From: a virus
Strand: one strand, 5' to 3'
Virus record (IMG/VR): IMGVR_UViG_3300023196_001923
Span: 1 to 40,610 of that record
Length of the DNA stretch: 40,610 nt
The translations under genes were made by a program, and so were the position numbers. A model generated the notes under the pieces. That model saw nothing but the letters and a program-made list of their open reading frames with translations, was not told the origin of the DNA and ran no database searches. Numbering within the stretch: position 1 is the first letter of the stretch; each line of letters opens with the position of its first letter. Below, one piece after another: positions 1 through 40,610 of the stretch.

Positions 1-2
1 AA

Positions 3-182
3 CTGGTGGAACTTGGTTATGTTGACCTTGGCTCGTACTTCCCGTATGACAAAGACGCAGCGGCTAATCTTGATTGGTTCTATCATCTTACCGGCGGGGT
101 CACTCATACTGATTTTTTCGCAGTTCGGCCGACGGATTATTCGAAAGCTAACGAAGGCGAAGACTTTGAAGACATCTGGTAA
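3..182 (+). CDS. nrdB: Ribonucleotide reductase class I small subunit, C-terminal fragment
   Basis: The window opens inside a gene read in frame 3. The visible 59 residues begin LVELGY and end EDFEDIW before TAA. The pattern of a Leu-Gly-Tyr turn, an Asn-Leu-Asp-Trp-Phe segment, then DFFAVRPTDYSKAN and an acidic tail ending in an aromatic residue matches the C-terminus of class I NrdB (R2) proteins, where the last residues dock into NrdA. A nearly complete nrdA lies 1 kb downstream on the same strand, which supports the call. The metal-binding and radical-tyrosine residues would lie upstream of the window and cannot be checked. An overlapping frame-1 reading (13-231) looks non-coding. The identification rests on a short tail, so it is moderate. 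Confidence 0.6.
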   Translation: MVELGYVDLGSYFPYDKDAAANLDWFYHLTGGVTHTDFFAVRPTDYSKANEGEDFEDIW

Positions 183-211
183 TTGGATAGGTATAACACA
201 AGATGATATAG

Positions 212-784
212 ATGATATATATAAAAGATAATTTTTTACCTAAAAATTTGTACAATGAACTATTAAATTATAGTGATAAATTTGAGCAAGTTAAAACTCC
301 GGGTAAATCTTTTTGGGTAAAAGAATTGCCTGGAGAATTTTCAAGCTATATAACAAAAAGGTTAGAGTTATTAGAAGGTAAAAAAATTAAAAATATATTA
401 TGCTTTTTACGTGAAGCAAAGCAAGGTCAAGACGATCGATGGCGTATACATAACGACACTATAATAGACGGTCAACAGCCAGATCGAGCTATTGTGCTAT
501 ACATTAAAAGCGATGAGGATAAGCTAAACGGCACGGCTTTTTGGGAGCACGAAAATTATGGCCACACTTATATAGAAACAGAAAAAGAGGAATTTAATCG
601 AATGCTAATAGAAGATGCAAACGATAAATCTAAATGGAAATTAAACTCCGTTGTAGGATATAAGGATAACAGGCTATTGTCATACCCGTGTAATTATTTT
701 CATAGCAAATACCCAAATGAATATAAAAATCAAAGAATAGTATTAGTAATGTTTTATAAATATGAAGACACAAAAGCAAAGTAG
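212..784 (+). CDS. 2-oxoglutarate/Fe(II)-dependent oxygenase-like protein
   Basis: This 190-residue protein has the signature of the 2OG-Fe(II) dioxygenase fold (prolyl-4-hydroxylase type; it resembles the DUF6445 group). The first metal pair is in WRIHND (H80, D82). A strand AIVLYIK and a GTAFWEH segment follow. The distal iron ligand is H164 in NYFHSKYP, and the candidate 2OG-binding arginine is R175 in NQRIVLVMF. These residues suggest an active enzyme that couples 2OG decarboxylation to hydroxylation of an unknown substrate, which could be a protein side chain, a nucleotide or a small molecule. It starts 29 bases after the nrdB stop and its 3' end overlaps the next ORF by 23 bases, so it is probably co-transcribed with the nrd genes. 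Fold confidence is good; the substrate is unknown. Confidence 0.72.
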   Translation: MIYIKDNFLPKNLYNELLNYSDKFEQVKTPGKSFWVKELPGEFSSYITKRLELLEGKKIKNILCFLREAKQGQDDRWRIHNDTIIDGQQPDRAIVLYIKSDEDKLNGTAFWEHENYGHTYIETEKEEFNRMLIEDANDKSKWKLNSVVGYKDNRLLSYPCNYFHSKYPNEYKNQRIVLVMFYKYEDTKAK

Positions 785-1001
785 AGTAGACAGTTTAGAA
801 AAAAGAATGGCGGCGACTACAAATGTACTGCAGCACATGATGAATGAACTGTCTTATATTAAAGATTTATGCGTAGGAACGCTGGAAACAATTAAACAAA
901 TGCCTGATTATGAAGAAGCTATCAACAAGCTTAAGGAAAAAGTGGCTGCAGAACCTGGTGAGACAGAAGAAGCTGACGCCGATAGAAAGACTTTCGAGTA
1001 G
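762..1001 (+). CDS. Small coiled-coil-like hypothetical protein
   Basis: This 79-residue protein is not recognised. It is rich in heptad-like hydrophobic spacing (VDSLEKRM, VLQHMMNELSYIKDL) and ends in an acidic Glu/Asp tail, which suggests a short helical oligomer. The start at 762 lies inside the end of the oxygenase gene (23-base overlap); an alternative start is the internal Met at 810. It sits between the oxygenase and a small membrane protein in the nrd cluster, so co-expression is likely. No catalytic motif is visible. It could be a regulator or accessory partner of a neighbour, but nothing in the sequence shows this. Confidence 0.55.
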   Translation: MKTQKQSRVDSLEKRMAATTNVLQHMMNELSYIKDLCVGTLETIKQMPDYEEAINKLKEKVAAEPGETEEADADRKTFE

Positions 1002-1188
1002 ATTAGGATATATGGGCACGGCATTTATGATGTTATCCCCTCATATCTTACCAGATCAAACTGGAATGATTACATATATTATAGCGGGTGTGATATCAAT
1101 ACCTCAAGTATTTGTAGCAAAACAATGGAACTTAGTAGCGGTAAATTTAAACGTAGCAATAGCCTACACAATACTATATTTAACATAA
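958..1188 (+). CDS. Small two-helix membrane protein in the nrd cluster
   Basis: This reading frame encodes a short protein with two hydrophobic segments: one around MGTAFMMLSPHILP plus the following ITYIIAGVISI, and one at LVAVNLNVAIAYTILYL. Between them is a PQ dipeptide followed by QWNLV. The start is uncertain. ATG at 910 is possible but overlaps the previous gene by 92 bases. GTG at 958 (chosen) begins just before LTPIERLSSRLGY, which I remember as conserved in small phage membrane proteins. ATG at 1012 would leave a clean 10-base gap. The TAA stop at 1186-1188 overlaps the ATG of nrdA (TAATG), which points to translational coupling. The function is unknown. Confidence 0.5.
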   Translation: MRQKKLTPIERLSSRLGYMGTAFMMLSPHILPDQTGMITYIIAGVISIPQVFVAKQWNLVAVNLNVAIAYTILYLT

Positions 1189-2906
1189 TGTGGAATGAAA
1201 ATTGGAAAAAAGGAGAAGATTACCCTGCGTGGGGTAATAACGACGTCTACAAGAAGACTATATCCGGGGGATATTTATTCGACGGAGAAACACCTAGAGA
1301 AGCATACCATCGAGTCGCTAAAACGGTTGCTCGTAGATTATATAAGCCGGAAATGGCAGAAACGTTTTTTAATTATATTTGGAACGGCTGGCTTTGCCTC
1401 GCTAGCCCTGTACTTTCAAACACCGGTACTGATCGCGGTTTACCTATTAGCTGTTTTGGTATTGACGTCGCTGACAGCATACAAGACATAGGACAAAAGA
1501 ATTTAGAGATGATGCTACTCGCTAAGCACGGCGGTGGAGTTGGTATCGGAGTTAATATGATTAGACCCGCTGGCGCAACAATAACAGGTAATGGAACATC
1601 AGACGGGGTTGTCCCCTTTTGCAAAATATACGACTCAACAATTCTTGCAACTAATCAAGGATCAGTCAGAAGAGGAGCTGCTTCTGTCAATATTAACATT
1701 GAGCACGACGATTTCGAGGAGTGGTTGGAAATCAGAGAACCTAAAGGAGATGTTAACAGACAATCGCTTAACCTACATCAGTGCGCAGTTGTTGGTGATA
1801 AGTTTATGCGACGCCTTGAACAAGGAGATGCGAATGCTAGAACTAGATGGAGTAAACTACTTAGAAAGCGAAAAGCAACTGGAGAACCGTATATATTATT
1901 TAAAGGAAACGTTAACAAAGCAAATCCAAAAGCATATAAAGAAAACGGATTAAAAGTACATATGACAAACATATGTTCAGAAATTACATTGCATACAGAT
2001 GAAAATCACAGTTTTGTATGTTGCTTATCATCATTAAATTTAGCTAAATATGAAGAATGGAAAGATACTAACCTTATATACGACGCCACGTGGTTTCTTG
2101 ATGGCGTTATGGAGGAATTTATTCAAAGAGCCAAAGGACTTAGAGGTTTTGAAAATGCCGTTCGTTCAGCTACTAAAGGACGAGCGCTTGGGCTGGGTGT
2201 ACTCGGATGGCACACGTATCTCCAGGAAAAAGGTATTCCTTTTGAAGGGCTACTTGCTCAGTTTGAAACTAGGCGCATTTTTTCGCAAATTAAAATTGAA
2301 TCTGAAAGAGCAAGCAGGGTTCTTTCTGAAATCTATGGTGAACCTCTTTGGTGCGCTGGCACTGGCTATCGTAACACCCATCTTAGGGCTGTTGCTCCTA
2401 CTGTGTCTAATAGTAAGCTTAGTGGTAATGTTAGTCCTGGCATTGAGCCTTGGGCCGCTAATGTTTTCACGGAACAAAGCGCGAAGGGTACGTTCATTAG
2501 GAAGAACCCCACGCTTGTAAAGCTACTTAGAAAACATAAATTAAATACAAATGAAATATGGGATAAGATACTTGCTGATGGCGGTAGTGTACAAGACATT
2601 AAAGAGCTTGACGATATAACAATGGCGCACGATATACCAGCAAAAGAAGTATTTAAAACCTTTAAAGAAATAAACCAACTGGAACTAGTAAATCAAGCAG
2701 GCATACGCCAACAATATATAGATCAGTCGGTTAGTTTGAATCTTGCTTTCCCAAGCATCGCTACACCGAAATGGATTAACCAAGTCCATATGCAAGCATG
2801 GAAGAGTGGAATAAAAACTTTATATTACACAAGGACAGAGTCGGTGCTTCGCGGGGATATAGCTCAACAAGCTATGAATCCTGAGTGTACCGCTTGTGAT
2901 GGATAA
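1188..2906 (+). CDS. nrdA: Ribonucleoside-diphosphate reductase class I large subunit (compact)
   Basis: This enzyme reduces ribonucleotides to deoxyribonucleotides, using the radical generated by the NrdB partner. The ORF opens upstream at 1125, but ATG 1188 is preferred because it forms a TAATG overlap with the preceding gene and gives 572 residues beginning MWNENWKK. All hallmarks are visible: redox cysteine C89 in PISCFGI, the active-site Asn-Cys-Glu triad N261, C263, E265 in NICSEI, a second redox cysteine at 278/279 in FVCCLSS, the radical-transfer tyrosine pair Y546-Y547 in TLYYTRT, and the C-terminal shuttle cysteines C567 and C570 in ECTACDG. It is shorter than the roughly 750-residue bacterial enzymes and lacks an N-terminal ATP cone, as is common in phages, so allosteric activity control is probably absent. 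Confidence 0.93.
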   Translation: MWNENWKKGEDYPAWGNNDVYKKTISGGYLFDGETPREAYHRVAKTVARRLYKPEMAETFFNYIWNGWLCLASPVLSNTGTDRGLPISCFGIDVADSIQDIGQKNLEMMLLAKHGGGVGIGVNMIRPAGATITGNGTSDGVVPFCKIYDSTILATNQGSVRRGAASVNINIEHDDFEEWLEIREPKGDVNRQSLNLHQCAVVGDKFMRRLEQGDANARTRWSKLLRKRKATGEPYILFKGNVNKANPKAYKENGLKVHMTNICSEITLHTDENHSFVCCLSSLNLAKYEEWKDTNLIYDATWFLDGVMEEFIQRAKGLRGFENAVRSATKGRALGLGVLGWHTYLQEKGIPFEGLLAQFETRRIFSQIKIESERASRVLSEIYGEPLWCAGTGYRNTHLRAVAPTVSNSKLSGNVSPGIEPWAANVFTEQSAKGTFIRKNPTLVKLLRKHKLNTNEIWDKILADGGSVQDIKELDDITMAHDIPAKEVFKTFKEINQLELVNQAGIRQQYIDQSVSLNLAFPSIATPKWINQVHMQAWKSGIKTLYYTRTESVLRGDIAQQAMNPECTACDG

Positions 2907-2912
2907 TTAAAA

Positions 2913-2938
2913 AAGGGGAGGCCGTTAAGCTTCCCCTT
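2913..2938 (-). terminator. Rho-independent terminator between convergent operons
   Basis: A ten-pair stem (AAGGGGAGGC with GCTTCCCCTT, one G-U pair on the + strand) encloses the six-base loop CGTTAA. On the - strand the stem is followed by a run of six T and then AATT, which is the canonical terminator layout, so it should end the long - strand transcription unit after the endolysin gene. It also sits 7 bases past the nrdA stop, so it may act in both directions, although the + side lacks a good T-run. Confidence 0.75.
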
Positions 2939-2986
2939 CTTGGTTACAGGATTTTTGGGTATGGTACGCCCGTTTTTTTATTCCTG

Positions 2987-3346
2987 TCAATATGTCCACA
3001 TGACACAAGGGCTCTTAGCCTTGTCAATATCTACATGTATGAATGTTGCACTTACACCTATTCTATTAAAACCTAATTTAATTAAAATTTTAATAAGCTC
3101 GAATCTTTCTGAAGAAGTAGCACATGCAATATCTGCGGCTAAACCTTTTAAATGCGAAGACCCAGATGTTCCCCCAACTTTTTCATTATGAGCTTCTGTT
3201 CGGTAACCAGAGTTAATTACTATGGGTTTACCATAATTTTTACGAGCAACTTCCAGCATGCTTAGTAATTCCTCACTCATTAATTGGCCACTCCCTTGTA
3301 CGTCGGGGGAATCAAATTCTTCATAAGTAAAATACTTCATTCTCAT
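2987..3346 (-). CDS. Peptidase M15 family endolysin (D-Ala-D-Ala carboxypeptidase-like)
   Basis: This 119-residue zinc peptidase of the M15 (VanY/phage L-alanyl-D-glutamate or D-Ala-D-Ala) fold very probably cuts peptidoglycan cross-bridges at lysis. The visible motifs are INSGYRT, then SSHLKGLAAD with zinc ligands H65 and D72, and FIHVDID with ligand H104 and D106. The length is normal for single-domain phage M15_3 proteins. There is no signal peptide, so release should depend on the holin encoded at 33.7-34.1 kb. The start at 3346 forms an ATGA overlap with the stop of the preceding basic-protein gene. It is the last gene before the 2913-2938 terminator. Confidence 0.88.
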   Translation of the reverse strand: MRMKYFTYEEFDSPDVQGSGQLMSEELLSMLEVARKNYGKPIVINSGYRTEAHNEKVGGTSGSSHLKGLAADIACATSSERFELIKILIKLGFNRIGVSATFIHVDIDKAKSPCVMWTY

Positions 3347-3603
3347 TTCTTTTTCTTCCTTTTTATATTAGATGCTCTCTTACCCATTCCAACTCTTTTC
3401 TTTTCAGCAACAGCTTTTTTCTTTTCTGACGGGGACATCTCGCTCCAGGTTTTTACAGTCTTACTGTTTATCCTTTTGCTTGGTCTACACTTTTTTGTTT
3501 TTTTATTTTTAGTAGATCCACAAGGATTGCCTTTTTCATCGGTCCATTTTTCTTTAAACCAGCGTTTAAGATTAGCTCCTTTTTGAGTTTTACGAACAGC
3601 CAT
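3343..3603 (-). CDS. Small lysine-rich protein (DUF5872-like)
   Basis: This very basic 86-residue protein starts MAVRKTQKGANLKRWFKEKW and contains NPCGSTKNKKTKKCRPSKR, WSEMSPSEKKKAVAEKKR and a C-terminal run of lysines. The Trp-containing start and the two cysteines in the CG...KC segment match the DUF5872 type of phage and large-virus proteins as I remember it. ATG 3603 is chosen over the longer ORF start at 3636 because it forms a TAATG overlap with the 46-residue gene upstream and gives the conserved N-terminus. The charge suggests nucleic-acid binding, but no experiment defines the role. Its stop overlaps the endolysin start (ATGA). Confidence 0.72.
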   Translation of the reverse strand: MAVRKTQKGANLKRWFKEKWTDEKGNPCGSTKNKKTKKCRPSKRINSKTVKTWSEMSPSEKKKAVAEKKRVGMGKRASNIKRKKKK

Positions 3604-3743
3604 TACTTTTTCTTTTTGCCTTTTGCTTTTCTGCATTTTGCTATTGCACCGCTTGCGTAAGCCGATGGAAATACCTTGTACTGCTTCTTTACTTTATGAT
3701 AGCATGCGTCTTTTAGTTCGAATGGTGACTTTGATGATTCCAT
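3603..3743 (-). CDS. 46-residue basic protein with a CYHKVKKQYKVFPSAYASG motif
   Basis: This short gene begins at ATG 3743, one base past the stop of the 3158-residue gene, and its TAA overlaps the next ATG (TAATG). The protein contains CYHKVKKQYKVFPSAYASG and then AIAKCRKAKG with a lysine tail. The block Cys-Tyr, Lys-Val, Tyr-Lys-Val-Phe-Pro-Ser-Ala-Tyr-Ala-Ser-Gly, Cys recurs in many aquatic phage and giant-virus proteins, so it is very probably real despite its size. The two cysteines and the basic character would suit a nucleic-acid or membrane-lipid contact, but the function is not known. Confidence 0.72.
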   Translation of the reverse strand: MESSKSPFELKDACYHKVKKQYKVFPSAYASGAIAKCRKAKGKKKK

Positions 3744-3744
3744 A

Positions 3745-6700
3745 TTAATCTTTTTTAATGTTATATTTTTTACCCATAGCTTCGTAGAAACCTTTTAATT
3801 CTTTAGTTGGTGTTTGGAAAAACACTCTTCTGTCTTCGGGTTTAAGACTGTCAATTACCTGTTGTTTAAACTTTTCTTGTTTTTCTCTGTTTATTCTTCT
3901 TGTCTCCTTGGCTTTCACTTTTCCTTGTTCTTTCCTAACGCCTTTGGCTTCTGTTTTAATTAAATCAAACTCTTCGTTTTTAGCATTAACATCCCACGTT
4001 CTCCAGCCTAAACCTAACGCCATTCTTTGGAAGGCGGTATTCCTTTTATCAAAAGCCTCTGTAATAGCCTGTGTTTCCATTATCGCTCTATCAAGCGGCA
4101 CATTTAATGTGGCTGATGCAACATTACCAATAATACTATATGTTGGCGAAAGATTAAACTTACCGTCCATCGTAACGTCCCAAGGATGCTTAGCTATAAC
4201 ATCTTTGTCAAATTTATACGTTTGAATGCCAGAGTATATTTTTCTAAGCTTAGATCCTATTGGGGGCGCTATGTTTGCGGCCTCTATGATAGTATATGTA
4301 TGATCTGCTTTGTATCCTTTTTTATCTTGCTCTAAGAACTTTAATATAGTATTTTTTACAGTAGACACTACAGCTCCATATATACCAGTACCGCGCAATA
4401 TTGTATCGGTCATACCGTTTAACATACGTGTAAGCTTCTTGTCTTGTGTAGCTTCTCTTTCTTCTTCTGTTTCCTCTTCATCATCAAACCCAGGTATTAA
4501 AGCAAATGCTGCGTTTTGCAATGCTGAGAATATTATATTTTGCACGGCGCCATAATAAACAATCTTAGATATATTTGACTTAGCATCTCCACGGCCATTT
4601 ACAAGGTCCTGAGCGGCTTTTTTCATCAATCTAGTGTATTGCATCGGCGTGTTTTGGAAAGACAATATAAGACGCCCCGCAACGCTTCGCTGTTGTTGTG
4701 ATACCAATGCCGGATCCCCTGATTGCTGTGACTCGTCTGATATTTTGCTAAAGTCTAAAAACGCTTTTGCCTCAGCATCTTCTTGAGACATACCTTCTTT
4801 TAAATAAGTATTAACTCTGTTGCGATAAAATGTAGCGCCACCTGCTGCAATTGCAAAACTATCCGCAATTTGCGTTGGCGTAAATCCTATTTTTAATAAA
4901 TAAGAAACAGCAGCGCTAGCCTTGTCCTTTGCGTTTTTAGCGGCGTTAGCAATCTCTTGCTCTTGTACATCAGATTTTAAACCTCCCCTACGTTGTTTTA
5001 ATTTATCGGAATTAAACAGCATAGCAAAGTCTTTCCAGTATTGAGGTTGATTAGCAAACGCTAAACCTGCTTTTAAAGGATTATTGTCGCCCCAATTAAT
5101 AAAGTTAATTGAAGATATAGTTTGCAATAAGGCTGACCTTCTGTTAAAAAACATTATAGTACCAACAGAATTGTTAACCCAATTGTTCCACGCATTAGTA
5201 ATCTTGTTAGCGCCTGAAGTACGGTTTGTGCCGTTTTTCATTGCAAATAAAGAATCCTCAATACCCTCTCTTAGGTTTGTTCCATATACAGCTTCTATTT
5301 TATTTAAATTCTTTTCGCTAAATATAATTTCGGCGTTTTCAATAAACTCCGCTAGATATTCTTTTCTATTTACTTTTTCTGTTAAACTCTGCAAATCACT
5401 AAGCACAGTCTTAGCATCCCAAAATTCACCTGGCTCAGTCCATTTATCTTTCTTTGACACAGCTAATAATCCGTCTGCATAACCCGATAGGTCCGCGTCA
5501 TTCCTTACAAGTTTTACTAGTCTAGCTTGATCTCTTTTAGATATACCAGGTATTTCGTAACCAGCTTTGTCCCAAAGATAAACTCTAATAGCAGAATCAT
5601 ATGTATAATCCCCTTCCGGTACAAGTTTATTAATAATTCTTCTAACTGGTTTAAACATTTTATTTAAAGCCCTAGTGTCATTCTTAATTGTTTGACGAGC
5701 TCTTTCCATTGCTGCAACACCCTGAAAATAAGGATCCATTAAATTTTGCTCAAAGAAAGCTTGATCAGCTTCGCCTTGTTTTCCTTTGCCAGCAAATACG
5801 TATTGTGTTAAACCTCTAAAGTCTTCTGCGCTTGGCGGAATAAAGAATTTAAATCTACCTTTTGTTTTACCTCTTCTTCTGGCAACTGCTGCAGAAAATT
5901 CTTTAAAGTCTTCAACGCCCTTTTGGCGTTCAATCATTTTATTAAAGTCTACGTCTAAGCTAATACTGTGTTTAACTCTAGCTTGCTGAACTTTGCCTTT
6001 AACATCAAAAACATTAAGCACATCTTTGACGGCTTTAACGTTACCCATGTGATCGTCTACAAAGTAGAAGTCGTTGTATCCATCGGCAACCTTTCCAACC
6101 ATCCATGCCGCTTTAGCCGCTGGTGCTCCATTAGCTAATCCAGTTATATTTTCAAGTGGAATTTCTAAGCCTATACCTTTTAAAAATTTATATATAGCCG
6201 GAGCTGAGTCAGCTGGTCTTGCTGTTAATACAAATATATTTTTATTACCAAATTTTTCTATAGCTTTTTTAAGCCTTGGGGCTAATGGCCCCGGTGTTCC
6301 TTTAACAACTTTGCTAAATTCACTAAAATTAAATTCAGCGCCTTCATTAGCCAATGTTTCACCTTGTTTAGCAAACTCGGCTGGCGTTATTCTATAAGTC
6401 TTACCATCTTTAGTCACTATAACCTGACTTTTACTGAATGCCAGTGTGTCATCAAAATCATATACGCTAATGCCTTTAGGTGTAATTGAATACTTGCCCT
6501 TGCGTGCGTTAGCCATTGCTTTATCAACTGTTCTTTTTTCTTCAGTTTCCTGTGTAGCGTCTGCTTTAATTACAGGGTTTTTGCCCTTCTCGTTAAAGTA
6601 TTGTTCATACTGTTCTCCTACGGTTTCCGTGCCGTCGTAGCTAACCATAGCGTATGGCATGCGTCCTCTTGTAAATAAATTATAATATCTATTGTGCCAA

Positions 6701-9700
6701 GCCGTTTCACCCGGAACATAATTAGCGGTGGTTATAGCGCCGTATCCAGCCTTGTCTAACACCTTATCCATTTCTTTAACTGGAATAATAGTTACTCTGT
6801 AATCATTCCATAAAGCTTCCATGTTGTGTTCCGTGTTGCCGTTTACATAGTAATCGTACATATAAGCTAAAACAACTCTGGCTGGTATCGCATGCTCAAA
6901 CCTAAAGTCTGAAGGAGTATCTGATTTTATAACAGTAGACTTACCCCAAACCCTGGCTGATGCTCTTAACGCATTCCCCGTGCCGTTGTTCATGGTAGAG
7001 AGTAATGCCAGCGCTACATTAGGATCTAAATCTTGCTTTGCAAAGTTTTTAAAGAATGAAGTAACAAACTTCTGAGCGGCTTTGTAATTTACTTCATCAG
7101 GTTTATAGTTTTCCCTGAGCATGCCTTTTGACACGTTAGTTACAGGGCTATATTTTCTAGCAACCGATGTTCCGTCTGTAAAAAATATTTTTTTGTTTTC
7201 TATTTTATCAATCTTTTTGCCATCTAAATTTAATTTATTATACAAGCTTTGCAGTAAATCCTCCGCTCCACTAAATAAATCGGCTCCTGGTTTTGTTATG
7301 GGGCTTCCGTCTTTTCTAATACCGGGTACTAACTTTTGAGTTTTTAAATCAAACTTAAATAACCCTATTGAAGCTGATGAACTAAACGAACTATTTGCAA
7401 AAGCCACGATCATCTGTAGACCTTCGTCAATGCCGTATTCGTCGATTATCATTTGCATGCTTTCAATTGCGGCCGCCCTAGCAAGCATAATAGTATCTTT
7501 ATCTCTAAAAACTTCTGAAGCATTCATTGGCGCTCCAACTAATTTTTGTAAAGCTAAAGCCTCGTCTGATTGATTAGATATTTCATCAAGTATTTGTTTG
7601 AATACTGGAACGGGTACGCTTTCAGCTGCTTTATTAACAGGTTTAAGTCTGTTCGCGAACTGTTCAGCTACGCCATCTATTATCTTAGGATCAAAATCAA
7701 GCGCTCCATACGTTGTTAAAAATACTTTCCTAATATTACCCTTACTAAGATTTTTAAGGCTCATTACACGATCAAAAAACAAATCTTTATTTAAGTCAAA
7801 TTTAAATCTTTCGGTAGGATTCATTCTGCCAACGGAAAATTTACCTCTACCTGTTTGTTTTTCAATTTCAACAATCTCAGCTTCTTTGGCTAAACCATTA
7901 TCTCTTAATACCTCGGGCAATACATCGAACGCGGCTTCTTCGGCAATAACATCTGCAAACGAAGTTTTACGCGCATTCCGAACATTAGTCGCTTTGTCGT
8001 TAGCTTTTAAGTACTCAGTACCTTCTTTTTTAACTTGGCCATCATATTTTCTTTTCTTAAACTTACGATTGTTCGCGTACTTATTTGCAATACGTTTACC
8101 CCTTATAGCGCCGCGATCAATAGCGTCGTTGTAAGCCTCAACCTCGGCAACTGACATGTAATTTGGTGATCCGTCCTCATTCGTAATCTCCTCCATTAAA
8201 AATGAAAACCTATCTGAAATAGTAGACTTAGGCATTATGCTATACACATTCTGAAAGTTTCTATCTACAAACGAATCATAGTTAACTCTTTTTTCTTTAT
8301 TGCCAACTTTTTCAGTATTGTCAAAGTTAGCGCCGCGATCCATAATACTTTTGAATAAGTTACCCAATTTATCACGCATTGCGTTAGCAAGCTCGGTTCT
8401 AAATTTTTTACTACCGATAGGCGCAGTAAACTTGGTTGTAGCATACGCTACTTTAACATTTTCTTTTACTTTCTTTTGAACTTGATCAGATATTGACACT
8501 GGGTTTCCTTCTTTATCAAGAACAATAACCTCATCGGTTATTTGTGGAAATTCTTTTTTGACTTCTTTAGCTTCCCGCTCTTTTCTTTTTAAAGTATCGT
8601 CAGCTTTTTCTTTGCCCACAAGTTCTCTTCTTCCTGGTTCTGAAGGAGCGGCTTCTACAGTAATTTCGCCAAAGCCTTTTGTTTTATTAATTACACCTTG
8701 AAGCCTATTGTCTATTTGGCCATATATATAACTACTAAGTTTTGTTCCACCCTCTGGGTTGTACGATTTTATTAAAAAGGGTATTCCGTCATCACCTTTT
8801 TCAATACCAGTAGCTGTTCTATTTATAACCTCATCTTTGAACTCATCGTATCTAGGGACTTGATCTCTGGATTTCATTCTGTATGCTACATATGAAGCAT
8901 ACTGCTCGCCCACCATAAAACCTATAACAAGCTTAGTATTTTCAGGAACAGCATCCCATTGCTCTTTTGTAAAATTAGGCTTGCCGTCTTCATTTATTCT
9001 TAAATCTAACCCATAGGATTCAGCTCCTGTATTAAATGCTTCATTACCTTTTTGAAACATTCTATTTTTGTCATCAGTATTAAAGTTGCTTGGTGCACTA
9101 AATGATGATTTACCTTTTAGCGAAGACTTTTTAGGTCCTTTTTTAACTTTCTTTTGTATACGTCTACCAATCTTACCTTCTCTAAAATCAGCATTACGGT
9201 TTAGCATGTAATTTAAAGCGCCTTCAGGTGTGGTAGTATTAATGCCATTAAAAAAACTTTCTTTAGATCTTTTGGCTTCTTGATTAAGTTCAGCATCAAA
9301 AGCATAAAAAGTTTCTTGAGCAACCTTCGTGTATTCGTCTTTATATGCAGCGCTTGTATCTTTCCATTCCTTACCAACATCTTCAGTAAGATCGCTTCTG
9401 TTTGCTAATATGCTTTTAACTTGCTCATCAACGCCAGCTAAATCAGGTTGTGATAGTCTAGCGTGCAGATTATCTGCATATTGTTTTTGTTTTTCAGGAG
9501 TGTCAAAAACACGATCATCAATAACGTGAGCTACCTCATGCACTACAGCTGTCGCCGCAAGAATATTCCCTTTTTTAATTTCAGCTTCAGCGCGTTCTTT
9601 ATTAAAAGTTAAATATTTGCCATCATATACATATCCGTTGCTATCTGGGTTTTCTAATGCTTCGTATATTTTATTTTTTTGATCCTCGGTTAAATCTGTG

Positions 9701-12700
9701 TCTTCCAGTTCTTTTTGCGCCTCTTTTTTATTAGAAGCCTGTATTATTTTTAAACCAGCATCATTTACTATTTTAGAAGACACCGTGCCTCTTGTATTTA
9801 AAGTAATAGCTTTTGCTGTATAAAACTGTGCATTCACCCCTTCTGCCGCATAGGCTTTTTCTTTTGCTGTTTTAGACAAAGGCTTGTTGTTCACGTCTAC
9901 TAAGCTTTCAACTTTTTTGACTATTTTAGGATTTGCTTTCGCTAGCTTAACGTAGCTTAGCCTTTGCTCATTTCTAATTTCATTAATAATAAAAGCAAGC
10001 TTGTCCTTTCTATTTAAAGAACGATATTCATTTGCCTTATTAGTATCGGTTGTTTCAAGCTTTTGCTTTATTCTTTTCCCGGATGGGCCTAGCGAGTTTT
10101 CAACGCGATCGTAATTAACATCTTTTTTAAGCTGATCTTGCTGCTTCTTAATAGTAGCTCTTCTAATGTCAAAATTTTCAGCCTGTTGGTTTTTACCTTC
10201 TTTCTTTAGTTTGGCTTTATAGTTATTTACTTTTTCTTCAGCAATTGTTGGAGTGTCTTCTGGTCTTACGCCAGCTTCAGACATTAACTCTTTTTCTAGT
10301 CTACCAAGACCAAGCAGTTTCTTTTGATTATCACCACCTAATGCTATTGCGTCAACCTCTAAGCCCGTAACAGCAAAGCCTTGTTCTTTCATTTTAGTAG
10401 CCAATTGCGCAATAAGTATATCTCGCGAGCTTGCGTCTGTGGATTCTTGTATACTTATACTTAAGTCTTGTATATCCCGGGTTAAACCATTAATGTCTTT
10501 TTGAAACTCTATGGTAGCTGCATTGTTCATTAGTGCAGAGTATGCAACACCCGGTGTAGACATGGTGCCCGATGTAATCAAAGCAGACACAGCGGTATCG
10601 TCCCATTGGCTAAAGTCCATATCTCTACCTAGTATAATGCCCTCGCTTAGTGCTGTGTCGCCAAAGTAAATAAGCTCTTCTTCAAGTATCTCACCCCCTA
10701 GTCTTTTTCCAAGCTCAAGGCCTGCCATGCCAAGCTTTTTTAAATTACTTTTATATAAAAAATTAGATATATTTATCCCGCTTTTTGAAAAGTCTTTAAT
10801 TGCTTTTAACGAGTTTGGAGCAGTACCTATAAATGATGTTACCGTACCTTCAATAAAACCAGTTGCCCACGCAGCATTCACAATTTGCTGATCCGTAAGA
10901 TCACCCATTGCTATTGTTTTATTAAGATCAAGTTCGTTTGATGTGTAAGTATTGTAATCTATTAAACCAGATTCATAGGCAACACGATTTAATTCTTTTT
11001 GATTCTTAGCGTCTTCTCCAAGTTTTTGAGCCATTACTAAGTCTCTATACTTTTGAGCCCCTGAGGATACCCCAAATTGAGTACCAACAGCTAGTTGAGT
11101 AGCTATTTTACCCATATTTAGCGCTGTACCAACTCCAGACGTTCCTATAGCTAATATAATATTAGGCGCTTGTTGCCCCAGCGTTCTTAAACCAAATAAA
11201 CCAGCCCTGCCTTGAGCCAATGCTTGATCATAGGTAAGCATGGTTTCAAATTGCTGATTTTTTCTCTGCAGTCTTTCCTGTTCTTTGACAGCATATTCAG
11301 ATCCGCCTAATACGGTTGGCACCGCAAGCGCTAATCCAGCAAAAGCATCATTAAGATCTTTAGCCAGTAATGCTCCTGTGTCATATTCTTTCATGCTAAG
11401 GTCAAATAGCTCCGCGGGTGTTATTTCTCTGTCCTGTCTTTTTTGTTGGAATTGAGCAATATCTTGCACATAATTTTGAGCACTTTGATTGTAATCAAAC
11501 TGGGCCGCCATAGTAGAATTTTGAAGCTTGTACCATTGGCCCATTGCTAAATTCACTTCTTGCTGCTCTTTCTCAGATAATCCTTTTTTGGTTTGATTTG
11601 CTGTAAATACGTATTGGCCATCAATATTGTCTACTTTAAATTCAACGTTTGGTGTGGATTTTGATATTCTTTCGGCTTCCCCAACAATAGTTTTAGCAAT
11701 ATGATCGCGAGTTTTAATTAACTCTTCTTTATATTCTTTTTTGCCTTCTTTATATAAATCAACATCTTCCTTGTCAAAACGGTAAGCGAGCTTAAGCAAA
11801 TTGGCTTTGCCTGATTCTTTCATCATAGCCTCCTGTATGGTTACCATGCGTGAGTCTAGCTCTGATGTCTTATAGTTTTCGTAACCTTGTTGGAATACAG
11901 ATTTTAATAACTCGGGCGTAAGCTTAGCTTTAATTTCTTCTGGTAAATTACTTTCCGGTGACAGTAGGTCAGTTTTGTATTTAATATATTCCTGGGGAGA
12001 CATTGTATATGACGTAGCCGTAGCCCCGTATGTAGTGTAGTTTACTTTACGCTTGTCTTTTCTGTTGTCTATATAGTTTTTAACAATATTAGCCTCATCT
12101 TCCGTAAACCCTAAACCTAATTTTGGATCACTTAATGTAAAAGCTAGCCTTTCTGAAAACTTACCGGAATCTAAGTAGCCTCTAGTCATATCTAGTTCGT
12201 CTACTTTTTTACCTTCCGCTTCTTTTCTTTTTACAACTTTACTCTCAAAAGCTTCATAAGCTTTAAAAGAATTGTTTTTAAGAATATCTTCGTCTTCGGG
12301 AGTTAAATTGTTATTGAAAAAATCAGCTATGCCATTTGCATTTAACCCTGATTTAATAGTTACGCCATCTTTTTGTACTTCAAAAAATGTTATAGGAATT
12401 GATGGAGACCTCGGGTCTACTGATTTTGATTGCGTAGTGGTTGTTTTAATTTTATATCCAGTACCATTTAATCCATAATTTAATTGATCAATATCGGCAG
12501 CCTCTGCTTCTTGATCAAACCTGTCTATAAAAGTATCTACAACTTGGGATCCATATTCTTCAGCTGTAAGCGTTTCAAATGAATTTTTTACTTGCTTAAT
12601 TTGGTTAGCCGTATTTAATCTTTCTTCATATGAAGATGGCTTTAAGTTTATATATTGGTCCTTTCCCGTTCTTGGGTCTTTGTATGCAACAGCGTTTCTA

Positions 12701-13221
12701 ACGTCTGTTTGTGTTATTTGAATAGGGTATTCTTTTTCTAAAATAGCCTCAACAGTCTCTTCTGTTTCCATTACTAAGCTAAATGGATCTTCTAGACTTG
12801 GCCCTTTTTCAGGTGAAAAAACAGCTTCTTTTTCTTGTTGTATTTCACGTTTTAATGTTGATATTTTTCTACCAACTGCTCGACCGCTACTTCCTGGTTT
12901 ACTTCTTGCGGATTTCTGCGCCAATAAAAGCTCTTCCAATCTGGATTCCATATCGATAAGACTTTCTGACTTCGGCACTTTCACTTCTACAGGCTCCTCC
13001 GTTTCCGCAGTTGCAATCTCGGACACTTTTTCCGGTGTTGTTACAGACACTACACCTGCATCCGTTGTTGCAGCGTCCGTTAGCTTTTCCACTTGCTCGT
13101 CTTCATTTACGAGGGTATAACCTGATAAAGAGGCATATTCAGGAACTGACATTCCATTCATTTTTGCCCACGAATTCATCTGTTCTACCGTAGCGGTATC
13201 TCCATTTGCATTTTTATACAT
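3745..13221 (-). CDS. Giant 3158-residue polyvalent virion protein (zincin, sigma-like segment, HAD phosphatase)
   Basis: This is the largest gene here, nearly a quarter of the window, and it lies where short-tailed phages encode their largest ejected internal protein. In order: an acidic linker-like N-terminus (1-170); charged helical regions; hydrophobic stretches near 628-645 and 685-700; a zinc-peptidase motif HEVAH (1228-1232) followed by the sort of helical segment that carries a third ligand; a sigma-region-2-like stretch YNPEGGTKLSSYIYGQIDNR from 1487; an EHAIPARVVLAYMYDYY block before the HAD domain; a HAD-type phosphatase with D2255/D2257 (DFDDTL), VLTARP, a candidate lysine in PAAKAAW and D2389/D2390 (FVDDH); and a C-terminal region with a hydrophobic segment around 2888-2912. 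This mosaic matches the polyvalent-protein theme of phage proteins delivered with DNA. No frameshift is seen. Delivery is inferred from position and domain mix. Confidence 0.85.
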   Translation of the reverse strand: MYKNANGDTATVEQMNSWAKMNGMSVPEYASLSGYTLVNEDEQVEKLTDAATTDAGVVSVTTPEKVSEIATAETEEPVEVKVPKSESLIDMESRLEELLLAQKSARSKPGSSGRAVGRKISTLKREIQQEKEAVFSPEKGPSLEDPFSLVMETEETVEAILEKEYPIQITQTDVRNAVAYKDPRTGKDQYINLKPSSYEERLNTANQIKQVKNSFETLTAEEYGSQVVDTFIDRFDQEAEAADIDQLNYGLNGTGYKIKTTTTQSKSVDPRSPSIPITFFEVQKDGVTIKSGLNANGIADFFNNNLTPEDEDILKNNSFKAYEAFESKVVKRKEAEGKKVDELDMTRGYLDSGKFSERLAFTLSDPKLGLGFTEDEANIVKNYIDNRKDKRKVNYTTYGATATSYTMSPQEYIKYKTDLLSPESNLPEEIKAKLTPELLKSVFQQGYENYKTSELDSRMVTIQEAMMKESGKANLLKLAYRFDKEDVDLYKEGKKEYKEELIKTRDHIAKTIVGEAERISKSTPNVEFKVDNIDGQYVFTANQTKKGLSEKEQQEVNLAMGQWYKLQNSTMAAQFDYNQSAQNYVQDIAQFQQKRQDREITPAELFDLSMKEYDTGALLAKDLNDAFAGLALAVPTVLGGSEYAVKEQERLQRKNQQFETMLTYDQALAQGRAGLFGLRTLGQQAPNIILAIGTSGVGTALNMGKIATQLAVGTQFGVSSGAQKYRDLVMAQKLGEDAKNQKELNRVAYESGLIDYNTYTSNELDLNKTIAMGDLTDQQIVNAAWATGFIEGTVTSFIGTAPNSLKAIKDFSKSGINISNFLYKSNLKKLGMAGLELGKRLGGEILEEELIYFGDTALSEGIILGRDMDFSQWDDTAVSALITSGTMSTPGVAYSALMNNAATIEFQKDINGLTRDIQDLSISIQESTDASSRDILIAQLATKMKEQGFAVTGLEVDAIALGGDNQKKLLGLGRLEKELMSEAGVRPEDTPTIAEEKVNNYKAKLKKEGKNQQAENFDIRRATIKKQQDQLKKDVNYDRVENSLGPSGKRIKQKLETTDTNKANEYRSLNRKDKLAFIINEIRNEQRLSYVKLAKANPKIVKKVESLVDVNNKPLSKTAKEKAYAAEGVNAQFYTAKAITLNTRGTVSSKIVNDAGLKIIQASNKKEAQKELEDTDLTEDQKNKIYEALENPDSNGYVYDGKYLTFNKERAEAEIKKGNILAATAVVHEVAHVIDDRVFDTPEKQKQYADNLHARLSQPDLAGVDEQVKSILANRSDLTEDVGKEWKDTSAAYKDEYTKVAQETFYAFDAELNQEAKRSKESFFNGINTTTPEGALNYMLNRNADFREGKIGRRIQKKVKKGPKKSSLKGKSSFSAPSNFNTDDKNRMFQKGNEAFNTGAESYGLDLRINEDGKPNFTKEQWDAVPENTKLVIGFMVGEQYASYVAYRMKSRDQVPRYDEFKDEVINRTATGIEKGDDGIPFLIKSYNPEGGTKLSSYIYGQIDNRLQGVINKTKGFGEITVEAAPSEPGRRELVGKEKADDTLKRKEREAKEVKKEFPQITDEVIVLDKEGNPVSISDQVQKKVKENVKVAYATTKFTAPIGSKKFRTELANAMRDKLGNLFKSIMDRGANFDNTEKVGNKEKRVNYDSFVDRNFQNVYSIMPKSTISDRFSFLMEEITNEDGSPNYMSVAEVEAYNDAIDRGAIRGKRIANKYANNRKFKKRKYDGQVKKEGTEYLKANDKATNVRNARKTSFADVIAEEAAFDVLPEVLRDNGLAKEAEIVEIEKQTGRGKFSVGRMNPTERFKFDLNKDLFFDRVMSLKNLSKGNIRKVFLTTYGALDFDPKIIDGVAEQFANRLKPVNKAAESVPVPVFKQILDEISNQSDEALALQKLVGAPMNASEVFRDKDTIMLARAAAIESMQMIIDEYGIDEGLQMIVAFANSSFSSSASIGLFKFDLKTQKLVPGIRKDGSPITKPGADLFSGAEDLLQSLYNKLNLDGKKIDKIENKKIFFTDGTSVARKYSPVTNVSKGMLRENYKPDEVNYKAAQKFVTSFFKNFAKQDLDPNVALALLSTMNNGTGNALRASARVWGKSTVIKSDTPSDFRFEHAIPARVVLAYMYDYYVNGNTEHNMEALWNDYRVTIIPVKEMDKVLDKAGYGAITTANYVPGETAWHNRYYNLFTRGRMPYAMVSYDGTETVGEQYEQYFNEKGKNPVIKADATQETEEKRTVDKAMANARKGKYSITPKGISVYDFDDTLAFSKSQVIVTKDGKTYRITPAEFAKQGETLANEGAEFNFSEFSKVVKGTPGPLAPRLKKAIEKFGNKNIFVLTARPADSAPAIYKFLKGIGLEIPLENITGLANGAPAAKAAWMVGKVADGYNDFYFVDDHMGNVKAVKDVLNVFDVKGKVQQARVKHSISLDVDFNKMIERQKGVEDFKEFSAAVARRRGKTKGRFKFFIPPSAEDFRGLTQYVFAGKGKQGEADQAFFEQNLMDPYFQGVAAMERARQTIKNDTRALNKMFKPVRRIINKLVPEGDYTYDSAIRVYLWDKAGYEIPGISKRDQARLVKLVRNDADLSGYADGLLAVSKKDKWTEPGEFWDAKTVLSDLQSLTEKVNRKEYLAEFIENAEIIFSEKNLNKIEAVYGTNLREGIEDSLFAMKNGTNRTSGANKITNAWNNWVNNSVGTIMFFNRRSALLQTISSINFINWGDNNPLKAGLAFANQPQYWKDFAMLFNSDKLKQRRGGLKSDVQEQEIANAAKNAKDKASAAVSYLLKIGFTPTQIADSFAIAAGGATFYRNRVNTYLKEGMSQEDAEAKAFLDFSKISDESQQSGDPALVSQQQRSVAGRLILSFQNTPMQYTRLMKKAAQDLVNGRGDAKSNISKIVYYGAVQNIIFSALQNAAFALIPGFDDEEETEEEREATQDKKLTRMLNGMTDTILRGTGIYGAVVSTVKNTILKFLEQDKKGYKADHTYTIIEAANIAPPIGSKLRKIYSGIQTYKFDKDVIAKHPWDVTMDGKFNLSPTYSIIGNVASATLNVPLDRAIMETQAITEAFDKRNTAFQRMALGLGWRTWDVNAKNEEFDLIKTEAKGVRKEQGKVKAKETRRINREKQEKFKQQVIDSLKPEDRRVFFQTPTKELKGFYEAMGKKYNIKKD

Positions 13222-13234
13222 ATTAAATTATATT

Positions 13235-14767
13235 TTAAAGATCTTTTGTTTCTCCACCCATAAAAGTCCTAAGCCTTGTTAAGTTAAGGACATCTTCGCC
13301 TTTTTTATTTTTCTTATATAAAGGAATGCTAAACGCGGGATTTGGCATTGTTACGCCGCTTTTTGTTTGCAGCAGTTGATACTCTTGGACACCGTCCACT
13401 TCAACAAGTTTAAAATTCGCACCTTTTCCATCAAAACGTCCAGATATAATAGGGGCCTGTGCCTTTATACCAGCATCAACTTTGTACATAAAGCCTCCGC
13501 CTTCTTTGCTGGCTTTTGCACTGCTTTCAATTCTGTCAACTTTTGGCCCAAAATTTTGTATTGCTTGTTCAGCAAACCATCTTTCAGCAAATTCTTTTTG
13601 GGTGAGCTTTAGCTCATTACCCATGGGATCCTTATATGTTTGAGTTTTATTTCCAGCGGGATCAAATATGAACTCACCCGTAACGCTGTCTACATATCCT
13701 TTCACTTGATATGTTCTTTTTGTTTCGTCGTTTGGGTTCCATACTACATCCTGCCCTGATATACCCTTGCTATCAGCACCGATTGTATCGTTCCATAAGT
13801 CTTCCATTTCTTGCAAATACTTAGGATCATCTGTTAAGTGAGAAAAAGACAATTGCCCTACATTTTGTATAGCCCTATTTTTAGCTTGCTCCGCTGTTCT
13901 GCCTTCGGCAGGTTTCCATTTTACACTGGTAATAACAGATTCACCACTGTCATTAGTTACTCTTTTTACATCATAATAAGTAAGCAGAGGCTTTGACGCA
14001 TCACCAAGTATACCAGCAACGGCATTTTTAGATTCATCAGTTATATCTACTATAGTTCTAAAATAAGCATCAGGGTTTGTGCCGTTATCAGTAACCCGCA
14101 TGTATTCGTCTATATTAAAAAGACCTGTAACTTCGTCGCCCTCACCCAATCTATATAAATACATTGAGCCATCTTTTGCGCCAATTTGAACATTACCGCC
14201 CTCAACGAGGTCTAATAATATTTGCTGCTGCTCAGTTGGAACGCCGCCTGCAATTGCGCCCGCAGTCCCAAACTTTTTTCCCAAACCTTCTTTTAAATAT
14301 CCCGCAGCAGCCATTATTGCTGGTGCTTGTTGTTTGTACTTGCCTACAGTTTGTTGAATTTCTATCAGGGCTCTCTGCGCTACAGCCATGTCTATCCCAC
14401 TATTAGGATCATCCATAGCGGTTCTAACTTCCACAAAATCATCCATTAACCCGTAAAGCATTTTACGCACACCAACCTCAAATCCTGCATTAGGTATTTG
14501 ATCAATCAATGCAACTTTATCGTATTGCAAAACCCGTAAATCTTCTCTATTTTTTAAAAGCTGTAATTGCTGCTCTTTTTCGTGCCTAATGTTTGCTTGG
14601 CGTGTTGCTATCCCTGCTGCAACGCTTGTTCCAATAGAAGCAATGCTTTTGCCTATATTGCTCCAATTTGCACCACCCGTAGCGCCTGAGCCCGAAGATC
14701 CTCCTCTTCCAGATATTTTTGCTGCCTTTATTGTAGGCGGGTTAAAGTTTATTGTGTTCGTAGCCAT
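13235..14767 (-). CDS. Putative internal/ejection protein, 510 residues
   Basis: The N-terminus is NINFNPPTIKAAKISG-like (residues 4-19: NTINFNPPTIKAAKIS), followed by a Gly/Ser-rich stretch, an Ala-rich hydrophobic-leaning segment (NIGKSIASIGTSVAAGIATR) and a long charged, largely helical body without recognisable enzyme motifs. It sits between a 236-residue Ala-rich protein and the 3158-residue protein. That triplet recalls the internal core proteins of T7-type podoviruses (gp14, gp15, gp16) in order and in rising size, although no sequence similarity is claimed. The N-terminal motif recurs in the 185-residue protein at 39355-39912. The start is ATG 14767; the leader is A-rich with no Shine-Dalgarno sequence. 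Virion location is inferred. Confidence 0.6.
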   Translation of the reverse strand: MATNTINFNPPTIKAAKISGRGGSSGSGATGGANWSNIGKSIASIGTSVAAGIATRQANIRHEKEQQLQLLKNREDLRVLQYDKVALIDQIPNAGFEVGVRKMLYGLMDDFVEVRTAMDDPNSGIDMAVAQRALIEIQQTVGKYKQQAPAIMAAAGYLKEGLGKKFGTAGAIAGGVPTEQQQILLDLVEGGNVQIGAKDGSMYLYRLGEGDEVTGLFNIDEYMRVTDNGTNPDAYFRTIVDITDESKNAVAGILGDASKPLLTYYDVKRVTNDSGESVITSVKWKPAEGRTAEQAKNRAIQNVGQLSFSHLTDDPKYLQEMEDLWNDTIGADSKGISGQDVVWNPNDETKRTYQVKGYVDSVTGEFIFDPAGNKTQTYKDPMGNELKLTQKEFAERWFAEQAIQNFGPKVDRIESSAKASKEGGGFMYKVDAGIKAQAPIISGRFDGKGANFKLVEVDGVQEYQLLQTKSGVTMPNPAFSIPLYKKNKKGEDVLNLTRLRTFMGGETKDL

Positions 14768-14794
14768 GTTTGCTTTATGTTATAGTTATCCGCC

Positions 14795-15505
14795 TTACCC
14801 CGAGAGCCCAGCCCCGAGTATTTGTCCACCCACTCCTGCAATTGCACCAAACGCGCTTGCTTCGCCCGCTTGGGCAGCTGATTGTCTGGCTTGAGCACTT
14901 GCTTGTACACCAGAAAGTCTAGCTAATTTATTTTCGTCTCTTTGCTCCCGGCTTTCAAACATATAAGCCTGGCCTTGCGCTTCTGCGGATTGTAACCTGA
15001 GCTCGTCTTGTAATGCGATATTTTGCATTCTTTGCGCTTCTGCTGTTTGGCGTTTTTGTAAATCTTGCTCGCCTTGTGCTTTAAGTTTTTCATTAGCCGC
15101 TTCCTGGCCTTCAATGCTGGCAGATATTCCTTGTTTTGATTTCAAGGCTGCCTGAGCTAATGCAGTAGCACCTCCAGCCCCTGCCCCTGTGGCTAGCATA
15201 GTGTCTAGAGTGTTAGCAAGAGCAATGTCCGCTTCTTCTGCTTGCATTTCAGCAGCTTGAGTGGCAACACTTAAATTAGCGTATGGGTTACTCATGCTTC
15301 CAGATAAATCTTCAGCAAGATCAGTTACGCTTTCCATACCAGCGTATGGGTTTATAATTGTTGCCCTGTTAGATTCAATTGCGTTTATTTTTCTTTGCGC
15401 CGCCGCCGCTTGTCTGCCTGCCGCTTTCGCTGCGCTCCGAGCCTTACCTCCTGCCATTAAGCTACCTCCTATAGATAGGGCTGCTCCTGCTGCTATTGCT
15501 GCCAT
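14795..15505 (-). CDS. Putative internal virion protein, Ala-rich helical, 236 residues
   Basis: An N-terminal Ala/Gly-rich amphipathic-looking segment (AAIAAGAALSIGGSLMAGG) precedes two short repeats NPYAGMES (52-59) and NPYANLSV (73-80). Then comes a GAGAGGATALAQAAL stretch and a long Gln/Ala/Glu-rich coiled region, with a second Ala/Gly-rich C-terminus (GAIAGVGGQILGAGLSG). NPYAxLxx repeats followed by a Gly-Ala-rich helix are familiar from aquatic podovirus internal proteins. Hydrophobic Ala/Gly ends would suit insertion into a membrane during DNA ejection. It directly follows the acetyltransferase gene (2-base gap) and precedes the 510-residue protein. The functional assignment is by position and composition only. 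Confidence 0.6.
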   Translation of the reverse strand: MAAIAAGAALSIGGSLMAGGKARSAAKAAGRQAAAAQRKINAIESNRATIINPYAGMESVTDLAEDLSGSMSNPYANLSVATQAAEMQAEEADIALANTLDTMLATGAGAGGATALAQAALKSKQGISASIEGQEAANEKLKAQGEQDLQKRQTAEAQRMQNIALQDELRLQSAEAQGQAYMFESREQRDENKLARLSGVQASAQARQSAAQAGEASAFGAIAGVGGQILGAGLSG

Positions 15506-15507
15506 AG

Positions 15508-15918
15508 TTATATATTTTTAATTAATTCATGAGACGCGCTTTCATCAACGGTCCAACCTAATTTTTTATGTGTATTTATTAAATGCTTATTGCGCCCTAT
15601 ACTGAACATATGCACGGCACCAACATCTTTACATGCAGCCTCCGCTGTGGTTATAAGAAGTTCTAAGGCCTCCTTACGGTCTTTATCTCTATACTCTGGG
15701 TCTGATACTATCCATTCTAATAAAACGGCATCGGAATTAGTAAAATAAAGAAAACCCGCGCATATAGGCTTGTCGTCTTTATAAACCATTAGTCCCCCGG
15801 TTCCGTTATCCGGCAAAAAGCTTTTAGGTGGATTGACCCACTCGGGCCAAGCTTCCCACCACTTGCATAGCGTATCCCAATCGCTTTCTTTTAGGTTACG
15901 TACATTTAATTTATTCAT
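15508..15918 (-). CDS. GNAT-family N-acetyltransferase-like protein
   Basis: This 136-residue protein has the GNAT layout. The N-terminal strand and helix LNVRNLKESDWDTLCKWW are followed by GGLMVYKDDKPICAGFLY, then LLEWIVSDPEYRDKDR as beta4 with the acetyl-CoA-binding region, then EALELLITTAEAACKDVG and the C-terminal HKKLGWTVDESASHELIK, where GNATs often have a Lys-Leu-Gly-(Phe/Trp) turn. The canonical Q/RxxGxG/A loop is replaced by YRDKDRKE, so catalysis may be altered. The gene lies inside the tail/ejection gene cluster, where similar proteins sit in other aquatic phages. It might modify a virion or host protein; the substrate is unknown. The leader is ATTAAATTAAATT directly before ATG. 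Confidence 0.7.
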   Translation of the reverse strand: MNKLNVRNLKESDWDTLCKWWEAWPEWVNPPKSFLPDNGTGGLMVYKDDKPICAGFLYFTNSDAVLLEWIVSDPEYRDKDRKEALELLITTAEAACKDVGAVHMFSIGRNKHLINTHKKLGWTVDESASHELIKNI

Positions 15919-15926
15919 AATTTAAT

Positions 15927-17504
15927 TTAATATGATGATTCTACGTATTCTGTTGACACGGCAAATAGTTCGTTAAATTGCCCTGGGTTTGTTCCGCCAA
16001 CTGTCATTTTAACAGTAGCAAAAAACCCTTTAATACCACTCATTGATTTACCAAATACAATTTCACCGTTGTTTTGAGGTGTTGCGTTTGTAATACTAGC
16101 AAAGTACTTATCTTCTTTTCTTAAGAAATTATTTGAAAACAAATTGTTTTCTAAACCCTGTTGTGTCGTAGCAAGCGTGTAACCACCTATAGCTTTACCT
16201 ATATCTTCATTAGTAGTAAGCTCAGTAACAATCCAGTTTTTAGATCCTTCGTAGTTTATAGTGTTAAAGTTTTTAACTACAGAAACATTAGGATTAAATA
16301 TAAACGTTACATTTGCAGGTGTTGACAAATTATAAAACGTGCCTCTGTTATTGCTGTCTGAATAGTGTTTGTATATTTTACCATCTTTAATAGAGTAAAA
16401 ATCGTTTTTTAAACTACCAACAAAATCAGGAGCGTATGTATAGAAGCTTGTCCAACCTTTAACGCTTTCGTCAAATGATAAAGTTTTATAATCGTTTATT
16501 TCTTCTGCAGGAGACAAACCTCTGAATTGACCTTCCTGCAATACGCTTACTTCGTATTTTTTAGTATGCAAATCATAACCGCCAATTACAGTACCATTGC
16601 CTTGTAGGGCTGATAATTCATCGCGCCAAAAGTCTGTCATTCCATACCTTGATATTTCTTCAATACCATCCATAGATAGTCTAAGCACAGCGTTTCGCCT
16701 TTTGTCTGTAAAGTATTTTCTATATCCATATATAGCAAAGCTTTCTGGATTTTTTGATATACCATACTTTCCACCGTAAGGAACTATTTGTCCAATTACA
16801 AGATTAAGCGTGCTAACAGCCGACCCTTGGCCTTCGGCAGAATATATAGCGTCTTTATCTATAAGGGCTCTACTAACTTTGTCTTCTTGAAATATAATAA
16901 GGTTAGTATCTTCAGCATATAATTTTTGCACGCTACCATTAGCAGGGTCTAAAGATTTAGTAATATCTTCAGCTACAGAAAATTGATTTGTATTATTAAC
17001 ACCTGTTCTAGAATTGTATATACCTGAGTATATTAAAGAACCAGCCCTTACTTCTCCTTGCTTAACATTATCTACAGTATAAGCTTTAACACCAAAATCT
17101 ACAGATGTATTGTTATAACCACCACGTATTCTTGCTTCTTCTATAAACCAATCATCATTATTGCTAGATCCATATGCTTTTGGTATGTTAGTAAAATCTT
17201 CTATTGGCCCAAATATTATTGTAACATTTCCTGATAAAACAGGCGACGGGATTGGTGATACTTTAAATTCAGTATCACTTATTCTTTCTGTAATAAAACC
17301 TGTGTATGTGTCGCTGCTATAAAGTATAGTTACACTTTGCCCGACATTCATTTCTGTATCAGGCAAGCTAGAAGTTATTGTTATTGTATCACCGTTTTGC
17401 GTAAAGGTTCCGGCAATTTGAGTACCGGGCACAACAGCTGTGATGCTAGCTATCTTCTTTAACCAGAAAGAGTTATAATATTTTACTTCTATAGTAGCTG
17501 CCAT
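15927..17504 (-). CDS. Tail structural protein, beta-rich, 525 residues
   Basis: The protein begins EVKYYNSFWLKK, continues with a beta-rich insert (about residues 20-105), then WFIEEARIRGGYNN, SLIYSGIYNSRTG, KLYAEDTNLIIFQEDKVS, ALIDKDAIYSAEGQG, YGISKNPESFAIYGYRKYF, RNAVLRLSMDGIEEISRYGM, and YEGSKNWIVTELTT near the end. From memory this block order is characteristic of a tail (stabilisation or muzzle-type) protein of crAss-like and other aquatic podoviruses. Repeated blade-like segments suggest a beta-propeller that forms part of the short tail. It follows the 1490-residue tail protein by 33 bases, and the two are probably partners. Structural role is likely; the exact position in the tail is uncertain. 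Confidence 0.75.
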   Translation of the reverse strand: MAATIEVKYYNSFWLKKIASITAVVPGTQIAGTFTQNGDTITITSSLPDTEMNVGQSVTILYSSDTYTGFITERISDTEFKVSPIPSPVLSGNVTIIFGPIEDFTNIPKAYGSSNNDDWFIEEARIRGGYNNTSVDFGVKAYTVDNVKQGEVRAGSLIYSGIYNSRTGVNNTNQFSVAEDITKSLDPANGSVQKLYAEDTNLIIFQEDKVSRALIDKDAIYSAEGQGSAVSTLNLVIGQIVPYGGKYGISKNPESFAIYGYRKYFTDKRRNAVLRLSMDGIEEISRYGMTDFWRDELSALQGNGTVIGGYDLHTKKYEVSVLQEGQFRGLSPAEEINDYKTLSFDESVKGWTSFYTYAPDFVGSLKNDFYSIKDGKIYKHYSDSNNRGTFYNLSTPANVTFIFNPNVSVVKNFNTINYEGSKNWIVTELTTNEDIGKAIGGYTLATTQQGLENNLFSNNFLRKEDKYFASITNATPQNNGEIVFGKSMSGIKGFFATVKMTVGGTNPGQFNELFAVSTEYVESSY

Positions 17505-17537
17505 ATATAATTAATCACTTGTTTTGATATTTTATTA

Positions 17538-20500
17538 CTAAGGAAACAATTTGTCAAATCTAGGGGCCGCGTAGTTTAAACTATTACAAGTACCAGTACT
17601 TCCACCACCAAGTGGTGAGCCTAGTATTATAGCCGCGTACGGAGCTGATATTGTTTCGTCTTTTAATCCATCCGCGTTTAATTTAGGTGCAGCCCCAATT
17701 GATTGGTTTGTTATGGGTGTACGAACCGCTGGATAAAATCTATCAGGCGTTGGAGGCGTGTAAACGTTCACAAGATCTGACGCGTCATAAAATTCTCTAA
17801 CATATTCAGGAAAAGGATTGTCCGCATGAACCGAATCATTTGAAAAATCTTGAACTGAACAAATATTACTTTGAGATATATAGCCGTTGCCGCTGTTATT
17901 AAAAATCCGGAACGGAGATGTACTTTGGGTTTGGGCTGTAGTTATGTAATGTAAATCTCTAAGCCTTGTAGATAACGTAGTATTAAATGTACTTGCTCCA
18001 CCATTAGCACATAATGTTATATTTTCAATTTTAATTGAAAAAGCATATTTGCCCGGCGTATTACCAGCAAAATAAACGCTGCTCTCTGGGCTGGATCCAT
18101 TAGCGGCGCCATCATAATACGAAGGATTTAATTTTATATAATCAAAAGTGTTTACAGTACCATCAAGACCGTTTATATCTGCTATCCTAGTCCAATCACT
18201 ACTAGTAGGATTAGTGGCGGTAGTATGATATACGCGCATAGTTATTATTGATTGAATTAAAGTCGCGAATGATGGCTGGGGTATACAAAACCCTTCAAAG
18301 TAAGTAACTTTAGCTTCTTCAATACCAAAAACAAATTCACCTACAGACTGCGAATCACCTATTCTATAAGCATTCCTTGGATTACCTATAGGAGACGGGC
18401 TACAAGGCTGTGGGTTTTCGGTTGCTTGAAAATCACCGCTGTTATCATAATTAGGCAAATCGTTATCCGCTATAGAGGCATCAGACATGTAACAACATAT
18501 GTAATCAAAAGTTGAGGTATTGCCTGAAGGACAACCACTAGTTTTATCCGCACTTTGGCTACTCCAGTCTTTATTGGCTATACTAGAGACGTAAGAATCA
18601 CTCTGAGGATAACCTCTTATAACAGTAATGTTTTGGTCATCATGCAAACTACCCGCGCCTGGAGTTGCGCCCAGAAGAGAGGCATCCGCTAGCCTTATAG
18701 TTATAGGATATGAATTGTTACCAGAAGCTAAACCCGCTGTTGTTAGTTTAAGCTTACCGCTTGTAGCCTCAATACTAAAATAACCCGCTTCATTGCCAGT
18801 TAATATTGTCCATTGTAAATCTGTTTGTTTAGTAGAGTCTATTCCAGCGCCATTTACAGATGTAAACTCACCAGAACCATCAGTTTGTACTCCAAAGTCA
18901 TGTATAACTTGTCCCGCTATATAAGTCTCATCATAAAAATAATAAGGATTTGGGGTTTTTATTGTAAAGCTAGGCTCGTTGTTTTGTAGTCTACCTGTAA
19001 AAGAAAGTGTTTGGGTGCCCCAAGTGCTTCCACTTCCACCTTCATTAAAAGTAATATCAAATGTAAATACATCTTGTGTAAAACTATCATGATTAAACGC
19101 GTAACCGATATCGTTGGTAATTTTATAACTGCCATCAGGATTTTGAATAAGATTAAACTTAATTGTTTCATCTCCTCTAGGGCTGGTAACTGTAAAGCCT
19201 CCTGGTGTAGTAGTTGATATGCCATTACCTAAACTATTTAAAGGAAAAAAATCTTGAGTTAAATCAGTGTCTATAGCGTCTGTTTCTTCAAAAGAAAATG
19301 TAGGGTTTATAGAAACTGGCCCGTCGAAACCAACAGCTACATCCCAATTTAAATCAGATATTAAACCAGCTTGTGTTGTTTCCCAGTATATATCAAGAGC
19401 AGATACCACAGGTTCTGTTTCAAATATAGTTAAGTTTTCTATATCTTGATATTCATCGCTGATTTTTTCATTAAAAATACCAAACTGTTCGCTAGGAATA
19501 TTAGATGTAATAAACTCCGCGATAAAAGGATTTGACTCAGATTTAAAAAACCCATGATACGGGTTTTTTGGATCTGTTATCGGTATACCTGTATTACCTT
19601 GTGTAACTGTACCAACATCAAAAAGATCAAATAAATCTTCTATAGTGTTTGTTGTGAAGTTTCTATTACCGGGATAATACTGAGCGTTACCAGTATTACT
19701 AAAGACATTTGTTGTGTTTTCTACCCTACCAAAAAGCCTAACACTACTTCTAAAAGTTTTATCTTGAGGTCCAACCTCTGATAAATCTCTAGGAACTTTA
19801 TTTATGTTATCATTAATAAGAGTTATAAACGAAGTGCTTGGGTTTACCGTGTTGCTTGCGTCTGGCGGCTCTGGGTCAGGGGATACGTTGTAATCTAACG
19901 GAACGTCTTTCATAGCCCCAGCAGTATACACATTATAATACTCTTGCTCATTTTGTTTAACAACAATTTTGTAAGAATACCAACCTAGAGTATTTTTATA
20001 ATAAGCAAACTTAACATCAGCTTCTGAAACCGCTAAAGTATTATCAGCTAAATACATATCATTGACTCTCCCGTCTGTTGTTACAACGTACGGATCTGTG
20101 CTTGTACCAGTTCCAGTTACAAATTCTGTAACTTTAACATAATCTACATAAGCGCCACGCATGTAGCTATCTTTAACAGGTATAGCTGTTGCAGCTGTTG
20201 GTTCAGTTGATATCTCAAAAGTATAAGTAGTATCTGTTATAACTGGTGTTGTTGATTTTTCAACATCAAATCCCGCATCTATTTCAGCGGCATATAAGCC
20301 TGGGGATAAATTATCCTTAGATTGTGTTATAGCACTATTAACTAAAACTATTATTGAATTACCAAACCAATCTTTTGTACCGCTAGGCATATACGTTGGG
20401 TCTGGAATATCAGAACCAGTTGGGTCATCGTTTATATAAGGAGCATAGATAGTAGAACCTCTAGACGTACCTACTGTAAAATCACTAACTGGTGATAAAA

Positions 20501-22010
20501 TAACATCTGACTGTCTACCAAACTTGTCTGATAAAACAAAACCTATTTGATAGTTTCTGTTTTGTTTAATAGTATGATTAGGATATTCTATAAAACTATT
20601 ATACTGAGGGTTTGCTATTTTTTGCTCTATACTTACAGCGTAGTTTACACTAGCAGGTGGAGTATGCTTTGTTTGGAAGTTTCCATAAACAACTCTGTTG
20701 CTAATTATTTCTTGAGTTTTAGCCTTGACAGGTACTTTGTCATAAACCCTAACAGTTTGATCTTGCGGTAAGGTACGTATAGGTTTCCTTGATTGATAAG
20801 AGTATGTATAAAAAGTATTGTCTTGAGAACTACCTGAAATTTCATTAGCCAAAACAGTATCAAGAACTTTTACAGATATTTGATCAGATTCTCTATAAAG
20901 AATATCAATACTTGATATTTTATAAGAGGAAACTATGTTATTTGCTTTATCTGGAAGAGGTACAATTAACTCTATGTTATCTATGCCATTTTCAAACCAA
21001 TCTACTATAGTACTATTAAAGGCGCTTTTTTCGTTTCCGTTTATAAAGTAACCATTTTGTTTTGGTATATAAGCTATTTGAGTAAATGGAGAAAATATAG
21101 AATATTCATTATCTTCAAATTTAAATCTATAAGCAAATCTTACAAATTTATCTTGTAAATAATCAGGATCACCAGGCCAGGTACTAATGCTTGACTCGTT
21201 TGTCATTGTAGATGCGAGGAAATATATTACATCTGTTAGTGATATAGCTGTAGCTGGAGCAGTGTCTATTGTAACGGTAGTTTCTGTAGCTGTTGAAACA
21301 GCGCTAACAACTTTTATATATTCTGTAGGTTGCATTGTGGGAACCCCAGCTGTAGTGGTGCCAAGTACTGTCATGCCAGCTACTATATTACTATTTGGAG
21401 CTATTTCAAACACTGTTGCAGACGTAACGCCTGTAACGCTTCCAACTTCTTCTTTTACAAGAGATATAGGTTGATAGGGATTATACTTAGCTATAGATAT
21501 ATGATTTTCTTCATAATAATGATTAGCATCACTTTCAGCTATATCTACATTTATTTTTCTAGGTTGGTTTCTATTGTCTGTAAAGAATAATAAATCTTCT
21601 AAAAGATTTACAGCTATGATAGGGTTTTGTGTAGAGAAATTTAAAAAACTACCGCTTACAAGTGTCTGGTATTGGGTAGTATCATTTACGTTTAAAAATC
21701 TAATAGAACAACTAGCGTCAACAGGCGCTTCTTCAATACCATTCCAGTCTGTAAGAAAAGTATATATACGATCTTTAGAACTGTCCATTAAATAGCCAAT
21801 AATATACATCTTACCGTAAACACCATCAGCTATTGTAGTAGAGGCTATAAGCTCATTGCCTTTAATGTTTTCCAACGTGCCAACACTATCTTCTTCAGAT
21901 TTACCTACAAGTATATTCTGAGCATTCCTGTATTCACCATTAGGCAGCAACCTGTCGTCCAGGTCTTGATTCATCTTTGCCTTTAGAAAATTATTTTTAG
22001 CTTCAGCCAT
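17538..22010 (-). CDS. Large tail protein with cadherin-like domain and Cys-rich end, 1490 residues
   Basis: The N-terminus KNNFLKAKMNQDLDDRLLPN followed by GEYRNAQNILVGKSEEDSVG is a pattern I recall from tail/stabilisation proteins of crAss-like and marine podoviruses. The first 560 residues look like propeller-type beta structure (FVRFAYRFKFEDNEYSIFSP, SSYKISSIDILYRESD, NYQIGFVLSDKFGRQSDVIL). About residues 1017-1133 resemble a cadherin-like repeat (WTILTGNEAGYFSIEATSG, LKLTT, SYPITIRLAD). From about 1160 to the end there are nine cysteines (including YICCYM), against one seen in the rest of the protein. The beta-sandwich and Cys-rich parts look like surface-exposed, possibly host-contact, modules. 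The leader ATTAAATTAA lies directly before ATG. Tail location is well supported; receptor binding is inference. Confidence 0.75.
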   Translation of the reverse strand: MAEAKNNFLKAKMNQDLDDRLLPNGEYRNAQNILVGKSEEDSVGTLENIKGNELIASTTIADGVYGKMYIIGYLMDSSKDRIYTFLTDWNGIEEAPVDASCSIRFLNVNDTTQYQTLVSGSFLNFSTQNPIIAVNLLEDLLFFTDNRNQPRKINVDIAESDANHYYEENHISIAKYNPYQPISLVKEEVGSVTGVTSATVFEIAPNSNIVAGMTVLGTTTAGVPTMQPTEYIKVVSAVSTATETTVTIDTAPATAISLTDVIYFLASTMTNESSISTWPGDPDYLQDKFVRFAYRFKFEDNEYSIFSPFTQIAYIPKQNGYFINGNEKSAFNSTIVDWFENGIDNIELIVPLPDKANNIVSSYKISSIDILYRESDQISVKVLDTVLANEISGSSQDNTFYTYSYQSRKPIRTLPQDQTVRVYDKVPVKAKTQEIISNRVVYGNFQTKHTPPASVNYAVSIEQKIANPQYNSFIEYPNHTIKQNRNYQIGFVLSDKFGRQSDVILSPVSDFTVGTSRGSTIYAPYINDDPTGSDIPDPTYMPSGTKDWFGNSIIVLVNSAITQSKDNLSPGLYAAEIDAGFDVEKSTTPVITDTTYTFEISTEPTAATAIPVKDSYMRGAYVDYVKVTEFVTGTGTSTDPYVVTTDGRVNDMYLADNTLAVSEADVKFAYYKNTLGWYSYKIVVKQNEQEYYNVYTAGAMKDVPLDYNVSPDPEPPDASNTVNPSTSFITLINDNINKVPRDLSEVGPQDKTFRSSVRLFGRVENTTNVFSNTGNAQYYPGNRNFTTNTIEDLFDLFDVGTVTQGNTGIPITDPKNPYHGFFKSESNPFIAEFITSNIPSEQFGIFNEKISDEYQDIENLTIFETEPVVSALDIYWETTQAGLISDLNWDVAVGFDGPVSINPTFSFEETDAIDTDLTQDFFPLNSLGNGISTTTPGGFTVTSPRGDETIKFNLIQNPDGSYKITNDIGYAFNHDSFTQDVFTFDITFNEGGSGSTWGTQTLSFTGRLQNNEPSFTIKTPNPYYFYDETYIAGQVIHDFGVQTDGSGEFTSVNGAGIDSTKQTDLQWTILTGNEAGYFSIEATSGKLKLTTAGLASGNNSYPITIRLADASLLGATPGAGSLHDDQNITVIRGYPQSDSYVSSIANKDWSSQSADKTSGCPSGNTSTFDYICCYMSDASIADNDLPNYDNSGDFQATENPQPCSPSPIGNPRNAYRIGDSQSVGEFVFGIEEAKVTYFEGFCIPQPSFATLIQSIITMRVYHTTATNPTSSDWTRIADINGLDGTVNTFDYIKLNPSYYDGAANGSSPESSVYFAGNTPGKYAFSIKIENITLCANGGASTFNTTLSTRLRDLHYITTAQTQSTSPFRIFNNSGNGYISQSNICSVQDFSNDSVHADNPFPEYVREFYDASDLVNVYTPPTPDRFYPAVRTPITNQSIGAAPKLNADGLKDETISAPYAAIILGSPLGGGSTGTCNSLNYAAPRFDKLFP

Positions 22011-22015
22011 TTAAT

Positions 22016-23185
22016 TTAATGTTTTATCCATTTAGATTTATTTCTAAATACCTGCGTAATTTCTTCTAGCTTTAGATTTGAGAGTCTTATTTTTGTATTA
22101 CGTAATTTAGCGCTTCTATCGCGTTTAAATCTTTGCACAAGGTATTCCGGCATATTCATACGTACAGACAAAATAGAGTACGCTATATGAGCATACATAG
22201 CCTCCTCAGCCAGCTTAGGCACGTACATGTCTTTATCATATGCTAGTCCATCCGATATGTACTCAAATATTATAAGTTTTCCTACAAGATTACTTGAAAA
22301 AGAGATTTTACCTTCTCTTTCATTTATTGTAAAAAATCCATTAATATTTGTGGTCTCTGGGTTTAAGCCGTACCGCTGACCAAGCGTATTACCTCTCCAT
22401 GTGTAAGCGTCTATTTCTGCGTCATAACTGTTATAAAATTCACTGTCATTAGCACCTGTAATTTTATTCATATTAGCATCACTCCATCTTTCGTCTATAA
22501 TCGGCGTGCCCTGCAAGTTTTCAGCATACTCATCCTGTATAGGTACACCATTATCAACTTGCTGGATTGGCATATCAGTAGGATTGGAAGTAAGGCGGGT
22601 TGGATATATAACATGCTTAACACCCAGTTTGTCGACCCATGATAGCTTAACGTAGTTTACATAATCCTGTGGAAGTACAACTGAAAGATTATTTGGTATA
22701 CTTAATTCTTGTTGCTTAACACTCTTTAAAGTGTCGTAGCTAAATTCTTGAATACCTCTTTTCGCGTGGAAAACTACCTCTGTTCTTTTAACGCTTGGTA
22801 TAATCTTACCCTCCCCTACATATGCTACAATAAAATTATTAACAACGTCTTTAAGGCTTACCCCCGCGTAATCTCCATAATTAGTTTCTTTTAAACGAAC
22901 TCTATAAAATCCCACAGCAAAATCGCCTGTGGTTAATGTTATTAAGTTTTTTGATAATGTGTATTCAACGCTAACCGGTATATATGGATCAAGCCCAGAT
23001 TGACTATACTCTAATACAAAATTATTTTTCCAGTAGTTTACATCAGAAGGATTCCATGAGCCATTGTCGTACAATTTTATTTTTTCGTCAAACGTATATT
23101 GCAGTGAAGTTACCCCTAACAGTGTTTGATGTATAACCTGCGAAGCCGCGTAATATTGTTGATTTGTTTCGTTTATTAATCCCAT
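22016..23185 (-). CDS. Head-tail connector / tail ring protein, 389 residues
   Basis: A mainly beta protein with blocks VVFHAKRGIQEFSYDTLKSV, QELSIPNNLSVVLPQDYVNY and VKLSWVDKLGVKHVIYPTRL, then DAYTWRGNTLGQRYGLNPE, GFFTINEREGKISFSSNL, KLIIFEYISDGL and a helical C-terminus beginning KLAEEAMYAHIAYSIL. I recall these blocks from ring or tail-tube proteins of crAss-like phages and relatives. Its position after the adaptor-like protein and before the large tail protein agrees with a role in the head-to-tail connection. It starts 3 bases past the end of the upstream gene. The exact ring position cannot be assigned from sequence. Confidence 0.7.
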   Translation of the reverse strand: MGLINETNQQYYAASQVIHQTLLGVTSLQYTFDEKIKLYDNGSWNPSDVNYWKNNFVLEYSQSGLDPYIPVSVEYTLSKNLITLTTGDFAVGFYRVRLKETNYGDYAGVSLKDVVNNFIVAYVGEGKIIPSVKRTEVVFHAKRGIQEFSYDTLKSVKQQELSIPNNLSVVLPQDYVNYVKLSWVDKLGVKHVIYPTRLTSNPTDMPIQQVDNGVPIQDEYAENLQGTPIIDERWSDANMNKITGANDSEFYNSYDAEIDAYTWRGNTLGQRYGLNPETTNINGFFTINEREGKISFSSNLVGKLIIFEYISDGLAYDKDMYVPKLAEEAMYAHIAYSILSVRMNMPEYLVQRFKRDRSAKLRNTKIRLSNLKLEEITQVFRNKSKWIKH

Positions 23186-23188
23186 ATA

Positions 23189-24109
23189 TTAGCTTTTTTC
23201 GTTTACTTTTTCTGATTGAATTTGCCCAGCTGCTAATTGAATTAATTGTGGGTTTTTTATTACAACACCAGCGTATAAAAGTATTCTTGTTATAATAGAG
23301 GTTTGTTCTGTTGGTTGTAGCAAGAAATTAACAGTTGTAGACGGATCATATATATAACCATTACCATTGGAAGTAAACCCCCAATTAACATTAGCTGGTT
23401 TCTTTAGATAAGAAACTTTAATATCGCTTTGTATACTTTTTGGGTATACGTATAATTTATTTTCTTCAAAAATATACACGGGATATTCTGTCGTGGGTTT
23501 TGTCAAAGGAGACATATTCACATACAAAAAATCATTCCGGTTTATTCTTTCAACCTCAAGCTCGTCGTCATATATGACTGTGCCTATTTTGTAAAAATCA
23601 TCTTGATAAAGATTTACTTGAAGATCATCACCGCTTGTAGGAATATTTGTAAGCTGTATAAAACCACCACCAGAAGATATAGTATAGTCTATATTTTGTA
23701 TAATTTTAACGCCATTTAAAAAAGCTTCTATAGTGCCCGATATAACGCTTGATGCTAGTAAAACCGTAAAGTTATATACTTGTTGACCGCTAACAGTTGT
23801 AAACGACTCTTGACCTACTAGTGAAGAAGTTGTAGGTAAATTAAAATAATTTGAATTATAGGCCACCGAAGTTGGTATAGTTTTAAAAGGGGCTAGCTTT
23901 TCTTCTATGTTTTTTACTCTATTAGAATACTCGCTATCATTTTCAGGAATACGTAGCTGTTGATTTAAGTCCTCAAAATATTCATTGAAAATTTCAAGCT
24001 GTACCTGAGTGCCTATTTTATTAAAATCATCAGGTGTTAAATAACCACGCTGTTCCTTGTTCATTATTAATAGAACAGTTCTATACACTTGATCTACGCT
24101 TACCGCCAT
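23189..24109 (-). CDS. Adaptor/ring protein with an inserted beta domain, 306 residues
   Basis: The helical N-terminus (AVSVDQVYRTVLLIMNKEQR, GYLTPDDFNKIGTQVQLEIF, NEYFEDLNQQLR) and the later RINRNDFLYVNMSPLTKPT, YPVYIFEENKLYVYPKSI and SDIKVSYLKKPANVNWGF match, from memory, a connector (adaptor or ring 1) protein of crAss-like and marine podoviruses that attaches beneath the portal. Between YFNLPTT (about residue 93) and DFYKIGTVIYDD (about 171) lies a separate beta module with GQQVYNF, AFLNGVKI, DYTI and LTNIPTSGDDLQVNLY, which looks like the short modules found in tail fibres. The insertion would make this protein longer than I expect. The start ATG 24109 has an A/T-rich leader without a Shine-Dalgarno sequence. 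Confidence 0.72.
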   Translation of the reverse strand: MAVSVDQVYRTVLLIMNKEQRGYLTPDDFNKIGTQVQLEIFNEYFEDLNQQLRIPENDSEYSNRVKNIEEKLAPFKTIPTSVAYNSNYFNLPTTSSLVGQESFTTVSGQQVYNFTVLLASSVISGTIEAFLNGVKIIQNIDYTISSGGGFIQLTNIPTSGDDLQVNLYQDDFYKIGTVIYDDELEVERINRNDFLYVNMSPLTKPTTEYPVYIFEENKLYVYPKSIQSDIKVSYLKKPANVNWGFTSNGNGYIYDPSTTVNFLLQPTEQTSIITRILLYAGVVIKNPQLIQLAAGQIQSEKVNEKS

Positions 24110-24131
24110 TTGTTTTATTTATTATAACACT

Positions 24132-24155
24132 AAGCGGCAGAATAAACTACCGCTT
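24132..24155 (-). promoter_or_regulatory. Short intergenic hairpin before the adaptor gene
   Basis: The stem AAGCGG with CCGCTT plus two further pairs after one mismatch encloses an A-rich loop, in the 62-base gap between the 276-residue protein and the adaptor gene. No T-run follows on the - strand, so it is not a classic terminator. It could slow transcription or stabilise transcript ends, or it may be chance. Confidence 0.3.
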
Positions 24156-24171
24156 GCATTATTATTACACG

Positions 24172-25002
24172 TTATTGTAACTTTTTCTCTATTGACCTTA
24201 AAACTTCAATACCTTCGTCGGTTTTAAAGAATGCAGCCATAGCAGAGTATGGGTTTTCATCAAACGGAACTGTCATAAGCTTTCTATTATTAGAAGCCCA
24301 AGTAAATGTTCTATTATCACCCGATAGTTTAATTATATTTGTTTCTGTTGCAACAATTGCCATGTTTCTAAGTTGAACATTTTCATCTGTAGCAAGTTCA
24401 ATAAACAAATTTGGATTATTTTTTGCAAATATTAATAAATCTCTTTTTATTTCTTTAGATGACATTCCCGTCACCTTAGATCCAAGCTCTACTCTTAAAA
24501 TTGCTTCGCCTTGATCAACATTCATTTCTCTAGCCGCGTTTAATGCTTCAATTTGCATTTCAATTTCTACAATTTCATCTTTAGCATCGCTAACCTTATC
24601 AAACTCGCTGTATATTTTATCCTTCATTGGATGATATAAAGACAAGAGTTTTTGAAGATTTTGTTTTTGTTTTGGAACAAACAAAGTGCCCTCTTTAAAT
24701 ATAATGTGGGCCATTGTTGATTCACCTTTTTGTTCGTCTACCAAAGGAGAGCTTTGATTAGTCGCATATCGCAATTCTCTTTGCTTACCCGCTTTTTCAT
24801 CAAACCATAATAAAGGATATCTTCTACTATGCTTAGCCGGGATTATATGAGTTAATGGGTTGCGTTTTCCTATTAAATAATAAGTTCTATCTTTAATTTC
24901 CCACTCTGGTACCGTTTGTTTTGGTTTAACTGTTTGTTTTTTTTCTACAGTCGGTTGAGGTGCAACCTCAGTTTTTTCTACTGCTTTAGCTTCTTTAGCC
25001 AT
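24172..25002 (-). CDS. Head-associated hypothetical protein, 276 residues
   Basis: The protein has a Lys/Pro/Val-rich flexible N-terminus (residues 1-35), a central segment with LLWFDEKAGKQRELRYATN and HIIFKEGTLFVPKQKQNLQK followed by LLSLYHPM, then a helical, acidic middle and ELGSKVTGMSSKEIKRDLLI near the C-terminus. The segment giving a 'value in a sheet that ends at a fixed list length' pattern (LFVPKQKQNLQKLLSLYHP) recurs next to the capsid gene in other aquatic phages. Its place between the capsid gene and the adaptor suggests a head-completion or head-surface role. No catalytic motif is visible. It is separated from the capsid gene by a strong hairpin, so its expression is probably lower. 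Confidence 0.6.
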   Translation of the reverse strand: MAKEAKAVEKTEVAPQPTVEKKQTVKPKQTVPEWEIKDRTYYLIGKRNPLTHIIPAKHSRRYPLLWFDEKAGKQRELRYATNQSSPLVDEQKGESTMAHIIFKEGTLFVPKQKQNLQKLLSLYHPMKDKIYSEFDKVSDAKDEIVEIEMQIEALNAAREMNVDQGEAILRVELGSKVTGMSSKEIKRDLLIFAKNNPNLFIELATDENVQLRNMAIVATETNIIKLSGDNRTFTWASNNRKLMTVPFDENPYSAMAAFFKTDEGIEVLRSIEKKLQ

Positions 25003-25031
25003 AATATAATAAAATAAAAATGTTAATAAAA

Positions 25032-25069
25032 GTAATAACTACCCCCGTCAGTTCAACGAGGGTAATTAC
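25032..25069 (-). terminator. Hairpin after the capsid gene, probable partial terminator
   Basis: TACCCCCGT (25040-25048) pairs with ACGAGGGTA (25056-25064) with one C-A mismatch around a seven-base loop, and GTAAT/ATTAC extend it outside a three-base bulge. It occupies the gap just behind the capsid stop. On the - strand it is followed by the T-rich GTTATTACTTTTATTAAC. A partial terminator here would give more capsid mRNA than downstream connector mRNA; it could equally protect the capsid mRNA 3' end. Confidence 0.55.
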
Positions 25070-25079
25070 TACAGAATAA

Positions 25080-26525
25080 TTATACTACTGGAGAAGATGT
25101 AAATAACACAAAGTTATTTGCAGCTTGCACACATAAGCATCTTTCAGATAGGAAGTGTACTTCCATAGCGTCAAGATCAGATGTAGCAGCTCCACCTACA
25201 GAACCAGTAATCCAAGATTTCATACGTCTGTCATCAGCTTGCGAAGCACGGTAACGTACATGCAAGAATGGTCTACGGATGTTTGATCCAAGGATTTGAT
25301 CGTATACAGTTGAAGTCCCAGCTGGAATAAGTACACCATCAATGTCATCCATACCACCACGAGTGGAGATGTCATTTAGGTATTTCCAATCAGTCTTATA
25401 GAAGTCATAAGAACCTCTGCGGAAACCGCTGAACCCTAGGTTCAATGCCATTTCTTCAGAGTTTTCAAATAATCCATAAGCAGTACCGCCTTGACCTCCA
25501 GAAGAGATGTTAGCTAGCATATCATCAAAAGCTAGATTCGTGTCTCTATCCAAGAAAAGCATGTTCTCTTCAATAGCTCCCTGAGTGTCTAATTGCTTAA
25601 GAATAACGTCAAATTCTGCAATACCAGAGCCAACTCCAGTTCCGCCGAAATCAGCATTAGTATATACGTTACCACGATCTTCAATAGCCGCGAATAAACC
25701 TTCAGTACCTTTACCGTTGATTGTTGCGCTAAATCCAGGCACTAAAGCTTGGTTAGTAGCAAAACCACCTGCGGCATCAGCAAGCTCACCTTCAACTACA
25801 GACATTTCTAGGTAGTCTTCAAAGCGTAGACGAGTTTCGCCTTCAGCTTTTAAATACCATAAAAATCCAGAAGTTCCAGCTTCAGTAGCAACTTCTACCC
25901 AACCAATCTGAGCCGTGTCAGAACCAGAGATAGAATATTTATCTTTGATAATGATTGGTGAGTTAGAAAACTGCGTAAAAGATGGAGTGATATTTGCTGT
26001 AGATCCTACTGTACCTTTAGCAAATTCAGAACCATATACAAATACATTAAGTACAGCTCCTAAACCACTCAAATCAGCAGCTTGATAAGGATATACAGTC
26101 GCAGTTGTATCGGTTACAGCACCTACAATAACTTTTTCAGTTTTTGGTGATCCACCTACTGTTTTGTTGTCGCCAACTACCAAAGTCATGTTTGGTACAA
26201 TAACGTGGCCAGCTGGCAAAGTTAATGTAGCAGCTTGGTCACTACCCACATCTTGGTAAGATACGTGTAGTCTGTTTTGTTCAGACCAAACAACTTGGTC
26301 AGATTGTAGAGGCATTTCTGCTCCTACCATTCGTAAGAAGCCCGAGATAGTACGATTTCCATATCGTTCTATTTCTGCTTCGTAGATTTCGGGTAGATAT
26401 TGCTGTGCAAAATCATTCCCTGATCCGTCAGTAAAGTTTAAATAGTTAGTGCTAAGCGCTTGTTGCTTTTGTGAAGGCAACGTGGACGCTGGAAAAGCAC
26501 CACCGTTTACAAAATTTCCTGCCAT
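25080..26525 (-). CDS. Major capsid protein
   Basis: This 481-residue protein is assigned as the main shell protein from its position (portal, scaffold, capsid order), size and composition. It is rich in Gly, Ala, Thr and aromatic residues, with alternating beta segments (SFTQFSNSPIIIKDKYSIS) and a helical region LRFEDYLEMSVVEGELADAA of the kind seen in HK97-fold capsid proteins. The end SERCLCVQAANNFVLFTSSP looks like a beta terminus. The gene looks less AT-rich by eye than its neighbours, as expected for a highly expressed gene. The leader AAAACATTTTATT before ATG has no Shine-Dalgarno sequence. A hairpin follows its stop. The HK97-fold assignment is inference; structural comparison would settle it. 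Confidence 0.85.
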   Translation of the reverse strand: MAGNFVNGGAFPASTLPSQKQQALSTNYLNFTDGSGNDFAQQYLPEIYEAEIERYGNRTISGFLRMVGAEMPLQSDQVVWSEQNRLHVSYQDVGSDQAATLTLPAGHVIVPNMTLVVGDNKTVGGSPKTEKVIVGAVTDTTATVYPYQAADLSGLGAVLNVFVYGSEFAKGTVGSTANITPSFTQFSNSPIIIKDKYSISGSDTAQIGWVEVATEAGTSGFLWYLKAEGETRLRFEDYLEMSVVEGELADAAGGFATNQALVPGFSATINGKGTEGLFAAIEDRGNVYTNADFGGTGVGSGIAEFDVILKQLDTQGAIEENMLFLDRDTNLAFDDMLANISSGGQGGTAYGLFENSEEMALNLGFSGFRRGSYDFYKTDWKYLNDISTRGGMDDIDGVLIPAGTSTVYDQILGSNIRRPFLHVRYRASQADDRRMKSWITGSVGGAATSDLDAMEVHFLSERCLCVQAANNFVLFTSSPVV

Positions 26526-26542
26526 AATAAAATGTTTTAAAA

Positions 26543-27739
26543 TTAGTTTTTAGTTCGTGTTTTAATTTTTAATCTTGAAGAATCAACACCGTTAACAGCC
26601 TTAACTTTTATCCCATTAACAAAAACATTACCTGGAACAGATTGTCTTACATCAGCCGAAACATTGTTAGATTTAGCTGTTATATCACGCACTGCGTCGG
26701 CTTTGCCTTGTTCATAAAAATGCTGGGCAATCGTGTCGGCATTTCTGGCTGCAAATATAGCTTTATGATATTGAGAGTAATTTTTAACTTGGCCGTTTTT
26801 GTCTAGAAACTTTCCGACAACACCTGTTAAATCACTTTGTTCATTCATAACTGAGCTAGTGTCTTTTACTGAGTACCTGTATTTTTTTTCACCTACACTA
26901 AAATCAAAACCTTTGAAATCATTGTTAAAGTAATTTTCGGTACTTTTTAAAAACGCATCGCGTACTTGCTTATTTGCTTGTTGCTCTTCGTTGTATCTAT
27001 TGAAAAAATCCGTAGCTTTTTGTTGGTCTTGGGTTACGCCGGGCCTCAACTTGATTTCCTCGTAATATTTACCCTTTAAACTTTCCAAATAGTTTTTGGC
27101 TTTTGCAATTTCTTCCTTGTACGCAATTTTCTTTTTGCGCACATCCCTTTCCTCATCAAGCTCTTCATCATATGAAAAGTCTTCAAGTAAAAGGTTAATA
27201 TCTTCGCCTTCTAAATAAGGCTTTGTTTTTCTATAATACTCTCTTAATAATGTAACGTTATCTACATTAGAGTAATCAGCGTTTAGACGTACATAATCTT
27301 GCAATGTTCCGCCTGTTTCATTCATAAATTCTACAACCTTTTGAATGTTTTCAGGTAAGCTATGTTCTTGCTTGATTTCCGCTATAGTTTCTTCAACTAG
27401 CTCTTGCGGATTTGCAACCTCTTCTTTTACCTCTTCGTCTGTTATTTCTTGCAGTACCCCTTCATTCGCTTCTGTAGTGGCGTCTTGTACTTCTTCAACC
27501 ACTTCTTCGCTGTTGCTACTGTTTTCGGATTGTTCGACAGTATCATTGCTTGCATCTGTGCTTTGCTCTTGAACGGCATCTTTTTCTTCTTTTGGTTGTT
27601 CGTCAATTACTACTTTAGTAACTTCCTCTTCTTTTGGTTTGGATAAATCGACTTTAACTACTTCGTCTTTTTTAACCAATTTTTTAGGGGTTTTTCTTTT
27701 TTTAATTTTAAATTCCCCTTCTTGTTTTACTTCTGACAT
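26543..27739 (-). CDS. Capsid scaffolding protein
   Basis: This 398-residue protein has a highly charged, low-complexity N-terminal third (Lys-rich, then Glu/Asp/Gln/Ser/Asn-rich to about residue 125), then FMNETGGTLQDYVRLNADYS, TKPYLEGEDINLLLEDFSYD, a helical charged core (DEERDVRKKKIAYKEEIAKA) and a basic C-terminus NGIKVKAVNGVDSSRLKIK. An acidic disordered part, a coiled core and a basic C-terminal hook that can bind capsid subunits are typical of scaffolds. It lies directly upstream of the capsid gene with a 17-base gap and downstream of the portal gene, which is the usual scaffold position. No protease domain is seen, so scaffold removal is unexplained here. Confidence 0.82.
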   Translation of the reverse strand: MSEVKQEGEFKIKKRKTPKKLVKKDEVVKVDLSKPKEEEVTKVVIDEQPKEEKDAVQEQSTDASNDTVEQSENSSNSEEVVEEVQDATTEANEGVLQEITDEEVKEEVANPQELVEETIAEIKQEHSLPENIQKVVEFMNETGGTLQDYVRLNADYSNVDNVTLLREYYRKTKPYLEGEDINLLLEDFSYDEELDEERDVRKKKIAYKEEIAKAKNYLESLKGKYYEEIKLRPGVTQDQQKATDFFNRYNEEQQANKQVRDAFLKSTENYFNNDFKGFDFSVGEKKYRYSVKDTSSVMNEQSDLTGVVGKFLDKNGQVKNYSQYHKAIFAARNADTIAQHFYEQGKADAVRDITAKSNNVSADVRQSVPGNVFVNGIKVKAVNGVDSSRLKIKTRTKN

Positions 27740-27772
27740 AATATAATATAATTAAATAATTAAAAATTTACT

Positions 27773-30181
27773 TTACTTTGGTTCAAATTGTTCTAAACCA
27801 AACCCGCCAAGAACATCCATTCCAGATGATTCAAAGTTTTTAGGCGGTGCGTTATTTTGACGCTGATTGATCAATTCGCTTTGTTGCGTGGCGACCAACT
27901 TAGCTCTATCGTCTTTACGATCTTCTTTATTATTTTCTTTACCCATTTGGGATCTTGTGTTCATTTCTGCTAATTGCATATTGTAATTGAACTCTTCTCC
28001 CATTAATTGCTTTTTAATATTAGCTTCTTGCTGTAGTTGCTGTATACCAAATTGCATTTTAGCTTGTTCTAACTGTATTTTTTGTTCTGTAAGAACTTGT
28101 TGTTTTTGTGTTTCTGCTAATGCTGTTTGCTGTGCTAATTGCGAATTAGCTTGAGCCTGAGCCGCAATATTAGCTTGCTGTGCTTGTTGATCACGCTTTG
28201 CTTTTTCAGCTTGCCTAACCTTTAAAAATTCATTAGCTGTTTTAATGTTTGATATATTCCTAATATCAATAGCATCGTCCAAGCCAATTAAACCTGCAGA
28301 TAGGGCGGTCTGTATATTGTTTTCTAACTTTGCTCTTTCTTCTTCGTCCGGCATTAAGTCTAAAAATATACCGAAGTCATGTATTTGTAACGTGGCTAAT
28401 TCTTCTAAAGTGCCCACATTATAAGTGCTAATTGACTGCTTTAGCGATTGAGCTGTTAACGGATATGCTAGTGCGTCTGCTAACCTTAAAGCAATGTTTT
28501 CACAAGTAGATAGCGTAATATATAACTGAGCCTGTAGTATGTGTCTTGTAGCTGTATTAGAATTTGCAGCTGCTATTTTTTGTAAACCAACCAAAGCGTT
28601 TTTATCGGGCATTGCGCCATCTCTAGCCTCGTTAAGACCGGTCACGTCTCTAATCATTTGCAAATAATACTGATATGTTTGTATCAATGCTGACAATTTA
28701 GCCATTCCATTAGAAGACTGCAACTCTTGTATAGGCACCTTACCCCTGTTAATATCTCCGTCTTGCGTTAAAGATCTACCTACAATACTACCTGTTTGGA
28801 AATACATATTCAATGCTTCCGCTGGGTTATAGTTTGTGCCATTGCCAAGATCTACTTCAGCTAAACCATCAACATCCACATAAACTCCATCGGGAACCAT
28901 ACGGGACATTACTTGTTGCATCTTTAAATGCGTTAGCTGGATCATATCAGCAAAGCCAGTTACTCTGCTAACTAAAGAATCTATTCGCCCCTTGTACATT
29001 CTAGGTGCACAAATAGAATAATTCATTTTGACTTTAGTAGTATCCGCAAATGGTCTAGTCATATTTTCTGCTAACTCCCATTTTAGCATCTTGTTTTGAC
29101 CAAGAATTTTAGCACCACTAAATAAAACCTCTATAGTTCTACCTACTCTTTCAAAATTATCGTTCGGCGGTGGAGCAAAAGTATCTGGTTTTTCTAAAGC
29201 TTTTTCTAATCCTGTATCAGTTCTTTTTATCTTAAAAACTTGATCATTGTAAGTTTTGTATTCAAAATATAATACATTAACCTGATCATCCGTGTTATCT
29301 CCTGCATAATTCCTTAAATAGTTACCAGGCGAATTACCAAACTTTTGTATTTCTTGTAAGTCTTGATCACTTAAATAAGGGAATTGCTTTTTAACTTCTG
29401 ACAATGACAAAGTTTTAACTTCGCCAACATAATATAAATCTTCAAAATTAGGATCCTCAGTATAAGAATATACCAAACTAGCGGGATCAACATAATCAAT
29501 TGTAATGCCTTCTGTTGGATTAAAATTTGTTTTTGTTGCGCCAATTCCTAATACAACCAGGTCATATAAAACTCTTTTTCTGGATTGGTCGTATTTATTT
29601 TTATCTAATATAGTATCTATTGCTTGCTCTTCAGCTATCTCAACAGACTCTTTAAATTCTAGCTGCATTTTAAGGCCTAGCTCTTTAACATCATTAGGTA
29701 AAGATTCAGGGTCGGTAGAATACATATTAACACCTAACGTGTTTTGTACGTTGTCTAAAAAGTCCTTAGCCATCATATCACGCATTATTCTTTCAGCGTA
29801 ATTTGTTCTTTTCTTTAATGACTCAGGGTCTTGCGCAAATGCTTTTATCTCGTAAGATCTTTGGGACATTCCATTAACAACAATATCTACAAATTTAGAT
29901 ATTACAGGAATTGGTTTCCAATCTAAGTTTAAGTAAGATAAGTCTCCATTGATCGCTAGCTCATCTTTGTACTTTTGTATAGACTGTTCACCTCTAGCGT
30001 AAAGCTTTAACCTATGAAAATTTTGGTAGTTAGCCATAAATCTATCTCCTCCCGACCGTGTATTTCTAAACCATTCGTTTTCGATAGCTCTACCTACGGC
30101 TTCTCCATACTCTAAGCTTAGCTTTTCTGCAGCAGGTACCACCTGGTCAGGAAATGAACTATTGTAGTTAGTATATACCAT
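27773..30181 (-). CDS. Portal protein
   Basis: This 802-residue protein is in the usual portal place immediately after the large terminase (TAA abuts ATG). The N-terminus has FMANYQNFHRLKLYARGEQS and DWKPIPVISKFVDIVVNGMS, which resemble the clip/wing entry region of crAss-like and related portals. The middle contains EYKTYNDQVFKIKRTDTG and LEKPDTFAPPPNDNFERVGR, then MLKWELAENMTRPFADTT and ITGLNEARDG-like helical segments near residue 520. The last 140 residues are Gln/Ala-rich coiled coil (AKRDQQAQQANIAAQAQANS), typical of the tunnel and barrel end of long portals. The size is about right for podoviruses of the crAss-like type. I see no frameshift. Confidence 0.88.
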   Translation of the reverse strand: MVYTNYNSSFPDQVVPAAEKLSLEYGEAVGRAIENEWFRNTRSGGDRFMANYQNFHRLKLYARGEQSIQKYKDELAINGDLSYLNLDWKPIPVISKFVDIVVNGMSQRSYEIKAFAQDPESLKKRTNYAERIMRDMMAKDFLDNVQNTLGVNMYSTDPESLPNDVKELGLKMQLEFKESVEIAEEQAIDTILDKNKYDQSRKRVLYDLVVLGIGATKTNFNPTEGITIDYVDPASLVYSYTEDPNFEDLYYVGEVKTLSLSEVKKQFPYLSDQDLQEIQKFGNSPGNYLRNYAGDNTDDQVNVLYFEYKTYNDQVFKIKRTDTGLEKALEKPDTFAPPPNDNFERVGRTIEVLFSGAKILGQNKMLKWELAENMTRPFADTTKVKMNYSICAPRMYKGRIDSLVSRVTGFADMIQLTHLKMQQVMSRMVPDGVYVDVDGLAEVDLGNGTNYNPAEALNMYFQTGSIVGRSLTQDGDINRGKVPIQELQSSNGMAKLSALIQTYQYYLQMIRDVTGLNEARDGAMPDKNALVGLQKIAAANSNTATRHILQAQLYITLSTCENIALRLADALAYPLTAQSLKQSISTYNVGTLEELATLQIHDFGIFLDLMPDEEERAKLENNIQTALSAGLIGLDDAIDIRNISNIKTANEFLKVRQAEKAKRDQQAQQANIAAQAQANSQLAQQTALAETQKQQVLTEQKIQLEQAKMQFGIQQLQQEANIKKQLMGEEFNYNMQLAEMNTRSQMGKENNKEDRKDDRAKLVATQQSELINQRQNNAPPKNFESSGMDVLGGFGLEQFEPK

Positions 30182-32392
30182 TTATATTATTTTTGAACTA
30201 TGTCCTTTGTTATTGTACTTTTTAAAACTTAAAGTATGTGATGTTAATGTTCTTTCAGCCCTAGGGCTATATTTGTTTTTATTGCAAGCCATTATAGCTA
30301 AGCCTGAGCTAATAGAAGCATCAAACTTAGTTCTATTATTTATATTAAATTTACCCCAATCTTCTAGGGTTTTTTGAAAATACATTGTGCCATAAGATCC
30401 ATCTTTCATTAAACCAACATGGTCTTCTATGTAGGATTCAATAGCAGCCGCGTGTGCTTGTTTAATGTCTTCACTGGAGTTAGGCATTCCGCCTATTTCT
30501 CTTTCTGTAATTGAAAGCTTATTTAAAAGCTTATCCGGGCGATTCATTGAAAACCCTCTATAGCCTCTTCTTTTAAAGTAGTAAAGCAATCTTGGTTTAT
30601 TGTTTTCCGCCAGTATGGGCATGCCGTAAAATATGCAAGCCATCAATACGTCCTCAAAAAATATATCAGCCGTTTGTGGCCTTGATATATATTCTAAGAA
30701 AAAAGAATTAGCTGGAGCATCTTCCATACTAAACTTTGTTAAACCGTGAAGAGCACCCTTAGACCCTTTGCCGTCGGTTGTTCCTGATATGTCATAGCTA
30801 TCACAACCAAATGCACCCATGTGTTCATTACCTGGGTATTTAATGCCATTCTTTAATATTACACGGTTTTGTTGGTTTTTATTTGGTATCCAAGATATCA
30901 AAAACCTACCGTCTTTATTTGGCGCAAACATTACTTTTGTATCTTTAATTCCGTTTTCCCAATAAAAGCTTCCTTGTGTTACTATGCTTGTATTTCTTAA
31001 ATCTTCATTGTAATCAACTTGTTGATATATCTTAGTTAAATTAAACAAAGACTCCTTAGCTTCGTCTCTAAAAGCATGCTGCTCCGTTCTCGGAAATTGG
31101 CGATAGTATTCGTTTAAACCGTCCTGGTCATCTTTTAACCCATCAACTTCATTCTGCCAATGCTGTATTACCCCTTGATCTATTATATCATTGTGAGGTC
31201 CTTTAATTTCTTCATTGGGTGTGTCGAATACAGGTAAGCCATAAGAATCAATGAATCCTTCGTAGTTCCATTCCATAGGTATGAACAGACTATATAATCC
31301 CGAACTAGTCTGTCCGTTTCGGTTTCTTTTTGTAACGTCTGAGGCATTGTATAATTTTTTAAAATTAGCGCCACCTTTATCTAGTGAGTTGCTTGTGGAA
31401 CCCATCATACACTTACCTACAATTCTAGCTCCTAACCTTAAACAAGTTTTAGTAACCCTCCAATTATTTAATATATTATCTGGTCTTTCCCACTTGCCGG
31501 ATTCATCGTGCACTAAAAGTTTTAGCTTTTCACCGTCATAGCTATTATCCCCCGTGTTTTTCCAGTCGATAGTTGTATCTAATCCTTCAAGCTCTTCTGG
31601 GTTTTCCCCACTGTCAAGTTTCCTCCTGGTGAGCTTGGACGCTGGGATCCTGTAGGCGAGCTCGGTTTTTGGCCTGTCCATACCGTCTTGGATCGGTTTG
31701 AAAAAGAACGGGTAGTGGACCGATATTGGTACAACCTTATCTGTGAACATTTTCTTAGCATCGGCTCCAGACTTAGACAAAATACCGTACCGTGCATCTG
31801 ACGTAATTGTCGCCAAATTAACGGTTTCTGCTGAAGACATAAAAGAAAATCCGGAACGACGGTTTTTAAGGTAGCACATTCCGTAAGATCGTGGGTCGGC
31901 CTTGCAAGCTTCCCAGAATATAAAGAATAATCTGTTTGACTCCCTAAACTCTGCTGCCCCAACATCAATCTTGGAGTGCTGCAAGTACATATAGTGAGTA
32001 CCAGTGATGTAAGTAGCCAAACCCTTATTATAGAACCAAAACCCCTGCGATCTGCGATTAAATTCTTGATCAATGTAATCATAGTATTTATCTTTAAAAT
32101 ACTCGGGCTTTGTGTTCCACTCGAATACACTTTTTATTTTGCTGAGCTCTTTAGGGTACTCAAGCTTCTCCCATTTATCTTTTTTAGAAGCGTAAACGCT
32201 ATCTTCTTTTGGCAGCGCGATTTTTAAATTTTGTATTTCGTATATTTCACCTATCTGCCCCGTCTTGCTTATAACTACAACATCATACTCCTTGCTATAG
32301 CCGTACTTCCATTTTTTATAACGGTTATTTTTCTTAATTACGCTGGGCTTAATATAGTCCGGTAAAATTTTATATAAACTTTGCTCGTACAT
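30182..32392 (-). CDS. terL: Terminase large subunit
   Basis: This is the DNA-packaging motor ATPase with a C-terminal nuclease. An N-terminal region of about 165 residues precedes the ATPase core. The Walker A element is atypical, KNRRSGFSF (176-184), lacking the usual GKT/S. Walker B is KLLVHDES with D296 and E297. A coupling motif MGSTSNS follows in the middle of the protein. The nuclease half contains AFGCDSYDISGTTDGKGSK, whose aspartate pair fits an RNase-H-like active site, with later acidic residues in ADIFFEDVLMACIFYG and IESYIEDHVG. At 736 residues it is longer than T7/T4-type terminases but usual for crAss-like phages. The upstream gene stop overlaps this start (TAATG) and the portal follows at once. 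Confidence 0.9.
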   Translation of the reverse strand: MYEQSLYKILPDYIKPSVIKKNNRYKKWKYGYSKEYDVVVISKTGQIGEIYEIQNLKIALPKEDSVYASKKDKWEKLEYPKELSKIKSVFEWNTKPEYFKDKYYDYIDQEFNRRSQGFWFYNKGLATYITGTHYMYLQHSKIDVGAAEFRESNRLFFIFWEACKADPRSYGMCYLKNRRSGFSFMSSAETVNLATITSDARYGILSKSGADAKKMFTDKVVPISVHYPFFFKPIQDGMDRPKTELAYRIPASKLTRRKLDSGENPEELEGLDTTIDWKNTGDNSYDGEKLKLLVHDESGKWERPDNILNNWRVTKTCLRLGARIVGKCMMGSTSNSLDKGGANFKKLYNASDVTKRNRNGQTSSGLYSLFIPMEWNYEGFIDSYGLPVFDTPNEEIKGPHNDIIDQGVIQHWQNEVDGLKDDQDGLNEYYRQFPRTEQHAFRDEAKESLFNLTKIYQQVDYNEDLRNTSIVTQGSFYWENGIKDTKVMFAPNKDGRFLISWIPNKNQQNRVILKNGIKYPGNEHMGAFGCDSYDISGTTDGKGSKGALHGLTKFSMEDAPANSFFLEYISRPQTADIFFEDVLMACIFYGMPILAENNKPRLLYYFKRRGYRGFSMNRPDKLLNKLSITEREIGGMPNSSEDIKQAHAAAIESYIEDHVGLMKDGSYGTMYFQKTLEDWGKFNINNRTKFDASISSGLAIMACNKNKYSPRAERTLTSHTLSFKKYNNKGHSSKII

Positions 32393-32664
32393 TATTTAGA
32401 CCTACCTTCCGCAAAACCTTTGAAAGACTTTGCTCGCGTTTCTTTATTAGCACCATCAAGTAATGCTTGCTCCTCTTCGATTCTATTGAGTATTTCAAAC
32501 GCATCAAATATAGCTAGCTTTTTAGTAGCGGCAGCGTTCTTTAATCTATCGGCTGATATATCATCATCTGAATCAACAATAGCTTCTTTAGCTACCTTAA
32601 TCAACTCCTCAACCGCTCTGCGCCCAGCTTGGATTATATTCTTTTTCGTTTCCTTTACACTCAT
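32392..32664 (-). CDS. Putative terminase small subunit, 90 residues
   Basis: This small helical protein begins MSVKETKKNIIQAGRRAVEE and continues LKNAAATKKLAIFDAFEILN-type helix to a basic end FAEGRSK. It lies directly upstream of the large terminase and its stop overlaps the terminase start (TAATG), so the small-subunit role is the natural guess. However, no helix-turn-helix is obvious. Its 5' end overlaps the preceding gene by 56 bases in another frame, which is unusually long for this genome, yet no later Met is available. The residues just after the start look like a coding N-terminus, so I keep the long version. Confidence 0.5.
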   Translation of the reverse strand: MSVKETKKNIIQAGRRAVEELIKVAKEAIVDSDDDISADRLKNAAATKKLAIFDAFEILNRIEEEQALLDGANKETRAKSFKGFAEGRSK

Positions 32665-33214
32665 ACTTAATTACAATATCATTTGATTTCATACAATATA
32701 AACGCTTATTATCTATTATAAACTCAAACTCACTGTAAGGCGTAAAGCCAACTAAGTCTCCTGGGCTTATTTTAAGCGCTTCTAACGCATTGTTTCCATA
32801 TTTTAATATACCAACTAGGGGCTTCTCAAAATTAATTGAAAACATAGCGTCTTCTTTAATAGGGTTAACAAAACAATAATCTAAATGAGGTATCCATTTA
32901 TTATTTTGATTATACATATAAACTTGATCTATATTAACAAAATATAAATCATCTTTAAAGTAAGTGCCGCTATTTTTTTCTTTCCCTCTTATATCATAAA
33001 ACCTTCTAAATATGTTATGATGAATTATAACTTTATCACCAGGTTTTATATTTGTTTTAAAAGCTTTTGGTATTTCAACTACAATTGCTTCTTTGCTAAC
33101 GTGACGAAAGCTTTCTATATTATTATTTAGTAAGAGGCTACTGTCGCCTATTTTCTTTTCATTATTATAACGCTTATTAGCAGGTTTAACAATGAACTGA
33201 TAAAGACTTCTCAT
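32609..33214 (-). CDS. Tandem GroES-like (Cpn10-fold) protein, 201 residues
   Basis: Two consecutive units look like the co-chaperonin beta-barrel. The first (about 5-101) has FIVKP, a short loop with a LLL tripeptide (27-29, KKIGDSSLLLNNN), EAIVVEIP, IKPGDKVIIHH, and YFVNIDQVYMYN. The second (about 110-185) has ISPGDLVGFTPYSEFEF and LYCMKSNDIVIKYE. GroES subunits share the order N-terminal strand, mobile loop, Lys-Pro-Gly-Asp turn and final strand that ends in a residue-Asp/Asn-Val-Val-type motif. The 86-residue GroES at 40321-40581 has the same LLL tripeptide in its mobile loop. The gene is next to the terminase genes and a head chaperone role is plausible. The family is my reading of sequence pattern, not of a search. 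Confidence 0.6.
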   Translation of the reverse strand: MRSLYQFIVKPANKRYNNEKKIGDSSLLLNNNIESFRHVSKEAIVVEIPKAFKTNIKPGDKVIIHHNIFRRFYDIRGKEKNSGTYFKDDLYFVNIDQVYMYNQNNKWIPHLDYCFVNPIKEDAMFSINFEKPLVGILKYGNNALEALKISPGDLVGFTPYSEFEFIIDNKRLYCMKSNDIVIKYECKGNEKEYNPSWAQSG

Positions 33215-33441
33215 TAATACTCTAAGTCATACTCAACGGATATTGCCATGTTTTTATTAAACTTTTTCCATGGCAACACCTCGTTATTTTTTTTAATGAA
33301 AATATTGTAAGAATGATCAGCTTCTTCAAATAATATATTTGATATTTCGTGGCCTCCGTAAACCTGTTGCCCTACTGAGTAGTGCATTGCATCGTTTTTA
33401 TAATCAGAGCCTATGCTGATTTTTCTTACGTTATTATTCAT
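33214..33441 (-). CDS. Conserved small phage protein, 75 residues
   Basis: The protein is short and beta-looking: VRKISIGSDYKNDAMHYSVG, QQVYGGHEISNILFEE and NIFIKKNNEVLPWKKFNKN, ending SVEYDLEY. I remember proteins with a RKISIG..YKxAMHYxVGQ N-terminus followed by NEVLPWKxF and a VEYxxxY end in several aquatic phages, but no function is known to me. Its start overlaps the 77-residue gene by 8 bases and its stop overlaps the GroES-like gene start (TAATG), so the three are translationally linked. Confidence 0.7.
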   Translation of the reverse strand: MNNNVRKISIGSDYKNDAMHYSVGQQVYGGHEISNILFEEADHSYNIFIKKNNEVLPWKKFNKNMAISVEYDLEY

Positions 33442-33667
33442 TTTCTTTTAGCTCTGTGTATTCTCCGGTTTCAACATCAATATTTATTGGACCGTATTGC
33501 TCCTCTAATTCTGCCTTAAAGTCTTCAACTTCTTTGTTTACTTTTGCGAATTCATGAAGCAGCCCGTGTTTTGTTGCTTCCGCATAACCTACTTTGTTAA
33601 GTAAATCAGTAAGTTTAGTTTGCGATTCACGTATTGTTTTTAATTGCTCTTCTGTAATCTTTGCCAT
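33434..33667 (-). CDS. Small coiled-coil protein, 77 residues
   Basis: The protein is mostly helical: MAKITEEQLKTIRESQTKLT, DLLNKVGYAEATKHGLLHEF, AKVNKEVEDFKAELEEQYG, then a short beta-like end PINIDVETGEYTELKENE. I recall very similar small proteins in many aquatic phages, but no experimental role. The order helix, helix, short strand with a GPINIDVETGEY tail suggests a compact oligomer. The leader CTTAAATTAAATAAA directly precedes the ATG. The 3' end overlaps the next gene by 8 bases. Confidence 0.7.
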   Translation of the reverse strand: MAKITEEQLKTIRESQTKLTDLLNKVGYAEATKHGLLHEFAKVNKEVEDFKAELEEQYGPINIDVETGEYTELKENE

Positions 33668-33687
33668 TTTATTTAATTTAAGTTAAT

Positions 33688-34092
33688 TTATTGATCTTTA
33701 TTATTACTCATACTTTTAGCTTTTTCCCAAGATCTTCCTACAAAGTAAGCGCCATATACGGTTACTAGTAATGTTTGGAATATTGGTATGTATTCTTCAG
33801 CTATTTTAAACTGCCCTATGTTGCCATCAAAGAAAGCGCAAACAGTAAATATAACTGTTAGGTATATTAACACCATAGGCCGAATGTTTTTTGATAAAAA
33901 CGAATCAGACTTCATATCTGACTCCCACCTTGCTGTTACCTGCTCTTGAGCTTCTTTATCGGCTTTTTCTAGTATCTCAGTTATTAATCGCTGAGCTTCT
34001 AGCTTTTCTTCCTTGGTAGTTGTCAGGTTGTCTAAAACTTGGCCAACTTCTTTTATTACGTTACCAGTTAGCCACTCCCAAATTTTTTTCAT
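33688..34092 (-). CDS. Holin-like membrane protein (GTA_holin_3TM type)
   Basis: The 134-residue protein has an amphipathic N-terminal helical region with WEWLTGNVIKEVGQVLDNL and a charged coiled segment, then SFLSKNIRPMVLIYLTVIFT with a first membrane segment at about 73-89 and a second at about 101-118 (YIPIFQTLLVTVYGAYFVGR), ending SWEKAKSMSN. The (S/W)xLxxNIRP motif before the first membrane helix and a Gly-Arg-Ser-x-Glu-Lys end are the marks of the GTA_holin_3TM family as I know it. It would form the inner-membrane lesion that lets the endolysins out. It lies in the same transcript as the M15 peptidase but 30 kb away. Confidence 0.78.
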   Translation of the reverse strand: MKKIWEWLTGNVIKEVGQVLDNLTTTKEEKLEAQRLITEILEKADKEAQEQVTARWESDMKSDSFLSKNIRPMVLIYLTVIFTVCAFFDGNIGQFKIAEEYIPIFQTLLVTVYGAYFVGRSWEKAKSMSNNKDQ

Positions 34093-34102
34093 TATATTAG
34101 CA

Positions 34103-34609
34103 TTAATTTAAGCCTAATAATTTAGAAATCTTTCTTGCTTTTGTTTGCTCATAACCAGAACGTGGCTTATCTTTAGCTAATTGAGTAACAGTCATACCAC
34201 TTCCAAATCCTAGTTCTTGACCATCTGTAATATACCCTGGGCCTAAATATGTTCCTTCTTGTACGGTTACACCCGTCGTTGGAAAGTTTTCAGTAGGTTC
34301 TATTACATCAAAATTAAAAACTTCAGTTGCTCGTTTTTTAACATCTTTCATTAATTGCCTATTGCCAGCGGCGTTTAATTGCCCTCTTTCGTCTCTAAAT
34401 TGTTTTTCTAACTCTTTAGCGTAGCTAAGACTATCGGATGTTTTTTGATTACGTAAGTTAGTCGCTCTAGATCTAGCTGTTTCTAAAGCTGACACCGCGT
34501 GTGGCGTGTCTGGATCTCCATGCATGTGAGCTGCTGAACCTTCAGCCATATATCCTACAGCGTTACTTTTATGCTTCACGAAAGAAGCGGGGCTTTTTTT
34601 ATATGCCAT
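34103..34609 (-). CDS. Hypothetical protein, 168 residues
   Basis: Not recognised. The N-terminus MAYKKSPASFVKHKSNAVGY and the helical middle (ALETARSRATNLRNQKTSDS, AKELEKQFRDERGQLNAA) are basic and charged. The C-terminal part has Gly-rich beta-like segments (VTVQEGTYLGPGYITDG, GFGSGMTVTQLAKDK). No signal peptide, membrane segment or catalytic motif is evident. It sits between the holin and the DUF4846-like exported protein, so it may belong to the lysis or virion accessory set. The start is preceded by an A/T-rich leader with no Shine-Dalgarno sequence. Confidence 0.6.
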   Translation of the reverse strand: MAYKKSPASFVKHKSNAVGYMAEGSAAHMHGDPDTPHAVSALETARSRATNLRNQKTSDSLSYAKELEKQFRDERGQLNAAGNRQLMKDVKKRATEVFNFDVIEPTENFPTTGVTVQEGTYLGPGYITDGQELGFGSGMTVTQLAKDKPRSGYEQTKARKISKLLGLN

Positions 34610-34619
34610 TTTATTTTTT

Positions 34620-35354
34620 TTATTTTGTTTTAAATCTTTTTAAATTGTCTTCTGTGAAGCCAAATCCCGTATTGTGCACCTCGTTTATATCAAACCAAAC
34701 AGTATTACTTTTTGGGTTTAACAATATATGATGGTCTTGTGCTGGCATAAAACTTTGTGATAGCATTATTTTCTTATTTCCACATTCGTTTTCTATTATA
34801 TCTACAACAGTCACTGCGTGACCTGGAAACCCTCCTATGACAAATATATCGCCAGCAGATATATTATTTATGCTAACAGGTATTGTATCGTACTTATTTA
34901 TTGACCAAGTTCCAGCGTAAGACCAGATGATGACCATGTACTTATTAAAGCTTTTAAACGTATTGCTAATGTTTTTTTGTTTTAAAAACTCACTGTAGCT
35001 ATACTCTGTGCCGTCTGTAAATGTAAATACTATTTTATTTGTGTTGCCTTCGTTGAAATGATACCAGGCTCTAAAATACATAGCGGCATCGGCGCATTGA
35101 TGTAAATCTCTTTTGCCAATATTGTAATCAAACTTCGCGGCATAATGATTTCCTAGTCCGTATATAGTATATCCGTCATAGGTTTTTACTTCTTCTACTT
35201 TTATTTCTTTATTAATTAACCATTTATGGTAATCGGTTTTAGCTATTCTTTTGTAACTTTCCGGTATTTTAAAATAATTAGATATAGAAAGTTTATTTTG
35301 AGCATTAGTAATGCCCAAACAAAGAAAAGCTAAAATAAAAATTAGCTTTTTCAT
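34620..35354 (-). CDS. Exported DUF4846-like protein with Cys-His hydrolase features
   Basis: A clear Sec signal peptide (MKKLIFILAFLCLGITNAQ, likely cut after Gln19) directs this 244-residue protein to the periplasm. The mature part has DLHQCADAAMYFRAWYHF, VFTFTDGTEYSYSEF, KYMVIIWSYAGTWS, SAGDIFVIGGFPGHAVTVVD, and MLSQSFMPAQDHHILLNP. This order matches DUF4846 as I remember it, a family common in Bacteroidetes. C87 in the QCADAA helix and H179 in GFPGHAV sit where NlpC/P60- or CHAP-like hydrolases keep their Cys and His, so it may cut cell-wall peptides. The active-site assignment is inference. The leader AATTTAATTTAATAAA directly precedes the ATG. Confidence 0.72.
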   Translation of the reverse strand: MKKLIFILAFLCLGITNAQNKLSISNYFKIPESYKRIAKTDYHKWLINKEIKVEEVKTYDGYTIYGLGNHYAAKFDYNIGKRDLHQCADAAMYFRAWYHFNEGNTNKIVFTFTDGTEYSYSEFLKQKNISNTFKSFNKYMVIIWSYAGTWSINKYDTIPVSINNISAGDIFVIGGFPGHAVTVVDIIENECGNKKIMLSQSFMPAQDHHILLNPKSNTVWFDINEVHNTGFGFTEDNLKRFKTK

Positions 35355-35368
35355 TTTATTAAATTAAA

Positions 35369-36277
35369 TTATTTGTTTCTATTAAAAAACTTTAACATAT
35401 TAGTTGGTAACTGCGCTGTTGGTGGTTGCGATTGAATACCCGCCGGCTTTAACTCTATAGCTTTTTCGGGGCCTGCCGCTTTCGCTGCCTCTCTATATTG
35501 TTTTTGCAATGCTGGTAAATCCCCTACATATTGCATTAATCTATCGGCGTATAATCTTTTATCTTCGCTAACTCTTGGCGCGCCATAGAATCCTTCGTAT
35601 CCTTCACTTTCCCTTACAAATCGATCTGTTGCTTGCTCGTTCATACCCTCAAAATTCTTTGCATCTGAGTAATAGGTGGTCTTCTTCAGTCCCTCTGATG
35701 GTGTCCCTGGGTTATAAACACTTAAACCATCCCCTGTTTGAATTGTAGAGTGAGTTGTTGCTCCATATCCGTAGCCAACCCTAGTAACATCACCCTCTTC
35801 AGGTGAACTACCAGGGGCCCTTAGTTCAAAGCCAAGCTGACCTGCTACCGCATCAAATTGCTCATTTCCTGGTATAATTGGCATTTTATCACCGGGCTTA
35901 TATGTAACATTATTTATAGTAACCCCTTCTTCTCCAACTGAATTGGGCACTGTAACACCTGCTTCTCGCATTATGCCGCAAGCGTAAGTTGAGCAACCCG
36001 CTCCACCCATACCTTGCAACCACTCAAATGTTTTTTGCGGAACAACCCCGGCTCCTTTTACTCCGGCTCTTCCGTCATTCATACCATAGTCCACAGTATA
36101 GCTTCCACTGGCCGCACTTTCTGCTACTTCATCTATTCTAGATCGGATATCAGTAACTCTTTTCCTTTCAGCTTCTAATGCTTTACTTGCGTCTATACGT
36201 TTTTGACGTAACTCCTCAGCAGTAGCATTGCCGCTGCCAGAGGGCGGATCTGTTGGATCACCAAGTTTAAAGGCCAT
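35369..36277 (-). CDS. Cys-His cell-wall hydrolase-like protein (CHAP/NlpC-P60 type), 302 residues
   Basis: A helical N-terminal segment (about 20-58) is followed by a domain with FEWLQGMGGAGCSTYACGI (C95 and C100), AVAGQLGFELRAPGSSPEEG, DVTRVGYGYGATTHSTIQTG (H176) and GLSVYNPG. A Gly-Ala-Gly-Cys-Ser-x-Tyr helix start, then Gly-Asp-Val and a His strand, is the pattern of papain-like peptidoglycan amidases (CHAP/NlpC-P60). The end is Pro- and Ala-rich and looks disordered. There is no signal peptide, so it could be holin-released or virion-borne. The start at 36277 follows a typical A/T-rich leader. The fold is suggested by motif only, and C100 cannot be told apart from C95 as nucleophile. Confidence 0.55.
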   Translation of the reverse strand: MAFKLGDPTDPPSGSGNATAEELRQKRIDASKALEAERKRVTDIRSRIDEVAESAASGSYTVDYGMNDGRAGVKGAGVVPQKTFEWLQGMGGAGCSTYACGIMREAGVTVPNSVGEEGVTINNVTYKPGDKMPIIPGNEQFDAVAGQLGFELRAPGSSPEEGDVTRVGYGYGATTHSTIQTGDGLSVYNPGTPSEGLKKTTYYSDAKNFEGMNEQATDRFVRESEGYEGFYGAPRVSEDKRLYADRLMQYVGDLPALQKQYREAAKAAGPEKAIELKPAGIQSQPPTAQLPTNMLKFFNRNK

Positions 36278-36279
36278 AT

Positions 36280-36618
36280 TTATTTTTTAGTAAGTTTGAT
36301 TACCGTGTGTAAATCGCCGCTAAATTCGCATATTAAATTACCAGCAATTAATTTATATTTTATCACAACGTCGTATCCATTTCTATAATTATATAGTCGA
36401 GTTGTAAATTCATGATCTGTTTGTTTTAATATAGTTTCTTCTATATATAGATCTTCTTTAAAACTAAAGTTAAATACTTTTAAAACTGCATATTCACTTG
36501 CAATTATAGTTGTTGTAAAAGAAGAAGTTTCGCTTTTCCATTCGCCTTCAAATTGCTGTTGAGCATTCGATGTGGTTAAAGCAAAAATAAACAATAATGT
36601 AATTAATAATTTTTTCAT
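36280..36618 (-). CDS. Exported small beta-barrel-like protein, 112 residues
   Basis: A signal peptide of the flavobacterial kind (MKKLLITLLFIFALTTSNAQ) precedes QQFEGEWKSETSSFTTTIIA and alternating beta segments (YAVLKVFNFSFKEDLYIEET, HEFTTRLYNYRNGYDVVIK, KLIAGNLICEFSGDLHTVIK). Small exported proteins beginning xGxWxS with a run of short strands often form lipocalin-like barrels, but I cannot assign a ligand. It is a strong sign that the host exports proteins with a cut after Ala-Gln. It is separated from the next gene upstream by a 49-base AT-rich gap with a weak hairpin. Confidence 0.62.
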   Translation of the reverse strand: MKKLLITLLFIFALTTSNAQQQFEGEWKSETSSFTTTIIASEYAVLKVFNFSFKEDLYIEETILKQTDHEFTTRLYNYRNGYDVVIKYKLIAGNLICEFSGDLHTVIKLTKK

Positions 36619-36648
36619 AATATTAGATTTAATTTATATCTATATTAT
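36617..36648 (-). promoter_or_regulatory. AT-only hairpin at a translation start
   Basis: The first part TAATATTAGAT and the later ATCTATATTA are inverted repeats of about ten pairs with one bulged T and a short AT loop, placed exactly over the ATG of the small exported protein. It is weak because it has only two G-C pairs. It might tune access to the start codon, or it may be chance in AT-rich DNA. Confidence 0.25.
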
Positions 36649-36667
36649 TACACAAATTATTAACTTT

Positions 36668-37729
36668 TTAATTACCAGATCTTTCGTCTTTCTTTTTAGG
36701 CGTTGACATTAGATTTTTAATAGTGCTGTTTAAATTTGTATTTGTATTTAAATTATATTTACCACTTTTAACATCTCTATTAAAATCATCTTTCATAAAC
36801 CTTAAGTTATCTGCCGTATTTTGTCTTTTAGTTGCACTCTGGCTTTGATCAATATAATCTTGAACCATACGCGCATTAGCAAACGCGGCTTGATCACTTA
36901 TTACTGTTTTACCAGTTTTAGGGTGTTGTATAACAGGACGCGTGGATCTTAGGAATTTATCATTACGCATATCCGTTCTAGCTGTTTCAATTGCCGATTT
37001 TAAATTAGTTTCACTTCCAGTAGCCTTTGCAGATTGTAAATTTTCTGATATATTCGCAGAAACCTTAGCCCCTTGATTAGCCTCTTTTAATGTTTGTCTA
37101 ACACCAGTGTATCCAAACCTAGCGTCATTGTCCTGCTTATTTTTTAAATCTTGAGCCACGGTGTTTTGGCTTATATTAGAACCCATAGAAGACCCGCGAT
37201 TCCTCAAATCGTTTCTTTGCATTGGATCGTTGATTGTTGGATTTATATCAAACCGTGAGCTCAAGTATTTATAGCTAGAGTTGTCACCTTGGTCAGTAAA
37301 AGAAGGCTGTATAACACTATCGTCTTTTAGTGATTGAGCAAAAGCATCTTTTCCTCTATACCTAAACGTAGGTAGGTTTGTTGAGCTTGACTGGTTTTTA
37401 CCAAGTGGATCAGCTTTAATGCTTTCTACAGTTTTTTTAGCTTCGTATATTGTTTTATTAAGATCTCCTACATTTTTTATTGGTGCACCATAGTTTAAAC
37501 CAGATTGCGGCATTGAGCCATTGTTTGCCTTCATTTCTATAGGAGCACCGTACATTGTTGCAGGGCTATTGCTTTCAATAGCGGCTTGACGTTTTTTCTC
37601 GTACGCATTCAGCGTTCCGTCTTTGTCTAAGTCTCCTAGTAATTTTAATCCACTTCCTTCTTTTAATTTGTCGGACAGCTTCATAATAGGATTTCCATTA
37701 CCACGCCCTTCTTCTTGTGTATATGCCAT
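36668..37729 (-). CDS. Hypothetical virion-type protein with EF-hand loop, 353 residues
   Basis: Residues 33-44 (DLDKDGTLNAYE) are a perfect EF-hand loop with acidic or polar ligands at 1, 3, 5, 7, 9 and 12 and Gly at 6, followed by a basic helix KKRQAAIES. The rest is low-complexity, rich in Asn, Gln, Ser and Lys, with three SG/PAT-(M/L)NYGAPI-like short repeats (TMYGAPIEMK, LNYGAPIKNV) and many predicted disordered segments. A single loop probably binds calcium or acts as a structural turn. No enzyme motif is seen. It lies between the zincin-like gene and the exported protein genes. A virion or assembly role is only a guess. A/T-rich leader, no Shine-Dalgarno sequence. Confidence 0.6.
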   Translation of the reverse strand: MAYTQEEGRGNGNPIMKLSDKLKEGSGLKLLGDLDKDGTLNAYEKKRQAAIESNSPATMYGAPIEMKANNGSMPQSGLNYGAPIKNVGDLNKTIYEAKKTVESIKADPLGKNQSSSTNLPTFRYRGKDAFAQSLKDDSVIQPSFTDQGDNSSYKYLSSRFDINPTINDPMQRNDLRNRGSSMGSNISQNTVAQDLKNKQDNDARFGYTGVRQTLKEANQGAKVSANISENLQSAKATGSETNLKSAIETARTDMRNDKFLRSTRPVIQHPKTGKTVISDQAAFANARMVQDYIDQSQSATKRQNTADNLRFMKDDFNRDVKSGKYNLNTNTNLNSTIKNLMSTPKKKDERSGN

Positions 37730-37738
37730 TTTTTTATT

Positions 37739-38047
37739 TTATGCGTTTCTATATGCCTCTGCCTCCCAGGGCAATTTTTTATTTCCTTCCTGCATTTCTG
37801 ATCTTAAATATTTTTTACCTTTCCAGTAAACATATTTATCGTCATAATCAAGGTCGCCGCGTTTCATTTGATCAATGTGAATTTTCTCATGATCAATAAC
37901 ACCCTGCATTTGTGCAGCGCTTAAGTTTTCATCAATTATTATTGTACCATTATTGTTTGCTTTTCCAAGAACCCCATCCTCCATACTTACATTGTATATG
38001 GGAGTATTGTCCACCTTGTAAGGCGTGCTGTTCATTTTAAAAGCCAT
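37739..38047 (-). CDS. Minimal zinc-peptidase-like protein (HEKIH), 102 residues
   Basis: This short protein has a beta-like first half (YKVDNTPIYNVSMEDGVLGK, GTIIIDENLSAAQMQGVID) and then the zinc motif HEKIH (53-57) in a helix. A downstream LPWEAEAYRNA (E95/E97) could supply the third ligand, as in gluzincins. The region between them (MKRGDLDYDDKYVYWKGKKY) fits a compact metalloprotease core. At 102 residues it is among the smallest plausible zincins. Candidate jobs are processing of a virion protein or digestion of host protein; the gene lies in the virion/lysis accessory set. No signal peptide is present. Confidence 0.62.
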   Translation of the reverse strand: MAFKMNSTPYKVDNTPIYNVSMEDGVLGKANNNGTIIIDENLSAAQMQGVIDHEKIHIDQMKRGDLDYDDKYVYWKGKKYLRSEMQEGNKKLPWEAEAYRNA

Positions 38048-38194
38048 TTACTTATTTTTATATGGTAACATTTTATTTAAAGCAGATTGCCTTGCTTCGC
38101 ATCCACATCCTCCTGGAATTTTTTCCGCTAGTTTCTTTATACCTGTAGCCTTTGTAAACCTAGCTATAGTATCTCCTACACCTCTATCTTTCAT
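38048..38194 (-). CDS. 48-residue conserved small protein with CGC motif
   Basis: This short gene starts at ATG 38194, whose first base overlaps the TAA of the basic-protein gene (TAATG), and stops one base before the zincin-like gene. The protein MKDRGVGDTIARFTKATGIK is followed by KLAEKIPGGCGCEARQSALN and a KMLPYKNK end. I remember similar small proteins (GDTIARxTxATGIKxxAE, then CGCxxRxxxLNxxxPY) in many aquatic phages. The two cysteines could bind zinc, possibly through a dimer. An alternative start at 38206 would add four residues. Function unknown. Confidence 0.68.
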   Translation of the reverse strand: MKDRGVGDTIARFTKATGIKKLAEKIPGGCGCEARQSALNKMLPYKNK

Positions 38195-38514
38195 TAGCAA
38201 TTCCATCTTCTTCTTGCCGCTCTACCTCTTTCGGATTTCCAACCTTTTGATCTTGCGCAAAAAGATTTTCTTCGCTTCCAAGCTTTACTACCTTTTTTTA
38301 ATTTCTTAGGATCTTTCGTTACGGCTGTCTGCAACTTACTTCCCGGGTTGTCTCTTTTGTATTTTTTTACACCTTTTTCAGACATACCGCCTCCTGCCGC
38401 CGCACCTGTGCCGGTTTTGTTGGCTTTATTATAATAACCCTTTGACTTCTTTTTAGAAGGAGCCGGTGGTTTTTTCTTTTTTAAAAAAGGAGAAGTAGAT
38501 TGTTCGTAGGGCAT
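38194..38514 (-). CDS. Lysine/arginine-rich small protein (DUF6321-like), 106 residues
   Basis: The N-terminal part is basic and Pro/Lys/Gly-rich with a glycine stretch, then MSEKGVKKYKRDNPGSKLQT, AVTKDPKKLKKGSKAWKRRK, SFCARSKGWKSERGRAARRR and a terminal WNC. The order YxRxNPGSKLxxxVT, KLKKGSKAxKRRKSFCAR, KxxRxAARxRWNC agrees with DUF6321 as I know it from aquatic phages. The protein is strongly cationic, like a small DNA-condensing or packaged protein, but the cysteines (SFCAR, WNC) hint at a specific fold. The stop overlaps the start of the 48-residue gene (TAATG). Confidence 0.72.
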   Translation of the reverse strand: MPYEQSTSPFLKKKKPPAPSKKKSKGYYNKANKTGTGAAAGGGMSEKGVKKYKRDNPGSKLQTAVTKDPKKLKKGSKAWKRRKSFCARSKGWKSERGRAARRRWNC

Positions 38515-38669
38515 TATTTTTTCTTTTTAAGTTCCATCCATTTATGAATGGTGTATCCGATTGTTACCACCAATAATAAAAGTTTTAAACCCATTTCTAT
38601 TTTAGTAAATGTAGTTACACCTAATGTTAAGGAGTTTATAGCGTAAAGTTTAATATCCTGAGGGCTCAT
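38514..38669 (-). CDS. 51-residue small membrane protein
   Basis: Too short for most gene finders. It starts at ATG 38669 and its stop TAA overlaps the next ATG (TAATG). The protein MSPQDIKLYAINSLTLGVTT continues with FTKIEMGLKLLLLVVTIGYT (a membrane helix at about 28-43) and IHKWMELKKKK. I recall small phage proteins with IKLYAxNxLxL, SxxTxxIExxLKxxLLxVxIGYT and a WxELKKK end, so it is very likely coding. It may be a second holin-type or antiholin-type protein, which is inference from size and a single helix with a basic tail. Confidence 0.68.
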   Translation of the reverse strand: MSPQDIKLYAINSLTLGVTTFTKIEMGLKLLLLVVTIGYTIHKWMELKKKK

Positions 38670-38878
38670 TACATTGTGCCTTTAGCTCGCTGAGTAATAG
38701 GGCCCTGTAATTCATACGACTTGCAAGGGTATTTTTTTACTTGCATTCCTGCTTTTCCTGAGCTGCTTCCCTTTCCCATTGGAAAATCGCTAGTGTCTAA
38801 TGGCCCATCCCAAATATGAGACTCACCCACTGTGCCTTCTAAAGATGGCTTTATTATTGATTTAGTTTTATCGTCCAT
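38669..38878 (-). CDS. Hypothetical protein, 69 residues
   Basis: Not recognised. The protein begins MDDKTKSIIKPSLEGTVGES and ends SYELQGPITQRAKGTM. It is polar, with a Ser/Gly stretch (GKGSSSGKAGMQ) and a single PCKSYEL motif. No signal, membrane segment or catalytic site is seen. The stop overlaps the following 51-residue gene start (TAATG), and the start follows the leader ATAAATAAATAATC. It is probably coding because both flanks are tight and it has a normal leader. Confidence 0.55.
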   Translation of the reverse strand: MDDKTKSIIKPSLEGTVGESHIWDGPLDTSDFPMGKGSSSGKAGMQVKKYPCKSYELQGPITQRAKGTM

Positions 38879-38888
38879 GATTATTTAT

Positions 38889-39353
38889 TTATACGTTTTC
38901 ATTCATTAAATCCGCTATAGCCCCAATTGTTTCTTGATTGCCAGAAGCGATGCCTGCTGGTATTTGGCTAAGGCTAGCCTTTCTTGCTTCTTCTGTTCCA
39001 AAAACAGAATTTGCTGTATTTTGGGCTTGCTCAGAAAATCTACCGGTAGGTATTAACGCGCTTTCATTAGCGCCCGCTATTGCGCCCCCTATACTGCCTG
39101 CTGCGGCTCCACCCATTGCTTGGGCTGTCGCGGCCGCTTCCTGTGCTTGAGTCGAAGGCGCTGCTGCTCCCGCTACCGGGGCTTCTGCTTCCATCTCAGA
39201 GTTAGAACCTTCTAGAGCTTCCACTCTTGATTCTAAATCTCTTATTCGGCCTCTTTTTCTTCCTCCACCCATAAGCGTTCCAAAAGCCCCAGCGCCTGAT
39301 GCTGTGGATTTGCCAATGCCAAGCCCTGCCGCTCTTGCTATTCCTGATGCCAT
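38889..39353 (-). CDS. Ala/Gly-rich hypothetical protein, 154 residues
   Basis: The protein has an Ala/Gly/Ser-rich N-terminus (MASGIARAAGLGIGKSTASG), a short basic coiled segment (RKRGRIRDLESRVEALEGSN), an acidic Ala/Pro-rich linker and another Ala/Gly stretch (AMGGAAAGSIGGAIAGANES), then NTANSVFGTEEARKASLSQI. The composition resembles the 236-residue putative internal virion protein at 14.8-15.5 kb. It follows the 185-residue protein, which carries an N-terminal motif shared with the 510-residue ejection-type protein. This invites the idea of a second small internal-protein pair, but similarity is of composition, not of alignable sequence. Confidence 0.55.
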   Translation of the reverse strand: MASGIARAAGLGIGKSTASGAGAFGTLMGGGRKRGRIRDLESRVEALEGSNSEMEAEAPVAGAAAPSTQAQEAAATAQAMGGAAAGSIGGAIAGANESALIPTGRFSEQAQNTANSVFGTEEARKASLSQIPAGIASGNQETIGAIADLMNENV

Positions 39354-39354
39354 A

Positions 39355-39912
39355 TTATATATCTTTTGCTATTTTAGAAAATTTTTGTTCGTCTTTATAT
39401 TGCTTGGCAGACATCTTCATTGTGGTTGGCGCGTCTTTTTTAAATAAATCAACCCCTCGTTGAATTAATTGTCCAAAGCTACTAACCGGCACGGTGTCGT
39501 CATCGGTTCCGTATTTGTTATCCGCGCCTGCTCTTCTAGCTTCAAACTTCTTGGTTTTTTCTTCTTGCCTTTTTGTAGTTTGCGCTAATCGCTCTTCATT
39601 GCGCTGCTCAATACGCCCTTTTCTTGCTTTTTGTCGAACATCTTGACGAGCTTGCCTACCCTGTAGCCTAGCAACCTTGTCTTCCTTACCTTGCCTTTCA
39701 GCTTTTTCAATACGTCTCTGAAGATTAGTATCGTCTTTCCCTGCTTTTACCGCTATTTGATCTTGAGTTGTTTTCAGGCTTGTAAGTCCTAGGTCTATTC
39801 TTTGGCTTGTATTTGCCCAATCGCCAGTCTGTCCAATCCTCGAAACATCTACGGGCGGCCCTTTTATAGCCTTAGATTTAATGCTAGGAAGGTTAAAATT
39901 AAGTGTTGCCAT
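39355..39912 (-). CDS. Charged coiled protein with shared N-terminal motif, 185 residues
   Basis: The N-terminus MATLNFNLPSIKSKAIKG is followed by a Lys/Arg/Gln/Glu-rich helical body (LQRRIEKAERQGKEDKVARL, QGRQARQDVRQKARKGRIEQ, RNEERLAQTTKRQEEKTKKF) and a folded-looking C-terminal segment (VSSFGQLIQRGVDLFKKDA). The motif NFNxPxIKxxxI resembles residues 7-19 of the 510-residue putative ejection protein (NFNPPTIKAAKIS). Long basic and acidic helices suggest a coiled-coil or nucleic-acid contact. The start is supported by the shared motif and an A/T-rich leader. The function is unknown. Confidence 0.6.
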   Translation of the reverse strand: MATLNFNLPSIKSKAIKGPPVDVSRIGQTGDWANTSQRIDLGLTSLKTTQDQIAVKAGKDDTNLQRRIEKAERQGKEDKVARLQGRQARQDVRQKARKGRIEQRNEERLAQTTKRQEEKTKKFEARRAGADNKYGTDDDTVPVSSFGQLIQRGVDLFKKDAPTTMKMSAKQYKDEQKFSKIAKDI

Positions 39913-40324
39913 AGTTTATTTTTTTTATAGCTAATCCTAATGCACGATCTGAATACGTTTTAGGATTTTTTATTAATGGTATTTCTTCTTCATCCAAAAG
40001 CATTTTATACATACGTGTAATCATTTGCCTACATCTGAATGAAGTTTTATATATGTGATACTTTTGTGTTGTATGATTTCTTTTGCGCCACACGCTCACC
40101 CAGTCTTCTTTTAAAAGTCTATTCCATCTTTTATTATCCCAACTGTATGCAAGCACTCCGGACTTATAATCGTTTTTAGTAAAATGATCCAAGCAGTCGA
40201 AGTATATTAAAAGTTCTAAGTCTGCTTCTTGTAAACCGTGTGTTTTAGCGGTCCATTTTCTAATTACGCGGTAATGCTTTAGAATATTTAAAGAACGTAA
40301 ATCAGATGCCTCTAAATGCCTCAT
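39899..40324 (-). CDS. Winged-helix-like small phage protein, 141 residues
   Basis: The protein has VIRKWTAKTHGLQEADLELL, a helix-turn-helix-like first half (IYFDCLDHFTKNDYKSGVLA, SWDNKRWNRLLKEDWVSVWR), and a wing-type strand pair (TTQKYHIYKTSFRCRQMITR) before MYKMLLDEEEIPLIKNP. From memory this order (HGLxEADLELL, FTxxDF, WDxxRxxxLxxxGWI, IYxxSxxxxxMIxxxYxxL, GEExIP) recurs next to packaging genes in aquatic phages, and its helix-helix-wing layout is MarR-like. It could bind DNA in packaging or late-gene control. The start overlaps the stop of the GroES gene (ATGA); the gene's own 3' end overlaps the 185-residue gene by 14 bases. Confidence 0.62.
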   Translation of the reverse strand: MRHLEASDLRSLNILKHYRVIRKWTAKTHGLQEADLELLIYFDCLDHFTKNDYKSGVLAYSWDNKRWNRLLKEDWVSVWRKRNHTTQKYHIYKTSFRCRQMITRMYKMLLDEEEIPLIKNPKTYSDRALGLAIKKINYGNT

Positions 40325-40581
40325 ACAACTATTACTACATCTTGCGCTTTTATGACATTATACATATCGCCTTCAAATTCTATTTTGTGGCCCGCGTGGC
40401 GGTCGTAATATATAACATCATTATTCTTTATAGCCTGCACGTCTTCGCCAGCTGATATTACTTTTGCTTTTGCATATCTAATATCTTCCCTTTGCTTTTC
40501 TGCTAAAAGTAAGCCGCCCTTTGTTTCTTTCGCGCCTTGCTTTTCTTTTAATACTATTAAGTTTCTACCTATTGCTTTCAT
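40321..40581 (-). CDS. groES: GroES-like co-chaperonin
   Basis: This 86-residue protein has the full Cpn10 layout: an N-terminal strand NLIVLKEKQ, the mobile loop KETKGGLLLAEKQRED with the GGLLL (22-26) that docks onto GroEL, YAKAKVISAGEDV, KNNDVIYYDRHAGHKIEFEG and the closing YNVIKAQDVVIVV. It is about ten residues shorter than bacterial GroES, mainly in the roof loop. A phage-encoded GroES would pair with host GroEL to fold the major capsid protein, as T4 gp31 does. No groEL is in the window. The start has no downstream alternative and lies 29 bases from the window edge; its upstream gene is not visible. Confidence 0.88.
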   Translation of the reverse strand: MKAIGRNLIVLKEKQGAKETKGGLLLAEKQREDIRYAKAKVISAGEDVQAIKNNDVIYYDRHAGHKIEFEGDMYNVIKAQDVVIVV

Positions 40582-40610
40582 CTCCTACTCTTAAGTTATT
40601 GATTACACAA

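Follow-up and report, generated by a model that had tools for sequence, protein, structure and literature searches.

The giant gene and its phage

The window analyzed here is a linear IMG/VR record of 40,610 bases, and frame analysis revealed that a single reading frame of 3,158 residues runs without interruption along its minus strand (3745..13221); the plus strand across the same interval is full of stops. The initial annotation had described one uninterrupted frame of this length, leaving its strand unstated, and that description proved accurate for the minus strand. The terminase, portal, and capsid proteins of the window match phage families, and the terminase resembles its counterparts in Flavobacterium, Cellulophaga, Tenacibaculum, and Maribacter phages. 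The source is a flavobacterial phage, and its tail is of the crassvirus type.

The structural operon is arranged in the order terminase, portal, capsid, tail, small protein, two midsize proteins, and giant, an order common to the window, MW202828, phi38:1, and elemo and found also, with insertions, in phi19:3. Three of these four syntenic records (phi38:1, phi19:3, and elemo) list the last, large gene as structural. The genes at the end of the operon are as follows.

15927..17504, minus strand: 525-residue tail protein with a crassvirus muzzle C-terminal domain (Pfam crAss_MUZ_C, 4e-10, above the cut-off)
14795..15505, minus strand: 236-residue Ala/Gly-rich protein, a candidate internal or cargo protein by its position
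13235..14767, minus strand: 510-residue candidate internal or cargo protein directly upstream of the giant, its slot being the same in MW202828, phi38:1, and elemo
3745..13221, minus strand: gene of the 3,158-residue giant protein, the last of the structural operon, with full-length homology in L001 and L002 (90 to 91%)

Pfam gave no match for the 510-residue or the 236-residue protein. The phage that carries this muzzle domain (15927 to 17504) is flavobacterial and has not been assigned to the crassviruses. Within the tail module, positions 15508 to 15918 encode a 136-residue protein with no Pfam match, the MW202828 counterpart of which is annotated as an N-terminal acetyltransferase subunit. 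Elsewhere in the window (34620 to 35354) lies a DUF4846 protein that bears a Bacteroidota-type signal peptide.

Comparison with better-known phages placed the giant in a recognizable slot. In crAss001, mass spectrometry of virions detected the proteins gp45 to gp47, gp49, and gp50 (PMC10172136), and the genes run muzzle, cargo 1, cargo 2, and then the 262-kDa gp47, which thus resembles the window giant in its position after the muzzle and two smaller cargo genes, in its very large size, and in carrying an HExxH motif; however, gp47 has no significant similarity to any module of the giant, and no sigma-like element was seen in it. No sign of common ancestry with gp47 was found, neither profile nor BLAST searches giving a match. 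The proteins gp101 of phi38:1 (Pervagoviridae), gp129 of phi19:3 (Pachyviridae), and gp21 of elemo (Elemovirus) are likewise the products of the last gene of the structural operon, are annotated as structural, and share the module at residues 649 to 1192; in contrast to the giant, gp101 (1,691 residues) and gp129 (1,871 residues) have no HExxH motif, and by BLAST the C-terminal module is absent from all three. Synteny with records of Cellulophaga phages, Flavobacterium phages, and crassviruses supports the earlier proposal that the gene stands where podoviruses have their largest internal protein. In MW202828.1 (L027), the same slot (741 to 12320) holds a giant of 3,859 residues that has two HExxH motifs and is annotated as a "reticulocyte binding/rhoptry protein"; it has no BLAST similarity to the window giant, and the two terminases are 63% identical.

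Modules and enzyme domains of the giant

A search of viral contigs recovered 26 that carry relatives of the giant, of about 2,285 to 3,409 residues, a few of which end at contig edges; because these relatives show the zincin, sigma-like, and phosphatase segments, the three can be regarded as real domains. The relatives drawn from genome collections are contigs of metagenome-assembled genomes, mostly of Bacteroidota. Residues from about 2230 to 3130 are conserved in nearly all relatives and the N-terminal parts vary, and comparison of the proteins shows that the parts preceding the phosphatase domain have, to judge from their sequences, recombined freely. When both halves of the giant were used in tblastn searches against isolated phages, no match was obtained, and the terminase and synteny therefore served as the route to the isolates. 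Scans of the giant as a single sequence against Pfam and PHROGs likewise yielded nothing reliable. The following modules were delineated, all on the minus strand.

13087..13221, minus strand: N-terminal module, residues 1 to 45 (iterative HMM over all ORFs of the loci, E values down to 1e-18)
9646..11277, minus strand: module at residues 649 to 1192 (iterative HMM), common to phi38:1 gp101, phi19:3 gp129, and elemo gp21
9292..9774, minus strand: zincin metallopeptidase domain, residues 1150 to 1310 (invariant ligands, weak Pfam matches, AF2 model)
9526..9540, minus strand: HEVAH active-site motif, residues 1228 to 1232
9334..9336, minus strand: E1296, predicted third zinc ligand, invariant in 68 rows
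8677..8991, minus strand: putative sigma-70 region-2-like domain, residues 1411 to 1515 (profile comparisons), with the turn YNPEGGTK at residues 1487 to 1494
7882..8454, minus strand: conserved domain following the sigma-like domain, residues 1590 to 1780 (HMM, in eight giants)
5902..6486, minus strand: HAD-superfamily phosphatase domain, residues 2246 to 2440 (invariant motifs, Pfam, Foldseek)
3817..5901, minus strand: conserved all-helical C-terminal module, residues 2441 to 3135 (low-confidence model), with a hydrophobic stretch near residue 2891

Strong matches to the N-terminal module of about 45 residues were confined to the N termini of giants and did not occur on other proteins of the loci; besides the window, the loci concerned are L001 to L005, L009, L013, L017, L024, L026, L050, L056, L072, L117, and L130. 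It is possible that this module is a tag for virion targeting or packaging. The module at residues 649 to 1192 is present in 24 of 32 giants; the iterative profile that links it to the isolates was run on 32 proteins, and its E values are generous because this set is small. Hydropathy peaks at residues 627 and 688, with a hydrophobic segment near the latter. Against the PDB, the whole C-terminal profile (A8) and the whole zincin-plus-sigma profile (A7) returned nothing useful, and narrower profiles were therefore required; Foldseek against a viral library was uninformative.

The zincin assignment is founded on its ligands. An alignment of 68 homologues showed H1228, E1229, H1232, and E1296 to be invariant, that is, an HExxH motif with a downstream Glu ligand; only rows with an upstream HExxH were taken (4 of 80 had none), so that E1296 alone is an unselected result. 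The motif is not a chance occurrence, since 0.006 are expected per shuffled giant protein and 29 of the 32 giants compared carry one. Among the Pfam families matched by single members, zincins lead, with weak matches (M78, ATLF, DUF3267, and SprT); this agrees with the polyvalent MPTase class, which has been tied to the same superfamily (Iyer et al. 2017, PMC5512222). The zincin-only profile (A10) found no relatives among PDB sequences. We regard the zincin fold as very likely, and the domain is likely to be active.

The phosphatase domain displays all four HAD motifs within residues 2255 to 2390: D2255/D2257 (DFDDT), T2333 (LTARP), K2370, and D2389-D2390. Motifs I (DxD), II (T), III (K), and IV (DD) are invariant in 19 sequences and are kept in nearly all relatives, the domain as a whole being absent from L025 and L019. 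Of 19 members, 17 matched Pfam DUF2608 (best, 2.2e-5) and 4 matched Pfam HAD, and Foldseek with a 907-residue query returned a probability of 1.00, at E values of 0.03 to 0.06, to class C acid phosphatases and Ceg4, the matches including acid phosphatase e(P4); the HAD-only profile (A9) found no relatives among PDB sequences. The HAD fold is all but certain, and we predict with considerable confidence that the domain is active. A zeta-toxin/AAA_33-type P-loop kinase stands in its place in the L025 giant (about residues 2240 to 2400) and is inserted within it in the L022 giant (about 2117 to 2280); from these swaps and insertions, we infer nucleotide or nucleic-acid chemistry. Other insertions occupy the same HAD loop in the L010 giant (about 2205 to 2340), where the insertion looks ADP-ribosyltransferase-like by eye and has no Pfam match, and in the L004 giant (about 2280 to 2330).

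The initial annotation had called a zincin from HEVAH and a phosphatase from a full set of HAD motifs, and both calls stand on firm ground: HEVAH lies at residues 1228 to 1232 with its ligands invariant, and the HAD call agrees with the conserved motifs, Pfam, and Foldseek. Structure prediction, which it had suggested for all three segments, bore out the phosphatase through the Foldseek result above. For the zincin and sigma-like segments the outcome was mixed: the AF2 model was confident at the zincin (pLDDT mostly >75), but Foldseek gave no significant match for the zincin-plus-sigma model (best E value, 2.4). Its hits ranked 1, 2, and 5 are, as we read the entries, sigma chains.

The segment resembling sigma-70 region 2

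The third segment had first been noted as sigma-like from YNPEGG...YIYGQIDNR, which is present as YNPEGGTKLSSYIYGQIDNR at residues 1487 to 1506. The element lies 215 to 310 residues past HExxH in nearly all relatives, and about 100 giant phage proteins conserve it in a position following the zincin; in one scan, 108 viral stretches encoded it. Helices were placed by AF2 at residues 305 to 318, 320 to 328, 336 to 353, 358 to 363, and 373 to 391 of the modeled segment. With sigma-70 factors (SigI, SigK, and SigB; group 1) it shares a helix with GxxGI/L, a Y-x-P-x-x-G turn, and an LxxYI helix; unlike them, it is embedded in a giant chain, Pfam scans of the full-length protein and of its segments revealed neither sigma region 3 nor region 4, and the Trp pair of region 2.3 that serves promoter melting is absent, the aligned positions being G1501 and Q1502. 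In view of these two absences, we term the domain sigma-region-2-like and do not consider it a complete sigma factor. In the L019 giant, an R4-like helix-turn-helix was noticed by eye.

Evidence for homology comes from the element family. Against the PDB, 14 of the 17 sequences listed for profile A5 (51 members) were sigma factors of different families (best E value, 0.0014), as were 6 of 7 for profile A3; subfamily A6 alone gave a weak result, with 2 sigma factors among 7 matches. A receiver operating characteristic (ROC) test set 60 Bacteroidota sigma ORFs against 281 other frames from the same loci. Profiles A3 and A5 both reached an AUC of 1.0 for the group-1 sigmas of Bacteroidota, and the 25 highest-ranking sequences were all sigma factors in the region-2 register; controls for group 1 (reversed profiles and the HAD, C-terminal, and zincin profiles) reached 0.43 to 0.76. 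The window clade alone had an AUC of 0.62 for group 1 and did not single out sigma factors. The curated NCBIfam SigI model matched 18 of the 51 single members (best, 2.9e-4), the SigK and SigB models matched too, and the SigE and RpoH models were also matched by single members, without use of the element alignment. In hhalign comparisons the window clade joined the element family (probability 93%, P of 3e-7), and the element family without the window clade joined group-1 sigma (P of 3.6e-4); hhalign probabilities to sigma were low, up to 37%. The window copy is thus a divergent branch that is linked to sigma factors through intermediates, and Pfam scans of this copy recognized no sigma domain.

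These comparisons make it likely that the element family is a remote homologue of sigma-70 region 2 and render the same descent probable, with somewhat less assurance, for the window's own copy. The original sigma-like reading therefore holds at the level of the family; taken by itself, the window copy went unrecognized. It is doubtful that this copy binds core RNA polymerase, and the effect on transcription first suggested for it is conjectural. Within the open-access library that was searched, such a sigma-region-2-like module is apparently undescribed.

Ten contigs of relatives with a length of at least 57 kb were searched (L200 to L209), and every one encodes a free-standing phage sigma factor of about 250 residues; none was seen on shorter incomplete contigs, the window included, and phi38:1, phi19:3, elemo, and MW202828 had no Pfam sigma-2 match. 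Since the near-complete related contigs already have a sigma factor of their own, the giant need not be one, and the clade probably uses the host polymerase with its own sigma; the embedded domain is probably an additional element. The free-standing sigma was also considered as the source of the embedded domain, but the link was undetectable (hhalign P of 0.03 to 0.55).

A probable modular cargo protein and the alternatives

The best explanation of the whole, and one that we hold with moderate confidence, is that the giant serves this flavobacterial phage as a modular ("polyvalent") cargo protein of the virion. That it is virion cargo is very probable; its presence in the particle and its ejection are suggested by the position of its gene and the annotation of its relatives. 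The giant would be packaged and would exit via the tail, either together with the DNA or ahead of it, the terminal helical modules serving packaging and passage. The zincin may then process the giant chain or cut host proteins, the HAD domain would hydrolyze a phosphoester (of a nucleotide, a nucleic-acid end, or a phosphoprotein), and the sigma-2-like domain could dock on host core RNA polymerase, so that transcription of the phage is favored over that of the host.

Polyvalent proteins are distinguished by at least two unrelated functional domains on one polypeptide, here the zincin, sigma-2-like, and HAD domains, and by domain exchange, seen here in a constant C-terminal module, variable N-terminal parts, and a kinase that replaces or interrupts the HAD domain. 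As in the proteins surveyed by Iyer et al. (PMC5512222), many unrelated domains share a large phage chain, a zincin forms the hub, modules are exchanged, and early delivery is presumed; the zincin and HAD domains are of known kinds. In contrast to that survey, the text of which does not contain the word "sigma," the window giant has a sigma-region-2-like domain after the zincin and an HAD domain before the C-terminal module. The N4 virion RNA polymerase (gp50) is also a giant virion protein that has a zincin and is delivered with the DNA (PMC5512222), a delivery that for the window giant we infer; unlike gp50, the giant has no polymerase domain that Pfam finds.

The alternative that we take most seriously, somewhat short of an even chance, is that the sigma-like domain is akin to region 2 and has no part in transcription, its helices being structural and serving the packing or unfolding of the giant. 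The lack of a detectable region 4, the partial retention of the residues for core contact and promoter melting, and the divergence of the window clade all agree with such a role; however, the element is strongly conserved in about 100 otherwise variable giants, and its place after the zincin is constant. A chance profile similarity to sigma factors is improbable: Foldseek was without a significant match and the hhalign probabilities to sigma were low, but the controlled ROC test, the PDB enrichment across several distinct sigma families, and the alignment-independent matches of single members to the SigI, SigK, SigB, SigE, and RpoH models argue against coincidence.

Two further possibilities concern the giant as a whole. 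It could be a permanent part of the ejection channel or head core, similar to T7 gp16, with enzymes that act in assembly or on the cell envelope and not in the cytoplasm. The gene position, like that of crAss001 gp47 and of T7 gp16, and the helical modules with hydrophobic stretches point this way; nevertheless, HAD phosphatases and the zeta-toxin/AAA_33-type kinases of L022 and L025 have cytoplasmic substrates in known families, and we consider this option unlikely. Slightly less doubtful is the idea that the zincin mainly cuts the giant itself, so that the zincin, sigma-like, and HAD parts become separate proteins after packaging or delivery. Self-processing is the proposed role of polyvalent zincins, and P1 DdrB is cleaved before packaging; however, the N4 virion polymerase, which also has a zincin, is packaged unprocessed (PMC5512222), and no cleavage site was identified in the giant.

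Within the favored reading as a polyvalent cargo protein, a bolder conjecture, to which we give little credence at present, is that a large clade of Bacteroidota phages delivers a sigma-region-2 mimic in a giant virion protein, such that host core RNA polymerase would be bound on arrival and the host sigma displaced or redirected before any phage gene is expressed, with the free-standing sigma taking over later. A phage that brings no RNA polymerase in its virion must gain control of the host RNA polymerase at once; an active sigma-like part could give this phage access to that enzyme before any of its genes is read. Delivery of such a domain in the particle would add a further route to the virion polymerases of the N4 and crass types and to modification of the T4 Alt type. 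With 108 viral stretches encoding it, the element looks widespread, and these results provide a testable function for the largest protein of marine flavobacterial phages.

Follow-up and report, generated by a model that had tools for sequence, protein, structure and literature searches.

The window, by which we mean the whole stretch of 40,610 bases analysed here, is a virus record carrying terminase, holin, portal, and virion protein genes, in agreement with the phage origin given in an earlier note on this DNA. Its annotated relatives by terminase are phages of Flavobacterium, Cellulophaga, Tenacibaculum, and Maribacter, together with one environmental genome (87 records in total), and a Bacteroidota host is therefore likely for the window phage. 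A very long ORF (3745–13221, minus strand; 3,158 aa) gave no noteworthy match to Pfam or PHROG families. The region under study is transcribed leftward, in the order 302-aa protein, DUF4846 protein, 168-aa ORF, holin, four small genes, and terminase, and its features, together with a distant endolysin candidate, are as follows.

35369–36277, minus strand: 302-aa protein directly upstream of the DUF4846 gene, without family assignment; relatives retain it 5' of DUF4846
34620–35354, minus strand: DUF4846 protein of 244 aa, a predicted exported papain-like cysteine enzyme (PF16138, dN/dS, model)
35301–35354, minus strand: putative signal peptide, residues 1–18 (sequence and hydropathy)
35094–35096, minus strand: codon of C87, placed at the N-terminal end of helix 87–101 and predicted to be the nucleophile (25/25 covering rows; model)
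34848–34853, minus strand: codons of G168–D169, the GD motif directly before strand 170–173 (26/26 rows)
34818–34820, minus strand: codon of H179, which begins strand 179–189 and is predicted to act as the base (26/26 rows, partly by construction; model)
34103–34609, minus strand: 168-aa ORF between the DUF4846 and holin genes, missing there in 18 of 19 close relatives
33688–34092, minus strand: holin of 134 aa with two hydrophobic segments (phrog_3427, E = 1.7e-27; hydropathy)
30182–32392, minus strand: terminase large subunit, used as the synteny anchor (phrog_6681, E = 2.4e-159)
2987–3346, minus strand: canonical endolysin candidate, Peptidase_M15_3, 119 aa, with no signal peptide (Pfam and endolysin PHROG)

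The DUF4846 ORF lies on the minus strand, which the earlier note had left unstated; the plus strand of 34620–35354 is crowded with stops. Comparison of the window copy with 10 of the 18 full-length close relatives gave dN/dS values of 0.064–0.100, indicating strong purifying selection, and the ORF is thus a real gene. In the Pfam search, residues 25–240 aligned with positions 2–239 of the 239-position DUF4846 profile (PF16138; E = 9.7e-51), and the score of 173 bits against a cut-off of 37 makes the protein a full-length family member. The N-terminus resembles a signal peptide (KK, a hydrophobic stretch, and then NAQ, as judged from sequence and hydropathy). The reading of the gene product as a DUF4846-like protein with features of export is thereby supported, with Sec-dependent export being the probable route; hydrophobic segments here and below were counted by a simple Kyte–Doolittle scan.

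Relatives of the protein were sought in several collections. A first scan of IMG/VR returned 19, and a second, which used a degenerate pattern modelled on GGFPGHA, returned 61 stretches, all 61 of which encode DUF4846; at an identity level of 80%, all DUF4846 rows together make up 17 clusters. A tblastn search of the annotated phage collection detected no record encoding a relative. Close-relative scans of bacterial genome contigs gave no bacterial DUF4846 homologue, and the bacterial sample consequently consists of only four records obtained through the plasmid collection. Many of the records are near copies or fragments, and their numbers should not be read as numbers of independent events. 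A 26-row tree places 20 phage rows in a single group (support, 100/99), outside of which fall two lipoprotein-like proteins of other phage contigs and the four bacterial proteins, themselves a small sample (n = 4).

One alignment was made of the window protein with 15 of the 19 first-scan relatives (near copies and the partial L020 omitted), and another, of 22 rows, with 21 relatives picked across the 17 clusters. In the latter, C87 is present in all 21 covering rows, and G168, D169, H179, and D185 in all 22. With the four bacterial proteins added (26 rows), all 25 rows that cover C87 have it, and the GD motif, H179, and D185 are present in 26 of 26, so that the Cys of QCAD and the His of GH are common to phage rows and the bacterial members. 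The distant phage rows (from L040 on) were retrieved with the pattern encoding GGFPGHA, which includes H179 and fixes it there by construction; as the pattern does not include C87, only this residue of the pair is a free test in those rows. C87, D185, and the bacterial rows are not forced by the pattern. The positions given earlier for C87 and H179 were confirmed, and their conservation within the family, set in advance as a check, was found with the above reservation for H179. On strand 3, candidates for a third polar catalytic residue in the 26-row alignment are Q/E200, S201, and Q206.

The AlphaFold2 model of the protein is confident (pLDDT, 88.1; pTM, 0.84). In this model, C87 opens helix 87–101, the GD motif (residues 168–169) precedes strand 170–173, and H179 opens strand 179–189; the predicted order of helix-borne Cys, GD strand, and His strand is that of NlpC/P60 enzymes, and the suggestion that C87 and H179 stand in such an order is upheld by both the modelled secondary structure and the aligned rows. 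The GD motif is described as typical of the NlpC/P60 cluster, in which an Arg of the last strand pairs with the GD aspartate, in the passages concerned of PMC10318531; Arg240 of the present protein occurs in 20 of 22 rows and lies on model strand 238–241.

The comparison with NlpC/P60 and CHAP structures that had been proposed as a check gave a divided outcome. The top VIA matches of the model were MepS/Spr (Z-scores, 6.8, 6.7, and 6.5), the CHAP lysin Ly7917 (6.7), and UfSP (6.0), followed by the phage endolysin PlyGRCS (5.8) and Tse1 (5.5), the best being MepS over 115 residues at 3.3 Å; a Z-score below 8 in this search may mean merely a common arrangement. All 19 listed matches with a Z-score of at least 5 are proteins that we take to be papain-like. 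Foldseek against the PDB and viral models returned no match to the model at E = 0.001, and searches of solved-structure sequences with the protein or its profile returned matches at chance level only. The likeness to NlpC/P60 (PF00877; MepS/Spr) resides in the arrangement of the three motifs and in the best VIA matches, whereas at the sequence level the PF00877 profile matched none of 27 records, the window included, and profile alignment to four E. coli NlpC/P60 members gave no significant result (probability, 0.7%, with 16 columns around the GD motif aligned). Taken as a prediction from the model, assignment of the protein to the papain-like fold class is supported.

This reading of DUF4846 is already in print: in its passages on the family, the paper by Ozhelvaci and Steczkiewicz (2023; PMC10318531) calls DUF4846 papain-like and possibly NlpC/P60-like. 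The enzyme idea of the earlier note is hence sound, but not new. In the literature searched, DUF4846 appeared only as that short prediction, and PF16138 was nowhere named in the text retrieved. The protein described there and the present one agree in belonging to the same family at full length and in the GD motif, Cys, and His. In contrast to those passages, which have no phage context, the family is found here in a phage lineage, coupled to a holin and with canonical endolysins alongside.

The gene order was compared over 22 loci (the 19 close relatives, L051, L075, and L097), in all of which DUF4846 lies 5' of the holin and terminase genes; a homologue of the 302-aa protein precedes it in all 21 loci that reach that far. 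In 18 of the 19 close relatives, the stop codon of DUF4846 overlaps the start codon of the holin gene by one base, reading TAATG in the eight junctions printed, and in the more distant L051 the two genes overlap by 8 bases. The intervening 168-aa ORF is confined to the window and L002, and another ORF occupies the same place in L075 and L097. In each of three other phages opened, the phrog_3427 holin family adjoins an annotated endolysin or M15 peptidase; two of these cassettes, in Vibrio phage 1.238.A and Myoviridae sp. MW202879, resemble the present locus in that a lytic enzyme is encoded immediately next to a holin of this family, the partner there being a small annotated endolysin or M15 peptidase and here the exported-looking DUF4846 protein. 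The coupling of DUF4846 to a holin is new here. It fits the earlier proposal that the protein may help lysis.

Some further features of the neighbourhood may be recorded. The 302-aa protein evolves faster (42–88% among relatives other than L002) and has an invariant pair of cysteines, C95 and C100. It was considered by eye as NlpC-like on account of a Cys-rich motif and then dropped; the model is poor (pLDDT, 45.6), and neither this protein nor three homologues matched any Pfam family, for which reasons no fold is claimed for it. A second exported-looking protein of 112 aa (36280–36618, minus strand) is patchy among the relatives. Several neighbouring genes within 34103–38047 (minus strand) start with MA(Y/F)(K/T), which may be a sorting signal shared by their products.

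The M15 protein of the window, which matches an endolysin PHROG at 1.2e-30, is encoded about 31 kb downstream of DUF4846. In a relative (L006), an Amidase_2 gene (43690–44058) lies at about the same distance from DUF4846 (11959–12606) as M15 does in the window, which makes the endolysin place look exchangeable and suggests exchange of the main endolysin. In 27 records, each searched for six lysin families, the matches were Peptidase_M15_3 (four), Peptidase_M15_4 (two), Amidase_2 (seven), Amidase_3 (one), GH108 (one), and NLPC_P60 (none); an M15 or Amidase_2 match was present in 10 of the 23 DUF4846 records searched, many of which are fragments. With an M15 endolysin already encoded in the window, a lytic role of DUF4846 is not required, and the protein would be at most a second lytic enzyme. 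Five related phages were opened, and four of them have an annotated lytic enzyme in the region 5' of the terminase gene (an M15 peptidase, a D-Ala-D-Ala carboxypeptidase, a PF05838 endolysin, and an N-acetylmuramoyl-L-alanine amidase); in the fifth, Gundel_1, the endolysin is encoded elsewhere. The idea drawn from this comparison, that DUF4846 had replaced the endolysin, was rejected because the window itself encodes the M15 enzyme.

Based on the family membership, residue conservation, purifying selection, modelled fold class, gene order, and holin overlap described above, we propose that the DUF4846 protein may be a Sec-exported, papain-like cysteine enzyme of NlpC/P60 type, acting in a pair with the holin as an auxiliary exported lysin, a proposal that we would believe and doubt in equal measure. 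The protein would be made alongside the late structural genes, exported with removal of its signal peptide, and then kept waiting under restraint in the periplasm. There, H179 would activate C87, which would cut a bond in the stem peptides of peptidoglycan. Its full action would probably be released, or made useful, once the holin collapses the membrane, and the separate M15 endolysin (Amidase_2 in a relative) would attack the wall by its own route.

A precedent is provided by Lys44 of the Oenococcus phage fOg44, which, according to the passages concerned of PMC6116005, is exported by a signal peptide, has no activity as long as the membrane stays energised, and has its timing set by a holin; the present system is similar in the signal peptide on the enzyme and in the phage-encoded holin. 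The N-terminal export signal is present in the DUF4846 protein as a hydrophobic segment detected by hydropathy, and the pairing with a holin is found in 22 of 22 loci, with the overlap in 18 of 19 close relatives. Whereas an endolysin of the Lys44 type would be expected to be the only one of its phage, DUF4846 is accompanied by a second, unexported endolysin (the M15 candidate at 2987–3346), and the host here is probably Gram-negative. The enzyme family of Lys44 is unrelated to DUF4846. A literature search on exported phage lysins in Bacteroidetes found none matching all terms.

The family also occurs in other phage groups, where the neighbours differ. In a second group, a transmembrane protein of at most 119 aa, in which two to three segments are hydrophobic, is encoded directly 5' of DUF4846 in 22 records; these proteins form one homologous family, whose profile was built from six rows that are themselves among its 22 matches. 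Three of them matched no family when tested, and by shape only they are holin candidates. Further 5' in this group are exported lipoprotein-like small genes, with replication-type genes nearby. Both in the second group and in polymerase-linked lineages, DUF4846 lies among replication-type genes, outside any recognised late lysis module, and in nine DNA polymerase A-linked records, of which three are truncated 5', no member of the holin or the transmembrane family is seen beside it. The link to lysis is thus strong in the window lineage, which has the holin order, and only suggestive elsewhere.

Tiny lipoprotein-like ORFs near DUF4846 (L085, 3735–3920; L086, 6250–6495; L045, 5782–5946; L071, 10214–10372; L047, 3232–3387) have a common basic, Cys-bearing tail and are possibly spanin-like or wall-binding. 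In the large phage contig L054, a Tae4-like protein (2298–2975), picked by eye, lies near a lipoprotein-like DUF4846 (3256–4062). Among 136 DUF4846 neighbours, one matched Tae4 (2.5e-9); its equation with the 302-aa gene of the window type was rejected, three such proteins tested alone having matched nothing.

The early-type neighbours in these other phages (replication initiation and DNA polymerase A) bring forward an alternative, namely that an exported papain-like enzyme of the wall or envelope modifies the host in the course of infection and not at lysis, for example by trimming stem peptides so as to block superinfection, ease the passage of particles or DNA, or stop wall repair. Immediate Sec export would carry the enzyme to the wall before holin triggering, and a separate canonical endolysin is encoded in the window and in others; however, the window lineage is locked in the holin–terminase order in every locus compared, with the holin start overlapped in nearly all close relatives, and we regard host alteration as unlikely, although worth keeping in view.

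Alternatively, the papain-like enzyme might act on a periplasmic substrate other than the wall, by cleavage of a protein or a lipoprotein or by acyl transfer. The papain-like class includes proteases, deubiquitinases, and acyltransferases, and UfSP, staphopain, and IdeS appear in the VIA list at Z-scores of 5–6; in three annotated records opened, the bacterial DUF4846 genes have no evident wall-related context. The GD motif and the top VIA matches nevertheless indicate the cluster of wall enzymes, and coupling to a holin also speaks against such a substrate, which we consider improbable. That DUF4846 is the main endolysin, with the small M15 protein serving another purpose such as virion entry, appears very improbable: DUF4846 and not M15 sits with the holin in all 22 loci, and M15 is replaceable in view of the Amidase_2 relative, but an M15_3 protein of such size matches an endolysin PHROG with high significance, and other phages encode, next to a holin of this family, a small enzyme with an endolysin or M15 peptidase annotation.

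Returning to the auxiliary lysin, a wider and distinctly more tentative extension, which we hold to be possible but doubtful, is that Bacteroidota phages employ a two-enzyme lysis, in which an exported DUF4846 protein, translationally coupled to the holin, would prepare the wall from its periplasmic side, and an exchangeable, unexported M15 or Amidase_2 enzyme would finish it; DUF4846 would then constitute a new phage lysis family, with its own lineage across phage groups. The coupling to the holin offers the DUF4846 family a function open to testing, and suggests a design of lysis in Bacteroidota phages that involves two wall enzymes, only one of them exported. Should the enzyme prove active, it would add a new class to the exported phage lysins that act on Gram-negative hosts.
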